Shown: piece by piece, positions 1-64,000 of the stretch | Layout: the number at the start of each line of letters is the position of its first letter | Numbering within the stretch: the first letter of the stretch is position 1 | From: Pigmentiphaga sp. NML080357 | GTDB lineage: Bacteria > Pseudomonadota > Gammaproteobacteria > Burkholderiales > Burkholderiaceae_B | Length of the DNA stretch: 64,000 nucleotides | Assembly: GCF_002188465.1 (NCBI RefSeq) | Contig: NZ_NINW01000024.1 | Span: 124,001-188,000 of the forward strand | Direction of reading: 5' to 3' | Position numbers and translations under genes: made by a program | The notes under the pieces: model-generated | What the model was told of the DNA's origin: nothing | Database searches by the model: none | Seen by the model: only the letters and a program-made list of their open reading frames with translations

Positions 1-913
1 TCACCACGCCGTCGGCAATGCCGTCCAGCGCATCGCATGCGTCGTTGACGGCATCGGCCACCAGCGTGATCTTGGCGTTGTCGAGCGTGCCGCCGCCGAA
101 CTGCGGCTGGGTGAAGGCAAGGAAGCCATTGAACAGGCCGGTCCAGTGGATGACGGGGACGACCGAGACGATTCCATCGAAATCGTCCGGGTAGCGCTGG
201 GCCATCGTCAGCCCCTCGCGCCCGCCTTCGGAGCCGCCGAAAAAGTACTGTTTCTGCGGCATCCGCTGGTAATAGCGCCGCAGGATGTCATGCGCCGCGT
301 CCTTCACCTTCTTGTAGGACTCGTGGGCGAAGTTGGCGAACATCTCGTCGTTCAGCGCGAACTTGCCGGGATCGGTGGCGACGTAGTCCGCCGCATCGTG
401 GCCCGAGTCGGTGCCGAAGGTCGCATACCCTTGGGCGAGCGGGGTGGGCTGGCCGGCGGGCGCGTCGCGCAGGGGATCCAGGCCGGTTACCAGGCTGCCG
501 TTGAAGCCGCCGCCGCCGTACATCAGCGCTTTTTCGTTCCACGAGAGGGGCAGGTTGAGCTGGAACCGGATGGGATCGGCACCGGCGGTGCGCGCGGCAA
601 TGGAGCCGAGCACCTGGCAGTATTCAGGCAGTTTGCTGTCGGGATTCGCCGCGACGAGCTGCGCCGTGGCGATCGTTGCTTCGCCGCTCGGCAGGCCGAT
701 GGCGCCGGCCGGCACCTTGGCGCCGGCGAGCGTCGGGCAGGCCTGCTGCAAAGCCGCCCTGTCCGGAGGCGGGGGCGGCGCTGTGCCGGGAGCGTGGCCG
801 TCGCCGTCCCCGCCGCACGCGGAGAGGATCGCCGTGGCTGCGGCAAGCGCGGCGGCGGCGCCTTGCCAGTTTGTTCCGAAACTGCGGGCGCGGGCTCGAA
901 TTGGGGGCTTCAT
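1..913 (-). CDS. Tannase/feruloyl esterase family lipoprotein (C-terminus beyond window)
   Basis: The reading frame is open from the ATG at 913 to the window edge and gives 304 residues, so the C-terminal part is missing. AGGAGA lies just upstream of the ATG. The N-terminus is a lipoprotein signal ending in L-S-A-C-G-G (acylated Cys33), so the protein is probably anchored facing the periplasm or outer membrane. The nucleophile elbow G-G-S-E-G-G places the catalytic Ser at residue 228. The flanking GGGGFNGS and TFGTDSGHD segments fit the tannase/feruloyl esterase family, which hydrolyses ester bonds of galloylated or feruloylated aromatic compounds. The catalytic Asp and His would lie in the missing part. 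It is divergent from the dioxygenase-Bug pair. The substrate cannot be read from the sequence. Confidence 0.85.
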   Translation of the reverse strand, partial: MKPPIRARARSFGTNWQGAAAALAAATAILSACGGDGDGHAPGTAPPPPPDRAALQQACPTLAGAKVPAGAIGLPSGEATIATAQLVAANPDSKLPEYCQVLGSIAARTAGADPIRFQLNLPLSWNEKALMYGGGGFNGSLVTGLDPLRDAPAGQPTPLAQGYATFGTDSGHDAADYVATDPGKFALNDEMFANFAHESYKKVKDAAHDILRRYYQRMPQKQYFFGGSEGGREGLTMAQRYPDDFDGIVSVVPVIHWTGLFNGFLAFTQPQFGGGTLDNAKITLVADAVNDACDALDGIADGVV

Positions 914-941
914 GTCTCCTCCTTGGGCATTATTTTTGTGC

Positions 942-959
942 ACGATAATTCATTATCGT
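942..959. promoter_or_regulatory. Perfect inverted repeat, candidate operator
   Basis: ACGATAAT-TC-ATTATCGT is an 18-bp perfect dyad with 8-bp arms, 29 bp upstream of the tannase ATG. Its symmetry and its place in a divergent promoter region suggest a regulator binding site. No regulator gene adjoins it inside the window. Confidence 0.55.
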
Positions 960-1057
960 CAGTGGATTAGATGCACTTTAATTCACTTAAGCAATAGGGA
1001 ATTCCATCACAGCGAGGAGCCGGCGCCGTCGAAGACAAGATCAACATTGCTTCATAA

Positions 1058-1069
1058 ATTGTCGACAAT
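1058..1069. promoter_or_regulatory. Palindrome ATTGTCGACAAT, candidate operator
   Basis: A 12-bp perfect palindrome lies 38 bp upstream of the dioxygenase ATG. It sits inside a looser AACATTG...CAATGTT repeat (1043-1072). TTGTCGACAA-type dyads are common targets of GntR/FCD regulators, but no such gene is adjacent in the window, so the assignment is inference. Confidence 0.5.
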
Positions 1070-1106
1070 GTTAAGATGTCCAGAAAATACGCGACAAGGA
1101 GACGAC

Positions 1107-2138
1107 ATGACCGCCCAGGCAGTACAACCCCTCGCCGGCCCGGAAGTATGGAGCGGCGCCAGCCTTGCCGGCACCAGCGACTGGATCTGGCGCCTGGATG
1201 CCGGAGAAATCCGTGAACTGGCCTCGGCGACGGCCGCCGCAATGGCCAAGGGACTGCGACCGACCGAATTCGAGGCGGCCGACTTTCCCGTTCCACGCAT
1301 GGCGGCGCGGCTGGCTGCGGTGCGCGATCAGCTGGAAGGTGGCCGCGGCTTTGCGCTGCTGCGCGGACTTCCCATAGGCGACTACACCGACGACGAAGCG
1401 CGCGTGCTGTTCTGGGGGCTGTCCGTGCACCTGGGCGAGCCGCAGGAGCAGGACGGCGCGGGCAATCGCATGCACAGCGTGACGAATACCGGGCTGAAGG
1501 TATCCAACGACAATTCGGTGCGCAGCTACCAGACCGACGACGAACTGACCTTCCACAACGACGGCGGCGACGCATTCATGCTGCTGTGCCTGCGCACCGC
1601 GAAGTCGGGCGGCGTGAGCAAGCTCGTCAGCGTGGCGACGCTGTACAACGAAGTGCTGCGGCGCCGTCCCGACCTGGTCGAGGTGTTGCAGCAGCCATTC
1701 CATTTCGATACCCGCGGACAGCACCGCGGGGGCTTGCGTATCCAGACCGTGCCCATCCTGAACTTTTTCCAGGGGCGGCTGAGCGCCTTGTACAAGCGCC
1801 GCTACCTGAAGCTCGCGCAGGAGCTGCCCGGCGTGCCGCGCTGGACCGAGGCGCAGGCCCAGGCCATCGAACTGGTGGAAGAGATCTGCAACGATCCGCA
1901 GGTGCAGCTGAGCTTCAGCATGGAGCCGGGCGACATCCAGATCGGCAACAACTATTCGGTGCTGCATGCCCGCACCAAGTACCAGGACCATGACGAGCCG
2001 GCCCGCCGGCGGCATCTGTTGCGCGCCTGGCTGACCTTGCCGAACGGACGGCCGCTGCCCGCCGTGTTCGGACAGACGCGGGAATTCGGCACGTCGTACG
2101 AGCGCCGCCACGGCCAGGCCGCGGTATCGGCGTCGTGA
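1107..2138 (+). CDS. TauD/TfdA-family Fe(II)/2-oxoglutarate dioxygenase
   Basis: 343 residues. The frame extends further upstream, but ATG 1107 follows an AAGGAGACGAC ribosome-binding site and begins the recognisable protein (MTAQAVQPLAG). The Fe(II)-binding facial triad is visible: H150-N-D152 in FHNDGGD and the distal H287 in SVLHARTKY. The basic RRRHLLRAW segment near residue 305 probably holds the 2-oxoglutarate-binding Arg. Family members hydroxylate or cleave small organic acids, sulfonates or aryloxyalkanoates using 2-oxoglutarate and O2 in the cytoplasm. The gene is followed after 10 bp by a Bug receptor, so the pair probably imports and oxidises one carboxylate-containing substrate. 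The substrate is unknown, and the taurine name is only the family label. Confidence 0.85.
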   Translation: MTAQAVQPLAGPEVWSGASLAGTSDWIWRLDAGEIRELASATAAAMAKGLRPTEFEAADFPVPRMAARLAAVRDQLEGGRGFALLRGLPIGDYTDDEARVLFWGLSVHLGEPQEQDGAGNRMHSVTNTGLKVSNDNSVRSYQTDDELTFHNDGGDAFMLLCLRTAKSGGVSKLVSVATLYNEVLRRRPDLVEVLQQPFHFDTRGQHRGGLRIQTVPILNFFQGRLSALYKRRYLKLAQELPGVPRWTEAQAQAIELVEEICNDPQVQLSFSMEPGDIQIGNNYSVLHARTKYQDHDEPARRRHLLRAWLTLPNGRPLPAVFGQTREFGTSYERRHGQAAVSAS

Positions 2139-2148
2139 AGGGGGAAAT

Positions 2149-3123
2149 ATGATGGCTAAACGTTTCTGGGTTGCCCTGCTGGGCGGCGCGCTGCTGGCCG
2201 CTGGCGCGGCGGCGCAGGCGGAAGACGCGTTTCCCTCGCGTCCCAGCCGGCTCATCGTGCCGTACACGCCGGGGGGAAATACCGACCTGCTCGGGCGCGT
2301 GATCGCGCAAGGGCTGAGCCAGGCCTGGGGCCAGTCGGTGGTGGTGGAGAACAAGCCCGGCGCGGCCGGCACCATAGGGGTGGAGATGGTGGCCAAATCC
2401 AAGCCGGACGGTTACACCACCGTGCTCGGCTCGTTCGGCAACATCCTGGTCGCGCGCAGCCTGTACAAGAACCTGGGCTACGAGCCGACGAAAGATCTCG
2501 AGCCGGTGGCGCTGCTCGCCATGCCGCCCGTGGTCCTGGTCGCCAACGAGCGCATGCCCTTCAATGACGTGAAGGGGCTGATCGACTATGCCAGGCGCAA
2601 TCCGGCCAAGCTGAACTACGGATCGTCGGGCAACGGCTCGTCCAACCACTTGTTCGGCGAACTCTTCGCCTCGATGGCCGGCGTCAAGCTTACCCATGTG
2701 CCGTACAAGGGCAGCGGGCCCTCGGTATCGGACACCATCGCCGGCCAGATCCAGTTGAACTTCGCGCCGTTTCCGCTGGTGCGCGAGCACATCAAGAGCG
2801 GCAAGCTGAAGGCGCTGGCGGTGACGAGCGCCAAGCGTTCGCCCGTGCTGCCCGAGGTTCCCACGGTCGCCGAGGCCGGCCTGCCCGGCTACGAGGCCGT
2901 GGGTTGGTTCGGGCTGATGGCGCCGGCGGGCACGCCCAGGGAAATCCTGGAACGCATCAACCGCGACGTGAACCAGGTATTGAAATCGCCGGCGGTAAGG
3001 GAGAACCTGATCAGCGAGGGCGCCGAGCCGGCGGGCGGATCGGTCGAGGACGCGCGGCGTTCCATTGCCGAGGGCGAGCGCAAGTGGGGGAGGCTGGTCG
3101 AGCAGTTGAATATCCAGCTGTAG
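2149..3123 (+). CDS. Bug-family (TctC-like) periplasmic solute-binding protein
   Basis: 324 residues with a Sec signal peptide (about residues 1-25, cleavage after A-Q-A). The Bug core follows: a PSRPSRLIVPYTPGG segment, P-G-G-N-T-D near residue 44, VVVENKPGAAG and the KPDGYT segment. GGGGAAA precedes tandem ATG codons; the first is used. The family binds small carboxylates or aromatic acids with two Venus-flytrap lobes and normally passes them to TctAB-type permeases, which are absent here. The gene is co-directional with the dioxygenase 10 bp upstream and is likely co-transcribed with it. Confidence 0.92.
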   Translation: MMAKRFWVALLGGALLAAGAAAQAEDAFPSRPSRLIVPYTPGGNTDLLGRVIAQGLSQAWGQSVVVENKPGAAGTIGVEMVAKSKPDGYTTVLGSFGNILVARSLYKNLGYEPTKDLEPVALLAMPPVVLVANERMPFNDVKGLIDYARRNPAKLNYGSSGNGSSNHLFGELFASMAGVKLTHVPYKGSGPSVSDTIAGQIQLNFAPFPLVREHIKSGKLKALAVTSAKRSPVLPEVPTVAEAGLPGYEAVGWFGLMAPAGTPREILERINRDVNQVLKSPAVRENLISEGAEPAGGSVEDARRSIAEGERKWGRLVEQLNIQL

Positions 3124-3152
3124 AGGCAGCGACGCGTTTCTCAGCGATTTGG

Positions 3153-3177
3153 CGCAAGGGCTTTCCCTCGCGTTTTT
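3153..3177 (+). terminator. Probable rho-independent terminator
   Basis: An 8-position stem (CGCAAGGG pairing with CCCTCGCG, one mismatch) closes a CTTT loop and is followed at once by TTTTT. It lies 30 bp after the Bug stop codon and overlaps the stop region of the converging small gene. Confidence 0.55.
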
Positions 3178-3533
3178 CAATGGCTGTTTTCCAGCGAGCG
3201 TAACGAGCCTTCGAGCCCCTCCAGCAGACGGCCGGCCTCGGTGCAGGGAGCGGGATCCTGGGCGATGGACTGCAATAGCGCGACGAGGCTGCCGGACTTG
3301 TCCTCACGACGGCTTGCGTGGTCGAAATGCGGGTTCAGCGCGCCGTTGGCGTTGTACTTGCCGTGCAGGAAATCCATCAGGTCCTGTTCGAAGTCTGCCA
3401 CGGCGACGTTGCCGATGCCGAGCAGGCATGCGCAAGGACCGCCACGCAGCGGCAAGTGGCCTTGTACCAGCCGTTGCCATCGCCCGGCGAGCGAGACGGC
3501 CTTCAACCTCGGATCGCTTGACGGTCCAGTCAC
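3177..3533 (-). CDS. Small conserved-looking hypothetical protein
   Basis: About 118 residues if read from GTG 3533, whose bases overlap the stop codon of the upstream bug gene. TTG 3506 would give 109 residues. Codon third positions are strongly GC, as in neighbouring real genes, and the peptide is well balanced, so it looks coding rather than a shadow. It contains a G-G-P-C-A-C-L-L-G segment near residue 33 followed by an acidic ADFEQDLMDFLHGKY helix, and no signal peptide or membrane segment is obvious. It is the last gene of the hyuA-hyuB-bug unit. I do not recognise the family and assign no function. Confidence 0.5.
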   Translation of the reverse strand: MTGPSSDPRLKAVSLAGRWQRLVQGHLPLRGGPCACLLGIGNVAVADFEQDLMDFLHGKYNANGALNPHFDHASRREDKSGSLVALLQSIAQDPAPCTEAGRLLEGLEGSLRSLENSH

Positions 3534-4531
3534 TCGAGCTTGACCCCGATATCGCGCGTCAGTTTGCGGAATTTCTCCACCTCGGCCTTCCTGAATTCCG
3601 CGTACTGCGCGGGCGTCGAGAAAAGCGGTTCTTTGGCCGTTTCGGCGAACGATTTCTCCAGCTCCGGATCCTTGAGGATTTTCTGTACCGTGGCGTTGAT
3701 GGCAGCTACCACGGATTGCGGTGTGCCAGTCGGCGCTTCCAGTCCAACCCAGGAGGACAGCGCGAAGCCGGGGATGAATTCGGAAACCGCGGGGACCGAG
3801 GGCAAACTCGGACTGCGCTCTCGCGTCGTCACCGCGAGCGCCTTGACTTTGCCGGCCTGCACGCTGGGCAGCACTGAGGTGTCGCCGAAGAGGTAGTCGA
3901 TTTGCTCGCCGAGCAGGGCTGTGAAAGCGGGCGCAGTGCCGGGATAGGGTATGTGCGACGCTTTGGCGCCGGCGGCCTGGTTGAGCATTTCGCCTGCCAG
4001 ATGAGGAACGCTGGCGGGCCCGGAAGAGCCGAAGTTCATCGAACCGCCTCGCTGCTTGAGCGCCGCCAGCAGAGTGGGCAAGCTGTTCAAAGGAGAGCGT
4101 TCCGGCACCGTCAGGATGAAGGGACTGTCGCTCAACAGGGCGACGGGAGTCAGGTCGGTGAGGTAGTCGTACGGGAGCTGCTTGAACAGGGAAGGGGCGA
4201 TGGCATGCTGGGTTACGCTCACCAGCAGCGTGTAGCCGTCGGGTTTGGCCCGAGCCACATGAGCGGCGCCGATGGTGGTGCCGCCCCCCGCGCGGGATTC
4301 CACAATGACCGGGTGTCCCCACTCCCGGCCCAGGTACTTGGCCACGGTACGGGCCAGGATGTCGGCTCCGCCGCCGGGAGGATAGGGAACTACCAGCGTA
4401 ACGGGCCGCGAGGGGAAGGTCTCGGCGGCGATGCCGGCGACGGGCACGGTCAGCATGGCGCATCCTGCTGCCAGGCCGAGCGCGACCTTGTGCCAGGCCT
4501 TGGGTTCGAACCGGATAAGGGGCTGGATCAT
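3530..4531 (-). CDS. Bug-family periplasmic solute-binding protein
   Basis: 333 residues. ATG 4531 follows a GGAGACACC ribosome-binding site. The signal peptide is long (about 35 residues, ending G-I-A-A), then the mature ETFPSRPVTLVVPYPPGGGADILART start typical of Bug proteins, with VESRAGGGTTIGA and KPDGYTLL downstream. It lies 26 bp after hyuB in the same direction, so it is the likely periplasmic receptor for the substrate, or a precursor, of the hydantoinase/oxoprolinase pair. No TctAB permease is nearby. Confidence 0.92.
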   Translation of the reverse strand: MIQPLIRFEPKAWHKVALGLAAGCAMLTVPVAGIAAETFPSRPVTLVVPYPPGGGADILARTVAKYLGREWGHPVIVESRAGGGTTIGAAHVARAKPDGYTLLVSVTQHAIAPSLFKQLPYDYLTDLTPVALLSDSPFILTVPERSPLNSLPTLLAALKQRGGSMNFGSSGPASVPHLAGEMLNQAAGAKASHIPYPGTAPAFTALLGEQIDYLFGDTSVLPSVQAGKVKALAVTTRERSPSLPSVPAVSEFIPGFALSSWVGLEAPTGTPQSVVAAINATVQKILKDPELEKSFAETAKEPLFSTPAQYAEFRKAEVEKFRKLTRDIGVKLE

Positions 4532-4557
4532 GGTGTCTCCTCTTGGGTGGTCGCCGC

Positions 4558-6321
4558 TTAGCGCGCCGGCATAGTTCGCCTGAGCGCCGTGGTCGCCGCT
4601 GTATCCGGCTTGCCTTCCCGGATCGCGACTTTATAGATTTCCTGCGCTTGCCTGACGCCGACATAGCCTTGCCGGACATCGTTGGCCACGGCGTCGGGAT
4701 CGCGCTGCTCGGGAGAGCCGAAGCCGCCTCCGCCGCCTGCCAGAAGATGCAGGGTGTCGCCTGCTTTTAAACGCTCGTTGCGGATCTTGCCGGCAACGAC
4801 CTGGGGGCCCGCGGCGGTGTGCCGGGTGACGAAGACATTATTGGGAAGGCCGGCGTGGCCGCCTTCCAGCCCCCATGGTGCGCATTGCATGCGATCGGCC
4901 TGGACGTCCACGGAAATCGGTGATCGCGCGCGCACGACGACCTCCGTTCCCAGGCCTCCCCGGTATTGGCCGGCGCCGCCAGAGTTTTCTCGCAAGGCAT
5001 GCCGTTCGATCAGGATCGGATACTTGGCCTCGAGCTGTTCGCAGGGGCTGTTGTGGGTATCGCCGTCGTTGGAGCAGACCACGCCGCTCATGCCGTCGCC
5101 AGACCGTTTCGCGCCCCAGCCGCCGCCCGTGGGGCCGATGAATCCTATGAAGAACTTGCCATCGGCCGGCGATATGCCGTGGAACAGGGCAATCACGAGG
5201 TCGGCATGGTGAGCCGCGATGGTGCGGTCGGGAATAGCCGACGCCATGGCCTTGAAGATGGTGTCGACTACGGTCATGGGGAACGTCATCCACTTGCGCA
5301 TGGCCGCCGGCTTGACGGCGCTGACGACGGTACCCTCGGGTACGATGACTTTCAGGGGCCTAAAGCTGCCGTCATTGATGGGGTAGTCGGTGGGCGAAGT
5401 GAGGCATTTATAGGCGACCTGGGCGCAGGAATACCCAGTGCTTGGGCCGGAGTTGAAGAAGCCGCGGACCTGGGGGCTGATTTCGGACAGATCGACCGTC
5501 AGTTCGTCGCCTTTCTTGATTACCCGGACCTTGATGGGAACCGGCTTGCCGATGTCCAGCCCGTCGTCGTCCATGAACGATTCCGCTTCGTAGACGCCGT
5601 CCGGGATGGATCGCGTACGCTCGCGCGCGGCGGCCTCGGATTGATCCATGATGTTCCGGATGGCGCCGAGCACAGGCGTGCGGCCATACCGTTCGAGCAG
5701 CTCGGCAAATCGCCGAGCGCCGGTATTGACAGCGACGATCTGCGCGCGCAGATCGCCCATGGCGCGCTCGGGCAGCCGCACATTGGCCTTGATGATCTCG
5801 ACGAGATCTTCGTTGACGACGCCTGCGCGCTGATACTTCATCACGGGGATTTGGATGCCTTCGGAATAGATATCCGACGTGACGCCTCCCAGCGAGCCGC
5901 CTACATCGGGCCAGTGCGCCATGCAGCACGCCCAGGCCGTGAGCTTGCCATCGAAAAATATGGGTTGGCTGAAGGTGAAGTGATTGAGGTGGCTGCCGGT
6001 GATGTACGCGTCATTGGTGACGAGGATGTCGCCGGGCTCTATGCCTTCCATGCCGTAGCGGCTTAGTTTGGCATCCACGGCATTGGCCATGCCACGGATG
6101 AAGCTGGGCAGCCCGATGCCAATCGATATGGTCTGGCCTTCCGCAGTGAACAGGCCTACCGTGAAATCCAGGGCTTCGTAGATGATCATGTTGTAGGCCG
6201 TCCGCATGAGATTGGTCTTCATCTCTTCGGTCACGGCGAGGACGCCGTTGCGAACGATTTCGGTCAGCACGGCGTCCGGGCGGTCATCGGCGCGAGTGGG
6301 ATGGGAAGTGGCGCTGGGCAT
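4558..6321 (-). CDS. hyuB: Hydantoinase B/oxoprolinase family subunit
   Basis: 587 residues. The open frame extends upstream into hyuA, but ATG 6321 fits the family start and overlaps the hyuA TAA by one base (TAATG), which implies translational coupling. Recognisable HyuB segments are the N-terminal TEEMKTNLMRTAYN region, the VTNDAYITGSHLNH motif, the MAHWPDVGG motif, and a C-terminal glycine-rich LLAGGGGGFGSPEQR tail. HyuB pairs with HyuA in ATP-dependent opening of hydantoin, N-methylhydantoin or 5-oxoproline-type rings, and related enzymes carboxylate acetone or acetophenone. The neighbours (Bug, IclR) indicate a regulated uptake and catabolic unit. The substrate is not determinable. Confidence 0.9.
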   Translation of the reverse strand: MPSATSHPTRADDRPDAVLTEIVRNGVLAVTEEMKTNLMRTAYNMIIYEALDFTVGLFTAEGQTISIGIGLPSFIRGMANAVDAKLSRYGMEGIEPGDILVTNDAYITGSHLNHFTFSQPIFFDGKLTAWACCMAHWPDVGGSLGGVTSDIYSEGIQIPVMKYQRAGVVNEDLVEIIKANVRLPERAMGDLRAQIVAVNTGARRFAELLERYGRTPVLGAIRNIMDQSEAAARERTRSIPDGVYEAESFMDDDGLDIGKPVPIKVRVIKKGDELTVDLSEISPQVRGFFNSGPSTGYSCAQVAYKCLTSPTDYPINDGSFRPLKVIVPEGTVVSAVKPAAMRKWMTFPMTVVDTIFKAMASAIPDRTIAAHHADLVIALFHGISPADGKFFIGFIGPTGGGWGAKRSGDGMSGVVCSNDGDTHNSPCEQLEAKYPILIERHALRENSGGAGQYRGGLGTEVVVRARSPISVDVQADRMQCAPWGLEGGHAGLPNNVFVTRHTAAGPQVVAGKIRNERLKAGDTLHLLAGGGGGFGSPEQRDPDAVANDVRQGYVGVRQAQEIYKVAIREGKPDTAATTALRRTMPAR

Positions 6322-8393
6322 TATCGGGAGACTCCCAGTTCGATGTGGAGATTGCCGTACTCGTCGACAGCGAGCGCATCTTCGGGAAAGAGCACCGTGG
6401 TGGAGGCGTGCTCTTCGATCAAGGCGGGACCGACGATACGATGGCCCGCGAGCAGCATGTCCCGGCGGTAGACCGGTGTCGGCATGCGGGGTTGGTCCTC
6501 GGAGAAATAGACGCCGCGTTCGGCGATGCATGCTGCATCCGCCGCCTCTGAGGGAGCACGCGCAATGCGCTCCATAGGCGGCTTGGGCATGATGCCTGTG
6601 GTTGCCGCCCGCAATGTCACGATCTCCACCGGCTCGTCCGGTGCGCAAGTGCCGTAGCGCTGTTGGTGAACTTGATCGAATCGCGCCTTGATGGCGGCCT
6701 TGTCCTCTGCTCGCAGGGATGCTTCATCCAGTTCTACGGTGACGGAGTGCTCCTGTCCAACGTAGCGCATGTCCGCGGAATAGGCGACGAGGACTGAGGA
6801 CGGAGCCACGCCTCCTGTCGCAAGCGCTTTCCGTCCCTGGCCGGCGAGAGCGTCGAGCTGCTCCATGATCTCGGCTAGATGTGCCTCTTCGAGCTTCTTG
6901 AAGCTCGTGCGGACGTAGTCGTACCGGAGGTCGGAGTGAAGCATGCCGAAGGCGCAGAAGTGGCCCGGCGCGCGGGGGATGATCAGGTGTTTCATGCCGA
7001 TCTCGCGCGCCACCGCCGAAGCGTGCAAGGGGCCGGCGCCGCCGTAGGCGATCAGTGTGAACGACGCGGCGTCCAGGCCTCGCTCGGTCGACACGCCCTT
7101 TACCGCGTACGACATCTTGGTGGCGGCGATGCGGAGTATGCCTTCGGCCGCCTGTTGCACGCTGATGCCTAGCGGCGCCGCGATTCTCGTCTCGATGGCA
7201 CGACAAGCGGCATCGGAGTCGAGTTGCATCTGCCCACCCAGGAATCGCTCCGGGCTGAGTCGACCGAGTACCAGGTTGGCGTCGGTGACGGTCGGCGCAA
7301 CACCCCCACGGCCGTAGCAGGCCGGGCCAGGGTCGGCGCCCGCGCTTCGAGGCCCGACGTGCAGGGCGTTGCCATGATCGAGCTCGGCAATGCTGCCGCC
7401 GCCGGTTCCGACCTCGAATACGTCCACGAGCGGGATCTGCACCGGCAGTCCTTGGTTGTATCCGCCTACCAGTGCGAGATTGCCGGTGAGCACGCGCCCC
7501 TCCAGAATGACGCCCGCCTTGGCGGTCGTGCCGCCCATGTCGAATGCGATGGCGTTCCCGATGCCAAGGCGATCGCATAGCGCATGCGCGCCTACCACAC
7601 CGGCCGCCGGCCCCGACTCGAGCATGCGTACGCATTCGCGGCGCGCTTGGCCGGATGCGTACAGTCCGCCCGTGGATTGAACGAGCAGGAACGATCCTTC
7701 GAATCCCTCCCGCTGGAGCCGGGTCTCGATCTCGCCCACGTACCGGCTGACGATAGGGCCGACGTAGGCATTTGCCACCGTAGTCGAACAGCGCTCGAAC
7801 TCGCGGTATTCCTGCGAGAGCTCATGCGATGCCGTCACGAACACATGTGGCAGCCGTTGCTGGACGATCTGCTTGACGCGTATCTCGTGCGATGGGTTGG
7901 CATAGCAGTGGAGCAACAGAATGGCTACTGCCTCGATATCCTGGGCCAGAAGTTCGTCGCAAATGCGGTGCACGCTCGCTTCGTCCAGAGGGACATGGAC
8001 CTCGCCATCCGCAGTCAGGCGCTCCGTCACTTCGAAGCGCGATGCCCGCTCTACCAGAGGCACGTGCTTGGAAAAGAACAGGTTGTAGGCATCGGGACGG
8101 TTGATGCGCCCGATTTCATAGATGTCGCGGAACCCCTGGGTAATGAGCAACGCAGTGCGCGCGCCCCGCCGTTCCAGCAGCGTGTTGATGGCCACCGTGG
8201 AACCATGGAGAAAGACTTCCGCATCCCTGAACCTTGTCCGGGCCTGGTCCACGCCATTTGCGATGCCGTCCACCAGATGATCGGGGGTGCTGAGCGACTT
8301 GCCGAGCGACAGGGTCCCAGTGCTGGCATCGAAATACGCCACGTCCGTAAAGGTGCCGCCTATATCGGCGGCAAGCCGACTGCCTTGTCTCAT
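6321..8393 (-). CDS. hyuA: Hydantoinase A/oxoprolinase family subunit
   Basis: 690 residues. An upstream in-frame ATG exists (8438), but ATG 8393 has a strong GAGGAGG ribosome-binding site and directly precedes the conserved LAADIGGTFTDV phosphate-binding segment (residues 7-18). A second ATPase-type motif, FDMGGTTAK, lies near residues 284-292. This ASKHA-fold subunit supplies the ATP-dependent half of the HyuAB enzyme. It is first in the hyuA-hyuB-bug-orf operon and divergent from the IclR gene at 8653. The shared intergenic region holds two matching palindromic sites. Confidence 0.9.
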   Translation of the reverse strand: MRQGSRLAADIGGTFTDVAYFDASTGTLSLGKSLSTPDHLVDGIANGVDQARTRFRDAEVFLHGSTVAINTLLERRGARTALLITQGFRDIYEIGRINRPDAYNLFFSKHVPLVERASRFEVTERLTADGEVHVPLDEASVHRICDELLAQDIEAVAILLLHCYANPSHEIRVKQIVQQRLPHVFVTASHELSQEYREFERCSTTVANAYVGPIVSRYVGEIETRLQREGFEGSFLLVQSTGGLYASGQARRECVRMLESGPAAGVVGAHALCDRLGIGNAIAFDMGGTTAKAGVILEGRVLTGNLALVGGYNQGLPVQIPLVDVFEVGTGGGSIAELDHGNALHVGPRSAGADPGPACYGRGGVAPTVTDANLVLGRLSPERFLGGQMQLDSDAACRAIETRIAAPLGISVQQAAEGILRIAATKMSYAVKGVSTERGLDAASFTLIAYGGAGPLHASAVAREIGMKHLIIPRAPGHFCAFGMLHSDLRYDYVRTSFKKLEEAHLAEIMEQLDALAGQGRKALATGGVAPSSVLVAYSADMRYVGQEHSVTVELDEASLRAEDKAAIKARFDQVHQQRYGTCAPDEPVEIVTLRAATTGIMPKPPMERIARAPSEAADAACIAERGVYFSEDQPRMPTPVYRRDMLLAGHRIVGPALIEEHASTTVLFPEDALAVDEYGNLHIELGVSR

Positions 8394-8451
8394 GTTCCTC
8401 CTCGTGGCGACGGGTGTCTCGACGGCTATGAAGGTCAACCGTCTTTTTAAG

Positions 8452-8465
8452 GTAACCTAGGTTAC
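8452..8465. promoter_or_regulatory. Palindromic operator candidate, site 1
   Basis: GTAACCTAGGTTAC is a perfect 14-bp palindrome, 59 bp upstream of hyuA. It is repeated imperfectly at 8529-8542. IclR proteins bind such dyads, and the neighbouring divergent gene is an IclR regulator. Confidence 0.65.
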
Positions 8466-8528
8466 TTCTAATCGTCAATGCCAGTATAAAAAAATGTTTT
8501 ATGATTGATATCAATAAGTTATTTGTAG

Positions 8529-8542
8529 GTAACCTGGGTTCT
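8529..8542. promoter_or_regulatory. Operator candidate, site 2 (degenerate copy)
   Basis: GTAACCTGGGTTCT matches the perfect palindrome at 8452-8465 at 11 of 14 positions, in the same intergenic region and 77 bp away. The AT-rich stretch between the sites (TATAAAAAAATG, TTTTATGATTG) is where the divergent promoters would lie. Confidence 0.5.
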
Positions 8543-8652
8543 TGCGATGCACGGAAGTAGAGGAAATGGTGCGGGCAGGCGGCTGGTTAATATGAAGGGG
8601 TCGCCGGCATGCGTCCGACGTGCCGGACATCATCCGAAGGCGAACAGAAGCG

Positions 8653-9477
8653 ATGACTGAAGAAATGGGGCAGGGCGACGGGGCGAAGGGAGAACAGATC
8701 GCGGCGGTACAACGTGCCCTCGAAATTCTCGAAGCGCTGGCGGATGCCCAGGACGGAATGTCGTTCACCGACATCGTGACGCTGCTCGATGTGAACAAGG
8801 CCATCGCGTTCAAGCTGATCAATACTTTGATTGGACGCCGCTACGTTTTTCGAGACGAGACATCCGGGCGCTATTACCTGACCTTCAAGATGAGCAACCT
8901 GGGGTTGCGGAAGATGTCCAAGTCGCTGCTGCTGGACCAGAGCAATTCCATCCTGCGTGAGTTGGCCGACGCAACGGGCGAGTTGATCCGCCTGGCTGTC
9001 GTCGAAGGCGACACCATTACGTGGGTATCTTCCATCCTTGCTCAAAGCCGCCTATTGCAACTCAATCCTAGCTATGGGTTCGAGGTGCGCTTGCACCTGC
9101 ATGCGGCTGGCAAGGCCTGGTTGTCCACCATGAGCAGCGAGCGGGCGATCGGCCTGGTGCTGAAGAATGGCCTGGAGCCCGCGACCGAGCATTCTCTGCG
9201 CACAGTGGAAGCGATCCTCGAGGATTTGAAAGTCTCCGCACAGCGTGGCTATGCGATTTCCTATGAGGAGCATTCGCTGGGTGTGGGGGCAATAGGGGTG
9301 CCGGTTCTCGTTCGCCGGTTCGGCGAAAAGAAAGAGTGCGTCGGCGTCATTACGATGGCTGCGCCGTGCGCACGAATGAACAGGCAGGCTCTGGAGGGGA
9401 GCGCCCCCCGCCTGCTCGATGCCGCGGCGCGTCTCGCTTCGATCTGGCCGGTGGGCGATGGACGAACCTATTCGTGA
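8653..9477 (+). CDS. IclR-family transcriptional regulator (hyu operon)
   Basis: 274 residues from ATG 8653. A GTG at 8620 in the same frame would add 11 residues but has no ribosome-binding site. The N-terminal winged helix-turn-helix (about residues 20-75: AVQRALEILEALADAQDGMS...DVNKAIAFKLINTL) is followed by the IclR effector-binding domain with the HLHAAGKAWLS and GYAISYEEHSLGVGAIGVPV signatures. It is divergent from hyuA across a region with two palindromes, so it probably controls the hyuAB-bug operon and itself. The ligand is likely the operon substrate (inference). Confidence 0.9.
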   Translation: MTEEMGQGDGAKGEQIAAVQRALEILEALADAQDGMSFTDIVTLLDVNKAIAFKLINTLIGRRYVFRDETSGRYYLTFKMSNLGLRKMSKSLLLDQSNSILRELADATGELIRLAVVEGDTITWVSSILAQSRLLQLNPSYGFEVRLHLHAAGKAWLSTMSSERAIGLVLKNGLEPATEHSLRTVEAILEDLKVSAQRGYAISYEEHSLGVGAIGVPVLVRRFGEKKECVGVITMAAPCARMNRQALEGSAPRLLDAAARLASIWPVGDGRTYS

Positions 9478-9490
9478 AGCGGCGTGTCGG

Positions 9491-10222
9491 TCACTTCAAC
9501 TGGTTCAACTTCCGGACCGCTTCGCGCAGCGGTTCGATCAATACCTCGGGATTGAAGCGCGACGCCGGCGTCACGAGCGACAGCGCCGCTATGCATGCCC
9601 CCTTGGCATCGAACACCGGCATCGCCACCGACTGCACGCCGGGCGTGTCCGTTCCCTCCGAGATCGCATAGCCGCGCGCCGCGATTTCCTTCAACAGCGC
9701 CGGCTTGGCCAGCACGGCGCCCTGGCGCTGGAGCATGTCGCGGTATGCCGGGCTGGAAAACGCGGTCAACACGCGTCCGGACGAACTGTCATTCAGCGAT
9801 AGCAGCGTACCGACCTTGACGTCGGCGCGCACTGCCACCTGCTGTGCCTCCACGCGCCGCACCAGGCGCACGCAATTGCCGTTCAGGACCGCGAGCGAGG
9901 CGGTTTCTCCTACCTGAAGCACGAGTTCCTGCATGACGTGGGCAAACCGCTCGCCCAGGTTGGCTTGCACCAACGCGGTTTCGCCTACCAGCGCCGCATG
10001 CAGCGAGAGCCGGTAGCTGCCTTGTTCCGTCTGCTCGAGCCAGCCGGCCTCAACCAGGGTCAGCAGCTTCTGGTAGGTGGTGGCGCGGCTGCTGCCGGAC
10101 GCGGCGGCGAGTTCCATCAGTTTCATGGGGCGGTCGGATTTGCCCAGCAGGTCCAGCAGCTGCAGCGTCTTCAGTACCGAACTCAGCGGCCGGACCCCGC
10201 CGGCCTCCCGCGCTTCGAGCAT
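9491..10222 (-). CDS. IclR-family transcriptional regulator (unknown operon)
   Basis: 243 residues. The helix-turn-helix domain (about residues 12-66: SSVLKTLQLLDLLG...AAASGSSRATTYQKLLTLVEAGWL) precedes the effector domain with GVQSVAMPVFDAKGACIAALSL. The gene is convergent with the preceding IclR gene (13 bp between stop codons) and divergent from the operon starting at 10388. Two 17-bp inverted repeats lie in the divergent promoter region. It is the probable regulator of that operon. Confidence 0.9.
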   Translation of the reverse strand: MLEAREAGGVRPLSSVLKTLQLLDLLGKSDRPMKLMELAAASGSSRATTYQKLLTLVEAGWLEQTEQGSYRLSLHAALVGETALVQANLGERFAHVMQELVLQVGETASLAVLNGNCVRLVRRVEAQQVAVRADVKVGTLLSLNDSSSGRVLTAFSSPAYRDMLQRQGAVLAKPALLKEIAARGYAISEGTDTPGVQSVAMPVFDAKGACIAALSLVTPASRFNPEVLIEPLREAVRKLNQLK

Positions 10223-10276
10223 GGCGCCACTTCCTTGTCATAAAAGTTCTTGCATTCCGGGATGAGGAGTATAGAA

Positions 10277-10293
10277 TGATTCAAATAGAATCA
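10277..10293. promoter_or_regulatory. 17-bp inverted repeat, operator half of a tandem pair
   Basis: TGATTCAAATAGAATCA has 6-bp perfect arms around AAATA. Its centre is exactly 20 bp from the centre of the second site, and the two share the core ATTCWAATAGAAT. This spacing puts both sites on the same helix face, as expected for cooperative binding by the adjacent IclR protein. Confidence 0.7.
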
Positions 10294-10296
10294 TAT

Positions 10297-10313
10297 GTAT
10301 TCTAATAGAATAC
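10297..10313. promoter_or_regulatory. 17-bp inverted repeat, second operator of the pair
   Basis: GTATTCTAATAGAATAC is a perfect dyad with 8-bp arms and a single central base. It is the better of the two sites between the IclR gene and the 581-residue unknown gene. Confidence 0.7.
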
Positions 10314-10387
10314 AACAACAGGGCAAACACGAGTTCCGACGGCTTTCCCGACAGCGCCAGGCGGCGCGGTGACGACAGGAGTAGTGC

Positions 10388-12133
10388 ATGGACTTTGCCG
10401 ACGTGGAAGAGATCGCCCCGGTCTCCGCTCCGCATGATTCCCCGGACCGCGAACCTCGGATCCGCAGCGCCCGAGTGCTGATGACGCCGGCCCGCATGGG
10501 CGTGATGCAGGCCAGCCGGCTGAGCGTGTCGCGCCTGTTGATGGCCAAGGCCATACGCGAGCGCTGGACCATCGAACGGGTGCGCTGGCAGATCGACGAC
10601 CGGGCGCGCGGCACCGCGCTGTATCGCATCGACACCGGTGCGATGCCCTTCGACTTCATCGTGCATTCGTTCGAGCCCAAGATGGAAGGGCGCGCGGGCC
10701 GCATCATCGGCCGCGCCTGGGACATGATGGCGGCGCTGGTGGAAGGACCTGTATCGGAAGAGGACATCCGCACCACCGGCGAAGAGATTCCCAAGCTGTA
10801 TGCCGGCCGCGCGACGCCCGGCACGTTGATCTGGGCCCGCTCGAACCGCAGCGCGCGCGTGTTCAACCATACGGTGGAGGCCCTGGCGCAGGGACGCCAG
10901 CCGGACGTGCCCACGCTGGCCGAGGTCTGCTACTTGATGCGCAATACCGGCCTGGACGGCAACGGTACCTTCGGCACGCGCTCATTCCGGTCGCTGGAGA
11001 ACACCCATCCATTGCGCCGGCCGCTCGATGCGCAGATGCTGTGCGCATACATGATGCGGGTGTTCTCGGTAGACCTGGTCAATCACCTGGCGCGCTGTGC
11101 CTGCGCCCGGTCGGCCCGGCTGGCTCCGGAGATCGAGCGTTTCCTGGGCGTGGGCAATGCCTCCGCGCTGGGGCTGGTCCTGTACGTTAACAATCATCCC
11201 AAGCTGGTGCACCACTGGATCATGGCGCGCGAGCAGGCCATCGTCGGCGCCAAGCGCCTGCGCGTGGGAGCCAGGGATGCGCAACTGGGAATGCTGCTCG
11301 CGCTATTGGACAAGGCCATCGTCTTCCGGCGCGAAGACAGGATGGACTACGAGCAATTCACCGCCAGCGCGGACATTGCGGCCGACCTCGCCGCCATACG
11401 CGGGCACGTGCAAGCGCTGTACGACACGGGCAGGGTGCAGGGCCGCATCGAACGCTATCCGCTTGCTGCGCTGTGCGACGCGCTGGACGGCACGGTGCAC
11501 GAGGAGGCGTTCGAGACCTTCCTTGGACTCTTGACCGAATTGGTGCCGGACCTGTGCGACCGGCTGGCCGAAGGGCTGGCGGTGGACGAGGAATACGCCA
11601 CCGATCCTTCCATGTCCATCGGCCACCTGCGCGACCTGCTGCATGCCGAGTATGGCTGGGCCTTTGATATCGACCTGGACGGCGAGGGCGCGTCGAAATT
11701 CGTCTGGTACAAGTCGGCCACTGCCGAGGAGCCGCGGCGTGGCCCGAGGGCCGAGGCGGGCGACGTGTTCAACCTCGGCCTGGACCTGCCGCGCCTGGTG
11801 GTGGGCCTGGAGCGCGAGATCGCCCAGCGGCCGCCCGCGACCAGCGTGGCGCGTTTCCTGCTGGAACGGCCGGAGTACCGCTTCATCGTGAGCCGGGTGC
11901 AGACGCTCAGCGGCATGGCCTTTCATTCGCCGCACACCAACATCATGGGCGAGCAATTCGTGCCATGCGAGATCACCCGCTTCATCAACATCGGCATCCA
12001 CGGCATCGACAAGACCCGCGACTATCTGCAGCGCAACCTGCGGGGCGTCATCTACCAGGGCGCGCCGACGGCGGCCGACATTGCCGCCGGCGCCGATCCC
12101 CATTGGTTCTATCCTCAGGAGCCCGTGCTATGA
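10388..12133 (+). CDS. Uncharacterised 581-residue cytoplasmic protein
   Basis: A complete frame from ATG 10388 (preceded by GACAGGAGTAGTGC) with uniform GC-rich codon use. No signal peptide, membrane span, nucleotide-binding loop or metal-cluster motif is evident. Distinctive segments are YLMRNTGLDGNGTFGTRSF near residue 183, GNASALGLVLYVNNHPKLVHHW near 256, and SPHTNIMGEQFVPCEITRF near 519. It begins a four-gene operon: this gene, a 255-residue unknown (ATGA overlap), an atypical M19 dipeptidase (ATGA overlap) and a Bug receptor. The tight coupling to the second unknown suggests a two-component enzyme, but no reaction can be assigned. I do not recognise the family. Confidence 0.8.
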   Translation: MDFADVEEIAPVSAPHDSPDREPRIRSARVLMTPARMGVMQASRLSVSRLLMAKAIRERWTIERVRWQIDDRARGTALYRIDTGAMPFDFIVHSFEPKMEGRAGRIIGRAWDMMAALVEGPVSEEDIRTTGEEIPKLYAGRATPGTLIWARSNRSARVFNHTVEALAQGRQPDVPTLAEVCYLMRNTGLDGNGTFGTRSFRSLENTHPLRRPLDAQMLCAYMMRVFSVDLVNHLARCACARSARLAPEIERFLGVGNASALGLVLYVNNHPKLVHHWIMAREQAIVGAKRLRVGARDAQLGMLLALLDKAIVFRREDRMDYEQFTASADIAADLAAIRGHVQALYDTGRVQGRIERYPLAALCDALDGTVHEEAFETFLGLLTELVPDLCDRLAEGLAVDEEYATDPSMSIGHLRDLLHAEYGWAFDIDLDGEGASKFVWYKSATAEEPRRGPRAEAGDVFNLGLDLPRLVVGLEREIAQRPPATSVARFLLERPEYRFIVSRVQTLSGMAFHSPHTNIMGEQFVPCEITRFINIGIHGIDKTRDYLQRNLRGVIYQGAPTAADIAAGADPHWFYPQEPVL

Positions 12134-12897
12134 CCCAGGCCGTCGCCGATTCACCCCGCATATTCGACGTCTCCGTGCGCGAAGCGCGCATGTGCATAGA
12201 CCGCATCCTGTTGGTGTGCGGCCTGCCGCCCGGCTATGTGCATGGCGTGCGCGAGGTCGTGCTGCTGTCGCAGTCCATGGGACTGGGAGGTTTCCGCGCG
12301 CTCTACGAAGGGCATGCCGGGTTGCGCGAAGGATTTCTCGATCGCGTCGTAGTCGCCGATGCCGAGGACGGCGCCCTGGTCGTCGACGGGGCGGGCATAC
12401 ACGCATGGGTGTTGCTGCCCACGCTGATGGACCTGGGCGTGGAACGGGCGCGCGCCGCGGGCCGCGCCACATTGCGGGTGTCGGGCGTGACGGCCGTGCA
12501 TGAGCTGCACGTCATGGCGGGTCTGGGCAAACGCTACGGCATCGGCGCGGAAGTCTCGCAACCCGACGAGACCGGCGGACGAGGCCAGAAGGCGGTCGTC
12601 ACGCTCTTCAACACGGCCCGGCCCCGCGGCATCGATGACTGGGATCCGCTGCTGGCCCACGCCATCCGATACGGCTATCCCGTCGAGGCCGGCCTGTGGC
12701 GCGCCATCCATGCCTTGTCCAACCAGGCGCTGGCGCCCGATTCGGTGGTGTCGCGGCGCCATGCCGGGCCGGTCATCCTGCGCGACGACGGCACGCTGCA
12801 AGGCAGGCCGCCCGCCGACGACGACATGGACCTGAACATGCTGCGCCACGTTCCCTCCAGCCAAGGATGCGCTTCGCGCGAAGGACAGCCGACATGA
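12130..12897 (+). CDS. Uncharacterised 255-residue protein, coupled to upstream unknown
   Basis: ATG 12130 overlaps the upstream stop in an ATGA, indicating translational coupling. An in-frame upstream extension would run into the previous gene and is rejected. The N-terminal REARMCIDRILLVCGLPPG helix, a middle VLLPTLMDLGVERARAAGRAT segment and a C-terminal VVSRRHAGPVILRDDGTLQG stretch are present, with no signal peptide or membrane helix. The alternation of helical and glycine-rich segments suggests a soluble enzyme subunit or substrate-binding partner of the 581-residue protein. No family is recognised with confidence and no function is claimed. Confidence 0.75.
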   Translation: MTQAVADSPRIFDVSVREARMCIDRILLVCGLPPGYVHGVREVVLLSQSMGLGGFRALYEGHAGLREGFLDRVVVADAEDGALVVDGAGIHAWVLLPTLMDLGVERARAAGRATLRVSGVTAVHELHVMAGLGKRYGIGAEVSQPDETGGRGQKAVVTLFNTARPRGIDDWDPLLAHAIRYGYPVEAGLWRAIHALSNQALAPDSVVSRRHAGPVILRDDGTLQGRPPADDDMDLNMLRHVPSSQGCASREGQPT

Positions 12898-13901
12898 ACG
12901 CACCCCATTCGAAGGCAGGCATCATCGTCGACGGCCTGTCGATGCCGGTGCCGGAGCGACGCTGGTTCGAGGAGTGGCGGGAGGCCGGCATCGGATGCGT
13001 CAACACCACGGTGGCGGTGTGGGAGAACGCCGCCGAGACCCTGGCCTTGCTGGGCAAATGGCGGGTCGTGCTGGAGCAGAACCGGGATCTCGTCGCGCCG
13101 GCCGCCAGCGTGGCCGAGATCGAGGCCGTGGCGGCCTCGGGGCGCACCGCCGTGATGTTCGGCTTCCAGAACACGGCGCCGGTGGAGCATAACCTGGACC
13201 TGTTCGCCGTGTTCCGCCAGCTGGGGGTGTGCGTGATGCAATTGACGTACAACCTGCAGAACTATATCGGCTGCGGCTATTGGGAAGAAAAGGACACGGG
13301 CATTTCCTCGCGCTTCGGCAAGCTGGCGCTGGAGGAGATGAACCAGCTGGGCATCCTGATCGACCTGTCCCATTGCGGCGAACGCACGACGCTGGAAGCC
13401 ATCCAGATGTCGGCCAAGCCGGTGGCCATCACCCATGCCAACCCGCGCGAATACGTAGGAGCGCCGGTATACGGCGCAGGGCGCCTGAAGCAGACAGAAG
13501 CCCTGCTGGAGCTGGCCAGGCGGGGCGGCGTGATCGGCCTTACGCCCAATCGCAACATGACCAAGTACGGCGCGGCCACCACGCTCGAGCAGTTCGGCGA
13601 CATGGTGGCCTGGACCGTGGACCGGATCGGCATCGACGCCGTGGCCATCGGCACCGACTACTGTCCGGGGCATCCCCGATCGGTGCGGACCTGGTGGCGC
13701 TATGCGAAGTGGTCGCGCCAGAGCGCGCCGGCCAAGGAAATGGAAATCGCGCCGCATGAGGGATGGTCGGAGTGGATGCGCACCCCGGCGGGGTTGCAGA
13801 ACGTCATTGCCGAGCTGGACCGGCGCGGTTTCCGCCAGGCCGACATCGACAAGATCATGGGAGGAAACTGGATGAGGCTTTTGCGTGAAACCATAGGTTG
13901 A
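12894..13901 (+). CDS. Membrane dipeptidase (peptidase M19)-like protein with altered metal site
   Basis: 335 residues from ATG 12894, which overlaps the previous stop as ATGA. The TIM-barrel amidohydrolase layout of M19 is visible: IIVDGLSM at the N-terminus, MFGFQNTAPVE, IDLSHCGERT (H160), AITHANPRE (H181) and a late GTDY segment. Two departures stand out. The N-terminal H-x-D zinc motif is replaced by V-D-G-L, and the bridging Glu position of the usual E-G-G motif appears as Q92. There is no signal peptide, unlike secreted renal-type dipeptidases. The protein may use one metal or act on a non-peptide amide. Operon partners are two unknown proteins and a Bug receptor. Confidence 0.8.
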   Translation: MNAPHSKAGIIVDGLSMPVPERRWFEEWREAGIGCVNTTVAVWENAAETLALLGKWRVVLEQNRDLVAPAASVAEIEAVAASGRTAVMFGFQNTAPVEHNLDLFAVFRQLGVCVMQLTYNLQNYIGCGYWEEKDTGISSRFGKLALEEMNQLGILIDLSHCGERTTLEAIQMSAKPVAITHANPREYVGAPVYGAGRLKQTEALLELARRGGVIGLTPNRNMTKYGAATTLEQFGDMVAWTVDRIGIDAVAIGTDYCPGHPRSVRTWWRYAKWSRQSAPAKEMEIAPHEGWSEWMRTPAGLQNVIAELDRRGFRQADIDKIMGGNWMRLLRETIG

Positions 13902-13954
13902 ACAGCCGACGGTCCGTCTGAGCGGCGGGCCGGACCTCTTGAAGGAGCGTGGCC

Positions 13955-14944
13955 ATGAAAAGCTGGGTGCTGAAGTACGCGGTAGGAGCGGGAGTGGTGA
14001 TGGCGCTGGCGGCCGCGTTGCCCGCCCGCGCGCAGGACGAGGCATTTCCGAACAAGCCCATTCGTCTGCTGGTCGGCTTTGCGCCCGGGGGCGGCACCGA
14101 CGTCGTGGCGCGCGTGATCGCGCCGCGCCTGTCCGAGAACATCGGCCAGTCGGTGGTGGTGGAGAACAAGCCGGGCGCGAGCGGCATCGTGGCGGGCGGT
14201 ATCGTCGCCAAGGCGCCGCCCGACGGGTATACGCTGATGATGGGCGTGGTCTCGGTCAATACCATCCTGCCACATCTCTTTACCAACATCCCCTACGATA
14301 CGGCGCGCGATTTCACGCCGGTAATCCTGACGGCGTCAGTGCCGCACTTCGTCGCCGTCCATCCCTCGCTGCCGGTTCATACGCTGGCCGGACTCATCGC
14401 CTACGCCAAGGCCAACCCGGGCAAACTCAGCTTTCCGTCGGCGGGCAGCGGCACCACGCCCCATATCGCGGGGGAAATGTTCAAGAGCATGGCGGGTGTC
14501 GAATTGATGCACGTGCCGTACAAGAGCACCGGGCAATCCATGCCGGACCTGTTGGCGGGCCGGCTGCAGGTCGGTTTCGACACCTATCCGACGACCGCGC
14601 CGTACGTAAAGACCGGCAAGCTGCGCGCCCTGGCCGTGACGGGGACCAAGCGCCTGCAGGAATTCCCGGAATTGCCCACGGTGGCGGAGTCGGGGCTGCC
14701 GGAATATCGCTTCGCCACCTGGTACGGCATTTTTGCTCCACGGGATACGCCCGCGGCGATCGTCAATCGCCTGCATGCGGAATTCGCCAAGGCGATGGCG
14801 GCTCCGGACGTGCGCGAGCAACTGGTGAAGATGGGGGTGGACGGTACCGAGACGCGCACCCCCGAAGAGTTCGCCGCACTGGTGCGGGCCGATACGGAGC
14901 GCTTCGGAAAGGTGGTGAAGGCGGCCGGCGTGAGGCTGGACTGA
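13955..14944 (+). CDS. Bug-family periplasmic solute-binding protein
   Basis: 329 residues. ATG 13955 sits 7 bp after GAAGGAG and is preferred to the in-frame GTG at 13949. The signal peptide ends near P-A-R-A-Q, and the mature protein starts DEAFPNKPIRLLVGFAPGGGTDVVARV, typical of Bug. It is 53 bp downstream of the M19-like gene and probably the receptor for the substrate of the preceding unknown enzymes. Confidence 0.92.
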   Translation: MKSWVLKYAVGAGVVMALAAALPARAQDEAFPNKPIRLLVGFAPGGGTDVVARVIAPRLSENIGQSVVVENKPGASGIVAGGIVAKAPPDGYTLMMGVVSVNTILPHLFTNIPYDTARDFTPVILTASVPHFVAVHPSLPVHTLAGLIAYAKANPGKLSFPSAGSGTTPHIAGEMFKSMAGVELMHVPYKSTGQSMPDLLAGRLQVGFDTYPTTAPYVKTGKLRALAVTGTKRLQEFPELPTVAESGLPEYRFATWYGIFAPRDTPAAIVNRLHAEFAKAMAAPDVREQLVKMGVDGTETRTPEEFAALVRADTERFGKVVKAAGVRLD

Positions 14945-14967
14945 GCCGGCCTCTTGGTGGACCGGCT
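14944..14967 (+). terminator. Possible terminator hairpin
   Basis: AGCCGG and CCGGCT form a 6-bp stem around a 12-nt loop immediately after the bug stop codon, with a short TT run following. It lies between convergent genes. The loop is long and the T tract weak. Confidence 0.35.
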
Positions 14968-14972
14968 TTGCG

Positions 14973-15674
14973 TCAGGCCGAGACTTCCTTGCGCAGCCGC
15001 TGCTCGAGCTCCTGCTTGAGACCGGGGGCCAGCTTCAATTGCCTCGCCAGTTCGTCGAGATAGGCGCGTTCCATGAAGCTCTCCTCGTCGACCATGATCA
15101 GGCTTGCCAGATACATTTCCGCGGCCATTTCCGGCGTGCCGGCCGCCTGCGCCACCACGGCGGGATCGAGCGGCCGGGCCAGTTCGGCCTCGAGCCAGCG
15201 GCGGTCGGCGTCGTCGCCGGCGAGCTTGCCGATCTCGGCATCGAGCAGGCGGCGCTCTTCCTCGCCGATGTGGCCGTCGGCCTTGGCCGCGCCGATCATG
15301 GCCGTCAGCACGGCGCGGCTGTGGCGTTCCGCTTCGGGAGGAGGAAGGCGATCGGCCGTTTGCGGCTCGCGAGAGGTGGGCTGGGCCTGCTTGGCCTGCC
15401 AGTCGCTGTAGGCGCGGTACGCGAGGGCGCCCAGCGCCGCCATGCCGCCGTACATGGCGACCTTGCCGCCGATTTTCCGGGCCTTCTTGCTGCCCAGGAG
15501 CAGCGCGATGGCGCCGGCACCCAGCGCGCCCCCGCCCAGGCCGGGCAGGAGCCCGTCGAGCCCGCCGCCCGTTCCACGGGCCGGGCCTTGCTGCTGGCCG
15601 CGGGATCCGGCCACGTCGCGGACGAGGCCCTGGCCGGATTGCAGCAATTGGTCGAGAAGTTGTCGTGCGCTCAA
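14973..15674 (-). CDS. DUF533/TerB-like inner membrane protein (YebE type)
   Basis: 233 residues if started at TTG 15674 (SARQLLDQLLQSGQ, the usual family beginning). An ATG at 15773 in the same frame would add an unlikely 33 residues reaching back toward the upstream bug gene. The N-terminal amphipathic helix is followed by a glycine-rich membrane segment (GGALGAGAIALLLG and MYGGMAALGALAY). The C-terminal acidic helical TerB-like domain (about residues 115-233) contains AKADGHIGEEERRLLDAEI. The protein is probably anchored in the inner membrane with a cytoplasmic helical domain. Its function is not established. It lies downstream of, and co-directional with, a bug gene. Confidence 0.75.
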   Translation of the reverse strand: MSARQLLDQLLQSGQGLVRDVAGSRGQQQGPARGTGGGLDGLLPGLGGGALGAGAIALLLGSKKARKIGGKVAMYGGMAALGALAYRAYSDWQAKQAQPTSREPQTADRLPPPEAERHSRAVLTAMIGAAKADGHIGEEERRLLDAEIGKLAGDDADRRWLEAELARPLDPAVVAQAAGTPEMAAEMYLASLIMVDEESFMERAYLDELARQLKLAPGLKQELEQRLRKEVSA

Positions 15675-15782
15675 GAGAACACCCCGCAGTTGTATGGGCA
15701 GAAGTCCATGGTAGACATTGTCCGTACCTGCAAGTTCGAGCGCCGGACCAAGATTTGTTTCAGACCGCTTCACACGCGCCGT

Positions 15783-16745
15783 TCATTCGACCGTGACGCC
15801 CGTGGCCTGCACGATGCCTTTCCACTTCTGGTAATCCGTCTTGAGCAGCTCGGCGAACTGCTCGGCCGACATGGCTTGGGCCTCCGCACCCTGTGCATGG
15901 ATGGCCTCGCGCGTCTCGGGCATGGCCAGCAGCCTGTTGACGGCGGTATTGACGGTGGCCCCGATCTCGCGGGGCGTCCCGGCCGGCATGAAGAGGCCGT
16001 ACCAGGTACTGACGTCGAAGCCCTTGTACCCGAGCTCGGCGATGGTCGGCACGTCGGGCAGCGAGGTGCTTCGCCTGGCGCTGGTGACGGCTAGTGGCCG
16101 CAGCTTGCCGGACTGGATCTGCGCCATGGCCGACGGCACGGAGGAAACCATCAGGTCCACGTTGCCGGCGAGCACGTCCATCATGGCCGCATTGGACCCC
16201 TTATAGGGAATGTGGCGGATGTCGATCTTGGCGGCATCCTTGAAGATTTCGCCTGCCAGGTGGATGGTCGTGCCGCTGCCGGGCGATCCGTAGGTGATGG
16301 AGCCGGGGGCCGCCTTGGCCGCGGCCACCACGTCCGCCAGTGTCTTGAAGCGGGAGCTGGCCTGCGTGACGATGACGATGGGCGTATAGCCGATGTGGGC
16401 CACCGCCACCAAGTCCCGGGTCGGGTCGTAGGTCACGCTCTTGTAGAGCCAGGGGGCGACCACGAGATTGTCTTTCTGGCCCATGACCATTTCATAGCCG
16501 TTGGGAGCAGCCCGCACCGCGGCGGCAATGCCTATGGTGCCACCTGCGCCGGCGCGGTTCTCGGACACGATTGTCCACTTCTCGGCTTCGCCCAGCTTGT
16601 TGGCGATCAGGCGCGACAGGATGTCGGTCCCGCCTCCCGGCGGGAACGGGATAAGGAGCCGGATGGGCTTGGATGGATAAGCCTGGGCGTGGGCGCCTGT
16701 GGCCGCCATTGCCAGCGCGGCGACGGCGAGGAACTTGCGGAACAT
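15783..16745 (-). CDS. Bug-family periplasmic solute-binding protein
   Basis: 320 residues from ATG 16745 (AGGAGACATCCC upstream); an in-frame ATG at 16778 is less likely. The signal peptide MFRKFLAVAALAMAATGAHA precedes the mature QAYPSKPIRLLIPFPPGGGTDILSRL. VSENRAGAGGTIG and a late AELGYKGFDVSTWYG segment confirm Bug. It is convergent with the bug gene at 13955 and co-directional with the IclR gene upstream. No enzyme gene accompanies it apart from the DUF533 gene, so it is an orphan receptor. Confidence 0.92.
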   Translation of the reverse strand: MFRKFLAVAALAMAATGAHAQAYPSKPIRLLIPFPPGGGTDILSRLIANKLGEAEKWTIVSENRAGAGGTIGIAAAVRAAPNGYEMVMGQKDNLVVAPWLYKSVTYDPTRDLVAVAHIGYTPIVIVTQASSRFKTLADVVAAAKAAPGSITYGSPGSGTTIHLAGEIFKDAAKIDIRHIPYKGSNAAMMDVLAGNVDLMVSSVPSAMAQIQSGKLRPLAVTSARRSTSLPDVPTIAELGYKGFDVSTWYGLFMPAGTPREIGATVNTAVNRLLAMPETREAIHAQGAEAQAMSAEQFAELLKTDYQKWKGIVQATGVTVE

Positions 16746-16851
16746 GGGATGTCTCCTTGTTCTGGGGGCGTCAAGCATACCGGAAACTTTGGTACCGCTC
16801 CCGAGCGGGCGGCGGGTTCGCAGCTGGGTAGGCCGAAGGTTGCGGGGATCG

Positions 16852-17634
16852 CTAGAGCATCGCGCTCAGCATGCGCCGGCCGCCCAGCAATTCCGGCAGC
16901 AGGGCTTCCACCATTTGGTCCAGCGTGTAGCGATTGACCGACGCCACCAGACTCATTGCCGCCACGGTGCGGCCCGTCTGGTCATAGATCGGGATGGCGA
17001 TGGAGCGTACGCCTAGTTCGAGTTCCTCGTCGCTGGTGGCATAACCCAGGCGCCGTGCTTCGTCCAACAGTGCGAGCAGTTCCGGGATCTCGGTGCGGGT
17101 ACGGGGCGTGAGCGCGCGGCGCGGCATCCTGCCCAGCAATTGCGTGACGTCGTCGGCCGCCAGCGCCGCCATCAATACCCGGCCTGTCGCGGCGCAGTGC
17201 GCCGGCAGGCGAGATCCCATACCCAGGCCGTCCGACAGGCTGCGGCGCGTGGCGGCGCGTGCGACGAACACCACTTCGCCGCCATCGAGCACCGCCAGCG
17301 AACTCGATTCCTTGGTTCGCTCGCTGATGGTCTCCAGCACCGGCTGCACCAGCTTGGGCAGGGGGCTGGAAGTGACATAGGCGTGCCCCAGCCGGAGCGC
17401 CCGCGGCGCCAGCCGGAAATACCGGCCATCGCTTTCCACGTAGCCGAGCCGTTGCAGGGTCAGGAGCGAGCGGCGGGCGGTGGCGCGCGGATGGCCCGTG
17501 ATCTCGGCCGCCTCGCTGAGCGTGAGCGGGCCCGAGCGGATGCCGAACGCCTCGATGATGGCCAAGCCCTTTTCCAGGCCGGCCACGTATTCCTTGTCTT
17601 CCTTGGTACGGGTATCGGGCGTGGTCGTCGTCAT
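16852..17634 (-). CDS. tphR: IclR-family regulator, TphR-like
   Basis: 260 residues. The winged helix-turn-helix (about residues 18-75: LEKGLAIIEAFG...TGHPRATARRSLLTLQRLGY) and effector domain (LPAHCAATGRVLMAAL, LGVRSIAIPIYDQTGRTVAAM) are typical of the PcaR/PobR/TphR branch of IclR, which activates aromatic catabolism operons. It is divergent from a Bug gene followed by a terephthalate-dioxygenase-like cluster, the arrangement known for tphR in Comamonas. The shared promoter region contains two GTTCG/CGAAC inverted repeats. The symbol rests on context; the inducer is untested. Confidence 0.82.
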   Translation of the reverse strand: MTTTTPDTRTKEDKEYVAGLEKGLAIIEAFGIRSGPLTLSEAAEITGHPRATARRSLLTLQRLGYVESDGRYFRLAPRALRLGHAYVTSSPLPKLVQPVLETISERTKESSSLAVLDGGEVVFVARAATRRSLSDGLGMGSRLPAHCAATGRVLMAALAADDVTQLLGRMPRRALTPRTRTEIPELLALLDEARRLGYATSDEELELGVRSIAIPIYDQTGRTVAAMSLVASVNRYTLDQMVEALLPELLGGRRMLSAML

Positions 17635-17652
17635 GGAGATAAGCGTGCGAGC

Positions 17653-17667
17653 GTTCGTTTTGCGAAC
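17653..17667. promoter_or_regulatory. Inverted repeat GTTCG-N5-CGAAC
   Basis: GTTCGTTTTGCGAAC is a 5-5-5 dyad just upstream of the tphR start. The IclR family often binds 15-bp sites of this form, so this is a candidate autoregulatory operator. Confidence 0.6.
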
Positions 17668-17700
17668 ATTTTAACCACTTTTCTTGATCGTCGGCTATAC

Positions 17701-17716
17701 GCGAACTATTGTTCGC
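17701..17716. promoter_or_regulatory. Inverted repeat GCGAAC-N4-GTTCGC
   Basis: GCGAACTATTGTTCGC has 6-bp perfect arms. It uses the same GTTCG/CGAAC half-sites as 17653-17667 but in the opposite order, 65 bp upstream of the tphC-like gene. It is a candidate TphR activator site. Confidence 0.55.
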
Positions 17717-17781
17717 TTTGCGACTTTATGTTCGGACGGGAAACGACGTTCCGTCCGCATTTTCCGTAGACGAGGTCAAGG

Positions 17782-18759
17782 ATGAGACAACCTGCATCGA
17801 TGGCCTGTGCCGCATTGGCGGCATGGGCGGTTTCCTGTGGCGTGGCGCACGCCGAACCGGGCGCGTTTCCGAGCCGTCCGGTGCGCATCGTGGTTCCGTA
17901 CTCGGCAGGCGGCACGGCCGACGTGTTGCCCCGGATCATCGGCGAGAAGCTCAATGCGATGTGGGGCCAGCCGGTCATCATCGACAACCGGCCGGGTGCC
18001 GGCGGCAACATCGGCGCCGACATCGTGGCCAAGGCCGCGCCCGACGGCTATACGTTGATGGCGACGCCGCCCGCTCCGCTCGTCATCAATCAATACCTGT
18101 ACAAGAGCCTGCAGTTCGATCCGGAGCGCTTCGTGCCCGTGGCCGTGCTGGCGCGCGTGCCGAACGTGCTGGCGGTGAAGAACGACCTGCCCGTGAAATC
18201 GGCGCAGGAATTCATCGGCTACGCGCGCAAGAACGATGGCCAGGTGACCGTGGCGACGCAGGGCAACGGCACCACATCCCACCTGACGGGCGCGCTGGTC
18301 GCCTCTCAGGCGAACCTGAACTTCGTGTTCGTTCCCTACAAGGGAACATCGCCGGCGCTGGCCGACCTGATGGGCGGCCAGGTCGACGCGTTCTTCGACA
18401 ACATCAGCTCGACGTTCCGCCAGCACGAGTCGGGCAAGGTGCGCATCCTGGCCGTCACCAGCGCGCAGCGCAGCCCGCTGTTGCCCAAGACGCCGACCCT
18501 GGCCGAGTCCGGTCTCCCCGGCTTCGACGTCAGCACCTGGTTCGGCGTGGTCGCGCCGGCGGGCACGCCGGCCGACGTGGTGAAAAAGCTCAATGCCTCC
18601 ATCGCCGAAGTTCTGAAAATGCCCGACGTCAAGCAGAAATTCATCGAGCAGGGCGCCGAGGTGGGCGGCGATGCGCCGGCGCAGATGGCTGAGTTCATGA
18701 AGGCCGAGCGCATCAAGTGGAAGAAGGCCATCGACACGGCCGAGGTCACCATTAACTGA
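17782..18759 (+). CDS. tphC: Bug-family receptor, TphC-like (terephthalate uptake)
   Basis: 325 residues. Signal peptide [24 protein letters not shown]; mature [28 protein letters not shown]. The Bug hallmarks [15 protein letters not shown] and APDGYTL are present. It is the first gene of the dioxygenase operon (23 bp before the next gene). In Comamonas tph operons TphC is the terephthalate receptor that works with a shared TctAB-type permease, and that permease is not in this window. The ligand is inferred from gene order and from the similarity of the downstream oxygenase. Confidence 0.88.
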
Positions 18760-18782
18760 TTTTTGCAACAACGAGGAAGTCC

Positions 18783-20027
18783 ATGAGTCACAGCGAGATT
18801 CACGAACCCCGGCGGACCTGGGAGGCCGGCCTGACCCGGGTGCCTTATTGGCTCTATCGCGACCGGGACGTGTACGACGCCGAGCAAAAGCGGGTGTTCC
18901 AGGGGCCGACCTGGAACTACTTGTGCCTGGAGGCCGAGCTTGCCGAACCAGGCGCATACCGCACCACCTTCGTCGGCGAGATGCCGGTCATCGTCACGCG
19001 CGACGAAGAAGGCGAGCTGCAGGCCTTCGAGAATCGCTGCGCCCATCGCGGCGCCTTGATCGCGCTCGACGACGGCGGCAAGACGCGCGATTTCGCCTGT
19101 GTCTACCATGCGTGGCGCTACGACCTGCAGGGCAACCTGCGCGGGGTGGCGTTCCAGCAGGGCGTGAACGGCAAGGGCGGGATGCCGCCAGGGTTCCGGA
19201 TGGAGGAGCATCACCCGCGCAAGCTGCGCACCGCCAGCGTGGCCGGCTTGGTGTTCGGCAGCCTGGACGAGGACGTGCCGCCCATCGAAGAGTACCTGGG
19301 CGATGAAATCCTGGAGCGCATCGAGCGCGTGCTGTGCAAGCCGGTGGAAGTCATCGGCCGCTTCAAGCAGACCATTCCGAACAACTGGAAGCTGTACATG
19401 GAGAACGTCAAGGACTCCTACCATGCCAGCCTGCTGCACGTGTTCTTCACCACCTTCAATATCAACCGGCTGTCGCAGAAGGGCGGTGTGATCGTGAGCG
19501 AGACCGGCGCCCACCACGTCAGCTATTCCAAGGTCTCGCACCAGCCGCAGCCCAACGCCGAGTACAGCGCCGAGAAGCTGCGCTCCGACAAGGAGGGCTA
19601 CGCGCTGGCCGATCCGAGCATGCTGGACGGCTGCGACGAGTTCGGCGACGGCGTGACCCTGCAGATCCTGTCGGTGTTCCCCGGCTTCGTGCTGGCGCAG
19701 ATCCAGAACACGATCGCCGTTCGCCAGATCCTGCCGGCGGGCATGGACAAGACCGTGCTGAACTGGACATATCTCGGATTCGCGGACGACACGCCGGAGC
19801 TGCGGCGCATGCGCCTGAAGCAGTCCAACCTGACCGGGCCGGCCGGCTTCGTGTCCATGGAGGACGGCGCGGTGGGCGGCTTCGTGCAGCGCGGCATCAG
19901 GGGTACCGACGATGAACAGGCGGTGCTCGAGATGGGCGGCGACGGCATCGAAACACAAGAGAATCGCACCACGGAAGCGTCGGTGCGCGGGTTCTGGAAC
20001 GCCTATCGCGGCTACATGGAGATCTGA
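18783..20027 (+). CDS. tphA2: Rieske dioxygenase large subunit, TphA2-like
   Basis: 414 residues; ATG follows AACGAGGAAGTCC. The Rieske [2Fe-2S] ligands are C86-x-H88 and C106-x2-H109 (CAHRG, CVYHAW). The mononuclear iron site shows D211 with H214 and H219 in [10 protein letters not shown], and D361 in SMEDGAVGG is the probable third ligand. Long stretches such as [25 protein letters not shown] and [17 protein letters not shown] agree with recalled Comamonas TphA2. The predicted role is 1,2-dioxygenation of terephthalate to a cis-dihydrodiol dicarboxylate with TphA3 and electrons from TphA1. A related para-substituted benzoate substrate remains possible. Confidence 0.88.
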
Positions 20028-20030
20028 AGC

Positions 20031-20504
20031 ATGGCGGAGTTTTCGCAAGAACGGCTGGGCGCCCTCAATGCCGCCTATGCGCGCTGCATCGACAACGACG
20101 AGGTCGAGGCATGGCCGGCATTTTTCGAGGAACGCTGCCTGTACGTCGTCAATACCGCGGACAACCACGCTGCCGGCATGCAGGCGGGCCTGATCTACGC
20201 CGATACGCGCGCCATGCTTCAGGACCGCGTCTCGGCGCTGCGCGAGGCCAATGTCTATGAACGCCACCGCTACCGCCACATCGTCGGCCTGCCTTTCGTG
20301 CTGGGCATTGAAGATGGCGCGGCGCGCGTGGAGACGCCGTTCCTGGTGGTGCGCATCATGCGCGACGGCGGGACCGAGGTGTTCGCTTCCGGGCGCTACC
20401 TGGACCGCGTGGTCGAAGGCGCCGACGGGCAGTTGAAGTTCGCCGAGCGCATCGCGGTCTGCGATAGCCAGAACATCGATACGCTGCTGGCGATACCGCT
20501 ATGA
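20031..20504 (+). CDS. tphA3: Aromatic-ring-hydroxylating dioxygenase small subunit, TphA3-like
   Basis: 157 residues, starting 3 bp after the large-subunit stop. The SnoaL/beta-subunit cystatin-like fold is suggested by NAAYARCIDNDEVEAWPAFF at the N-terminus and the RYRHIVGLPFV and FLVVRIMRDGG beta-strand segments. It forms the structural hexamer partner of the Rieske alpha subunit and has no catalytic centre. Its stop overlaps the start of the next gene (ATGA). Confidence 0.87.
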   Translation: MAEFSQERLGALNAAYARCIDNDEVEAWPAFFEERCLYVVNTADNHAAGMQAGLIYADTRAMLQDRVSALREANVYERHRYRHIVGLPFVLGIEDGAARVETPFLVVRIMRDGGTEVFASGRYLDRVVEGADGQLKFAERIAVCDSQNIDTLLAIPL

Positions 20505-21475
20505 CGGCCGGCCGCAAGCGCATCGCGATCGCATTGGGCGACGCCAACGGCATCGGCCCGGAGATCGCCGTCAAGGCGGCTTTCGCGTTGCGGGACGAGC
20601 CGGTCGACTGCGTGCTGGTGGGCGATGGCTTCGTATTGCGAGAGCAACTGGTCCGCCATGCACCGGGCATGTCACTCACCGCGTTCGTGCCCGGCGCCCG
20701 GCGCCAACCGGATCAATTGCTGTGGGCCAAGGTGGCGGCGTTGCCGCCATCGGAGTACGTTCCGGGCGAAGTGCGCGCCGCGGCGGGCGCGGCCATGGTG
20801 GCCTATGTGCGCGAGGCGGTGCGATTGGCGCAGGCCGGCGCGGTCGATGCCGTGGTGGGCTGTCCCCATTCGGAAACTTCCGTGGCGCGGGCGGGTATTC
20901 CGTTCTCGGGCTATCCGGGCCTGATCGCGCAGTTGACCGGCGCCCCGCCCGACAGGGTCTTCCTGGTGCTGGTTTCGCCGGAGCTGAAGATCGGCCATGT
21001 GACCTTGCACGAACCTGTGCGGACGGCGTTGGGCAGGCTGGATACCCAACTGGTCGTGGATGCGGCGCTGGCCACCATCGAGGGCGCGCGCATGATCGGC
21101 ATCGCCCAGCCGCGGCTGGGCATCTTCGGTATCAATCCGCACGCGGGCGAGGATGGCCTGTTCGGCGACGAGGACCAGTCGATTACCGAACCGGCGGTCG
21201 CGCGCCTGCGTGCCATGGGACTGGACGTGGATGGCCCGCAGGGCGCCGACCTGATGCTGGCGCAGCGCCGCCACGACGTCTATCTCGCCATGTTCCACGA
21301 CCAGGGCCACATTCCGGTCAAGCTGCTGAGCCCACGGCAAGCCAGTGCGCTGTCGGTGGGCGGAGGCGTCTGTTTCAGCAGCGTGGGGCACGGCTGCGCC
21401 TTCGATATCGCCGGCCGGGGCGCGGCCGACGCATCCGCCGTGCTGCGCACCGTGCGCCTGCTGGCGGGCCTTTAG
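20501..21475 (+). CDS. tphB: PdxA-like dihydrodiol dehydrogenase, TphB-like
   Basis: 324 residues, start overlapping the tphA3 stop. PdxA-family features are visible: the IALGDANGIGPEIAVKA N-terminus, the VGCPHSETSVARAG segment and the C-terminal MFHDQGHIPVKLL motif with its conserved metal-binding His and Asp. In tph operons this homologue oxidatively decarboxylates the cis-dihydrodiol of terephthalate to protocatechuate with NAD+. A true pyridoxine-pathway role is less likely because the gene is embedded between dioxygenase and reductase genes. Confidence 0.87.
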   Translation: MTAGRKRIAIALGDANGIGPEIAVKAAFALRDEPVDCVLVGDGFVLREQLVRHAPGMSLTAFVPGARRQPDQLLWAKVAALPPSEYVPGEVRAAAGAAMVAYVREAVRLAQAGAVDAVVGCPHSETSVARAGIPFSGYPGLIAQLTGAPPDRVFLVLVSPELKIGHVTLHEPVRTALGRLDTQLVVDAALATIEGARMIGIAQPRLGIFGINPHAGEDGLFGDEDQSITEPAVARLRAMGLDVDGPQGADLMLAQRRHDVYLAMFHDQGHIPVKLLSPRQASALSVGGGVCFSSVGHGCAFDIAGRGAADASAVLRTVRLLAGL

Positions 21476-21499
21476 TTCTGTTGACCCGGCGGGACCGGG

Positions 21500-22528
21500 A
21501 TGGAATCCATGCAATACACCATACGCATCGATCAGCGAGACATCGAATTCCCTTGCGATGCCGGGCAGAGCGTGCTGGACGGCGCGCTGGCCGCCGGCTA
21601 CGAGATCCCGTACTCCTGCCGCACAGGCATTTGCGGCAGCTGTCGGGGCAAGATCGTGGCGGGCGAAACCCGGGGCGGCACGGGAGAAGGCGTGCTCGGC
21701 GAGGACGAGCGGCGCGAGGGCGCCGTCCTGCTATGCCAGGCCCGGCCCTGTTCGGACCTGGACGTGGCAGTGCGCGACATCGAGCGCCGCGATCCGGCCG
21801 CCAGCAAGACGGTGGCGGCCAAGGTCTATCGCATGACCCGCGCGGCCCACGACGTGACGGTGCTGCAGCTGCGCTTTCCGGCGGGCACCCGGGTGCGCTT
21901 CAAGGCCGGGCAGTACCTGCACGCGCGGATGGCGGACGGCACGATCCGGCATTTTTCGATGGCCAACCCGCCCCAGCAAAGCGACGGCGTGGAGTTGCAC
22001 ATTCGCCATGTTCCCGGCGGCAAGTTCTCGGCCTACCTGGCGGAGTCGGTGCAGGCCGGACAGATCCTGGACGTATCGCTGCCTTTCGGGGACTTCTACC
22101 TGCGCGACTCGAGCCGGCCGGCGGTGCTGGTCGCCAGCGGCACGGGTTTCGCCCCCATCAAGTCCATGGTGGAGGACGCGATCAAGCGCAAGCTCGAGCG
22201 GCCAATGACGCTTTACTGGGGCGCGCGCCGGGAGGAAGACTTGTACATGGCGGAATTGCCGCGCAAGTGGGCCGGCAAGCATGCCTGGTTCAGTTTCGTT
22301 CCCGTGCTGTCCGACTGCCCCGAGGGCAGCGGCTGGCAAGGTCGCGAGGGGTTCGTCCACCAGGCGGTGCTGGACGATTTCGCTTCGCTGGCGGATTGCG
22401 AGGTCTATGCCTGCGGGTCGCCAGCGATGATCAGCGCGGCGCGGCAGAGCTTCGTGCACGAGCGGGAACTGGCCTCGGACCGCTTTTATTGCGACGCATT
22501 CGTGCCGATGGCCCCGCAGACGGCATAG
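21500..22528 (+). CDS. tphA1: Oxygenase reductase, TphA1-like (2Fe-2S, FAD, NAD domains)
   Basis: 342 residues (ATG 21509 is an alternative start). The N-terminal plant-type ferredoxin has C40-x4-C45-x2-C48 and C79. A flavin domain with RHFSMANPP (the R-x-Y/F-S-M-A FAD signature, about residues 152-160) and a C-terminal NAD domain with VASGTGFAPIKSM follow. It passes electrons from NAD(P)H to the Rieske centre of the dioxygenase. Its place as last gene of the cluster, after tphB, matches the order tphR-C-A2-A3-B-A1. Confidence 0.87.
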   Translation: MESMQYTIRIDQRDIEFPCDAGQSVLDGALAAGYEIPYSCRTGICGSCRGKIVAGETRGGTGEGVLGEDERREGAVLLCQARPCSDLDVAVRDIERRDPAASKTVAAKVYRMTRAAHDVTVLQLRFPAGTRVRFKAGQYLHARMADGTIRHFSMANPPQQSDGVELHIRHVPGGKFSAYLAESVQAGQILDVSLPFGDFYLRDSSRPAVLVASGTGFAPIKSMVEDAIKRKLERPMTLYWGARREEDLYMAELPRKWAGKHAWFSFVPVLSDCPEGSGWQGREGFVHQAVLDDFASLADCEVYACGSPAMISAARQSFVHERELASDRFYCDAFVPMAPQTA

Positions 22529-22590
22529 CGTCCGCCTCGGGCCGTCCGCCGCCCGACTATGCCAGAATGGGGCGTTACCGGGTTGCTGGA

Positions 22591-23505
22591 ATGCCCATGG
22601 ACTGGATTCAACGCCTGCGAGTCAGGCAACTGTACGTGCTGGTCTCCTTGCACGAGACGGCCAACCTGAGCCTGACCGCGGCGCGCCTGCACATGACCCA
22701 GCCTGCGCTGTCGAAATGGCTGCGCGAGCTGGAGTCGGATCTCGGCGTCGAGTTGTTCGAACGGCATTCGCGCGGGCTGGTGCCCACGCGTTTCTGCGAC
22801 ACGCTGGTCGAGCACGCGCGTACCGTCCTGGGAGAACTGGAGCGCACGGGCGAGACCTTGCGCGCGATGAGCGATGGATCGGTAGGGCAACTGGTGGTGG
22901 GCACCACGCCCATCGGAACGAGCGGCCTGTTGCCCGCGTGCATGGGGCGGTTCCGGCGCCTGCGGCCCGGCATTTGCGTCGCCGTGCACGAGAACTCGCT
23001 CGAGAAGCTGCTGCCACTGCTCAAGGAAGGCCGGCTCGATTGCGTTGTCTCGCGCATCGAGGCGCCCATGGACGCGGCGGTGGCGGCCGAGCCGCTGCAG
23101 GAAGAAGGCATTTGCGTGGTCGCCAGCCGCCGGCATCCGCTGGCTAGGCTGCGCCGGATCGGCTGGGCGCAGGCGCGGACCTATCCCTGGGTCATGCCGC
23201 AAGCCAACACGCCGCTGCGGCGCGAGTTCGAACTCGCGCTGGCGGCTGCCGGCGAACCGATGCCGCCCGTTGCCGTCGAGGCTTCGTCGGTGGTCCTGAT
23301 CGCCTCGCTGCTGCGGGACGCCGAATTGCTGGCGGTCATGTCGGATTCCGTCGTGCAGGCCTTGTCCAGGCTGGGCGGACTCAAGGTGCTGCCGCTGCCG
23401 CTCGCGCGCCAGGCCACCGTCGGCGTCTTGCGGCGCGCGGGCGCCGTGCCGACGCCGGTGCAAGAGGATTTCCTCGCGTGCCTGCGGGAGGCGGCCGGCG
23501 CATGA
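22591..23505 (+). CDS. LysR-family transcriptional regulator
   Basis: 304 residues from ATG 22591. ATG 22597 (2 residues shorter) and ATG 22567 are alternatives, and none has a strong ribosome-binding site. The helix-turn-helix occupies about residues 8-66 (LYVLVSLHETANLSLTAARLHMTQPALSKWLRELE). A substrate-binding domain with VGQLVVGTTPIGTSGLLPA and a C-terminal VEASSVVLIASLL follows. The gene lies 62 bp after tphA1 and 150 bp before a bug-sulfatase pair in the same direction, so it may control either or both. It is not divergent from a target, unlike most LysR genes. Confidence 0.87.
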   Translation: MPMDWIQRLRVRQLYVLVSLHETANLSLTAARLHMTQPALSKWLRELESDLGVELFERHSRGLVPTRFCDTLVEHARTVLGELERTGETLRAMSDGSVGQLVVGTTPIGTSGLLPACMGRFRRLRPGICVAVHENSLEKLLPLLKEGRLDCVVSRIEAPMDAAVAAEPLQEEGICVVASRRHPLARLRRIGWAQARTYPWVMPQANTPLRREFELALAAAGEPMPPVAVEASSVVLIASLLRDAELLAVMSDSVVQALSRLGGLKVLPLPLARQATVGVLRRAGAVPTPVQEDFLACLREAAGA

Positions 23506-23655
23506 AAGACAGTGCCCGTGGCGGCACGAGGTCCTGTCGGCCGGAGGCGGGCCGGGATAACCAGAATTCATGGCAGCGGGTCGATTAGTCATTACCCAAG
23601 TCCGGCCCGCCGCGTCCATACTCCCGGCATAACGCTCACTATGCAAGGAGACGAC

Positions 23656-24624
23656 ATGGGTCCGACCCGTATCCTCGTCGCGGCCTGTGCCACGCTGGCC
23701 ACGGCCGCCGCCGCTGCGCAGCCCGAGGCCTTCCCGTCCAGACCGGTGCGCATCGTCGTGCCGTTCGCGCCCGGCGGCGCCGTCGACGTCATGACGCGGC
23801 AGCTGGCCCGCGTCATCTCGGAACAGCAGGGCTATACCGTCGTCGTGGAAAACAAGCCCGGCGCATCGGGCCTGATAGCCAGCGAGTCGGTGGCCAAGTC
23901 GCCGGCCGACGGCTATACGCTGCTGATGGCCACCTCGAACACGCACGGGGTGAACAGCGCGTTGTTCAAGCAATTGCCTTATGACCCGATCAAGGATTTC
24001 GCGCCGGTCGCCATGGCGGCGGACAACGTTGTCGTGCTGCTGGCGCATCGTTCTTTCCCCGCGGCCACGCTGCAGGAAGCCGTGGCCGCCATCCGCAAGT
24101 CGCCGGGCAAGTACAGCTACGCGTCGCCGGGCGCGGGCACCGTGCACCACTTGGCGATGGAGCTGTTCAAGACGGCGGCCAAGCTGGACGTGGTGCATGT
24201 CGGCTACAAGGGCGCCGGGCCGGCGATGGCGGACCTGGCGGCGGGGCACGTGCCGCTGATGATGGGCGGGATCGCGCCCGCCGCGCCGTTCATCAAGACC
24301 GGCGCCGTGAGGGTGCTCGCCGTCGCCAATCCCGAACCCTTCGCCGCGCTGCCCGGCATTCCGCTGTTCAAGGACGTCGCGCGCGACGTTTCGGTGACAT
24401 CGTGGATGGGACTGACCGCGCCGGCAGGCACGCCGGCACCGGTCGTGGACAAGCTCAACGCCGACGTGCGCCAGGCGCTGCAGAAGGCAGGCTTTGCAGA
24501 CACAATGGCCGACCTGGGCATGGTGCCGCGCCCGATGAGCCCGGCGGAGATGGGCCGGATCATTGCCGCCGACATGCCCAAGTGGAAGCGGGCGGTGCAG
24601 ATATCGGGCGCCACGGCCGAGTGA
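23656..24624 (+). CDS. Bug-family periplasmic solute-binding protein
   Basis: 322 residues from ATG 23656 (AAGGAGACGAC upstream); the frame continues upstream but without a Bug-like start. The signal peptide of about 21 residues ends A-A-A-Q. Mature [40 protein letters not shown] and ADGYTLL are diagnostic. It precedes a sulfatase-family gene by 22 bp, so its ligand may be a sulfate ester, a phosphonate ester or the released acid. Confidence 0.92.
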   Translation: MGPTRILVAACATLATAAAAAQPEAFPSRPVRIVVPFAPGGAVDVMTRQLARVISEQQGYTVVVENKPGASGLIASESVAKSPADGYTLLMATSNTHGVNSALFKQLPYDPIKDFAPVAMAADNVVVLLAHRSFPAATLQEAVAAIRKSPGKYSYASPGAGTVHHLAMELFKTAAKLDVVHVGYKGAGPAMADLAAGHVPLMMGGIAPAAPFIKTGAVRVLAVANPEPFAALPGIPLFKDVARDVSVTSWMGLTAPAGTPAPVVDKLNADVRQALQKAGFADTMADLGMVPRPMSPAEMGRIIAADMPKWKRAVQISGATAE

Positions 24625-24646
24625 CGAGAGGGAAGAGCACGCTTCA

Positions 24647-26239
24647 ATGGATGCGCCAATGCCGCAATCGCAACGACCTGTCAATTTCCTGCTGTTCATC
24701 ACTGACCAGCATCGCGCGGATCACCTGGGCGCCTACGGCAACAAGGTGGTGGCGACCCCCAACCTGGATGCCCTGGCCGCCGCCGGCTGGCGGTGCGACG
24801 AGATGCACGTCGCGACGCCGATCTGCATGCCCAATCGCGCCAGCCTGCTGACCGGGCGCTACCCGTCGGCCCACGGCGCGCGCCACAACGGCATTCCGCT
24901 GGACCTGCAATCGGCCACGTTCGTCGATGTGCTGCGCGAGGCCGGCTACCGGACCTCGCTGGTGGGCAAGGCGCATTTCCAGAACATGACCGACAATCCG
25001 CCACCCTGGCCGCCCAATCCCGCCGACCGCCTGCCGCGCGAGGCCAAGGCGCGGGGGCGGGGCCGCTACGACCAGGAGAACCGCAAGAAGTGGCTGACGC
25101 AGGACGGCTACGACCTCGACTACCCGTTCTACGGCTTCGAAGACGTGGACCTCGTGGACGACCACAGCGATTCCGTGCACGGCCACTACCGGCAATGGCT
25201 GCGCGAGCACCATCCCGAGGTCGAAGCCATGATCGGCCCCAAGGCCGCGGCCCCTGCGCCCGAATACGTCCTGACCTCGTTCGGACAGGCCTGGCGCACG
25301 GCCGTGCCCGAGGAGCTCTATCCCAGCGCCTACATCGCCGATCGCACCATCGAGCGACTGGAAGAGGCGGGCGGGCGGCCCTTCTTCATCCAGTGCTCTT
25401 TTCCCGACCCGCATCACCCGTTTACGCCGCCGGGCAAGTACTGGGACATGTACGATCCCGACGACATGGCCTTGCCGCCTTCCTTCCACTCCGGCGCAAC
25501 CCCGCCTCCGCACGTGCAATGGCTCCGCCGCCAGCGCGACGGCGGCAAGGCCATCAAGCACACGCCCGCCATCTTCGCCTGCACTGAACGCGAAGCGAAA
25601 GAAGCATTGGCGCTGAACTACGGTTCCATCACCAACATCGACCACCAGATCGGCCGCGTCCTGGCCGCCCTGCGGCGCCTGGGGCTGGAAGACAATACCG
25701 TGGTCATCTTCACCAGCGACCACGGCGACTACCTTGGCGACCACCAACTGATGCTCAAGGGCCCGATCCACTACCGCGGCCTGGTACGGGTACCTTTCAT
25801 CTGGCGCGACCCGCAGCGCCGGCTGCAAGGCGCCGCCAGCGCGCTGTCCAGCACTATCGACATCGCCCCCACCATACTCGCGCGCGCCGGCGTGGCGGGT
25901 TTCAACGGCATCCAGGGCAGGAGTCTGCTGGATGTCATGGCGGGCAAGGCCGACCGCGTACGCGAACACCTGATGATCGAGGAAGAAGGCCAGCGCGTGA
26001 TCCTCGGCTTCGATACGCGCATACGTTGCCGCACGCTGCGCTCGGCCCGCTACCGCCTCACGATCTATGACGGCGCGCCATGGGGCGAACTGTACGACCT
26101 CCACCGCGACCCGATCGAGGCGCGCAATCTATGGAACGACACCGAGTACGCCAGCGTGAAGGCGGACATGATGCAGGCGCTGGCCCGGGACATGCTCTAT
26201 CACGTCGACACGAGCCCGTATCCGGATGCGTTGGCGTGA
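24647..26239 (+). CDS. Sulfatase/phosphonate monoester hydrolase family protein
   Basis: 530 residues. The alkaline-phosphatase-superfamily core is clear: the LLFITDQHRADHLG metal-binding N-terminus, CMPNRASLLTGR with the formylglycine-type C60, and FTSDHGDYLGDHQ supplying the distal Asp-His pair. The C-x-P-x-R box reads C-M-P-N-R, with Asn where the canonical motif has Ser or Thr, which may affect Cys60 modification. There is no signal peptide, so it is likely cytoplasmic and acts after uptake by the co-transcribed Bug system. The reaction is probably hydrolysis of a sulfate or phosphonate monoester; the substrate is unknown. Confidence 0.85.
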   Translation: MDAPMPQSQRPVNFLLFITDQHRADHLGAYGNKVVATPNLDALAAAGWRCDEMHVATPICMPNRASLLTGRYPSAHGARHNGIPLDLQSATFVDVLREAGYRTSLVGKAHFQNMTDNPPPWPPNPADRLPREAKARGRGRYDQENRKKWLTQDGYDLDYPFYGFEDVDLVDDHSDSVHGHYRQWLREHHPEVEAMIGPKAAAPAPEYVLTSFGQAWRTAVPEELYPSAYIADRTIERLEEAGGRPFFIQCSFPDPHHPFTPPGKYWDMYDPDDMALPPSFHSGATPPPHVQWLRRQRDGGKAIKHTPAIFACTEREAKEALALNYGSITNIDHQIGRVLAALRRLGLEDNTVVIFTSDHGDYLGDHQLMLKGPIHYRGLVRVPFIWRDPQRRLQGAASALSSTIDIAPTILARAGVAGFNGIQGRSLLDVMAGKADRVREHLMIEEEGQRVILGFDTRIRCRTLRSARYRLTIYDGAPWGELYDLHRDPIEARNLWNDTEYASVKADMMQALARDMLYHVDTSPYPDALA

Positions 26240-26247
26240 TAGATGGG

Positions 26248-26309
26248 CCCCTACGCGCTTACGCGCGCCCCCCAGGGGGCGATACGGGTGGACCGGCGGA
26301 GCCGGATCC
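26248..26309. repeat. 62-bp intergenic hairpin repeat, copy 1
   Basis: This block between the convergent sulfatase and bug genes recurs in reverse orientation at 33137-33198. The outer 20 bp (GGATCCGGCTCCGCCGGTCC on the minus strand) and the following ~33 bp containing GCCCCCTGGGGGGC and CGCGTAAGCGCG are shared. Each part can form a strong GC hairpin. It may serve as a bidirectional terminator. Confidence 0.75.
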
Positions 26310-26404
26310 ACCGCATCCTAGGGTAACACCTGGCTGGCGATGGTTGGCGTTCTTTTTTAAATGAACGCCCCGCTCGGTCGTGTTCAGGATCCACCGTACT
26401 CGCT

Positions 26405-27379
26405 TCAATCGAGCGTGATCTTCAAGTCGCGGATCAGCTTCTGCCACAGCTCGCTTTCGCTCTTGATGAGCGCGGCGTATTCCTGCGGGGTGCTGCCCAC
26501 CGGTTCGATACCGAAGTCCACCAGCTTCTTGTTCACGGCAGGCGTCTTGATGGCCGCCGCGACCTGCTTCTGCAGCGCGGCAACGATATCCGGCGGCGTA
26601 TTGGCCGGAACGACCATGCCCACCTGAGCCGACGCCTCCACGTCCTTGATGCCCAGCTCGGCAAACGTCGGCACGTCGGGCAACTGTGCCAGGCGCGTTG
26701 GATTGGCTACCGCCAGCGCGCGCACCTTGCCGCCTTTGATGAACGCATTGCCCGCCGCGAGATCGGTCATCATGGCCGGCAGTTGTCCGCCAGCCACGTC
26801 CACCAGGGCCGGCGCCGCGCCGCGATAAGCGATGTGCAGCATGCGCATGCCGGTGCGTTCCTTTAGCAATTCCATGGCCAGATGATGGGGACTGCCCGCG
26901 CCCGCGGAGGCATAGCTGTACTTGCCGGGCTGGCTCTTGACCTTGGCGATGAAGTCCTTCGCATCCTTGAACTCGGTATTGGGGCCGACGATGAGAATCA
27001 TCGGGAACTTGCCCATGAGCGTGACCGGCGCGAGATCGCGGCTGGGGTTGTAGCTCAGGTTTTTGTACAGCGCCGGATTGAATACCAGCGTGCCGTTGTC
27101 GGCCGACAGCACGGTATAGCCGTCGGGCGCCGCGCGCGCCGTCTCGACCGCGCCGATGGCGGTGTTGCCGCCCGGCTTGTTGTCGACCACGACGGGCTGC
27201 TTCACGATCTCGGACAATTGCGCGCCGATGGTGCGGGCGAGGAAATCCGAACCGCCGCCCACCGCGTAGGGCACGATCCACCGGATGGGCTTGGAAGGAT
27301 AGGATTCCGCCGCCGTGGCCACGCCGGTCCAGATAACCAGCGCCGATGCCGCCAGTGCCGTCGTCCAGTTGTTTTTCAT
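26405..27379 (-). CDS. Bug-family periplasmic solute-binding protein (homogentisate operon)
   Basis: 324 residues. ATG 27379 follows AGGAGACATGC. The signal peptide ends near T-A-A-A. Mature ESYPSKPIRWIVPYAVGGGSDFLART, VDNKPGGNTAIGA and APDGYTVL mark it as Bug. It lies 64 bp downstream of fahA in the same direction, so it is likely part of the hmgA-fahA transcript. This suggests a receptor for an aromatic acid that feeds into homogentisate, or for homogentisate itself (inference). Confidence 0.92.
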   Translation of the reverse strand: MKNNWTTALAASALVIWTGVATAAESYPSKPIRWIVPYAVGGGSDFLARTIGAQLSEIVKQPVVVDNKPGGNTAIGAVETARAAPDGYTVLSADNGTLVFNPALYKNLSYNPSRDLAPVTLMGKFPMILIVGPNTEFKDAKDFIAKVKSQPGKYSYASAGAGSPHHLAMELLKERTGMRMLHIAYRGAAPALVDVAGGQLPAMMTDLAAGNAFIKGGKVRALAVANPTRLAQLPDVPTFAELGIKDVEASAQVGMVVPANTPPDIVAALQKQVAAAIKTPAVNKKLVDFGIEPVGSTPQEYAALIKSESELWQKLIRDLKITLD

Positions 27380-27443
27380 GCATGTCTCCTTGGGTTGTCG
27401 TCAGGGCCGGACTCGGGGAGACAAGTCCGGCCGCTAGCGATTG

Positions 27444-28733
27444 CTAGCCGGCGATGGGCAGCGCCGGCAGTATCGTGCCCGTGCATTGGCCGAAGCCGAC
27501 GCGATAGCCCTGGCCCTGGCACCAGCCGGTCAGCGTGACCTCGTCGCCGTCCTCGATGAAAGCTCGCGTGGCGCCCCCGATGTCCACCGGCTGCTTGCCA
27601 TTGGCGGTCAATTCCAGCAGCGAGCCGTACGAGCCCTGGTCCGGGCCGCTGATCGTGCCGGAGCCCATCAGGTCGCCTACCCGTGTATTGCAACCCGACA
27701 CGGTATGGTGCGCCAGTTGTTGAGCCATCGTCCAGTACATGTACTTGAAGTTGGTGCGGGCGATGGTGGCGGCCTCGCCGCCCTGCGGGCGCAGGGCGAC
27801 TTCCAGGTGGATGTCGAACGCGTGCGGGCCGTCGTGGCGCAGGTAGGCCAGCGGCTCGGGATCCTGCCGCGGCTGTCGGGTGCGGAAGGGCGCGAGGGCA
27901 TCCATCGTGACCACCCAGGGCGAGATCGTGGTGGCGAAACCTTTGGCGTTGAAGGGGCCCAGGGGGACGTACTCCCAGGCCTGGAGGTCGCGCGCGCTCC
28001 AGTCGTTGAGCAGCACCATGCCGAAGATGCGGGATTCGGCATCGGCGCAGGCGACGGGTTCCGCCATGCCGTTGGGCACGCCCACGAAGAAGCCCGTCTC
28101 GAGCTCGAAGTCCAGCTTCAGGCAAGGCGAGAAAACCGGGCGCTCCTGGTTCGGCAGCTTGATCTGCCCATTGGGGCGGCGCACCGGCGTGCCGCTTACC
28201 ACCACCGAAGAGGCGCGGCCGTTGTAGCCGATCGGGATTTCCAGCCAGTTGGGCAGCAACGCGTTCTTGGGGTCGCGGAAGAGGGCGCCGACGTTGGTGG
28301 CGTGTTCCTTGGAGGAATAGAAATCGGTATAGCCGGGGATTTCCACCGGCAGCAGCATGGTGGCCGACGCCTGCGGAACCAGGACGCGCGCCCGCGCGGC
28401 GGCATCGTCGCGCAGCGTGGCCGTGCCGGCGGCCAGCAGCGTGCTGAGCCGGGCGCGCACGCTGCGCCAGGTGTCGCGGCCGCAGGCCATGAAGGCATTC
28501 AGGCTGGAGGCCGAGAACAGCGGCCGGGGCGTGCGCAACAGGCCCGCCTGCTCGAGATAGGACAGATCGACGATCTGGTCGCCGATGGCCACGCCGACCC
28601 GGGCGGCCGCGTCGGCGGAGGGCTTGAACACCCCGTAGGGCAGGTTCTGGATGGGAAAGTGGCTGTCGGCCGTGTTGGCGGATTCCACCCAGCTCTTCAG
28701 GCTGGGGGCGACAGTGGGGTCGTCGGGGTTCAT
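27444..28733 (-). CDS. fahA: Fumarylacetoacetase
   Basis: 429 residues; ATG 28733 overlaps the hmgA stop (ATGA). The frame is open further upstream but only inside hmgA. The protein has the N-terminal SH3-like domain and the C-terminal FAH domain. D137 and H144 in [10 protein letters not shown] match the metal-binding Asp and catalytic His of the family, and the [10 protein letters not shown] and [11 protein letters not shown] segments are conserved. It hydrolyses fumarylacetoacetate to fumarate and acetoacetate, the last step of homogentisate catabolism. No maleylacetoacetate isomerase gene is adjacent. Confidence 0.95.
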
Positions 28734-30055
28734 CGGGTCTCCGGGGAAAAATGCTTCTTCAGATTCTGCCAGCACTGGAAATACTGGCTTTGCAGCTGGG
28801 CCGCCTCCAGCGCATAGCGGGTGGGCTTGATGACGGTGCGGGTCTCGAACATGAACGCCATCGTGTCGTCCACCTTGTGCGGCCGGGTGGTGTCGGCATG
28901 CGAGGCTTTCTCGAAGGTGTCGCCGTCGGGTCCATGGCCCGACATGCAGTTGTGCAGGCTGGCGCCGCCCGGCACGAAGCCCTCGGCCTTGGCGTCGTAG
29001 GCGCCATGCACCAGGCCCATGAACTCGCTGGCCACGTTGCGGTGGAACCAGGGAGGACGGAAGGTGTTCTCGGCGGCCAGCCAGCGGGGCGGGAAGATCA
29101 CGAAGTCCAGCGAGTCCACGCCCGGGGTGTCGCTCGGCGCGTGCAGCACCAGGAAGATGGACGGGTCGGGGTGGTCGTAGCTGATCGAGCCTATCGCGTT
29201 GAAGCGGCGCAGGTCGTATTTGTAGGGCGCGTAGCTGCCGTGCCAGGCGACCACGTCGAGCGGCGAATGATGGATCTCGGCGCGCCACAGGCGGCCGCCG
29301 AACTTGGCTACCAGTTCGAAGCGGCCTTCGCGGTCTTCGTAGCGGGCGCGGGGAGTGAGGAAATCGCGCGGGTTCGCCAGGCCGTTGGAGCCGATCACCC
29401 CGAGGTCGGGCAGGCGCAGCAGCGCGCCGAAGTTTTCGCAGATGTAGCCGCGCGCCGCGCCGTCGGGCAAGGCGACCTGGAAGCGGCAGCCGCGCGGGAT
29501 GACGGCGATTTCCTGCGGCGCGAGGTCGATCGCGCCCAGTTCGGTGGCGATGTGGAGCCGTCCGTGCTGCGGCACGATCAGCAGCTCGCCATCGGCGCTG
29601 TAGAAGTAGCGGTCCTGCATGGAACGGTTGGCCGCGTACAGGTGGATGGCGCAGCCCTGCATGGTGTCGGCCGCGCCGTTGCCCGCCATGGTGACCCAGC
29701 CTTCGATGAAGTCGGTGGGCGCCTGCGGCATGGGCAGCGGGTCCCAGCGCAGCTGGTTCGGCGAGGTCGGCGGCACCTGCGCGAAATCGCCCACCAGGTG
29801 GGGGCTTTCCATCGGCTCGAAAGGAAGGTGTACGGCGGCCGGGCGGATGCGGTAAAGCCAGGAGCGCCGGTTGTGGCTGCGCGGGGCGGTAAACGCAGTG
29901 CCGGAGAATTGCTCGGCATAGAGCCCGTAGGGCGCGCGCTGTGGCGAGTTCCGGCCCTCGGGAAGCGCGCCGGGCAAGGCCTCGGTGGCGAACTCATTGC
30001 CGAAGCCCGACATGTAGCCGGGGGCGGTTTCTGTGCGGTCGGTGGAGGCGTTCAT
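28730..30055 (-). CDS. hmgA: Homogentisate 1,2-dioxygenase
   Basis: 441 residues, full family length. The cupin-like Fe(II) site shows H338 and E344 in [11 protein letters not shown] and H374 in SGHGPDGD, with the spacing of the human enzyme. The N-terminal [17 protein letters not shown] is characteristic. It opens the homogentisate ring to maleylacetoacetate in tyrosine and phenylalanine catabolism. It is the first gene of hmgA-fahA-bug and divergent from an IclR gene. Two TTACG-type operator candidates lie just upstream of its start. Confidence 0.96.
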
Positions 30056-30072
30056 GATGGTCCGGATTGGGA

Positions 30073-30087
30073 TTACGTTGAAAGTAA
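30073..30087. promoter_or_regulatory. IclR-type operator candidate, hmgA side, site 1
   Basis: TTACGTTGAAAGTAA fits TTACG-N5-CGTAA with one mismatch and is extended to GATTAC...GTAATC. It starts 20 bp before site 2. Confidence 0.65.
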
Positions 30088-30092
30088 TCTAT

Positions 30093-30107
30093 TTACGATA
30101 AGCGTAA
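30093..30107. promoter_or_regulatory. IclR-type operator candidate, hmgA side, site 2
   Basis: TTACGATAAGCGTAA is a perfect 5-5-5 dyad, two helical turns from site 1. Confidence 0.7.
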
Positions 30108-30133
30108 TTATCGCCGTGCCATTCGTCAAGTTA

Positions 30134-30148
30134 TTACGTGATGCGTGC
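30134..30148. promoter_or_regulatory. IclR-type operator candidate, regulator side, degenerate site
   Basis: TTACGTGATGCGTGC keeps the left half-site and part of the right one. It starts 20 bp before the perfect site at 30154, mirroring the pair on the hmgA side. Confidence 0.45.
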
Positions 30149-30153
30149 TAGCA

Positions 30154-30168
30154 TTACGCTAAACGTAA
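30154..30168. promoter_or_regulatory. IclR-type operator candidate, regulator side
   Basis: TTACGCTAAACGTAA is a perfect 5-5-5 dyad, 14 bp upstream of the IclR GTG start. It probably mediates autoregulation. Confidence 0.7.
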
Positions 30169-30181
30169 CTCGAGAGACGGA

Positions 30182-31018
30182 GTGAGGGTGACAGGCAAGC
30201 GCACGACGGCGGCGGTCGCGCCCGATGCCGGAGACGAGGCCGCAAGCCGTGGCGGCGGCGTCCAGGCGCTGGAAACCGGATTGACGGTGCTGGACGTGTT
30301 CGCCGACGCCGTCCGTCCTCTCATGCTCAAGGAAATCGCCCAGGCGGCCGGGATGCATCCGGCCAAGGTCCATCGCTACCTGGCCAGCTTCGTCAAGCGC
30401 GGCTATGTGGAGCAGGACACCCAGGGCCGGTACAGCCTGGGGCGGGGCTCTCTTCGTATCGGCCTCGCCAGCCTAGCCGCGCTGGACGCCGTCAGGCTGG
30501 TGACGCCGTTGCTGGACGAGCTCAGCAATACGCTTGGCGAAACCGTGCTGGCCGCGGTCTGGGGCAACCGCGGCCCGACCGTCGTGCAATGGCGCGATTC
30601 GCCGCGCCCGGTCATGGTGAACGTCCGCCCGGGTTCGGTCCTGCCGCTGCTGTCGTCCGCCACGGGACGGGTGTTCGCGGCCTTCATGGAGCCGCACCTC
30701 ACCGCCGGCCTGATCGAAGAGGAACTGCGCGAACGGGCCATGGAAGGCGCGTACCCCTCGAACATGCGCGAAGTCCGCGAACTGCTGGACAGCGTGCGGG
30801 CCTCGCACGTCGGCCGCGTCACGGGCGACGTGCTGCCCGGCGTCAATTCGGTCAGCTCCCCGGTGTTCGACTACGACGCGAAGCTGGTGCTGGTCGTGAC
30901 CGCACTGGGCAACAGCGCTCGTTTCGATTCCGATCCCAGCGGTCCTATCGCCGCCGCTGTCCGGCAGGCCGCCGAGGCGCTATCGGCCCGCCTGGGCTAT
31001 CCCGGCGCCCGGTCCTAA
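30182..31018 (+). CDS. IclR-family regulator of the homogentisate operon
   Basis: 278 residues from GTG 30182; a second GTG at 30188 is closer to a better-placed GGAGTGAG. The helix-turn-helix (about residues 25-80: VQALETGLTVLDVFAD...AAGMHPAKVHRYLASFVKRGY) and effector domain (LSSATGRVFAAF, GVNSVSSPVFDYDAKLVLVVTALG) are intact. It is divergent from hmgA across a region with two pairs of matching dyads, which strongly suggests direct control of hmgA-fahA-bug. HmgR in Pseudomonas is also an IclR-type repressor of this pathway. Confidence 0.9.
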   Translation: MRVTGKRTTAAVAPDAGDEAASRGGGVQALETGLTVLDVFADAVRPLMLKEIAQAAGMHPAKVHRYLASFVKRGYVEQDTQGRYSLGRGSLRIGLASLAALDAVRLVTPLLDELSNTLGETVLAAVWGNRGPTVVQWRDSPRPVMVNVRPGSVLPLLSSATGRVFAAFMEPHLTAGLIEEELRERAMEGAYPSNMREVRELLDSVRASHVGRVTGDVLPGVNSVSSPVFDYDAKLVLVVTALGNSARFDSDPSGPIAAAVRQAAEALSARLGYPGARS

Positions 31019-31033
31019 GGCTGCCGGGCCTTA
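31016..31033. terminator. Small hairpin joining two convergent stop codons
   Basis: TAAGGC-TGCCGG-GCCTTA has each arm containing the TAA stop of one convergent gene (IclR on plus, MocR-like on minus). The stem is short and lacks a T tract, so termination is possible but weak. Confidence 0.3.
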
Positions 31034-32086
31034 TGCGCCGGCGTGCGCGGCCAGGCGTCCGCTGCCGAAGCTGGTGGCGGTCTTGAGGTCGGTCAGGCTT
31101 GAGATCCAGTCGGCGCGCGCGGCGATGTAGCCGCATCGCAGCGAGGCCGAGAGCGTCTTGGAGAAACTGCCGATGTGGATCACGCGCGAGAGACCGTCGA
31201 AGGCGGCCAGCCTTGGCGCAGGGCTGGTTTCGAAGTCGGCGAAGATATCGTCTTCGACGATCACGAGGCCGGAGTTGTCGGCAAGTTTCAGGAGCCGGTG
31301 CGCCGTGACGGACGAGAGCGTTGCGCCGGTGGGGTTGTGGATGCCCGAGTTGGTGATGTAGAGCCTGGGCGAATGCGCGTCCAGGGCGGCGCCGAAGGCT
31401 GCGAGGTCCGGTCCATTCGGCGTGTAGGGAATGCCTACCGCCTTGACGCGATGCGCCCTCAGCAGCGCGTGGAAATTGAAATAGCAGGGATCGTCGACCA
31501 GCACCGTGTCGCCCGGCTCCAGCAGGAAGCGGCAGATCAGGTCGATGGCCTGGGTGCCGGATTCGGTCAGCATGATCTGCTCGGGCGGCGCCTCGATGTC
31601 GACGGCGGCCATGCGCCGCGCGAGCAGGTGGCGCAGCGCCGGCAGGCCGAGCGGTGTGCCATAGTCCACGAGCGTCGAGGTTTCCGCCCGTGCCGCCGCG
31701 CGCAGCCCGCGGCGCATGCCCGCCTCGTACATCCACGCGGCGGGCAGCCAGCCGCATCCGGGCTTGAGCACCGTGGCGAAGGTTTCCAGCGACTGGCGCG
31801 AGACCCAGAGGGGATCGACCTCACGATCGAGCTGTGGGCCGATCTGCGCCAGGGCCAGCGGCGCCGCCGGCCCCGAAACGTAGAATCCGGAGCCGGGCCG
31901 CGCGCGGATGAGGCCTTCCGCCGCGAGGCGCTCGTAGGCCTCGACGATGGTGGAAACCGAACACCGCATGGCCTTGGCCTGCGCCCGCACGGACGGCAGC
32001 CGCATGCCCGGCAGGTAGGCGCGCGCGGCGATCCTGGTTCGGACCGCGTCCATGACGGCATCGATCCGGGTCTGCTTATTTTCCAC
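31031..32086 (-). CDS. MocR/GntR-aminotransferase regulator, C-terminally truncated
   Basis: 351 residues; MocR proteins usually have about 450-500. The GntR winged helix (about residues 7-70: YLPGMRLPSVRAQAKAMRCSVSTIVEAYERLAAEGLI) and most of the fold-type-I aminotransferase domain are present, with the PLP Lys K310 in GSFSKTLS, N251 in HNPTG and R317. The protein then stops abruptly after TATSFGSGRLAAH, where homologues continue with roughly 110 more residues including the small domain. The converging IclR gene begins its end 12 bp away, so DNA was probably lost at this junction. It may be a pseudogene. It is divergent from an EamA transporter, a usual MocR target. Confidence 0.8.
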   Translation of the reverse strand: MENKQTRIDAVMDAVRTRIAARAYLPGMRLPSVRAQAKAMRCSVSTIVEAYERLAAEGLIRARPGSGFYVSGPAAPLALAQIGPQLDREVDPLWVSRQSLETFATVLKPGCGWLPAAWMYEAGMRRGLRAAARAETSTLVDYGTPLGLPALRHLLARRMAAVDIEAPPEQIMLTESGTQAIDLICRFLLEPGDTVLVDDPCYFNFHALLRAHRVKAVGIPYTPNGPDLAAFGAALDAHSPRLYITNSGIHNPTGATLSSVTAHRLLKLADNSGLVIVEDDIFADFETSPAPRLAAFDGLSRVIHIGSFSKTLSASLRCGYIAARADWISSLTDLKTATSFGSGRLAAHAGA

Positions 32087-32132
32087 GTTCGTCGGTCTCG
32101 GCTGTGCTGGTCATGTAACCATAACAGTTTCG

Positions 32133-32152
32133 TCGGATTGTATCGGACTGTG
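32133..32152. promoter_or_regulatory. Tandem direct repeat between MocR-like and EamA genes
   Basis: TCGGATTGTA is followed directly by TCGGACTGTG (8 of 10 identical). MocR regulators typically bind direct repeats in such divergent regions. Confidence 0.45.
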
Positions 32153-32207
32153 CCTGGGAACTCGCATGCTGCCGTGGTCTACTGCCTGGCAGCGGAAAGG
32201 GGAGTTC

Positions 32208-33071
32208 ATGAGCAAGACGGCAAGCGGGTGGATCAGCGGTTTCCTTGGCGTGGCGATTTTCGCCGGTTCGCTGCCGGCCACGCGTGCGGCGGTCATGGAT
32301 TTCGATCCTGTATTTCTCACCTGCGCGCGTGCCACCATCGCCGCGGCGCTCGGGCTGGCGCTGCTGGCGGCGTTTCGCCAGCAGCGCCCCGGGGTGGAAG
32401 ACTTGCCCTCGCTCGGACTTGCGGCCGCCGGCGTCGTGGTCGGTTTTCCGCTGCTGACCGCGCTGGCCCTGCAGCATGTCTCGTCGGCGCACTCGATCGT
32501 CTTTGTGGGGTTGCTGCCGCTTTGCACCGCGATCTTCGGCGTCGTGCGTGGCGGCGAGCGGCCGCGGCCCGCCTTCTGGTTGTTTTCGCTGTTGGGTAGC
32601 GCCTGTGTCGCCGGCTACGCGCTCTTGGGCGGGATCGGGGCATCCTTCCAGGGCGACCTGCTGATGCTGGGCGCCATCATCGTATGCGGGCTGGGCTATG
32701 CGGAAGGTGCGCGCCTGTCGCGCAAGCTCGGGGGCTGGCAGGTCATCAGCTGGGCGCTGGTACTATCCTTGCCCGTCATGCTGCCGATCGCCTGGCTCAC
32801 CATGCCGGCATCGGTAGGCCATGTCGGCGCGCCGGCCTGGTTCGGACTTGCCTATGTTTCGCTTTTCAGCATGCTGATCGGTTTCGTGTTCTGGTACCAC
32901 GGATTGGCGCAGGGCGGCATCGCGGCGGTAGGCCAGCTGCAGTTGCTCCAGCCCTTCATGGGCCTGGGCCTGGCGGCGTTGTTCCTCCACGAAGCCGTGA
33001 GCTGGCCCATGCTGGCGGCGACCCTCGCCGCCGTCGCCTGCGTAGCCGGCGCAGAACGCTTCGCCCACTGA
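32208..33071 (+). CDS. EamA/DMT-family transporter
   Basis: 287 residues from ATG 32208 after AAAGGGGAG; the frame continues upstream without a credible start. About ten hydrophobic helices form two EamA repeats (residues about 5-135 and 145-285). The second contains FGLAYVSLFSMLIGFVFWY and QLQLLQPFMGLGLAALFLHE, a conserved DMT segment. It is likely an inner-membrane exporter or importer of a small metabolite. It is divergent from the MocR-like gene, whose truncation may have changed its control. Confidence 0.9.
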   Translation: MSKTASGWISGFLGVAIFAGSLPATRAAVMDFDPVFLTCARATIAAALGLALLAAFRQQRPGVEDLPSLGLAAAGVVVGFPLLTALALQHVSSAHSIVFVGLLPLCTAIFGVVRGGERPRPAFWLFSLLGSACVAGYALLGGIGASFQGDLLMLGAIIVCGLGYAEGARLSRKLGGWQVISWALVLSLPVMLPIAWLTMPASVGHVGAPAWFGLAYVSLFSMLIGFVFWYHGLAQGGIAAVGQLQLLQPFMGLGLAALFLHEAVSWPMLAATLAAVACVAGAERFAH

Positions 33072-33136
33072 TCCGCACCCCTAAACTCAGGGCGCAGCGC
33101 CTCCGCCACCAACCGGTGCCCTGCCCAGGGCGCCGC

Positions 33137-33198
33137 GGATCCGGCTCCGCCGGTCCGCCAGCGCCGCCCCCTGGGGGGCGCGCGTAAGCGCGTAGGGG
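33137..33198. repeat. 62-bp intergenic hairpin repeat, copy 2
   Basis: This is the reverse-oriented copy of 26248-26309, placed between the convergent EamA and von Willebrand A genes and ending 4 bp before the latter's stop codon. The two blocks have equal length, and the differences are confined to a short central stretch. Confidence 0.75.
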
Positions 33199-33201
33199 GG
33201 G

Positions 33202-34431
33202 CTAATACTCCAGCTTGATTTCGCCCCGGATGTCCGCGCCGTTGTCGATCACCACGCGTACGGTCTTGGGCTTGCCGTCCTTCTTGCTGCGGTAGGTAAT
33301 GACGTAGCCGCCGGCAGCCACCTCGGCAATGGGCAGGTCGACCAGGCTGAATACTTTCCTGTCCCATTCGAAGTAGGCGCCGCCCGTGCCTTCCGTGCCG
33401 GCGAATACCTTCATGTCCGTATTGGCGCCGGCGTTCTCGATCTTGGGGGAAACGACGTGCACGACGGCCTTGCCCTTGAGCTTGGCGATGAGGTCTTCCG
33501 CGGAAGGCGGAATCCAGCGGCCGCTGATGTTGTCATTGCCGTAGGTGGCCGCGTTGTGCGAGGTGACATCCGTGACGACGATCAGCACGCGCTGGGCGCC
33601 GCTGCGCCATGGCGTAGTATCGAACGCGAACTGCAGCGCGCCAGTCGCATTCTCCGGCAGCCCGCCGCCGCCAGCCGGCACTTCTTCCGAAATGAACTGC
33701 TTGAACTTGTCGAAGTCGGCGGTAGGCGCGAAGACCTGGCGCTCATTGAGGTCGAAGCCCGGCGGCGCCGTGCTGCCCGTGCCGATGCGGCCCGAATTGG
33801 CTGATCGCGTATCGAAGGCATCGCCGAAGGTCACTGCGCCCAATTGCACGTCGAGCCCGCTCTCATCCAGGAAGTCGACGAACTCGGCGATCGAGGACTG
33901 GACGCTGGATAGCGCGCTGCCCATGCTGGCCGTCGTGTCGAAGACGAATACGACGTCGGCCTTGGCGCGCGAGGAGTCCTCGCCGATGCGGACCACGGTA
34001 TGGCCTTTGACGATGCCGTTTTCCACCACGACGAAGTCGTCGGCTTCGAGATCGGGCACTGCGGCTCGCGTCAGATTGGCACGCGTGGCGGCGGCCTTGT
34101 TGGGCCCCGAGCGCATGGATAGCTGGCGCGCCGAAAGCGTCTTGGCCGTGGGCGCGGCAAAGCCGGCGATGTTTATCTCGGTCAGCCCGCTGTCATCGGG
34201 CCTGGGCGAGATCGTGGCGGCTGCCGTGATAGTGGGATTGGCGATCGGAGCGGGCGGGGTGGCCGTGCTGTCCGCATAGGGGTCCGGCGGGGGCGGCCCC
34301 GGCTCGCCGCCCGGATTCCCAGGATTTCCCGTGCCGCTTCCCGTGGTGACCGCGCCATCGCCGCCGCAACCGGCGAGGAATCCCGCGACCAGCAATGTCA
34401 TCAGCCATTGCCTCGAAAACAGTTTCATCAT
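33202..34431 (-). CDS. von Willebrand factor A-domain lipoprotein
   Basis: 409 residues; tandem ATG codons follow GAGGGAGCACG. The signal ends in L-A-G-C (acylated Cys22). A Gly/Pro-rich linker (about residues 23-60) leads to a vWA domain from about 155, with the MIDAS D165-T-T-A-S169 and a further VVTDVTSHN segment. A C-terminal beta-rich tail (YVITYRSKKDGKPKTVRVVID) resembles the ends of secreted vWA proteins. It is likely a metal-dependent adhesion or complex-assembly lipoprotein at the cell envelope. No partner gene is adjacent and the function is unknown. Confidence 0.85.
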   Translation of the reverse strand: MMKLFSRQWLMTLLVAGFLAGCGGDGAVTTGSGTGNPGNPGGEPGPPPPDPYADSTATPPAPIANPTITAAATISPRPDDSGLTEINIAGFAAPTAKTLSARQLSMRSGPNKAAATRANLTRAAVPDLEADDFVVVENGIVKGHTVVRIGEDSSRAKADVVFVFDTTASMGSALSSVQSSIAEFVDFLDESGLDVQLGAVTFGDAFDTRSANSGRIGTGSTAPPGFDLNERQVFAPTADFDKFKQFISEEVPAGGGGLPENATGALQFAFDTTPWRSGAQRVLIVVTDVTSHNAATYGNDNISGRWIPPSAEDLIAKLKGKAVVHVVSPKIENAGANTDMKVFAGTEGTGGAYFEWDRKVFSLVDLPIAEVAAGGYVITYRSKKDGKPKTVRVVIDNGADIRGEIKLEY

Positions 34432-34566
34432 CGTGCTCCCTCGTGAGTTCGAACGAGGGAATGGTAGGAAGGAATGACACGCTGATGAATATGCCTAACG
34501 GCAAGGCCGACGGGATAGGCCGAACGGTCAGGTGAGCGCAGCGGGGCAATGCGCGTTGCCTGGGCT

Positions 34567-34869
34567 TCAGCCGATTTCGTAGTCCACCATGCAGCCGGCG
34601 CTGAGATAGCGGTCCACCTTGGCGCGGGTCTCCATGTGCACCGGATGGGCGTGATAGGCCGCGAGCGCCTCGCGGTCGGTAAAGACCGTATACACCGCGA
34701 CGTCCAGCGCCTTGCTCGACGTGCTGAAGTTCAGGCCGGCCTCGGATTCGAGCAGGCCCGGAATGCGTCCGCGTTGCGCCGCGATGGCCGAGCGGATGGC
34801 GGCAAAGGCCGACTCGCGGGTCTCGCCTTCGTCGAGCTTGAGGCGCCACATGGCGATGTGCTTGATCAT
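34567..34869 (-). CDS. Dabb-domain (stress-responsive A/B barrel) protein
   Basis: 100 residues from ATG 34869 (AAGGACTCCC upstream); the ATG at 34947 would add an unlikely 26-residue extension. The single ferredoxin-like Dabb domain shows MIKHIAMWRL at strand 1, the GLLESEAGLNFS segment and the AVYTVFTDREALAAYHAHPVH helix-loop. These small dimeric proteins sometimes act in aromatic or polyketide metabolism. Nothing adjacent defines its substrate. Confidence 0.85.
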   Translation of the reverse strand: MIKHIAMWRLKLDEGETRESAFAAIRSAIAAQRGRIPGLLESEAGLNFSTSSKALDVAVYTVFTDREALAAYHAHPVHMETRAKVDRYLSAGCMVDYEIG

Positions 34870-34925
34870 GGGAGTCCTTGGTGCAGGGTGAAGAAGGTGG
34901 AAGCGATGCTCGTCTGTCGAGGAGC

Positions 34926-36047
34926 TTATCGCAAGGCCAGCCGCCACAGGGCCGTGGTCTCGGCGGCGCGCGCCGCGTGCAGCGGATCGGATGCGGCCTG
35001 GGCCTTCGGATGCCGCGGCCGGGCTTCCAGGCGGTCCACGACTCGCAGGCCGGCACGCTCGACCAGGCCGAGCAATTCCTCTCGGGTACGAAGCCCCAGG
35101 TGCTCGGCGAGGTCGGAGAGGATCAGCCAGCCTTCACCGCCAGGCTCCAGGTGCGCGGCGAGTCCTGCCAGGAAACCGCGCAGCATGCGGCTGTCGGGAT
35201 CGAAGACCGCACGGTCGAGGCTGGCATGCGCGGGGCCCGGTACCCAGGGGGGATTGCAGACCACAAGCGGCGCGCGCCCTGGCGGATACAGGTCGGCTTG
35301 CTCGACCTGTATCCGGCCGGCCAGCCCGAGGCGCTCGACGTTTTCGCGCGCGCATGCCAGCGCGCGCGGATCGGCGTCCGTGGCGACGATGTGCCGCACG
35401 CCGCGGCGTGCGAGCACGGCCGCCAGCACGCCCGTGCCGGTGCCGATGTCGAAGGCGGCATCCACGCCCGGCAGAGGAGCCCGGGCCACGAGCTCGACGT
35501 ATTCGCCTCTTACCGGCGAGAACACGCCGTAGTGCGGATGGATGCGTGCGTCCAGGGCAGGAACCTGCACGCCTTTCTTGCGCCATTCGTGCGCGCCGAT
35601 GACGCCTTGCAGCTCGCGCAGCGACACCACGGCGTCGCGGCCGAGGCTGCCATAGGCTTCGCGGCAGGCCTGGCGTACGTCGGGCGCGCGGCGCAGCGGA
35701 ATGCCGAAATCCGCGGCCATCGGCACCAGCAGCATGCCCAGCACGCGCGCCCGCTGCAGTTGCGCCTGGCGATAGAGGTGGAAGGTCTGGGTGATCGTGG
35801 CGCCCGGTTTGAACGGCTTGCGGTCCACGCGTCGCGCCATGGCCTGCAGCAGTTGCCGGGCATTCTGGAAGTCGCCCCGCCACAGTAGCGCGGTGCCCTC
35901 GCAAGCCAGGCGATAGGCCTGGTCGGCAGGCGTACGGTCGTCCGCCTCCACCACGCGCTTGGGGGGAGGATGGCCACCGGCCGACAGCCAAGCCGCCTCG
36001 CGCGGTTCGGGGTCGTTCCAATGCAGGGTGTCGAGGGCAGGGGTCAC
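34926..36047 (-). CDS. Class I SAM methyltransferase, HemK/MTS-like
   Basis: 373 residues if started at GTG 36047 (TPALDTLHWNDPE); TTG 36071 is an alternative and neither has a clear ribosome-binding site. The N-terminal about 170 residues form a helical region with TALLWRGDFQNARQLL. The C-terminal SAM domain has FDIGTGTGVLAAVLARRG (motif I, near residue 200) and VCNPPWVPG, the N-P-P-W catalytic motif of N-methyltransferases acting on nucleobases or protein Gln. It probably modifies rRNA or a protein; the target is unknown. Confidence 0.82.
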   Translation of the reverse strand: MTPALDTLHWNDPEPREAAWLSAGGHPPPKRVVEADDRTPADQAYRLACEGTALLWRGDFQNARQLLQAMARRVDRKPFKPGATITQTFHLYRQAQLQRARVLGMLLVPMAADFGIPLRRAPDVRQACREAYGSLGRDAVVSLRELQGVIGAHEWRKKGVQVPALDARIHPHYGVFSPVRGEYVELVARAPLPGVDAAFDIGTGTGVLAAVLARRGVRHIVATDADPRALACARENVERLGLAGRIQVEQADLYPPGRAPLVVCNPPWVPGPAHASLDRAVFDPDSRMLRGFLAGLAAHLEPGGEGWLILSDLAEHLGLRTREELLGLVERAGLRVVDRLEARPRHPKAQAASDPLHAARAAETTALWRLALR

Positions 36048-36082
36048 GGCGCGGAGAGGATTGGGCAGCAAGGGGGCCGAGT

Positions 36083-36715
36083 CTACCCGATTGCCGGGGC
36101 GCGCCGCCGCCACACGGTGGCGAGCCAGGGCTGCTGGGCGCGCGGCAGCCCCGGCGGCCGGTAGTAATGCTCGAGTTCGTCGAAGCCGGCGGCATCCAGA
36201 TATCTGCGCCATTGGGCCAGGTCGTGGTAGACGCCGTAGCGGCCGCGATTCCAACCTTCCTCGTTGTTGCCGCGAGGATTGGAGCAGAACAGCACGCCGG
36301 CCGGCTTGAGGGTCCGGTGCAGCGCCGCCAGCACGCGCGGCAGCTCGGCGCTCGGCACGTGGAACAGGGACGCGTTGGCGAAGATGCCGTCGAACCGCGA
36401 GGCCGGCAGGTCCAGGCCGAGGAAGTCCTGCTGCCATACCTCGCATCCGCTGTGCGCGCGGGCCATGGCGGCGAAGGTGGCCGAGCCGTCCAGCCCGATG
36501 GCTTCGTGCCCGAGATCGCGGAAGGTCTTCAGGTCGCGCCCGGGGCCGCATCCGAAATCGAGGATGGACAGCGGCGGGGGGGCGCCGATGTGCCGCAGCA
36601 GCGCGCCGATGTTCTGGGCCACGTCGTGGTCGCGCGTGCCTTCCCAGAAAGAGGCCGCGTTGCGCTCGTAGTAGTCCAGGGTGGGGACCGAGGTGTCCGG
36701 ATGCGGTGTGCTCAT
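36083..36715 (-). CDS. Class I SAM-dependent methyltransferase
   Basis: 210 residues from ATG 36715 (an in-frame ATG at 36742 adds 9). SAM-binding motif I is ILDFGCGPGRDLKTF (about residues 50-64), with the acidic motif II residue in GLDGS. FDGIFANASLFHVP and LKPAGVLFCSNPRG follow in the usual order. It is a generic small-molecule methyltransferase. It lies directly upstream of, and co-directional with, the larger methyltransferase and is divergent from gor. Confidence 0.85.
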   Translation of the reverse strand: MSTPHPDTSVPTLDYYERNAASFWEGTRDHDVAQNIGALLRHIGAPPPLSILDFGCGPGRDLKTFRDLGHEAIGLDGSATFAAMARAHSGCEVWQQDFLGLDLPASRFDGIFANASLFHVPSAELPRVLAALHRTLKPAGVLFCSNPRGNNEEGWNRGRYGVYHDLAQWRRYLDAAGFDELEHYYRPPGLPRAQQPWLATVWRRRAPAIG

Positions 36716-36798
36716 GGTGGTCGTGCGGGCAGGGTCTGCCATGCGGGGTTATCATCCATGCCGACGTATCGATGATTCTCTTGCCGGAGACGTGCCTG

Positions 36799-38154
36799 AT
36801 GTCAGCGTTCGACTATGACCTTATCACTATTGGCGCCGGTTCGGGCGGCGTGGCCGGCTCGCGCCGCGCCGCCTCGTACGGGGCGCGCGTGGCGATCTGC
36901 GAGGACAGCCGCGTGGGCGGCACCTGCGTGATCCGCGGCTGCGTGCCCAAGAAGCTGCTGATGTACGGGTCGCAGTTCGCCGACGCCTTCGAGGACGCGG
37001 CCGGCTATGGCTGGACCGTGGAGGGCGCGAGCCTGGACTGGGGCGCTCTGGTGGCCGCCAAGAACCGCGAGATCGATCGCCTGGAGGGTGTCTATCGCCG
37101 CATGCTGGACCAGGCAGGCGTGACGCTGCTGGAAGGACGCGCGACGCTCGTGGATCCGCACACGGTGGAAGTGGCGGGCCGGCGCCATACCGCCGAGCGC
37201 ATCCTGATCGCAACCGGCGGCCATCCCATGCTGCCCGACATCCCGGGCATCGAACTGGCGATCACCTCCAACGAAGCCCTGTCGCTCGACAAGCGGCCCG
37301 ACGACGTGCTGATCGTCGGCGGCGGCTACATTGCCCTCGAGTTCGCCGGCATCTTCCGCGGCGCGGGCGCCAACGTCACGTTGGCGATACGGCGCGACCA
37401 GATCCTTGGCGGCTTCGACGAGGACATCCGCTCGACCATGGCCGATGCGCTGCAGCGGCGCGGCATCGTCATCCGCCCGCATACCAGGGTGGTCGCGTTG
37501 AACCGGCGCGAGGGCCGCATCGCCGTGCAGATCGACGACGGCGAGATCCTGGTGGTGGACCAGGTCCTGATGGCAACCGGCCGTGCCCCCAATACCCGCG
37601 GCCTCGGCCTGGAGGCCTGCGGCGTGGAGCTGGGAGAGCGCGGCGCCGTCAAGGTGGACGCGAAATCGCAGACCAGCGTTCCCGGCATCTACGCGGTGGG
37701 CGACGTGACCGATCGCCTGAACCTGACTCCCTGGGCGATCGCCGAGGGCAGGGCGCTGGCCGAGACCCTCTACAACCGCAATCCCATGCAGGCGGATGCC
37801 GAGAACGTTCCGGCCGCCGTTTTCAGCCAGCCGCCGGTGGCCACAGTGGGGCTGTCCGAAGAGGATGCCCGCAAGCGCTACGGCAAGGTGCGCGTCTACC
37901 GCTCGAGGTTCCGTCCCATGAAGAACACGCTGACCGGCCGCGACGAGCAGACCATGATGAAACTGGTGGTGGACGATGCGAGCGACCGCGTGGTGGGCTG
38001 CCACATGGTGGGTCCGGACGGCCCCGAGATCATCCAGGGGTTGGCGATCGCGCTGAAATGCGGCGCGACGAAGCGGCAGTTCGACCAGACCATAGGCCTG
38101 CATCCCACCGCGGCCGAGGAGTTCGTCACCATGCGTGAACCGGTCGGCGCCTGA
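36799..38154 (+). CDS. gor: Glutathione-disulfide reductase
   Basis: 451 residues from ATG 36799. FAD-binding GAGSGGVAGSRRAA, the redox-active C43-x4-C48 pair in GGTCVIRGCVPKK, the NADPH-binding GGGYIALEFA and the C-terminal HPTAAEEFVTM with the active-site His-Glu pair are all present. It reduces glutathione disulfide with NADPH in the cytoplasm. SRFRPMKNTLTGRDEQ in the interface domain fits the plant/bacterial type of the family. It is followed after 10 bp by a BKACE gene. Confidence 0.93.
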   Translation: MSAFDYDLITIGAGSGGVAGSRRAASYGARVAICEDSRVGGTCVIRGCVPKKLLMYGSQFADAFEDAAGYGWTVEGASLDWGALVAAKNREIDRLEGVYRRMLDQAGVTLLEGRATLVDPHTVEVAGRRHTAERILIATGGHPMLPDIPGIELAITSNEALSLDKRPDDVLIVGGGYIALEFAGIFRGAGANVTLAIRRDQILGGFDEDIRSTMADALQRRGIVIRPHTRVVALNRREGRIAVQIDDGEILVVDQVLMATGRAPNTRGLGLEACGVELGERGAVKVDAKSQTSVPGIYAVGDVTDRLNLTPWAIAEGRALAETLYNRNPMQADAENVPAAVFSQPPVATVGLSEEDARKRYGKVRVYRSRFRPMKNTLTGRDEQTMMKLVVDDASDRVVGCHMVGPDGPEIIQGLAIALKCGATKRQFDQTIGLHPTAAEEFVTMREPVGA

Positions 38155-38164
38155 GGGGGTGGAC

Positions 38165-39016
38165 ATGCATGCACCGGCACTCGTACCGGCGGACCTCGAT
38201 GCGCCGCTGATCCTGACCGTCGCGCCCAACGGCGCCTACAAGAAGGCTACCGATCATCCCGCGGTACCGGTCACGCCGGGCCAGTTGGCCGAGACCGCGA
38301 AACGGTGCCTGGACGCCGGTGCCGCCATGCTGCACATGCATGTGCGCAAGGCCGACCAGTCGCACAGCCTGGAGCCCGACGCCTACATGGCCGCCACGCG
38401 GGCGGTCCGCCAGGCGGTGGGCAATGAACTGGTGATCCAGATCACGACCGAGGCGGCGGGAGTGTATGCGCCCGACGAGCAGGTGGCTGCCGTCATGGCG
38501 GTCAGACCCGAAGCCGTATCGGTGGGATTGCGCGAAATCGCGCTCGGCCCGCAGGCCGACGCGCGGGTGGCGTCGCTGTTCTCATGGCTGGCGCGCGAGC
38601 GGGTGATGACCCAGGTCATCCTGTACGACGCCGGCGACATCGAACGCTGGATGGACTACCGGCGCCAGGGCGTCGTGCCCGATGCGCCCTGGTTCGTGCT
38701 GTTCGTCCTCGGCCGCTACAGCGCCGGCCAGATGTCCTCGCCTTCCGATCTCCTGCCTTTCCTGGCCGCCTACGATCAGGCCCATCCCTGGGCCATGTGC
38801 GCGTTCGGCCGGCACGAGCACGCGTGCGCGGCGGCGGCCGCGGCGCTGGGCGGCCACGTTCGCGTCGGGTTCGAGAACAACCTCTATTTGCGCGACGGAT
38901 CGCTGGCCCCCGACAATGCCGCGCTGGTGCGCCAGGTGGCCGAGGTGGCGGCCGCGCTGGGGCGTCCGTTGGCCACGGCGGGGCAGATACGCGCCCGGTT
39001 CCACGGCGACGAGTAG
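38165..39016 (+). CDS. BKACE-family beta-keto acid cleavage enzyme (DUF849)
   Basis: 283 residues from ATG 38165 (GAGGGGGTGGAC upstream). H57 and H59 in MLHMHVRKAD are the expected zinc ligands of the Kce TIM barrel. The N-terminal PLILTVAPNGA and the C-terminal RVGFENNLYLRDG are conserved family segments. BKACE enzymes condense a beta-keto acid with acetyl-CoA, giving acetoacetate and a new CoA ester. The usual Glu position near the late loop reads GRHEHA and cannot be placed confidently, so the substrate class is open. Confidence 0.88.
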   Translation: MHAPALVPADLDAPLILTVAPNGAYKKATDHPAVPVTPGQLAETAKRCLDAGAAMLHMHVRKADQSHSLEPDAYMAATRAVRQAVGNELVIQITTEAAGVYAPDEQVAAVMAVRPEAVSVGLREIALGPQADARVASLFSWLARERVMTQVILYDAGDIERWMDYRRQGVVPDAPWFVLFVLGRYSAGQMSSPSDLLPFLAAYDQAHPWAMCAFGRHEHACAAAAAALGGHVRVGFENNLYLRDGSLAPDNAALVRQVAEVAAALGRPLATAGQIRARFHGDE

Positions 39017-39047
39017 CCGGGCGACGCGGCGTACCAGCCGCGAGACC

Positions 39048-40010
39048 TCAGTCCAGCTTGATGCCGGCAGCTTGCACGATCTTGCCCCATTTGGCGGTTT
39101 CGGCGTCCCGGTACTTGGCGAAATCCGCCGGTGTGCCACCCAAGGGCTCCGTGCCCGAGTTGGCCAGTTCTTGCCTGTACTCGGCGCTGGACAGGATCCT
39201 GTTGATCGCCTTGTTCAGGATGTCGACCGTAGCGGCGGGCGTGGCCGCCGGCGCAACGAGGCCGAACCACGCTTCGGAAGCAAAGCCCGGCAGCGTCTCG
39301 GAAAGCGAAGGCAGGTCGTCCATGCCCTTGACCCGCTTCGGCGACGCCACGCCCAAGGCGCGCATCTTGCCGGCCTTGACGAAGGGCAGGGTGCTGGGGG
39401 AGTTGTCGAACATGACCTGCACCACGCCGCCCATCAGGTCGGTCGCGGCCGGCGCGCTGCCCCGATAGGGAATGTGCTGGATGCTGACGCCCGCCTGCGT
39501 CTTGAGCAATTCCATCGTGAGGTGGCTGGTGGTGCCGTTGCCCTGCGATCCGTACGAGAGCTTGTCGGGATGTTTGCGGGCATAGTCGATGAGTTCCGCG
39601 GCCGTCTTGAACGGCGCCGAAGGATTGGCCACCAGCATGATGGGAACGGCTGCCACCAGTGCCACCGGCGCGAAGCTGGTGGCCGGATCGTAGCCGGGGT
39701 TCTTGTAGAGATGCTGGTTGATGCTGAGCGGGCCGGCGGTCGACAGCAGCAACGTATAGCCGTCGGGCTGGGCGCGCGCCACGCCTTGGGCGCCGACGTT
39801 GCCGCCGGCGCCGGGCCGGTTTTCCACGATCACGGTCTGTTTCAGCTCCGCGCCGAGGCGGGCCGCCAATGAGCGTGCGATGATGTCGGTCGTGCCTCCG
39901 GGCGGGAAGGGCACGACGAAGGTGATGGGTTTTTCGGGATAGGCCGCGTGAGCAGGAACTGCGGCAGCAAGAACGGCGAGGGCGATGAATGGGCGCGCGC
40001 TGAGCGGCAT
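39048..40010 (-). CDS. Bug-family periplasmic solute-binding protein
   Basis: 320 residues from ATG 40010 (AGGAGACATCC). Signal peptide MPLSARPFIALAVLAAAVPAHA; mature [38 protein letters not shown] and PDGYTLLL. It is the last gene of the CMD-amidohydrolase-bug operon controlled by a divergent GntR gene, so it probably binds the carboxylate substrate those enzymes process. Confidence 0.92.
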   Translation of the reverse strand: MPLSARPFIALAVLAAAVPAHAAYPEKPITFVVPFPPGGTTDIIARSLAARLGAELKQTVIVENRPGAGGNVGAQGVARAQPDGYTLLLSTAGPLSINQHLYKNPGYDPATSFAPVALVAAVPIMLVANPSAPFKTAAELIDYARKHPDKLSYGSQGNGTTSHLTMELLKTQAGVSIQHIPYRGSAPAATDLMGGVVQVMFDNSPSTLPFVKAGKMRALGVASPKRVKGMDDLPSLSETLPGFASEAWFGLVAPAATPAATVDILNKAINRILSSAEYRQELANSGTEPLGGTPADFAKYRDAETAKWGKIVQAAGIKLD

Positions 40011-40072
40011 GGATGTCTCCTGGATTTTGTCATGGGGAGGGAGCGGCGCGCGACGCGCCGGCCCGGCGCCGG

Positions 40073-40954
40073 TCATCCCGGCAAGGTGCGGCGGTCGAAG
40101 CCGTAGAGCGCCTGCGGGTTGTCGACCAGCAATTGCCGCCGATGCCCGGCATCGGGCACCCACAGCGGAATGAGATCCACCAGGTCGCCGTCGTTGGGCA
40201 TGGGACCGGTGTGAATCGGGTGTGGCCAGTTGCTGCCCCAGATCATGCGGTCGGGCCGAGCGGCCACGACGCGATGGATCATGGGCAGCATGTCGGCATG
40301 GGGATAGGGCTTGCCGGACAAACGATACAGGCTGGCCAGCTTGATCCAGCAGCGATCCGTTTCCAGCAGGGACAGGACCGTGCCGAAAGCGGCCGAAGCC
40401 GTGCCTTCTTCGGCGCGGATGCGGGCAAGGTGGTCCAGCACATAATGGCAACGCAGCCGGCGCAGCCGATCGGCCACGGCCACCAGTTCCTCGGATCGAT
40501 GGAAGTGCAGCAGCAAGTGCCAGCCCATTTCTTCCGCTTCGGCCGCCAGCGCTTCGAGTTGATCGAAGCCGACGCCGCCCGAGACCACCGTCGACATGCG
40601 AAAACCGCGTACTCCCTTGAGATGGAGCGCCTCGCGTTCGCGCAGCGGCGTGCCCGGCGGGAGGACGGCGATGCCCTTGATGCGGGGGCCCAGCCGTTCC
40701 ATGGCGTCCAGCATGGCGGTGTTGTCGGTGCCGTGCGCGCCTCCCTGGACCAGCACGCCCCGGTCGAAGCCAAGCGTGGCCAGCATGTCGCGATACTGGT
40801 CGGCGGTGCAGTCTTCCGGCGTATAGCTGCGGTGCGGCGAGAACGGGAAGCGCTGGCGTGGTCCGAAGATGTGCGCGTGGCAATCGCACGAACCGGGCGG
40901 CACGATGAAGGCGGGCTTGCGCGTGGCCCGGGCCGGTCCTTGGCAGGCTTGCAT
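40073..40954 (-). CDS. Amidohydrolase-2 family (LigI-like dicarboxylate lactonase type)
   Basis: 293 residues; ATG follows GGGAGGAGCCTGCC. The TIM barrel begins with CDCHAHIFG (H26, H28 metal-type pair). HFHRSEEL, CHYVLDHLARI and MIWGSNWPHP at later strand ends are typical of 2-pyrone-4,6-dicarboxylate lactonase relatives. Such enzymes hydrolyse lactones or amides of di- and tricarboxylates, often without a bound metal. The neighbouring CMD protein and Bug receptor suggest catabolism of an aromatic-derived acid; the exact substrate is not evident. Confidence 0.85.
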   Translation of the reverse strand: MQACQGPARATRKPAFIVPPGSCDCHAHIFGPRQRFPFSPHRSYTPEDCTADQYRDMLATLGFDRGVLVQGGAHGTDNTAMLDAMERLGPRIKGIAVLPPGTPLREREALHLKGVRGFRMSTVVSGGVGFDQLEALAAEAEEMGWHLLLHFHRSEELVAVADRLRRLRCHYVLDHLARIRAEEGTASAAFGTVLSLLETDRCWIKLASLYRLSGKPYPHADMLPMIHRVVAARPDRMIWGSNWPHPIHTGPMPNDGDLVDLIPLWVPDAGHRRQLLVDNPQALYGFDRRTLPG

Positions 40955-40971
40955 GGCAGGCTCCTCCCGGA

Positions 40972-41421
40972 TCAGGCCTGGGCGGCCAATTCCCGCTCGC
41001 GTTCGGCGATGCGTATCAGCATGTCGGCGCCGCGGTTGGCCGCCGAAACGCCCCGGAAGACGTAGGCCAGGTTCACCACGGACTGGAGTTCCTGCCAGCT
41101 GGCGCCGGCCCGGCGCGCGGCTACCCCGTGAATGATGGCCGCGTCGCTCAGTTCGGCCACCAGCATGGCGAAGATCAGCAACTGCACCTGCTTGGCGTCG
41201 AAATGGGCGGAATCGAGCGCATGGGCGCGGACTTTTTCCTGCAGGTCGAGCATCTGCGGATCCAATGCGCCGGTGACATCCAGACGGGCCTGGACGCGGG
41301 GAGGCAGGAAGCCCGCCATCTCGCGGTAGCCGCGGGCCCGCTCTTCCTTGCTGGCGACGGAGTCGGAATAGTGGCCGAATGTATCTTGGACAAACTGGGG
41401 ATCCGGGCGGGAAGAGGTCAT
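40972..41421 (-). CDS. Carboxymuconolactone decarboxylase-family protein
   Basis: 149 residues; ATG follows GGAGACAGC. The all-helical CMD fold is suggested by ALDSAHFDAKQVQLLIFAML and IIHGVAARRAGASWQEL, which carries the H-x6-A-G family motif. The AhpD-type CxxC pair is absent, so a decarboxylase or isomerase role is likelier than peroxidase reduction. It is the first gene of the operon with the amidohydrolase (17 bp) and Bug. Confidence 0.85.
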   Translation of the reverse strand: MTSSRPDPQFVQDTFGHYSDSVASKEERARGYREMAGFLPPRVQARLDVTGALDPQMLDLQEKVRAHALDSAHFDAKQVQLLIFAMLVAELSDAAIIHGVAARRAGASWQELQSVVNLAYVFRGVSAANRGADMLIRIAERERELAAQA

Positions 41422-41432
41422 GCTGTCTCCTT

Positions 41433-41456
41433 ATCGATTTAAATATAGTAATCGAT
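41433..41456. promoter_or_regulatory. Inverted repeat ATCGATT-N10-AATCGAT
   Basis: 7-bp perfect arms lie in the AT-rich region between the CMD and GntR genes. The half-site TCGATTATTTTT recurs at 41452 and 41488, 36 bp apart. This is a candidate binding region for the divergent GntR regulator. Confidence 0.5.
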
Positions 41457-41567
41457 TATTTTTTAAATCTGCAGTTTTTTATTTTTGTCGATTATTTTTA
41501 TGAAGATACGAAGAAACGGCTAGAATGACGCGTGCGCGCTCGCGCCTTCTTTTTTCCGAGTTTCAGC

Positions 41568-42263
41568 ATGACCACACTTACCGATACGACCCCGGCCAGC
41601 GGCCCGACGCTTTCGACCACCCTGGTGGAGGCGCTGCGCGGCTCGATCCTCGGGGGAACGCTATTGCCGGGCAGCAAGTTGCGGCTGGACGAGCTGCGCG
41701 AGCAGTACGACGTCAGCCTCAGCCCGCTGCGCGAAGCCTTGACGCGCCTGGTATCCGACGGCCTGGTGGTGACCACGGACAAGAAGGGCTACCGCGTGGC
41801 GCCGGTATCCGCGGACGATTTTCGCGAGGTCACCGCGCTGAGGATGAATCTGGAAGTCATGGCGCTGGCCGAGTCGATCAAGCGCGGCGACGAACGGTGG
41901 GAGGATGCCCTGGTGGCGACCTACCATCGGCTGAGCCGGCTTGAGGCCGCCGACCGCAGCGGCGACAAGCTACCCGCCTGGGAGAAGGCGCATCGCGCTT
42001 TCCACATTACTTTGTTCTCGGCCTGTGGCATGCCGCTGCTATTGCGCTTTTGCAATACGCTTCACGACCTGGGCGATCGCTACCGGCGGCTGTTCCTGGC
42101 GAGCAATTCGCCCGACCGCAACGTGCCGGCCGAGCACGAGGCGATCTTCAAGGCGGCGCTCGACCGGGATGCTGAACGGGCATGCGAGATCCTGCGGCAG
42201 CATTTGTCGCGCACGGGCGCGAATCTTCTGAGTGTGCTGCCCGAGGCGGCCGGGAAGCGCTGA
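41568..42263 (+). CDS. GntR-family regulator (FCD/FadR type)
   Basis: 231 residues from ATG 41568; a GTG at 41532 would add 12. The winged helix (about residues 12-75: LLPGSKLRLDELREQYDVSLSPLREALTRLVSDGLV) precedes an all-helical FCD ligand domain with metal-type residues in WEKAHRAFHITL and a C-terminal EHEAIFKAALDRD. It is divergent from the CMD-amidohydrolase-bug operon and probably represses it until the acid substrate binds. Confidence 0.9.
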   Translation: MTTLTDTTPASGPTLSTTLVEALRGSILGGTLLPGSKLRLDELREQYDVSLSPLREALTRLVSDGLVVTTDKKGYRVAPVSADDFREVTALRMNLEVMALAESIKRGDERWEDALVATYHRLSRLEAADRSGDKLPAWEKAHRAFHITLFSACGMPLLLRFCNTLHDLGDRYRRLFLASNSPDRNVPAEHEAIFKAALDRDAERACEILRQHLSRTGANLLSVLPEAAGKR

Positions 42264-42265
42264 CC

Positions 42266-42283
42266 GAGGCGCGCCGGCGCCTC
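42266..42283. terminator. Hairpin filling the gap between convergent genes
   Basis: GAGGCGC-GCCG-GCGCCTC is a perfect 7-bp GC stem occupying nearly all of the 20 bp between the GntR and IclR stop codons. No T tract follows on either strand. A bidirectional terminator role is plausible. Confidence 0.45.
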
Positions 42284-43090
42284 TCAACCGGCCGGCGGAT
42301 AGTCGCGGCAGCCCAGGAGCAGGGATAGGTCGCGCGCGGCCTGCAGGACGACCCGCTCGGTGCGGGATCGCGAGGCCTGGTCTGCGCCGAATGCCGTTTC
42401 GGGCCCGGCCACGCTGATGGCGGCCACCGCCTCGCCGAGTCCGCCGAATACCGGCGCGGCGCACGAGTTGATGCCTTGTTCGAAGCCGGAAAAGCTCCAT
42501 GCGCAGCCGTGTTCGCGATCGGCCGCGAGCTGGCGTTCCAGCTTGCCGGCATCGGCGGCGGCAAGCGGTTCGTCCGTCAAGAGGGCGTCCAGCGTGGCGC
42601 GCGGCTGCCATGCCAGCAGGACGCGGCCCGGGGTGGTGAGGTGGGCCGCGACCCGGCTGCCGACCTTCACGCTGCTAACCAAGCCCGCCTCTGGCATGTC
42701 GCGCAGCAAGTACACCACATGGCCGGCGTCCAGCGCGGCCAGATACGCCGAGACATTCAACTGGCCCCGCACGTTCGACAGTACGCGCCGGCCCAGGTCC
42801 AGCATGTCGTTGGCCGCGGTGGCCGCCGTGGCCAGTTTGAGGAAGGCCAGGCCGATCCGGTGGCCGCCTTGCGGCAGGGCTTCGAGCACGCCTTCGTGCT
42901 CGAGGGTGGCGATCAGCCGCATCACTGTGACGCGATTGACGTCTATGCTCCGGCCGACCTCGCTCAGGTTCGACGTGCTGCCGCCTTCGACCACGTAGCG
43001 CAGCAGGCGGAAAGCCCGCAGCACGGGCGACACCAGCGGGCCGGTCTTGGCGGACGGCTCGTCATCGAGGGCTTCGGCGGAAAAGGACAT
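42284..43090 (-). CDS. IclR-family regulator
   Basis: 268 residues. Helix-turn-helix at about residues 20-78 (VLRAFRLLRYVVEGG...SIDVNRVTVMRLIATLEHEGVL) and effector domain with HLTTPGRVLLAW and GINSCAAPVFGGLGEAVAAISVAG. It follows the FAD monooxygenase by 6 bp in the same direction, with no ribosome-binding site of its own, so the two are co-transcribed and translationally coupled. It probably regulates this operon through the dyad at 44260-44274. Confidence 0.88.
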   Translation of the reverse strand: MSFSAEALDDEPSAKTGPLVSPVLRAFRLLRYVVEGGSTSNLSEVGRSIDVNRVTVMRLIATLEHEGVLEALPQGGHRIGLAFLKLATAATAANDMLDLGRRVLSNVRGQLNVSAYLAALDAGHVVYLLRDMPEAGLVSSVKVGSRVAAHLTTPGRVLLAWQPRATLDALLTDEPLAAADAGKLERQLAADREHGCAWSFSGFEQGINSCAAPVFGGLGEAVAAISVAGPETAFGADQASRSRTERVVLQAARDLSLLLGCRDYPPAG

Positions 43091-43096
43091 GGAGGT

Positions 43097-44224
43097 TCAG
43101 ACCAGGGGCACGCTCCAGGCATTGTATTCGTACACCCAGTCGGCGTTGCCGCCTTCCTTGAGCCAGTTATTGCCGCGCGAACCGATCTGGATCCTGGCGG
43201 TGCGCTCGCGGCGGGCGGCCTCGTAGCGCCGCAGGGCCTCGGCCGGAGCCTGGGGGGAGGCCGCCAGATGACGGGCCAGCACGATGCCGTCCTCGATCGC
43301 CATGCCGGCGCCTTGCGCCATGAAGGGCATCATCGGATGACAGGCGTCGCCCAGCAGCGTGATGTTGCCGCGCGACCAGGAAGGCAGCGGGTCGCGTACA
43401 TAGAGCGCGGATTTCAGCACCTCGTCGCAGGCGTCGAGCAGCGCCCGCGCCTCGGGGTGGAAGCCGGCGTAGGAGGCCCGCAATTCCTCGACGCTGCCAG
43501 GCATGGTCCAGGACTCGTGGCGCCAGCTGTCCTGCGGAGTGGTGGCGAAGATGAAGATGTCGCGGCCGAGGTTGAGCGGGAAGGTGACGATCTGGGTCTC
43601 GGGGTTGGGGCCCCACCACTTGGTGAATGCGCCGAGGTTGGGCACGCCTTCCAGCCTGGACGCCGGGACCACCGCCCGATAGGCCACCACGCCGGTGAAT
43701 TCGGGATATTCGTCGCCCAGCAGGTATTTGCGCACCGTGGAATGGATGCCGTCGGCACCCACCAGGACATCCACCCGGCGGGAGCTGCCGTCCTCGAAGC
43801 GCACGGTAATGCCGTCGGCGCCTTCTTCTATGCCCGTCGTGCGTTTGCCTAGATGAATGGTGTCTGCGGGCACGGCCTGTTCGAGCGCGCTGAGCAGGTC
43901 CGCCCGGTGCATGGTGAGCTGGGGTGCGCCATAGCGTGTTTCGGCGGCCTGGGACATCTCCAGGCGGGAGGTTTCCTCGCCGGTATCCCAGGTGCGGCTG
44001 ATGCGGTGGGTGGGGCGGGCGGCGGTCTTGCGCAGTTCGTCGCCCACGCCCAGGCCGTCGAGCGCCAGTACGGCATTGGGGGTGAGGTTGATGTCGGCGC
44101 CGACCCGAGCGAAGCGCGGGGCCTGTTCGAAGACTACGGATTCCACGCCGAGCTTGCGCAGGGCGATCGCCGCCGCCAGCCCGCCTATGCCTGCGCCGCT
44201 GATACCGATGAGGGGCGATGCCAT
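43097..44224 (-). CDS. FAD-dependent aromatic monooxygenase (NicC/salicylate hydroxylase-like)
   Basis: 375 residues. The FAD-binding GISGAGIGGLAAAIAL N-terminus, the LVGADGIHSTVR segment and GDACHPMMPFMAQGAGMAIED are canonical for group A flavoprotein hydroxylases. The ending NWLKEGGNADWVYEYNAW resembles 6-hydroxynicotinate 3-monooxygenase (NicC), so the substrate may be a hydroxylated (hetero)aromatic carboxylate undergoing decarboxylative hydroxylation. No other nic genes are nearby. It is the first gene of the two-gene unit with the IclR gene. Confidence 0.87.
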   Translation of the reverse strand: MASPLIGISGAGIGGLAAAIALRKLGVESVVFEQAPRFARVGADINLTPNAVLALDGLGVGDELRKTAARPTHRISRTWDTGEETSRLEMSQAAETRYGAPQLTMHRADLLSALEQAVPADTIHLGKRTTGIEEGADGITVRFEDGSSRRVDVLVGADGIHSTVRKYLLGDEYPEFTGVVAYRAVVPASRLEGVPNLGAFTKWWGPNPETQIVTFPLNLGRDIFIFATTPQDSWRHESWTMPGSVEELRASYAGFHPEARALLDACDEVLKSALYVRDPLPSWSRGNITLLGDACHPMMPFMAQGAGMAIEDGIVLARHLAASPQAPAEALRRYEAARRERTARIQIGSRGNNWLKEGGNADWVYEYNAWSVPLV

Positions 44225-44564
44225 GAGGTTCTCCTGTGCCGTACTGGATTGTACATAAATGAACGATTAGTTCAAAAAATTCTAGGCAAGCGGGAAAAGC
44301 CTGTCAATGGGGTAAACGCCGGGCGAAGCCGGGACCAGCGGGGGCTTGTGACCTGGAAACAACTTGAGACGAGCCCTCCGGCCGGCGCGCGCGGCCGATG
44401 GTACAGTCCTGCCAAAACAAGGCTGGTGTCATGTCTGATAGCGCATCGCATCTGGGGGCCCGGGCGGCCCGTGTCTTCCATCCTTCCCGGACGGCCGGCC
44501 GCGAGGCGCGGCCGTCGATCGCGCGAGCGCTTCGCCGCCTCCCGCCGCTTTGACGGGGCGGGAC
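44225..44564. other. Intergenic region of about 340 bp
   Basis: This region separates the divergent monooxygenase and DUF2207 genes. Its left part is AT-rich and carries the dyad at 44260-44274. The rest is GC-rich with one 40-codon frame (44431-44553) that I do not consider supported. No RNA gene is seen. Confidence 0.5.
44260..44274. promoter_or_regulatory. Inverted repeat TGAAC-N5-GTTCA
   Basis: TGAACGATTAGTTCA is a perfect 5-5-5 dyad, 35 bp upstream of the monooxygenase ATG, with the geometry expected for an IclR operator. Confidence 0.6.
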
Positions 44565-46403
44565 ATGAGAGTCTGGCTGCTGGCCGTGTGCTGGCTGCTC
44601 GCCCTGACCGGACAGGCGCGGGCCGACGAGCGCATCCTCGAATTTTTCAGCGACATCAAGGTGGAACGCAGCGGCGACCTGCTCGTCACCGAGAACCTGC
44701 GTGTGCGTTCCGAGGGCAAGCAGATCCGGCATGGCCTGCAACGCGATTTCGCCCATCTTTACCGGCGCGACGACGGCACCCGGACCACGGCCGGCTTCGA
44801 CGTCGTCTCGGTGCGGCGCGACGGCCGGGCCGAGCCTTTCGAGCTGTCCCGGCTCCGGGACGGCGTGCGCGTGACCACCGGCCGCAAGGATGTCGTCTTC
44901 CGTCCCGGTGAGTACCAGTACACGTTGACCTATCGCGTCACCCGCCAGCTCCGGGCGGCGGGCGGACAGGACCGGCTCGTGTGGGACGTCACGGGCAGGG
45001 AATGGGCCTTGCCCATCGACAAGGTGCGCGTGCGCATCGTGTTGCCCGGCGAGGCGCCCATCCAGGACGCGGCCGTGGCGGGGCAGCGCGAGGCGTCCGG
45101 CCGGCTGCAGGAGCGGGAGCCGGGACGCGCTGTATTCGTTTCCACACGGGTCCTGGCGCCCGGCGAGTCCATGGCGGTGGAGCTGGCCTGGCCGGCGGGG
45201 CAGGTCTCGCGGCCAGGGCCGGTCATGACATGGTGGCACGGCGTGCAAGACCGGGCGGAGCTCTGGGTGGGCGGCCTGGGCGCCGGATGCCTTCTCCTGT
45301 ATTACCTGGTGGCCTGGCTGCAAGCCGGCGGATGGAGCCGGCGCGGCAAGACTCCGCTCACCGAGCCGCCGGAGGGCCTGTCGGCGCCGGCACTGCGCTA
45401 TGTGTACCGCAAGGGCTATGACCGCTGGGCATTCCTGTCCGGCATGATGGAATTGCTGGCGCGGCGGTCGGTGCGGCTGCGGGTGCAGGCCGACGGCCGC
45501 TATCTCGAGCGTCTGCCCAACCAGACTGGCGGCGATGCCCGCCACGATCCGCTGCTCAACGGGATGCTGGGCCGATTCTTCGCCGGAGGGCGGACGCTGC
45601 TGCGGCTCGACGGCCTCTACCGGCGCTGTTACGACGAAGCCCTGCGCGACCAGCGGCAATGGCTGGACGAAGCCTATGCGCGCAGCCTTTTCGTCACCTA
45701 CGGCGAACGCGCCCGCAAGGCGTTCTATCTCTGGATCGCCATGACCGTGGCCCTGGTGGGGCTGGCCATCATCCGCGAGGGCAGCCTGCTCGCATGGACA
45801 GCATGGGGCATCTTGCTGCCGCTGCCCGCGGTGCCGGCCTGGTGCGCCGTCCATGCGCAGTGGCGCGCGGGCGCCACGAGCTTTGTCAGCAGGGTGGTGC
45901 TGGGCGCGCTCGCGCTGTTGTGCCTGGCAGGCGGCCTGGCGGTGCTGGTGACGCACGCGGAGTCGTTGCCGCTCTTGCTGGCCGGCCTGGCTCCGCTGAT
46001 CCTCTTGCCGGTGGTGTGCGCGGGTTTTCCGGGCCTGAAGGGCTATACCGCGCAAGGCCGGGCGCTGCGCGTTCAGATCGACGGCTTCCGGCGGTTCCTG
46101 GCGCATCCCTCGGCGGCGTCGGCGCCGCTCGACGCCGAGTCCGCGCTCGCCCGCTACGAACGCTATCTGCCTTACGCGCTGGCGCTGGGCGTGGCGCGAC
46201 GCTGGTCGGCGGCGCACGCGCAGGCGCGCGGCGCGGCGCCTGCGGCCCTGGCCGACATGCAGGCCCGCTATGGTGGGGTGTACGACGTGCTGACCCGGCC
46301 GCACGCCGTCATGGCGTCTTTGGACCGCTGGGCGGCCAGGGCGGCACCCGTGCGCGGCCCGCGCGCGGCCTCCTCCGCGGAGACCGGCGAAGGCCGGCGG
46401 TAA
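44565..46403 (+). CDS. DUF2207 predicted membrane protein
   Basis: 612 residues from ATG 44565. A signal peptide (about 22 residues, ending Q-A-R-A) precedes the extracytoplasmic DUF2207 domain, with RILEFFSDIKVERSGDLLVTENLRV and the RHGLQRDF segment. Transmembrane helices occur near residues 228-250 and in a cluster around 390-490. The cytoplasmic C-terminus carries FRRFLAHP and ERYLPYALALGV, both family hallmarks. The molecular role is unknown. It lies 26 bp upstream of map. Confidence 0.85.
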   Translation: MRVWLLAVCWLLALTGQARADERILEFFSDIKVERSGDLLVTENLRVRSEGKQIRHGLQRDFAHLYRRDDGTRTTAGFDVVSVRRDGRAEPFELSRLRDGVRVTTGRKDVVFRPGEYQYTLTYRVTRQLRAAGGQDRLVWDVTGREWALPIDKVRVRIVLPGEAPIQDAAVAGQREASGRLQEREPGRAVFVSTRVLAPGESMAVELAWPAGQVSRPGPVMTWWHGVQDRAELWVGGLGAGCLLLYYLVAWLQAGGWSRRGKTPLTEPPEGLSAPALRYVYRKGYDRWAFLSGMMELLARRSVRLRVQADGRYLERLPNQTGGDARHDPLLNGMLGRFFAGGRTLLRLDGLYRRCYDEALRDQRQWLDEAYARSLFVTYGERARKAFYLWIAMTVALVGLAIIREGSLLAWTAWGILLPLPAVPAWCAVHAQWRAGATSFVSRVVLGALALLCLAGGLAVLVTHAESLPLLLAGLAPLILLPVVCAGFPGLKGYTAQGRALRVQIDGFRRFLAHPSAASAPLDAESALARYERYLPYALALGVARRWSAAHAQARGAAPAALADMQARYGGVYDVLTRPHAVMASLDRWAARAAPVRGPRAASSAETGEGRR

Positions 46404-46429
46404 AATCGGATAAACACGGAGTCCCCCGC

Positions 46430-47203
46430 ATGGCAATTACCATCAAGTCCCCGCAAGAAGTCGAAGCGATGCGCGTTGCGGGCGGCATGGCGGCCGAGGT
46501 CCTGGAGATGATAGGCGAGTACGTGCAGCCCGGCGTCTCCACCGAAGAGCTGGACCGCCGCTGCCACGAATACATCACCAAGGTGCAGAAGGCCATTCCG
46601 GCCAATGTCGGCTACCACGGCTTTCCCAAGACATTGTGCACGTCCATCAACGGCGTCGTCTGCCACGGCATCCCCAAGCCCGAGGACGTACTGCGCGACG
46701 GGGACATCATCAACATCGACGTCACCGTCATCAAGGATGGCTGGCACGGCGACACCAGCCGCATGTACTTCGCCGGCAAGCCTTCGCACGAGGCCGAGCG
46801 CCTGGTCAACGTCACGCTGGAAAGCATGCTGCGCGGCATCGCCGCGGTGCGGCCGGGGGCGACGCTGGGCGACGTGGGCGCGGCCATCCAGACCTACGCC
46901 GAGGACGCGGGCTTTTCGGTGGTGCGCGATTTCTGCGGCCACGGCATCGGCCGCAAGTACCACGAGGCGCCGCAGGTCCTGCATTACGGCAGGCCCGGCA
47001 CCGGGCTTCGGCTCAAGAAAGGGATGGTATTCACCATCGAACCCATGCTCAATGCCGGCCGCCACGAGGTCAAGGTGCTCGACGACGACTGGACCGTGGT
47101 GACGGTGGACGGATCCTGGTCCGCGCAATGGGAACACATGGTGGCCGTGACCGACGACGGCTACGACATCCTCACCGCCTGGCCGACCAAGGGCGTTCTA
47201 TAG
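46430..47203 (+). CDS. map: Type I methionine aminopeptidase
   Basis: 257 residues. The five metal ligands are in place with E. coli numbering: D97, D108, H171, E204 and E235, plus H178. It removes the initiator Met from new proteins in the cytoplasm. The location is unusual, between a DUF2207 gene and folC rather than next to rpsB, so it may be a second copy; the rest of the genome is not visible. Confidence 0.95.
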   Translation: MAITIKSPQEVEAMRVAGGMAAEVLEMIGEYVQPGVSTEELDRRCHEYITKVQKAIPANVGYHGFPKTLCTSINGVVCHGIPKPEDVLRDGDIINIDVTVIKDGWHGDTSRMYFAGKPSHEAERLVNVTLESMLRGIAAVRPGATLGDVGAAIQTYAEDAGFSVVRDFCGHGIGRKYHEAPQVLHYGRPGTGLRLKKGMVFTIEPMLNAGRHEVKVLDDDWTVVTVDGSWSAQWEHMVAVTDDGYDILTAWPTKGVL

Positions 47204-47231
47204 TTACGGTTTTGCCTTTCCGGTCGTTTCC

Positions 47232-48557
47232 ATGCCGTCCTCCGCTCCCGTTTCCCGCCCCGATGCGCACAGCCCGCTGGCGCAATGGCTGACCTACCTG
47301 GAATCCATCCATGGCCGTCCCATCGACATGGGCCTGGAACGGGTGCGCACGGTGGCGCAGCGTCTCGGGCTCGAGCTCGACGCCGTCACCATCGTGGTGG
47401 GCGGCACCAATGGCAAAGGCTCGACCTGCGCCATGCTCGAGTCGATACTCCTGGCAGCGGGCTACAAGGTCGGCCTGTACACCTCGCCGCACCTGCTCGA
47501 CTTCAACGAGCGGGCGCGCATCAACGGCGAACCGGCAAGCGACGCCGCGCTGACCGAACAGTTCGCCGCGGTGGACGAAGCGCGCGGCGACATCTCGCTG
47601 ACGTATTTCGAGCTGACCACGCTCGCCATCCTCCGGCTGTTCGCCCGCTCGGGGCTCGACGTGGCGATCCTCGAAGTGGGGCTGGGCGGCCGGCTCGACG
47701 CGGTCAACATCGTGGACGCCGACTGCGCCATCGTGACCAGCGTGGACCTGGACCACGTCGAGTGGCTGGGCAACGACCGGGAGAAGATCGGCTGGGAAAA
47801 AGCCCACATCTACCGCGCCGGCAAGCCCGCCATCTGCGCCGACCCCGTACCGCCGCAATCGCTGCTCGACCATGCCGCCAGCATCGGCGCGGATCTCTGG
47901 CGTTTCGGGCGCGACTACAACTACTCGGGCGACAAGCAGCAGTGGAGCTACGGCGGCCGCGGCCAGCGCCGCAATGCGCTGGCCTACCCCGCGCTGCGCG
48001 GCGCCAACCAGCTCCTGAACGCCTCGGCCGCGCTCGCGGCCCTCGAGGCGCTGCGCGAGCGGCTGCCGGTGCCGCAGCAGGCGGTGCGCCTGGGGCTGCT
48101 GCAGGTGCAGCTGCCCGGGCGTTTCCAGATCCTGCCGGGCCGGCCCACGGTCATCCTGGACGTGGCGCACAACCCCCACGCGGCGGCGGTGCTGGCCGAC
48201 AATCTCGACAACATGGGCTTCCATCCCTACACCCATGCGGTGTTCGGAATGCTGAACGACAAAGATATCGACGGCGTCATCGCCAAGCTGGGCGACCGCG
48301 TCGACCATTGGCATTGCGCCGGGTTGCCGGGACCGCGCGGATTGAGCGGCGAGGCGCTGGCGGCCCGCCTGCGCGCGCATGGCGTCAAAGAGGACAAGGA
48401 GTCCTCCGTCCAGGCCCATGCCGACCCGGCGGCGGCCTTTGCCGCGGCGCAAGGAAGAGCGGGCGAGGGTGATAGAATCCTAGTCTTCGGATCTTTCCTT
48501 ACCGTGGCGGGCGTATTGGCGTCCATGCGCGCGGCCAAGGCCGCCCGCGCGGGCTGA
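47232..48557 (+). CDS. folC: Bifunctional folylpolyglutamate/dihydrofolate synthase
   Basis: 441 residues. The Mur-ligase-type ATP loop GGTNGKGSTC (about residues 56-65), SPHLLDFNERARING, the EVGLGGRLDAVN segment and VILDVAHNPHA are all conserved. It adds L-Glu to dihydropteroate and extends the polyglutamate tail of folates. It heads the conserved folC-dedD-cvpA-purF run; accD, its usual upstream neighbour in betaproteobacteria, is missing here. Confidence 0.95.
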   Translation: MPSSAPVSRPDAHSPLAQWLTYLESIHGRPIDMGLERVRTVAQRLGLELDAVTIVVGGTNGKGSTCAMLESILLAAGYKVGLYTSPHLLDFNERARINGEPASDAALTEQFAAVDEARGDISLTYFELTTLAILRLFARSGLDVAILEVGLGGRLDAVNIVDADCAIVTSVDLDHVEWLGNDREKIGWEKAHIYRAGKPAICADPVPPQSLLDHAASIGADLWRFGRDYNYSGDKQQWSYGGRGQRRNALAYPALRGANQLLNASAALAALEALRERLPVPQQAVRLGLLQVQLPGRFQILPGRPTVILDVAHNPHAAAVLADNLDNMGFHPYTHAVFGMLNDKDIDGVIAKLGDRVDHWHCAGLPGPRGLSGEALAARLRAHGVKEDKESSVQAHADPAAAFAAAQGRAGEGDRILVFGSFLTVAGVLASMRAAKAARAG

Positions 48558-48615
48558 GCCCGGCCCTTGCAGGGGCGACGCACGACACCGCCGCGTGTTT
48601 CAGCCGGACGTATCA

Positions 48616-49401
48616 ATGGGATTGCTCGAGCGCAAGAAGAAGGCGGCCACCACCACGGCCAAATCCAGCCGCGCCGGCTACGCAGCCGGAAGCGAATCGC
48701 AGGATCCCGCACAGGAAGCGCGCCGCCGGGCCCGCCGCCGACTCGTCGGCGCCATTGCCCTGGTCCTGGCGGCGATCGTCGTGCTGCCGATGGTGCTCGA
48801 TTCCGAGCCGCCGCTACTGCCCGACGACATCCCCATCCAGATTCCGGATCGCAACGCAGCGCCCGAACCGGTTGCGAGGGCGCCCGAACCCGAGACCGCG
48901 CCCGCTGCCGACAAACCCCTCGCCAGCACGGCCCCGGCTCCGGCGCCTGCTTCGGAACCGGCCAAGCCTGAACCCAAGCCCGAAACCAGGCCTGAACCTC
49001 CCAAGCCGCCGCCGGTCCAACCGGAGCCGCCCAAGCCGGCGACCCCGCCGCCGGCAACGGCTGCGCCAACGCGTCCTGCGCCCAGCGAAGCCGCCCGCGC
49101 CGAGGCCGCGCGGGCGCGGGCCTTGCTGGAAGGCAACAGCCCCGCCGCGGCGGCGCCCAAGCCCGAGAGCAAGGGCAGCTTCGCGGTGCAGATCGCCGCG
49201 TTTTCCACGGAAGAGCGCGCCAATGACATGCGCGACCGGTTGAACGCCGCGGGCATCAAGAGCTTTACCGAGCGCGTCAAGACCGGCAAGGGCGACGTGT
49301 TCCGCGTGCGGGTCGGTCCCTTTGCCTCGCGCGAGGCCGCCGATGCCGCCCGTTCACGTATCACCTCGGCCGGTTTCAGCAGTTCCATCGTGCCGCTGTG
49401 A
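48616..49401 (+). CDS. dedD: SPOR-domain membrane protein, DedD-like
   Basis: 261 residues from ATG 48616. A basic cytoplasmic N-terminus leads into a single membrane helix (about 43-61), a long Pro/Ala/Glu-rich periplasmic linker (about 62-185) and a C-terminal SPOR domain (about 190-261: GSFAVQIAAFSTEERANDMRDRL). SPOR domains bind denuded peptidoglycan at the septum, so it likely takes part in cell division. Its stop overlaps the cvpA start. Confidence 0.9.
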   Translation: MGLLERKKKAATTTAKSSRAGYAAGSESQDPAQEARRRARRRLVGAIALVLAAIVVLPMVLDSEPPLLPDDIPIQIPDRNAAPEPVARAPEPETAPAADKPLASTAPAPAPASEPAKPEPKPETRPEPPKPPPVQPEPPKPATPPPATAAPTRPAPSEAARAEAARARALLEGNSPAAAAPKPESKGSFAVQIAAFSTEERANDMRDRLNAAGIKSFTERVKTGKGDVFRVRVGPFASREAADAARSRITSAGFSSSIVPL

Positions 49402-49886
49402 CCAATTTCGATTACGGCGTCTTGCTGATCCTGGGGGCGTCGGTGGTGATCGGCCTCTTTCGCGGGCTCGTCAAGGAGGTGCTGTCGCTGATCGCGTACG
49501 TGGCGGCCTTTGCGGGCGCAGTCCGATACGGTCCCGTCGCCCACGAGTGGCTGGCCGGATACATCGATAATCCCGGCCTGCGGGCAGCGGTGGCGTACGC
49601 AGGCGTGTTCATCGCGGTGCTGCTCGCGGTAGGCATCGTCAATCTTGCCCTCGGGCTGCTGATCAAGGCTACCGGCCTGTCGCTGGCCGACCGGGGCATG
49701 GGCGCGGTGTTCGGCCTGGTGCGGGGCGTGGTGATCGTGCTCGTCCTGGTGGTGGCGGCGGGGTTCACGCCCTTGCCCAAGGAGCCGTGGTGGACCGAGG
49801 CGGCGCTGTCGCCCTATGCCGAGGCAGGCGCGCGGGCGGTCAAGCCGTACTTGCCGGAACAGTTCGCGGACTGGATCCGCTATTAA
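49398..49886 (+). CDS. cvpA: CvpA-family membrane protein
   Basis: 162 residues from GTG 49398, whose TG is shared with the dedD TGA stop. Four hydrophobic helices are visible (about residues 5-22, 28-45, 62-84 and 100-122), with the FDYGVLLILGASVVIGLFRGLVKE start typical of CvpA. It is an inner-membrane protein commonly linked to purF; its biochemical role is not settled. Confidence 0.9.
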   Translation: MTNFDYGVLLILGASVVIGLFRGLVKEVLSLIAYVAAFAGAVRYGPVAHEWLAGYIDNPGLRAAVAYAGVFIAVLLAVGIVNLALGLLIKATGLSLADRGMGAVFGLVRGVVIVLVLVVAAGFTPLPKEPWWTEAALSPYAEAGARAVKPYLPEQFADWIRY

Positions 49887-49912
49887 GTTTGTGCTCTTGA
49901 TAAGAGGCTCTC

Positions 49913-51430
49913 ATGTGTGGAATCGTCGGTGTCGTCTCGCACGCGCCGGTTAATCAGTTGCTCTACGACAGCCTGCTTCTGCTGCAGCATCGCGGCCAGG
50001 ACGCGGCGGGCATTGCCACGTCGCAGGGCAATACGTTCAATATGTTCAAGGCGCATGGCCTGGTGCGCGACGTGTTCCGTACGCGCAACATGCGTTCGCT
50101 GCCCGGCAACTCGGGCATCGGCCAGGTGCGCTATCCCACCGCCGGCTCCAGCTCCAGCGCGGAAGAGGCCCAGCCTTTCTACGTCAATGCGCCTTTCGGC
50201 ATCACCTTCGCCCACAACGGCAACCTGACCAACTGGGAGTCGCTGCGCGAGGAGCTGTTCCGCGTCGATCGCCGCCACATGAACACCAATTCCGATTCGG
50301 AAGTGCTGCTCAATGTGCTGGCGCATGAGCTGCAGCGTTCGTCGAACGGGGTGTCGCTGGACGAGGACGCCATTTTCAAGGCGGTGTCTGCGGTGCATCG
50401 CCGGGTGCGCGGCGCGTATGCCGTGGTGGCCGAGATCGCCGGCTACGGCATGCTGGCCTTCCGCGACCCGTACGGCATCCGTCCGCTGTGCCTGGGCAAG
50501 GTCGAGACCGACGCCGGCGTGGAATGGATGGTGGCGTCCGAATCGGTCACGCTGGAAGGCATGGGGTTCAAGCTGGAACGCGACGTCGCGCCCGGGGAGG
50601 CCATCTTCATCGACCTCGACGGCCGGTTTGCCTCGCGCCAGTGCGCCGACAACCCCCAGTTGAGCCCGTGCATCTTCGAGTACGTGTACTTCGCCCGTCC
50701 GGATTCGCTGATGGATGGCGTCTCGGTCTACGGATCGCGCCTGCGCATGGGGGAATACCTGGCCGACAAGGTTGCCCGCAACCTGCGGCTGGGCGAGGTC
50801 GACGTGGTCATGCCGATTCCGGATTCGGCCCGGCCCGCCGCCATGCAACTGGCAGCCCGGCTGAATCTCGACTACCGGGAAGGCTTCATCAAGAACCGCT
50901 ACGTCGGCCGTACCTTCATCATGCCAGGCCAGGCGGTGCGCAAGAAATCGGTGCGCCAGAAGCTCAACGCCATGAGCGAGGAGTTCAAGGGCAAGAACGT
51001 GCTGATCGTCGACGACTCCATCGTCCGCGGCACCACCAGCGGCGAGATCGTCGACATGGCGCGCGCCGCGGGCGCCAACAAGGTGTTTTTCGCGTCGGCG
51101 GCGCCTCCGGTGCGTTTCCCCAACGTGTACGGCATCGACATGCCCACGCGCAGCGAGCTGATCGCGCATGGACGCACGGACGAGGAAATCGCCCGGGTCA
51201 TCGGCGCCGACGCGCTGGTCTACCAGGACCTGGCCGCCATGCGGCAGGCGGTGACCGACATGAACCCCAACCTGACCCAGTTCGAGACCTCGTGCTTCGA
51301 CGGCCATTACGTGACCGGCGACATCACGCCCGAGTACCTGGACCATATCGAGCGCATGCGCAACAACCGCGACAAGGACGGCGCGGGTGGATTGCGGGTC
51401 AACATGGGCTACGCCGCCAACGACGCCTGA
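49913..51430 (+). CDS. purF: Amidophosphoribosyltransferase
   Basis: 505 residues. Cys2 (M-C-G-I-V-G) is the N-terminal nucleophile of the glutaminase domain once Met is removed. The PRPP-binding loop [13 protein letters not shown] lies near residues 363-375. It makes phosphoribosylamine from PRPP and glutamine, the first step of purine synthesis. It ends the folC-dedD-cvpA-purF run; metZ, often next, is not present. Confidence 0.96.
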
Positions 51431-51755
51431 TCCTCCCCGGATCGGCACGGCCCCGAAGGCGCGTACCGGGAGGTGCGCGCCTTGGTTTTTCCTGGCGAGT
51501 CGCGGGCTCGTCCGATTGATCGCGATGCGCGTTCGCCGGCCGTGTCGCCCGGATATAAGCGCACGTTTTACTGCCCGCCGCTTCTTAGACAAGTTTCCGT
51601 ATATGCACATTACGAACCGGTCGTTTTATTCGTAAGCCGGTATTTGTAAGCTGCATGCCTGGGCGCGCGCCTGCGCGGCATACGCGCGCCCGCGCCGGCC
51701 GACGGGCCGGACGCGCTCCGCCTTCCGCCATTGGCCACATCTAGAGGCTTGCTGC
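51431..51755. other. Intergenic region upstream of the sulfite/nitrite reductase
   Basis: 325 bp without a gene. An AT-rich part (about 51585-51655) contains direct repeats TTCGTAAGC (51629) and TTTGTAAGC (51643), 14 bp apart, and is the likely promoter of the reductase operon. A GC-rich stretch follows up to the start codon. No RNA gene is recognised. Confidence 0.5.
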
Positions 51756-53486
51756 ATGTATCAGTATCAACCCATCGATCAGTTGCTGGTCGACCAACGC
51801 GTCGCGCAATTCCGTGACCAGACGCGGCGTTTCCTGAACGGGCAACTGAGCGAGGACGATTTCCGCACGCTGCGGCTGCAGAACGGCCTGTATATCCAGC
51901 GCCACGCGCCGATGCTGCGTATCGCCATTCCCTACGGCATGCTGGCTTCGCGCCAGCTGCGCACGCTGGCCCATATCGCGCGCAAATGGGACCGCGGCTA
52001 CGGACATTTCAGCACCCGGCAGAACATGCAGTTCAACTGGCCGCGGCTGGAAGACGTGCCGGACATCCTGGCCGAGCTGGCCAAGGTGCAGATGCACTCG
52101 ATCCAGACCAGCGGCAACGATATCCGCAATACGACCACGGACCAGTTCGCGGGCGTCGCGCCCGACGAGATCGTCAATCCGCTGGTCTGGTGCGAATTGA
52201 TACGGCAGTGGTCCACCTTCCATCCCGAATTCGCCTTCCTGCCCCGCAAGTTCAAGATCGCCGTCAGCGGCGCGGTGACGGACCGCGCGGCGGTCGGGGT
52301 GCACGACATCGGCCTGCAGGCAGTCGAGCAGGACGGCGAAATCGGCTTTCGCGTCTGGGTCGGAGGCGGCCTGGGCCGCACGCCCATCGTGGGCCAGCTC
52401 ATCAACCCCTACGTGCCCTGGCAGCACCTGCTGACCTACCTGCAGGCCATCCTGCGGGTCTATAACCTGCACGGTCGCCGCGACAACAAGTTCAAGGCCC
52501 GCATCAAGATCCTGGTCAAGGAGCTTACGCCGCAGGTCTTCGGCGAAGAAGTCGAGCGCGAGTGGAAGCAGATCAAGGGTGGCCCCGAGACCCTCACGGC
52601 CGAGCAGGTGCAGGCGATCGCCGATCGTTTCACCGTCACGCCGTACGCGGCCGACCCCGGCCCCGATACGTCGGCCCAGCATGCGGGCAACGATCCGCGT
52701 TTTGCCCGCTGGCTGCGGCGCAATACCCATCACCACAAGGTGCCCGGCTATGCCGCCGTGACGCTTTCGCTCAAGCGCACCGGCGTGCCGCCGGGCGACA
52801 TCACCGCCGACCAGATGGATGCGGTGGCCGACTTGGCCGATCGCTACAGCTTCGGCGAAATGCGGGTCACGCACGAGCAGAACGTGGTCTTCGCCGACGT
52901 CGCGCGCAGCCAGCTCCATGCCCTGTGGAAGGAGCTCGACAAGCTGGGCCTGGCCACGCCCAACGTCGGCCTGCTGACCAACATCATCGCCTGCCCGGGC
53001 GGGGATTTCTGCGCGCTCGCCAATGCCGTGTCCATCCCCGTGGCCGAGGCCATCCAGCGCCGCTTCGACGACCTCGACTACCTGTACGAGATCGGCGAAC
53101 TCGACCTGAACATCTCGGGCTGTATCAATTCCTGCGGCCACCATCACGTCGGCCACATCGGCATCCTGGGCGTGGACAAGGCCGGCGAGGAGTGGTACCA
53201 GGTCACGCTGGGCGGCCGCCAGAGCGGGGCTGCCAAGCCGCTGCCCGACATCGAGTCCACGCGCGGGGGCGGGGCGGCGATCGGCCGTGTCATCGGCCCG
53301 TCGTTCGCACGCGAGGAGGTGGCCGACGTCGTGGCCAACCTGGTGGAAACGTATCTCGACCTGCGCGACAGCGACGCCGAACGCTTTATCGACGTCGTCG
53401 AGCGAGTGGGCATCGATCCCTTCAAGACCCGCGTCTATGCCGAGCGCAAGCAGGCCAAGGCCGTTGCGGAGGCTGCCCATGTCTGA
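51756..53486 (+). CDS. cysI: Siroheme sulfite/nitrite reductase
   Basis: 576 residues. The [4Fe-4S]-siroheme ligands are C413-x5-C419 (CPGGDFC) and C456-x3-C460 (GCINSC). HFSTRQNMQFNWP near the N-terminus and RVTHEQNVVF are the two siroheme-contact repeats. It catalyses six-electron reduction of sulfite to sulfide, or of nitrite, in the cytoplasm. The linked DUF934 gene and siroheme-forming methyltransferase favour assimilatory sulfite reduction. No flavoprotein CysJ gene is adjacent. Confidence 0.92.
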   Translation: MYQYQPIDQLLVDQRVAQFRDQTRRFLNGQLSEDDFRTLRLQNGLYIQRHAPMLRIAIPYGMLASRQLRTLAHIARKWDRGYGHFSTRQNMQFNWPRLEDVPDILAELAKVQMHSIQTSGNDIRNTTTDQFAGVAPDEIVNPLVWCELIRQWSTFHPEFAFLPRKFKIAVSGAVTDRAAVGVHDIGLQAVEQDGEIGFRVWVGGGLGRTPIVGQLINPYVPWQHLLTYLQAILRVYNLHGRRDNKFKARIKILVKELTPQVFGEEVEREWKQIKGGPETLTAEQVQAIADRFTVTPYAADPGPDTSAQHAGNDPRFARWLRRNTHHHKVPGYAAVTLSLKRTGVPPGDITADQMDAVADLADRYSFGEMRVTHEQNVVFADVARSQLHALWKELDKLGLATPNVGLLTNIIACPGGDFCALANAVSIPVAEAIQRRFDDLDYLYEIGELDLNISGCINSCGHHHVGHIGILGVDKAGEEWYQVTLGGRQSGAAKPLPDIESTRGGGAAIGRVIGPSFAREEVADVVANLVETYLDLRDSDAERFIDVVERVGIDPFKTRVYAERKQAKAVAEAAHV

Positions 53487-53994
53487 TCCGCGGCATCCCG
53501 CCAATCTCATCCGCCATCGCAAGCTGGAAGTCGATACCTGGCAGCGTTTCGAGCCCACCGAGGCGCGGGCGCTGCCGCCGCAGGACGGCAACTGGCTCGT
53601 TCCGCTTTCGGTCTGGCAATCCGCGCAGGCGCAATTGCGCGAGCGCACCCAGCCCGTGGGCGTGCTGCTGGCGCCCGACGACGATCCCTCCGAACTGGCC
53701 GAGGACGGCCGGATCCGCCCCGAGGGATTGGCGCTGATCGCGGTCGATTTCCCCATCTATACCGATGGCCGAGGCTATTCCATCGCCTATCTGCTGCGTA
53801 CGCGGCTGGGCTGGACGGGCGAGCTGCGCGCCGTGGGCGACGTCATGATCGATACCGTCTACTATCAGGCGCGCTCCGGCTTCGACAGCTTCGCGGTCAA
53901 GCCGGGCCACGATCCGCACGAGGCGCTCCGGGCGCTCGGAACCTTCACTGCCGCCTACCAGAAGAGCTATCCGGTCCCGGAGACGGCGGTATGA
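53479..53994 (+). CDS. DUF934 protein linked to sulfite reductase
   Basis: 171 residues; the start overlaps the cysI end by 8 bp. It shows the DUF934 pattern: WLVPLSVWQS, LIAVDFPIYTDGRGYSIAYLLRTRLGW and RAVGDVMIDTVYYQARSGFDSF. The family is almost always beside siroheme reductases and is assumed to aid electron supply or assembly, but its mechanism is not known. Confidence 0.88.
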   Translation: MSDPRHPANLIRHRKLEVDTWQRFEPTEARALPPQDGNWLVPLSVWQSAQAQLRERTQPVGVLLAPDDDPSELAEDGRIRPEGLALIAVDFPIYTDGRGYSIAYLLRTRLGWTGELRAVGDVMIDTVYYQARSGFDSFAVKPGHDPHEALRALGTFTAAYQKSYPVPETAV

Positions 53995-54053
53995 CTGCCT
54001 TCCGCGCGGTGGTGCGAACGCTCCGGGCGGCTCGGGCCGGACGGAGCTGAGAC

Positions 54054-54818
54054 ATGGGAAAGGTCTATCTGGTCGGAGCCGGACCCGGCGCGGCGGATCT
54101 GTTGACGTTGCGGGCGGCGCGCGCGCTGTCGCAGGCCGACGTGGTGTTCCACGACGCGCTCGTCGACGAAGCCGTGCTGGCCCTGGCGCCGCAGGCCCGG
54201 CGGGTGGCCGTGGGCAAGCGATGCGGCCAGCTGTCCACGGCGCAGCAGTTCATCAATCGCCAATTGGTCGATGCCGCCCGGCGCCACGCATGCGTGGTGC
54301 GCCTCAAGGGCGGCGATCCCATGTTGTTCGGCAGGGCGCAGGAAGAGCTCTCCGCGCTGGCCGAGGCAGGCATCGACGTCGAAGTCGTCCCTGGCGTGAG
54401 CGCCGCCTTCGGCGCCAGCGCGGCGCTGGGCTGCTCGCTCACGCGGCGGGGCCTGAGCCGTAGCGTCATGTTCCTGACGCCATCGGTAGGCAAGGGGGAG
54501 CCGGAACATGCCTGGGCCGAGGCCGCCCGCGGGGCCGATACCGTCGTGCTGTACATGGCCAGCCGCCAGGCGGACGCCATCGCCCGCGGCTTGACGGCAG
54601 CGGGTGTACCCGGCGCGCGCCCCGCGGTGCTGGTGGAGAATGCCAGCTTGCCCACCCAGCGCGTGCTGCCAACGACGGTCGCAAGGCTGCCGGAGGCGGC
54701 GCGGCAACTAGGCGGCGGCCCGGCGCTGATCCTGGTGGGCGAGGTTTACGCCGAGTTGATCGAGCGTGCCGCGGAGCTGGACGGGGCTGCCGCGGAAAGG
54801 CGAAGCGCTGCGGCCTGA
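54054..54818 (+). CDS. cobA: Uroporphyrinogen-III C-methyltransferase
   Basis: 254 residues. The TP-methylase signatures are clear: YLVGAGPGAADLLTLRA at the N-terminus, VVRLKGGDPMLFGRAQEE and VVPGVSAAFGA. It transfers two methyl groups from SAM to uroporphyrinogen III, giving precorrin-2, the siroheme precursor needed by the adjacent reductase. No CysG dehydrogenase/chelatase domain is fused. Confidence 0.93.
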   Translation: MGKVYLVGAGPGAADLLTLRAARALSQADVVFHDALVDEAVLALAPQARRVAVGKRCGQLSTAQQFINRQLVDAARRHACVVRLKGGDPMLFGRAQEELSALAEAGIDVEVVPGVSAAFGASAALGCSLTRRGLSRSVMFLTPSVGKGEPEHAWAEAARGADTVVLYMASRQADAIARGLTAAGVPGARPAVLVENASLPTQRVLPTTVARLPEAARQLGGGPALILVGEVYAELIERAAELDGAAAERRSAAA

Positions 54819-54842
54819 TCCCATTTCTCTTACACTTCGGTC

Positions 54843-55547
54843 ATGTTGATCGAAGACTATGGACTGGCGCTGGGCAAGAGTTTCCTGTTTTCCCTGGCGA
54901 CCCTGGTCCCCATCCTGAATCCGACGGCGACGGCGCCGATATTCCTGTCCCTGACCGAAGGCGCTTCCACGGGCATGCGGGAAGTGTTGGCCGGCAAGAT
55001 TGCCCGCAACGTTTTCATGCTGCTGTTCGCCGCCATGCTCATCGGCTCCATCGTGCTGGATTTTTTCGGCATTTCCCTGGCCATCGTGCGGGTCGGCGGG
55101 GGGCTGCTGGTGGTCGCCAGCGCCTGGCGCCTGCTCAATTCCAGCGACGGCGGCGCGGAGCGCTCCGCGCGCATGGCCGAAGGCTTCACCGTAGAAATGG
55201 CCGACCGCAGGGCGTTCTATCCGCTCACTTTTCCCATTGCTTGCGGACCCGGTTCCATTGCCGCCGCCATTACCGTCGGCGCCAGCCTGCACGACCATGC
55301 GTCCCTGGCCATGAGCGCCACCCGGATAGCCGGGGCGGTGTTCGGGCTGGCGCTGGTGGCGGCGTCGGTGCTGCTGGCCTTCCGCTATGCGCAGCAATTG
55401 CTGCGCCTCCTGGGCGATTCGGGAACTGCGGTGTTCCTGCGGCTGTCTGCATTCATCCTGCTGTGTCTGGGGGTCCAGATCGTCTGGGACGGAGCCTCGG
55501 AATTGGTGCTGGGCGTGCTGCGCCAGGCACAACTACACTCCCTCTGA
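54843..55547 (+). CDS. MarC-family inner-membrane protein
   Basis: 234 residues with about six hydrophobic helices in two repeats. The first holds LVPILNPTATAPIFLSLTEG and the second FPIACGPGSIAAAIT, the paired N-P and G-P-G motifs typical of MarC. The family resembles transporters, but its substrate is unknown. It begins 24 bp after cobA and precedes dsbB by 19 bp. Confidence 0.9.
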   Translation: MLIEDYGLALGKSFLFSLATLVPILNPTATAPIFLSLTEGASTGMREVLAGKIARNVFMLLFAAMLIGSIVLDFFGISLAIVRVGGGLLVVASAWRLLNSSDGGAERSARMAEGFTVEMADRRAFYPLTFPIACGPGSIAAAITVGASLHDHASLAMSATRIAGAVFGLALVAASVLLAFRYAQQLLRLLGDSGTAVFLRLSAFILLCLGVQIVWDGASELVLGVLRQAQLHSL

Positions 55548-55566
55548 GAACCTCCGGCCATCATCC

Positions 55567-56082
55567 ATGAAAACCGTTCTTGTTGACCGCCTGCTCGCAT
55601 TCGCCGCCATCGCCAGCCTGGGGGCCGTGGCGATCGCGCTGGTATCGCAGCATGTCTTCGACATGCAGCCTTGCGCCTGGTGCGTGCTGCAGCGCCTGAT
55701 CTATCTCGCGGTTGCGGTATTCGCACTGCTGGGCCTGTCGTTGCGCAGGATCGCCGCGGCGCAGAAGCTGTGCGCCGGCGTGGTGGCCGTGCTTGCGCTG
55801 GCCGGGGGGGCGACGGCCGTCTACCAGCACAATGTCGCTTCGCACCTGATGAGCTGCGCCCAGACTTTCGCCGACCGCTTCATGACCGCGTCCGGCCTGG
55901 ATGAGGCCCTGCCGTCGGTGTTCGGCATCTACGCCACCTGCGCCGACGCGGCGGTGGATCTGCTTGGCGTGCGCTACGAGATCTGGAGCCTGTTGCTGTT
56001 TGCCGTGCTGGCCATGGCCGGCATCGCCGCGCTGCTGCTGCGGCGGCGCCCGCGGTCGCTGTTTGCCGGCAGCATGCAGTAG
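55567..56082 (+). CDS. dsbB: Disulfide bond formation protein B
   Basis: 171 residues with four membrane helices. C36-x2-C39 (PCAWC) in the first periplasmic loop and C97/C125 in the second are the two redox pairs. It reoxidises DsbA and passes electrons to quinone. QRLIYL after the first Cys pair is a family hallmark. Confidence 0.92.
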   Translation: MKTVLVDRLLAFAAIASLGAVAIALVSQHVFDMQPCAWCVLQRLIYLAVAVFALLGLSLRRIAAAQKLCAGVVAVLALAGGATAVYQHNVASHLMSCAQTFADRFMTASGLDEALPSVFGIYATCADAAVDLLGVRYEIWSLLLFAVLAMAGIAALLLRRRPRSLFAGSMQ

Positions 56083-56102
56083 CGCCAGGCGGGAGAACGG
56101 CC

Positions 56103-57233
56103 ATGCAGACTTCTTCCGCTCCGGTCCGGTTCCGCGAAGTCGCCGCTGCAGGCGGCCGGCGCATAGGCATCGCGACTCTCGATGCCCCGGCCACCCTCAA
56201 TGCCCTGTCGCTGGAAATGGCGAACCTGCTGGCCGATCGGCTCGCCGCCTGGGCGACGGATCCCGCCATCGCAGTGGTGATGCTGGAGGCCGAGGGCAGG
56301 GCGCTGTGCGCCGGCGGCGACCTGCGGAGCGTGTACCGCGAGATGGTGGCTCGCCAGGACGAAGGCATCCCGCCGAAAATCGCCCGCTTCTTCGAGCGCG
56401 AATACAGCCTGGACCATGCCATCCACACGTATCCCAAGCCCTTCCTGTGCTGGGGCAACGGCATCGTGATGGGCGGCGGACTGGGACTGATGATAGGCGC
56501 GAGCCACCGCGTCGTCACCGAGACCTCGCGCCTGGCCATGCCCGAGATCGCCATCGGCCTGTTTCCCGACGTGGGGATGTCGTGGGGCCTGAATCGCATG
56601 CCGGGCAAGTCGGGGCTGTTCCTGGGCCTGACCGGGGCGTCGCTGCACGCCGCAGACGCCTTGTACGCCGGGTGGGCCGATTACCACATCCGGCACGAGC
56701 AGAAACCGCACGTGCTCCATACCCTGGCCGGACAGGAATGGAGCGGGGACCGGCAGTTCGACGACATGCTGCTGCACGACGTACTGGATGCGTATCGCAG
56801 CGTGCCGGAACCCGCCGCCGGCCCGCTGCGCCGCAACGCCGACACCATTGCAGAGCTCTGCCGCGCGCCGGCGCTCGACGAGGTCGTGTCCGCCATCCTG
56901 CAATACGATGGCGGCGATCCGTGGCTGCAAGGCGCGCGCGATGCCCTCGCCGCAGGGGCACCCAGCACGGCGCGCCTGGCATGGGAGCTGCGGCACCGTA
57001 CCCGCCACATGTCGCTGGCGCAAGTCTTCCAGCTGGAGTACCGCGTTGCCCTGTGGTGCAGCACCCAAGGCGATTTCCAGGAGGGCATACGCGCCTTGCT
57101 CATCGACAAGGACAAGCGGCCGGCCTGGAAGCAGACCCACGGAACGGAAGTAGGGCGGGGCTGGGCCGACGAGGCGTTCTGGCAGATGCAGGGCATTCCC
57201 GTGCCGGATACGCTGCGGGCGCTGGCCGGCTAG
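56103..57233 (+). CDS. Enoyl-CoA hydratase/3-hydroxyisobutyryl-CoA hydrolase-like protein
   Basis: 376 residues, matching the longer ECH_2 branch. ALCAGGDLRSVY and GNGIVMGGGLGLMIGASHRV supply the oxyanion hole, AMPEIAIGLFPDVGMSWGLNRM the catalytic acidic region, and the extended C-terminus ends in KRPAWKQ. The likely reaction is hydrolysis of 3-hydroxyisobutyryl-CoA in valine breakdown; a hydratase of another acyl-CoA is possible. It stands apart from other acyl-CoA genes. Confidence 0.85.
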   Translation: MQTSSAPVRFREVAAAGGRRIGIATLDAPATLNALSLEMANLLADRLAAWATDPAIAVVMLEAEGRALCAGGDLRSVYREMVARQDEGIPPKIARFFEREYSLDHAIHTYPKPFLCWGNGIVMGGGLGLMIGASHRVVTETSRLAMPEIAIGLFPDVGMSWGLNRMPGKSGLFLGLTGASLHAADALYAGWADYHIRHEQKPHVLHTLAGQEWSGDRQFDDMLLHDVLDAYRSVPEPAAGPLRRNADTIAELCRAPALDEVVSAILQYDGGDPWLQGARDALAAGAPSTARLAWELRHRTRHMSLAQVFQLEYRVALWCSTQGDFQEGIRALLIDKDKRPAWKQTHGTEVGRGWADEAFWQMQGIPVPDTLRALAG

Positions 57234-57253
57234 CGGTCCCAGGGCGTTGCGCG

Positions 57254-57949
57254 GTGTCCCGGTCGGAACGCCTGCTCGCGCTGCTCCAGGCCTTGCGGCG
57301 GCGCCGCCGCCCCGTCAGCGGACGCGTGCTCGCCCAGGAGCTTGGCATCAGCCTGCGCACGCTCTACCGGGATATCGCCAGCCTGCACGCGCAAGGCGCG
57401 CAGGTCGAAGGCGAACCCGGGCTCGGCTATGTCCTGCGCCCGGGCTTCATGCTCCCGCCCATGATGTTCTCCGAAGAGGAAATCGAAGCCCTGGTGCTCG
57501 GCTCCCGGTGGGTGGCCAAGCGTGCGGACGACCCGCTCGCCGCGGCTGCACGCAATGCGCTGGCCAAGATCGCGGCGGTCCTGCCGGACGACCTGCGCCC
57601 CCACATCGATACCTCTGCCTTGCTTGTCGGACCGGGCGAGGCCATCGCGGCCGACGGCGCAGACCTGCCGACCATACGCAGGGCGATCCGCGCCGAGCGC
57701 AAGCTCGGCATCGTCTATCTCGACAGCAAAGGCATCCGTTCGCGGCGCACGATCTGGCCCTTCGGCCTCGGTTTTTTCGACCGGGCGCGCATCGTGTTGG
57801 GCTGGTGCGAACTGCGCCAGGATTTCCGCCACTTCCGCACCGACCGGATCGTGGAGCTGGTTCCCACCGACGACCGCTACCCCCGGCGGCGCCACGCGCT
57901 GCTCAAGGAATGGCGGGCAAAAGAGGGCATCCCCGAACCGCGGGATTGA
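57254..57949 (+). CDS. WYL-domain transcriptional regulator (YafY type)
   Basis: 231 residues from GTG 57254; the frame runs far upstream but is antisense-like noise inside the previous gene. The N-terminal winged helix (residues 2-57: RSERLLALLQALRRRRRPVSGRVLAQELGISLRTLYRDI) precedes a WYL-like ligand domain (about 130-205) with IVYLDSKGIRSRRTIWPFGLGF. The W-Y-L core is divergent. It is followed after 64 bp by a VOC-family gene, its probable target. Confidence 0.85.
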   Translation: MSRSERLLALLQALRRRRRPVSGRVLAQELGISLRTLYRDIASLHAQGAQVEGEPGLGYVLRPGFMLPPMMFSEEEIEALVLGSRWVAKRADDPLAAAARNALAKIAAVLPDDLRPHIDTSALLVGPGEAIAADGADLPTIRRAIRAERKLGIVYLDSKGIRSRRTIWPFGLGFFDRARIVLGWCELRQDFRHFRTDRIVELVPTDDRYPRRRHALLKEWRAKEGIPEPRD

Positions 57950-58013
57950 TGCTGCCAGAAATTGACAGCATGTGCCGCTATCCTGGCTGCACAACCCATC
58001 CAGGAGCGACAAC

Positions 58014-58379
58014 ATGCCCCATCCCAACTTCGTCATTCTCTATGTGGACAGCCCCGAGGCGAGCGCCCGTTTCTATGCGGCGCTGCTCGATACCGAACCG
58101 GTCGAGTCTTCGCCGACATTCGCGCTCTTCGCCCTCGCGTCCGGCCTCAGGCTGGGACTGTGGTCCAAACGCACCGTCGAACCCGCGCCAGGCGGCGAGG
58201 GTGGAGGCTGCGAACTGTCGATCAACGTCGATACCCACGCCGAGGTCGACGCCGCTTGTGCCCGGTGGACCGAACGCGGCGTACCCCTGCTCATGCCTCC
58301 AAGAACCCTCGAGTTCGGCCGCTCCTTCGTCGCCGTGGACCCGGACGGCCATCGCCTGCGCGTGTTTTCGCCGGCCTGA
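58014..58379 (+). CDS. VOC-superfamily (glyoxalase/dioxygenase fold) protein
   Basis: 121 residues from ATG 58014 (AGGAGCGACAAC); the frame begins earlier without a start signal. A single pair of beta-alpha-beta-beta-beta modules is visible: FVILYVDSPEASARFYAALL at the start and FVAVDPDGHRLRVFSPA at the end. The first strand lacks the usual metal-binding His, so it may be a binding or resistance protein rather than an enzyme. It lies downstream of the WYL regulator. Confidence 0.83.
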   Translation: MPHPNFVILYVDSPEASARFYAALLDTEPVESSPTFALFALASGLRLGLWSKRTVEPAPGGEGGGCELSINVDTHAEVDAACARWTERGVPLLMPPRTLEFGRSFVAVDPDGHRLRVFSPA

Positions 58380-58534
58380 AGCCGAGGCGCCGGCAGGCGC
58401 CTTGCGCGGCCCCTCGGAAGCCAACACCGGAATGTTTCACTGAGCACCGCGGTTGGCACCGCGCCTGCCGGCCCACGTCCCCAAGAACCCGTCCGCGCAG
58501 TATCCTGTCTCCATCGAGCATAAAAACAAGTTGA

Positions 58535-58557
58535 TTTATATAAAGTAAGTTTATATA
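58535..58557. promoter_or_regulatory. AT-rich palindrome and repeat upstream of hydroxycinnamate operon
   Basis: TTTATATAAA is a perfect palindrome (58535-58544), and TTTATATA recurs 15 bp downstream (58550). MarR-type regulators of hydroxycinnamate operons bind AT-rich dyads, but no marR gene is adjacent in the window. The AT content also fits a promoter. Confidence 0.45.
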
Positions 58558-58604
58558 TTACGTCTCACGAACCATAACCCCAGCAACGGATCGAGGAGAC
58601 ATCA

Positions 58605-59447
58605 ATGACCGCCAATTCCGCCACCCAACCCGCCGCAGACGCCCCCCCCGTCCTCGTCGACTTCGAAGACGGCATCGCCTGGGTCACCCTCAACCGCCCC
58701 GAAAAACGCAACGCGATCAATCCCGGCATCGTCTACAACATGGTCCGCATCCTCGAAGAACTCGAGGCCGACGACCGCTGCAAGGTCATGGTGCTTACCG
58801 GCGCCGGCGATGCCTTCTCCGCAGGCATGGACCTGCGCGAATATTTCCGCGCGACCGACAACGACCCCAAAGAACGCACGCGTCTGTTCCGCGCCAACGG
58901 CCTGTGGCAATGGCGCCAGCTGCGCTTCTATTCCAAGCCCACCATCGCCATGGTCAATGGCTGGTGCTTCGGCGGCGCCTTTACGCCGCTGGTCTCCTGC
59001 GACCTCGCCATCGCCGCCGAAGAAGCCACTTTCGGGCTGTCCGAAATCAACTGGGGCATCATCCCGGCCGGCGTCGTCAGCCGTGCGCTCGCCAGCCTGG
59101 TGCGCGAACGCGAAGCCATGTATTACGTCATGACCGGGGAAACCTTCGACGGCCGCCGCGCCGCCGAGATCGGCCTCGTCAATGAGGCCGTGCCGCGCGC
59201 GCGCCTGCGCGAACGGACCAAGGCGTTGGCCAAGGTATTGATGGAAAAGAATCCCACCGTCCTCCGCCAGGCCAAGATTGCGCATCGCATGGCCGCGGAA
59301 ATGACCTGGGAGCAGGCCGCCGACTACCTGATGGCCAAGGTCGACCAGGGCACCTTCCACGATCCCGAACGCGGCCGCGACACCGCGATGAAGCAGTTCC
59401 TCGACGACAAATCGTTCAAGCCGGGACTCGGCGCCTACCAACGCTGA
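58605..59447 (+). CDS. Hydroxycinnamoyl-CoA hydratase-lyase-like enzyme
   Basis: 280 residues; GAGGAGACATCA precedes the ATG. The crotonase core shows FSAGMDLREYF, NGWCFGGAFTPLVSCDLAI and the catalytic acidic position E147 in SEINWGI. The C-terminal QFLDDKSFKPGLGAYQR closely resembles known p-hydroxycinnamoyl-CoA hydratase-lyases, which convert feruloyl- or coumaroyl-CoA to vanillin or 4-hydroxybenzaldehyde and acetyl-CoA. The usual GGG of the oxyanion loop reads G-G-A. It is first of a probable three-gene operon with a CoA ligase (17 bp) and an acyl-CoA dehydrogenase. Confidence 0.85.
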   Translation: MTANSATQPAADAPPVLVDFEDGIAWVTLNRPEKRNAINPGIVYNMVRILEELEADDRCKVMVLTGAGDAFSAGMDLREYFRATDNDPKERTRLFRANGLWQWRQLRFYSKPTIAMVNGWCFGGAFTPLVSCDLAIAAEEATFGLSEINWGIIPAGVVSRALASLVREREAMYYVMTGETFDGRRAAEIGLVNEAVPRARLRERTKALAKVLMEKNPTVLRQAKIAHRMAAEMTWEQAADYLMAKVDQGTFHDPERGRDTAMKQFLDDKSFKPGLGAYQR

Positions 59448-59464
59448 TCGAGCAGGAAAATCGC

Positions 59465-61567
59465 ATGTCCTCCTTTGCCTTGGACCGCCTCCTGCGGCCC
59501 CAGTCCATCGCGGTCGTGGGCGCTTCGCCCGAACCCGGTTCGGTAAGCGGTCTGCTGCTGGCCAACCTGCAGCGTTTCGGCTATGCCGGCACGCTGCACC
59601 TGGTCAGCCGCAGCCGCGACGAAGTCAACGGCATCCGCTGCTTCAAGTCGATCGACGACCTGCCGGAAGGTGTCGACGTGGCGGTACTGGTCGTGCCCCA
59701 AGTGGCCGTTTGCGAATCGATCGCCGCCTGCGGGCGGCGCGGCGTGGGCGCTGCGGTGGTCTTCGCCTCGGGATTTGCCGAGCTGGGAGAAGCCGGCAAG
59801 GCCGCCCAGGACGAGCTGACGGCCATCGCCCGGCGCCACGGCGTCGCCGTGCTCGGTCCCAACTGCCTTGGCTTCATCAACTTCGCGGACAACGTGCCGC
59901 TCACGTTCGAGCCGGTGCAGCCTGCGGCGGCCAGAAGCGGGCCGCGCATCGGCATCGTGGCCCAGAGCGGCGCGATGAACGGCAATCTGCGCCAGGCCTT
60001 CCAGGGCAGGGGCCTTGGTGTCTCGTTCTCGATCTCCACCGGCAACGAAGCCGTGCTCGGGGCGGAGGATTTCCTCTCGGCCCTGGTGGATGCGCCCGAC
60101 GTGGACGCCTTCGCGGTGTTCGTCGAGATGCTGCGCCAGCCGGCCGCCTTCCTGCGGATGGCCGCTCGTGCGCGCGAACTGGGCAAGCCGGTGGTGCTGA
60201 TGCATCCGGGCCGAAGCCAGCGCGCCCGGGAGGCGGCCAAGTCCCACACCGGCGCGCTCGCGGGCGACTACGAGGTGATGCGCACGCTGGTCGAGCGCGA
60301 AGGCGTGGTGGTGGTGGACAGCATGGACGAGCTGTTCGACGTGACGGCGATCCTGGCCCGGTATCCCCAGCCGGTGCTGCAAGGCAAGGCAGCTGTGGCC
60401 TCGAACTCGGGCGCGCTGCGCGGCGTCGCGCTCGACTTCTGCGAGGAAGTGGGCCTTCCGCTGGCCGAGTTCGCTCCCGGAACGATGAAGGCGCTGTCGG
60501 GCATTCTTCCGGATTTTATGGCGCCGGACAATCCGCTGGACCTGACCGCCATCGGCATGCAGAAGCCCGAGATCTTCGGCCAGTCGGCGCAGGCCATTCT
60601 GGACGACCCCGGCGTGGGCAGCCTCATCATGCCGCTCATGGGCGGTTCGCCCCAGCAGCAGGTGGCCAAGGCCGACTCGCTTCTGCCCGTCATGCGGGCC
60701 TCGCGCAAGCCGGTGTGCTTCGTCGTCATGGGCGACAGCGCGCCGCTGGGCCAGGAGTTCCTTGCGAAGGTACACGAGAGCGGCATGCCTTTCCTGCGTT
60801 CGCCCGAGCGGGCGATGCGAGCCATGGCGCACGTCCACCGCTACGGGCGGCTGCATGCGGCGGCCGCCGAGCGCAGCCCGGAGGGCGGCCGGCGGCTGCC
60901 GGGCCTGGTCCCGGGGCCGATGGCCGAATACAAGGGCAAGCGCCTGTTGCAGGAACTGGGCATCGCGACGCCGCGGGGCGGGTTGGCCCGTACGCTGGAC
61001 GAAGCCCTGCAGCGGGCGGCCGACGTCGGCTATCCCCTGGTCCTGAAGGCGCAGGCCGACATGCTGATGCACAAGAGCGATGCGGGCGGCGTGGCGGTCG
61101 GCCTGCACGACGCCGCGGCGCTGGAGGCCGCGTGGGGGACGATGGCGGCGTCGGTGGCGCGGCACAGCCCCGGGCTGGAGCTCGACGGCATGCTGGTGGA
61201 GGCCATGTCCCGGCCGGGCCTGGAACTGGTCGTCGGCGGCCGCCGCGATCCGCAATGGGGCGTCGTGATGCTGGCCGGCCTGGGCGGAATCTGGATCGAG
61301 GCGCTGCACGACGTGCGGCTGATGGCGCCCGACTTGACCGAGGCGCAGATCGCCGGCGAACTGCGCCGGCTCAAAGGAGCCAGGCTGTTGTCCGGGCTGC
61401 GCGGACGCGCGGCGGTGGACGTCGCGGCCGTCGCCGGCGTCGTGCGCCGGCTGGCGGACCTGATGCTGGCGAATCCCGAGATCGCCGAGATCGACGTCAA
61501 CCCGCTCGTCGCGCTGCCGGAAGGAGAAGGCGTCGTCGCGCTCGATGCCTTGTTCGTCATCCGTTGA
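59465..61567 (+). CDS. NDP-forming acyl-CoA synthetase (FerA-like candidate)
   Basis: 700 residues. It has a CoA-binding domain (SIAVVGASPEPGSVSG, about 14-29), a succinyl-CoA-ligase-like domain (GIVAQSGAMNG) carrying the phospho-His candidate in SHTGALAGDYEVM, and a C-terminal ATP-grasp domain (about 480-700: YPLVLKAQADMLMHKSDAGGV). The fused alpha-beta layout matches ADP-forming acetate-CoA ligases and the NDP-forming feruloyl-CoA synthetase FerA of Sphingobium. Its position after a hydratase-lyase suggests it activates hydroxycinnamates. Confidence 0.85.
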   Translation: MSSFALDRLLRPQSIAVVGASPEPGSVSGLLLANLQRFGYAGTLHLVSRSRDEVNGIRCFKSIDDLPEGVDVAVLVVPQVAVCESIAACGRRGVGAAVVFASGFAELGEAGKAAQDELTAIARRHGVAVLGPNCLGFINFADNVPLTFEPVQPAAARSGPRIGIVAQSGAMNGNLRQAFQGRGLGVSFSISTGNEAVLGAEDFLSALVDAPDVDAFAVFVEMLRQPAAFLRMAARARELGKPVVLMHPGRSQRAREAAKSHTGALAGDYEVMRTLVEREGVVVVDSMDELFDVTAILARYPQPVLQGKAAVASNSGALRGVALDFCEEVGLPLAEFAPGTMKALSGILPDFMAPDNPLDLTAIGMQKPEIFGQSAQAILDDPGVGSLIMPLMGGSPQQQVAKADSLLPVMRASRKPVCFVVMGDSAPLGQEFLAKVHESGMPFLRSPERAMRAMAHVHRYGRLHAAAAERSPEGGRRLPGLVPGPMAEYKGKRLLQELGIATPRGGLARTLDEALQRAADVGYPLVLKAQADMLMHKSDAGGVAVGLHDAAALEAAWGTMAASVARHSPGLELDGMLVEAMSRPGLELVVGGRRDPQWGVVMLAGLGGIWIEALHDVRLMAPDLTEAQIAGELRRLKGARLLSGLRGRAAVDVAAVAGVVRRLADLMLANPEIAEIDVNPLVALPEGEGVVALDALFVIR

Positions 61568-61581
61568 ACGGGAGCGCACCG

Positions 61582-62745
61582 ATGCCGGCATTCGACCAGG
61601 AAACGTTCCCGCAGCTGCTCCACACCATCGATCGCTTCATCCGCCAGCGCCTGATGCCGCTAGAGAGGCAGGTCGAGGAGAAAGAAGAGGTGCCAGCGGA
61701 AATCATCGAAGAGATGAAGCACATGGGGCTCTTCGGCCTCGGCATTCCCGAGGAGTACGGGGGCTGCGAACTCGACCTGATGCAGGAGCTGCAGGTGCAG
61801 ATGGCCTTCAGCTATACCTCGCCCGCGTTCCGGCTGGTGTTCTGGCCCAACGTCGGCATAGGCAGCAAGGGCATCGTGCTGGCGGGCACCGAGGCGCAGA
61901 AGCGCAAGTACCTGCCGGGGCTGGCGAGCGGTGAGCTGCGCGCGGCCTTCTGCCTGACCGAGCCCGATGCCGGCTCCGATGCGGCGAGCCTGAAGACCCG
62001 GGCCGAGCGCGATGGCGACATGCTGGTCATCAACGGCACGAAGCGATTCATCACCAATGCCACCCGCGCGCACGTGTTCACGGTCATGGCGCGCACCGAT
62101 CCCGCCGCGCCCGGGGCGGCGGGGATCAGCGCCATCCTCGTCGACCGCGACACGCCTGGGTTGCACATCGGCAAGCCGGAGAAAAAGCTGGGCCAGCGCG
62201 GCTCGCCGATCAGCGACGTGATCTTCGACGACGTTCGGGTGCCGGTCGCGAACGTGATCGGCGGCGAGGGCGCGCTGGGGCAGGGGTTCAAGACCGCCAT
62301 GCAGGTTCTCGACGGCGGCCGCATCAGCGTGGCGGCCTCGGCACTGGGCATGGCGCGTCGGCTGATCGACGAAGCCGCCCGCTATGCCTTGCAGCGCAAG
62401 CAGTTCGGCCAGCCCATTGCCGGCTTCCAGCTCATCCAGGCGATGCTGGCGGATTCGGAAACCGAATACCTGGCCGGCCATGCCCTGGTGACGCAGGCTG
62501 CACAGGCCTTGCAGCGCGGCGACGATGCGCGCAGCCAGGCGGCCGCGGCCAAGTATTTCTGTTCCGAGGCGCTGTCACGCATTGCCGACAGGGCGTTGCA
62601 GATCCACGGCGGGTCCGGCTACGTGGCCGAGCACCACGTCGAGCGGCTCTATCGCGACGCGCGGGCCTTGCGCATCTACGAGGGTACCAGCCAGGTATTG
62701 CAACTGGTGATTGCGCGGGCCATGTTGAAACGCTACGAAGACTGA
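61582..62745 (+). CDS. Acyl-CoA dehydrogenase
   Basis: 387 residues; ATG 61582 begins 14 bp after the ligase stop. Family signatures are AAFCLTEPDAGSDAASLKT (flavin/substrate region, about 114-132), QRKQFGQPIAGFQLIQ and IYEGTSQVLQLVIA, which holds the catalytic Glu. It probably introduces a double bond into a dihydrohydroxycinnamoyl-CoA or a related side chain so that the hydratase-lyase can act, as HcaD-type enzymes do (inference from context). Confidence 0.9.
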   Translation: MPAFDQETFPQLLHTIDRFIRQRLMPLERQVEEKEEVPAEIIEEMKHMGLFGLGIPEEYGGCELDLMQELQVQMAFSYTSPAFRLVFWPNVGIGSKGIVLAGTEAQKRKYLPGLASGELRAAFCLTEPDAGSDAASLKTRAERDGDMLVINGTKRFITNATRAHVFTVMARTDPAAPGAAGISAILVDRDTPGLHIGKPEKKLGQRGSPISDVIFDDVRVPVANVIGGEGALGQGFKTAMQVLDGGRISVAASALGMARRLIDEAARYALQRKQFGQPIAGFQLIQAMLADSETEYLAGHALVTQAAQALQRGDDARSQAAAAKYFCSEALSRIADRALQIHGGSGYVAEHHVERLYRDARALRIYEGTSQVLQLVIARAMLKRYED

Positions 62746-62821
62746 TCGAAATTGCTTGTTAATCCATCGCAATTCGGTGTTTCAGCCACGCGGCCGTTTC
62801 TTCTACAGTAGTGCGCGACAC

Positions 62822-62850
62822 TGCAAAGGCCGGCGTTCCCGGCCTTTGCA
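62822..62850. terminator. Strong perfect hairpin without T tract
   Basis: TGCAAAGGCCGG and its exact complement form a 12-bp stem around a 5-nt loop, between the acyl-CoA dehydrogenase and the CoxM-like gene. No T run follows on either strand, so it may be a weak terminator, an mRNA-stabilising structure or a partial attenuator. Confidence 0.5.
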
Positions 62851-62869
62851 CGATAAGAATGGAGACTCC

Positions 62870-63670
62870 GTGTATCCCTTGAGCTACGTGCGCCCGGCAT
62901 CCCTGCCGGAAGCGCTGGACTGGCTGGCGCGCGAATCCGAGGCGCGGCCCCTGGCGGGGGGCATGACGCTGATCCCCACGCTCAAGCAGCGGCTGGCGGC
63001 CCCCTCCCATCTGGTGGATGTATCGCGCCTGCCGGAGTTGCAGGGCCTGTCGCTCGCGCAGGGCGTCCTGGCCGTCGGGGCCGCCACCCGGCATGCCGAG
63101 GTCGCATCGTCCCCCGTGGTGCGCGATGCGATTCCCGGCCTCGCCGCGCTGGCCGGCCTCATTGCCGACCCGCAGGTACGCAATCGCGGCACCCTGGGCG
63201 GTTCCGTGGCGAACAACGATCCGGCGGCGGACTATCCGGCGGCGGTGTTGGGCCTGGCCGCCACGGTCGTGACCAGCCGGCGGCGCATCGGTGCCGACGA
63301 GTTCTTCCTCGGCATGTTCGAGACCGCTCTCGCTCCGGGAGAAATCATCGTCGGTATCGAGTTTCCGGTGCCGCGGCGCAGCGCCTACGCCAAGTACCGC
63401 CATAAGGCCACGGGCTATGCGGTGGCGGGGGTCTTCATTGCGGAGACCGAAGCTGGCTTCCGGGTGGCGGTAACCGGCGCCGGGCCGTGTGTGTTTCGCT
63501 GGCAAGAGGCGGAACAGGCGCTCGCGGCGGGCGGCGCGGCGGCGCTGGACGACACCGCGCTGGAGGAAACCGGCTTGAACGACGATCGCTCGGGCAGCGC
63601 AGCCTATCGCGCGAATCTGGTGCGGGTGCTGGCGCGGCGCGCATGGGACGCGGTGGAACGGGCGGGCTGA
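62870..63670 (+). CDS. Molybdenum hydroxylase FAD-binding subunit (CoxM-like)
   Basis: 266 residues from GTG 62870 after GGAGACTCC; no in-frame ATG gives a better start. The PCMH-type FAD domain has PLAGGMTLIPTLKQRLAAPSHLVDVSRL near the N-terminus, the NRGTLGGSVANNDPAADYPA loop and a C-terminal CO-dehydrogenase flavoprotein-type domain. It passes electrons from a molybdopterin subunit via [2Fe-2S] centres to FAD. The large and iron-sulfur subunits would be expected downstream, outside the window. Confidence 0.88.
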   Translation: MYPLSYVRPASLPEALDWLARESEARPLAGGMTLIPTLKQRLAAPSHLVDVSRLPELQGLSLAQGVLAVGAATRHAEVASSPVVRDAIPGLAALAGLIADPQVRNRGTLGGSVANNDPAADYPAAVLGLAATVVTSRRRIGADEFFLGMFETALAPGEIIVGIEFPVPRRSAYAKYRHKATGYAVAGVFIAETEAGFRVAVTGAGPCVFRWQEAEQALAAGGAAALDDTALEETGLNDDRSGSAAYRANLVRVLARRAWDAVERAG

Positions 63671-63727
63671 AACGCGGGGCATGGAGCGGCCCCGGCGATG
63701 CCGGTGCCGGAAACTGTCGGAGACAAC

Positions 63728-64000
63728 ATGGAACTCAAGGGATCGCATCGGCTGGAAGCGCCGCGTGCGCTGGTGTGGAAATACCTGAATACTCCGGAGG
63801 TGCTGCAGGCCTGCGTGCCGGGTTGCGAGTCGTTCAGCGAGACTGGCGCCGACGAGTATGCGGCCGTCGTGGTGGCGGCCATCGGGCCGGTCAAGGCCAG
63901 GTTCAAGGGCACGCTGGTCATCGGCGAGAAGCAGGCCCCTGCGCGCTACCGGATCGTGGGCCAGGGCGACGGCGGCATGGCCGGTTTCGGCAAGATGGTG
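63728..64000 (+). CDS. CoxG-like SRPBCC family protein (C-terminus beyond window)
   Basis: 91 residues up to the window edge; ATG 63728 follows CGGAGACAAC. The start MELKGSHRLEAPRALVWKYL and the LQACVPGCESF and AAIGPVKARFKGTL segments are typical of CO-dehydrogenase subunit G (CoxG, START-like fold). It likely assists maturation or membrane attachment of the molybdenum enzyme. It is co-directional with the CoxM-like gene 57 bp upstream. Confidence 0.85.
   Translation, partial: MELKGSHRLEAPRALVWKYLNTPEVLQACVPGCESFSETGADEYAAVVVAAIGPVKARFKGTLVIGEKQAPARYRIVGQGDGGMAGFGKMV

Follow-up and report, generated by a model that had tools for sequence, protein, structure and literature searches.

The closest described system is an operon for the catabolism of homarine, which Ferrer-Gonzalez et al. 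reportedly published in 2026 (Nat Microbiol 11:1531) and in which the genes are said to be named homABCDER. A marine gene cluster present in Ruegeria, Phaeobacter, Aminobacter, Shinella, Vibrio, and further genomes codes for a DUF3726 protein, an M19 hydrolase, an aldehyde dehydrogenase, a LysR-type regulator, betaine-type transporters (in annotated records, BCCT or ABC transporters of the glycine-betaine type), and a protein that, by profile and tree, is of the same family as the first protein (A) of the operon studied here. This sister operon is probably the homarine operon, which is known here only through its citation in PMC13390433. The aldehyde dehydrogenases of three sister operons (loci L073, L074, and L065) have 2-oxoglutarate-semialdehyde/2,5-dioxovalerate dehydrogenase as the best model, below the curated cut-offs. 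The cluster, arranged as LysR-ALDH-M19-A-DUF3726(-Ldh_2), varies: an Ldh_2 gene is missing from several loci, and L067 carries Liv-type transporter labels.

N-methylglutamate dehydrogenase (Mgd) has been reported to take part in homarine catabolism (report cited in PMC13390433), and genes next to the sister operon of Phaeobacter (L107) look like Mgd genes. The beta subunit encoded there is 79.6% and 71.6% identical to the products of genes beside glnT and glutamate-synthase-type genes and 51.8% identical to that of a soxBDAG cluster with glyA and serine ammonia-lyase; a third close relative, from Pseudosulfitobacter (78.1%), lacks a neighboring glnT. Such Mgd-like genes accompany the sister operon only in Ruegeria L073, Phaeobacter L074 and L107, and L111, with a gamma subunit in L076. 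The remaining 18 of the 19 loci L108 to L126 had no such label, nor had L065 to L067, L075, L071, and L072.

The operon of the soil-type bacterium Pigmentiphaga sp. NML080357 lies in a stretch of 64 kb, the window of this analysis, and, like the marine sister operon, it unites A, DUF3726-like, and M19 genes. All four genes are read from the plus strand. A (10388-12133) encodes 581 aa, the putative catalytic subunit without a family match; B (12130-12897) encodes 255 aa of Ldh_2 fold, a divergent DUF3726 protein and putative partner of A; C (12894-13901) encodes an amidohydrolase-like protein of 335 aa from an M19 clade with three changed zinc-ligand positions; and D (13955-14944) encodes a periplasmic solute receptor of the Bug/TctC type. 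B starts in an ATGA overlap with A at 12130 and C in a second one with B at 12894. A longer open reading frame from 11965 is an upstream extension of B, a frame of 401 aa at C is an extension of the 335-aa protein, and D may start at ATG 13955 or, alternatively, at GTG 13949. The gene R (9491-10222, minus strand) is divergent from A and encodes an IclR-type regulator (HTH_IclR, E = 3.9e-14; IclR_C, E = 2.2e-25). The four reading frames, the divergent regulator, and the ATGA overlaps of A with B and of B with C are as the earlier note had described them. Between 10200 and 15000, no terminator-like site was found (2.1 in shuffled sequences) and no promoter-like site on the plus strand. If the match of the marine clusters to the homarine operon is right, the families of A, B, and C are shared with that operon, whereas LysR, BCCT/ProXVW, and an aldehyde dehydrogenase stand on the marine side and IclR and a Bug receptor in the window, where the unit contains neither a LysR regulator nor an aldehyde dehydrogenase, aminotransferase, or Ldh_2 gene.

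Between the regulator gene and A there are two inverted repeats, as had been claimed with the term "paired operators". Both have 6-base arms and a 5-base gap; the second (10297-10313) has the same core as the first (10277-10293) and follows 20 bases on. Palindromes of this kind alone are not rare, with 41 in the window; the core TTCNNNTAGAA, however, is confined to these two sites within the 64 kb. Both repeats are probable IclR operators. A single copy of ATTCTAATAGAAT is found upstream of A in each of L014 to L017; in three further loci checked, a ATTCTAATAGAAT-like repeat was absent (L018 and L059) or only loosely similar (L061). An IclR gene was labelled in 34 of 45 related loci.

These 45 loci were collected by homology to A alone and span three proteobacterial classes, and every one of them has homologues of B and C, so the linkage of A, B, and C is kept far beyond the Burkholderiales. 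A stricter labelling gave B in 38 of the 45, probably owing to the overlap filter and a tighter label step. The stop of A and the start of B overlap by 4 bases in 41 loci, two have a distance of -1 and one of +10, and for L032 a start codon of B could not be identified. In 29 of 33 loci (L077 being the window itself), A has a homologue of B or DUF3726 no more than 1.5 kb away. Carriers of the operon include rhizobia, Azospirillum, and Paraburkholderia, and family A is also present in Pseudomonas, roseobacters, and on a haloarchaeal plasmid. Twelve of the 45 loci have a class-III aminotransferase close by; in Sinorhizobium meliloti (L060, which is not one of the 45), where an A-B-C operon sits on pSymB, the aminotransferase is followed by a dehydrogenase resembling succinate-semialdehyde dehydrogenase (SSADH), which is the best model, below curated cut-offs, for the aldehyde dehydrogenases of two IclR-type operons (L060 and L053). 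Locus names for S. meliloti, guessed by map position, led to no literature. Hydantoinase genes lie beside the operon of the window, and similar ones are near the haloarchaeal copy; since HyuA was labelled in only 1 of the 45 loci, they were placed outside the unit. Candidates for further conserved neighbors in these loci looked, by eye, like antisense or out-of-frame shadow frames; one possible exception occurs in four loci.

The receptor is the least conserved part of the unit, which had been said to have the layout of a dedicated uptake-and-degradation pathway. D is a clear TctC/Bug protein (PF03401, E = 1.3e-78), and a Bug gene also follows C in L014 to L017, in Variovorax L061, and in a second copy in the own genome (L062). 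However, a Bug gene was labelled in only 5 of the 45 loci, and 40 had labelled parts of another ABC transporter. The reading as a regulated unit laid out like a catabolic operon is supported. In S. meliloti, the permeases have PotB and PotC and the ATPase has potA as best models, all below cut-offs, and no model matched the ABC receptor. The transporter of most IclR-type relatives is polyamine-like, judged by the S. meliloti copy, which also fits the degradation of an amide or polyamine, considered below.

Protein A could not be placed, as the earlier note had stated. It has no family match in Pfam, NCBIfam, PHROGs, or PADLOC, and the best hits among PDB sequences had E values of 0.22 with the single sequence and 0.26 with a profile of 35 rows. 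The predicted structure is confident (pLDDT 85.1, pTM 0.88); searched by fold with Foldseek, it gave no match at E ≤ 0.001 in the PDB or in a viral fold library. A kinship with adenylosuccinate lyase, suggested by the first 20 Foldseek rows, was rejected (E at least 0.14, probability at most 0.07, TM 0.07 to 0.12). Across 35 rows from two branches about 30% identical, 41 columns are invariant, many of them Arg, Trp, Tyr, Asn, or Gly, as might be expected of an active site; no metal- or cofactor-binding signature was recognised. Identity between the IclR and the marine branch is only about 28 to 33%, and therefore the substrate may have changed completely.

B, in contrast to the statement that it shows no motif of a known enzyme family, is placeable: it has an Ldh_2-type fold without the catalytic and cofactor motifs and is kin to DUF3726. 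Its model has 23 PDB matches at E ≤ 0.001 (best 3.6e-6), all titled as dehydrogenases or reductases, from a family that includes the cyclic-imine reductase 1wtj, with a TM of 0.37 to 0.57 by query length and an rmsd of 3.5 to 15.7. Eight of the 45 B rows (228 to 266 aa) match Ldh_2 (PF02615) at E ≤ 0.05, the best at 3.9e-4, and profile comparison with four Ldh_2 rows alone was weak (P = 0.029). The fold is common to B and to Ldh_2 proteins such as AllD and DpkA, but the motifs SHG, G[TSV]NP, and GGxKG, picked from those four rows and from background on the family, are absent from all 45 B rows and present in 3, 3, and 4 of the 4 Ldh_2 rows, respectively. The link to DUF3726 (PF12525) comes from the place beside A, from profile comparison (hhalign P = 1.6e-4 over 190 columns, probability 50.7%), and from six loci (L011, L091, L092, and L096 to L098, the last three from one genus) that match profiles of both DUF3726 and B rows at E ≤ 1e-3; a direct match to PF12525 is missing for B of the window at E ≤ 1 and for the 45 rows at E ≤ 0.05. 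A literature search on DUF3726 found nothing. The second A of the own genome (37% identical to that of the window) continues in frame into a B-like domain, for which the support is weak (Ldh_2 E = 0.0048; hhalign P = 7.4e-5, 3.4e-4, and 0.035), and adjoins a copy of C (79.6% identical), a Bug gene, and an aldehyde dehydrogenase. Because of this fusion, the overlap, and the co-conservation, A and B may well form one two-subunit enzyme.

In M19 membrane dipeptidases, two zinc ions are bound by HxD, Glu, His, and His. C belongs to this family (PF01244, E = 2.1e-60, 205 bits with a cut-off of 26), and its altered metal site, as noted earlier, is real: taking the roles of the positions over from renal dipeptidase, Leu takes the place of the first zinc His, the Asp two positions further along is replaced, Gln stands for the bridging Glu, and Tyr for the substrate-site His in all 78 rows of the clade (repeats of the own genome's genes included). 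The two later zinc-ligand His are retained in 76 and 77, respectively, of the 77 rows that have a letter at the position. The alteration is not peculiar to the operon, judging by the alignment, but marks an M19 clade that takes in the closest PDB sequence, 2i5g of Pseudomonas aeruginosa (9.1e-53), whose pattern is identical. We take 2i5g to be PA5396 of the dgcAB dimethylglycine operon and, presumably, the product of the pepD gene upstream of dgcAB in that species. As described in PMC12093977, both Vibrio natriegens and P. aeruginosa have a pepD gene ahead of dgcAB. A literature search on PA5396 found nothing.

The gene set resembles marine genes possibly used for homarine-like compounds, and therefore the breakdown of a compound related to homarine is probable. 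The analysis itself establishes how the genes are conserved, where B and C belong, that metal ligands were lost, and that there is a sister operon. In our model, to which we give an even chance, IclR controls an operon for uptake and catabolism that is the sister of the marine homarine-type one; A and B would be one enzyme, and C would act on its product. D would bind the substrate before its entry into the cell. That substrate would be a small nitrogen-containing zwitterion, with an N-heterocycle or a betaine like homarine as the most likely kind. A, of a family and fold without known relative, would be the catalytic part; B would descend from an Ldh_2 dehydrogenase and, its catalytic and cofactor motifs lost, have been kept as partner, its conserved, poorly ordered tail completing A. 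C, with fewer metal ligands, would release an amine or semialdehyde from the product of A and B, and in some relatives an aldehyde dehydrogenase, with an aminotransferase or ThDP enzyme nearby, would take it further. A bolder version, which we consider rather unlikely, is that A is a new enzyme fold with an obligate, defunct-dehydrogenase partner B and opens the ring of a pyridinium or a similar N-heterocycle with no recognised site for metal or flavin. From 2-carboxylated rings such as homarine, the marine branch would then yield a five-carbon product (N-methylglutamate or 2-oxoglutarate semialdehyde). The IclR branch, to which the window belongs, would apply the same chemistry to rings that lack this carboxylate and give a four-carbon, GABA-like product and finally succinate.

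Ring chemistry may not be involved at all. It is imaginable, as a serious minority option with a chance of about one in four, that an open-chain amide or polyamine derivative, e.g., an N-acylated or glutamylated amine, is degraded, with C cleaving the amide and the aminotransferase and succinate-semialdehyde-type dehydrogenase of the relatives finishing a GABA-like product. The one kind of ABC transporter in 40 of 45 loci with its PotB/PotC/potA-like parts in S. meliloti, the aminotransferase in 12 of 45, and the SSADH-like enzyme of L060 speak for it; on the other hand, B retains the fold of the cyclic-imine reductase family, and the sister operon is accompanied by betaine transporters and, in a few genomes, Mgd. 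Use of dipeptides or cell-wall peptides by C as an ordinary dipeptidase, with A and B as accessories, would agree with the strong PF01244 match and the "dipeptidase" annotation in public records, but is very improbable with HxD, bridging Glu, and substrate-site His changed throughout the clade.

That A and B are no enzyme but a sensor, scaffold, or carrier serving C and the transporter is an improbable reading as well: A has no recognised metal or cofactor signature and B no dehydrogenase motifs, yet the 41 invariant, active-site-like columns of A in 35 rows from two branches argue against it. The chemistry of trigonelline, a plant N-methylpyridinium betaine, is close to that of homarine, and the operon is present in rhizobia, Azospirillum, and Paraburkholderia. 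Nevertheless, we hold trigonelline as the substrate to be highly unlikely: S. meliloti without pSymA is described as not growing on trigonelline (PMC4207669) although A-B-C is on pSymB, and therefore the operon is at least not sufficient.

In sum, the claim that the first enzymes of the pathway are undescribed may be true of A as regards biochemistry and structure but is not clearly true of its genetics, given the marine sister operon; it is narrowed to A because B can be placed, the M19 clade is wider than the operon, and a sister operon exists. What remains is a widespread family of ~580 residues without a library family or a fold match in the PDB copy searched, and its constant linkage with B and C offers a small, expressible gene set. 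Should A indeed open the ring in homarine-type catabolism, this would account for one step by which a common marine osmolyte is turned over and would indicate a counterpart on land.

The operon lies on the plus strand opposite a divergent IclR gene, R (9491 to 10222, minus strand, Pfam IclR), and comprises A (10388 to 12133) and B (12130 to 12897), for both of which an above-noise match is absent in Pfam and NCBIfam, C (12894 to 13901, Pfam M19), and D (13955 to 14944, Pfam TctC), all five being open reading frames. ATGA is the overlap at both the A-B and the B-C junctions, the gap between C and D is 53 bases, and a site scan found no terminator-like sites in 10200 to 15000. Two inverted repeats occupy the intergenic region between R and A at a spacing of 20 bases; they share the core TTCNNNTAGAA, which is confined to these two repeats within the 64-kb window. 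The window also holds another regulator-receptor-hydrolase unit (3533 to 9477), with Hydantoinase/oxoprolinase A and B genes, a Bug receptor (minus strand), and a divergent, putative IclR-like gene (8620 to 9477, plus strand). At 16852 to 22528, genes for IclR, a Bug receptor, Rieske dioxygenase alpha and beta, a PdxA-like dehydrogenase, and a Fer2/FAD reductase follow in a row and look like an aromatic acid cluster of what we take to be the terephthalate type.

One genome-contig scan with patterns of A alone, in which Pigmentiphaga was among the best matches, yielded 45 loci (49 to 93% identity) from what we take, going by organism names, to be Alpha-, Beta-, and Gammaproteobacteria. The four-gene linkage claimed in the earlier note persists in part: homologues of B and C are present in all 45 loci, and in 41 of them the stop of A and the start of B share a four-base overlap, but a Bug gene is labelled in only 5 of 45 (labels taken from the top BLAST hit in a small library, with flanks cut in eight loci). 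By the same labels, ABC transporter parts of one kind occur in 40 loci, an IclR gene in 34, an acetolactate-synthase-like ThDP enzyme in 22, an aldehyde dehydrogenase in 15, RidA in 14, and a close class-III aminotransferase in 12, with no locus labelled for both this aminotransferase and the ThDP enzyme. A single-sequence search detected A in 12 of 200 genomes from the window's family and a profile search in 29 of 398 genomes from the phylum (the window's own genome included in both counts); A is therefore sporadic but wide in distribution. Among the literature matches listed, whose coverage leaves out most subscription papers, there was no description of A, B, or the IclR-type operon.

Both A and B had been considered unplaceable, and for A this stands in the libraries searched. 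No Pfam model matched any of 35 A rows at E ≤ 0.01, a profile from these rows reached a best E of 0.26 against PDB sequences, and the structure model (46 sequences; mean pLDDT 85.1, pTM 0.88) matched neither a viral fold library nor, at E ≤ 0.001 in Foldseek, any of 350,542 PDB chains; "no known fold," as said of this model, applies to the PDB only. Invariant across the 35-row alignment are, among others, R105, W111, D112, R151, N153, S155, R157, Q171, Y182, R185, R224, N257, H270, W424, W440, Y441, R450, R498, and R503. Since loops 100 to 109 and 191 to 196 have a pLDDT of <50 in the model and contain the invariant R105, G191, G193, and G196, it is suggested that they would become ordered only with a ligand or partner.

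B, on the other hand, is placeable, with an Ldh_2 fold and DUF3726 as kin. Its model (pLDDT 81.3, pTM 0.73) matched 23 PDB chains of Ldh_2-type dehydrogenases at E ≤ 0.001 (best, 3.6e-6; TM 0.37 to 0.57, rmsd up to 15.7), including ureidoglycolate dehydrogenase and piperideine-2-carboxylate reductase. PF02615 was matched by 8 of 45 B rows at E ≤ 0.05, the motifs SHG, G[TSV]NP, and GGxKG are absent from all 45, and the model shows little order in the conserved tail of B. The kinship with DUF3726 is seen in hhalign (P 1.6e-4 over 190 columns, with a probability of only 50.7%) and in six bridging loci matched by the B and DUF3726 profiles alike. On a haloarchaeal Natrinema plasmid (L070, 8148 to 10678), A is accompanied by a 317-residue B that matches Ldh_2 at 4.8e-9 and is perhaps a less reduced form. 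A second module copy in the window's own genome (L062, 2850 to 10157) consists of a LacI-type gene, A with a B-like domain, C, a Bug receptor, and a betaine-aldehyde-type dehydrogenase; its A is 37% identical and is extended in frame by about 330 residues with similarity to B and DUF3726 (hhalign P 3.4e-4 and 7.4e-5) and, to a lesser degree, to Ldh_2 (P 0.035; Pfam E 0.0048). This fusion and the gene overlaps suggest that A and B constitute one enzyme, A:B.

The altered metal site ascribed to the M19 protein is real, and since the same residue changes recur in 78 of 78 rows of the C alignment (which contains repeats of the own genome's genes), it is a feature of the whole clade. With metal-ligand and substrate-site roles assigned as in renal dipeptidase, every row has Leu for the first zinc His, another residue for the Asp two positions after it, Gln for the bridging Glu, and Tyr for the substrate-site His; two later His are retained (76/77 and 77/77 rows), as is a later Asp (76/76). 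The nearest solved structure by sequence is 2i5g, and the C of L062 is 79.6% identical to that of the window. In a Shinella M19 protein (L071, 6970 to 7965), one of the two otherwise retained metal His is Asp. According to PMC12093977, a pepD gene precedes dgcAB.

The sister (marine-type) operon has an A about 28 to 33% identical to that of the window (plasmid records), together with LysR, aldehyde dehydrogenase, M19, a transporter of the BCCT or glycine-betaine ABC kind, DUF3726 (labelled as such in four of the five annotated records), and Ldh_2. A similar gene set recurs in further 14- to 20-kb genome stretches; among 19 loci (L108 to L126), M19 is present in 17 and Ldh_2 was not seen in several. 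A tree built from 63 A rows needs a single change to account for the marine-type rows (support 92/50), with a long-branch warning for L062 and L070 and with L070 counted as marine despite its IclR neighbours.

The Phaeobacter sister copy adjoins a four-subunit "sarcosine oxidase" operon, which we read, by sequence, as a putative N-methylglutamate dehydrogenase (Mgd). The beta subunit of this operon shares 79.6% and 71.6% identity with genes from the Paracoccus pAMI6 and Rhizobium indigoferae clusters, which carry glnT and glutamate-synthase-type genes, but 51.8% with that of a Salipiger cluster carrying glyA and serine ammonia-lyase. Identity is 78.1% to the fourth cluster examined, from Pseudosulfitobacter, in which glnT was not found and the Mgd-like operon (L129, 4866 to 14047) adjoins N-formylglutamate deformylase, formimidoylglutamate deiminase, and IclR genes. 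Mgd-like genes were observed next to few sister operons only, namely those of Ruegeria (L073), Phaeobacter (L074/L107), and loci L076 (in part) and L111. The homarine operon of Ferrer-Gonzalez et al. 2026 is reportedly named homABCDER, that is, five genes and a regulator, and this gene count fits the LysR-type sister cluster, a lead rather than a test. PMC13390433 refers to the same study for Mgd in homarine catabolism.

As for the substrate, trigonelline is disfavoured because its use by S. meliloti requires pSymA (PMC4207669), whereas A-B-C of this organism is located on pSymB. For the permeases and ATPase of the S. meliloti ABC transporter, Pot (polyamine) models give the highest scores, which stay below the cut-offs. 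Three marine-type aldehyde dehydrogenases score best, below the cut-offs, with five-carbon 2-oxo-semialdehyde models, whereas the two IclR-type enzymes tested (L060, S. meliloti, and the relative L053) prefer a four-carbon model, succinate-semialdehyde dehydrogenase, also below the cut-off; for the enzyme of L062, betaine-aldehyde dehydrogenase is the best model. Our reading is that the window and sister operons would serve pathways of one kind, the window operon being a branch under IclR control; if the core chemistry is shared, the substrate of the window branch may lack the 2-carboxylate.
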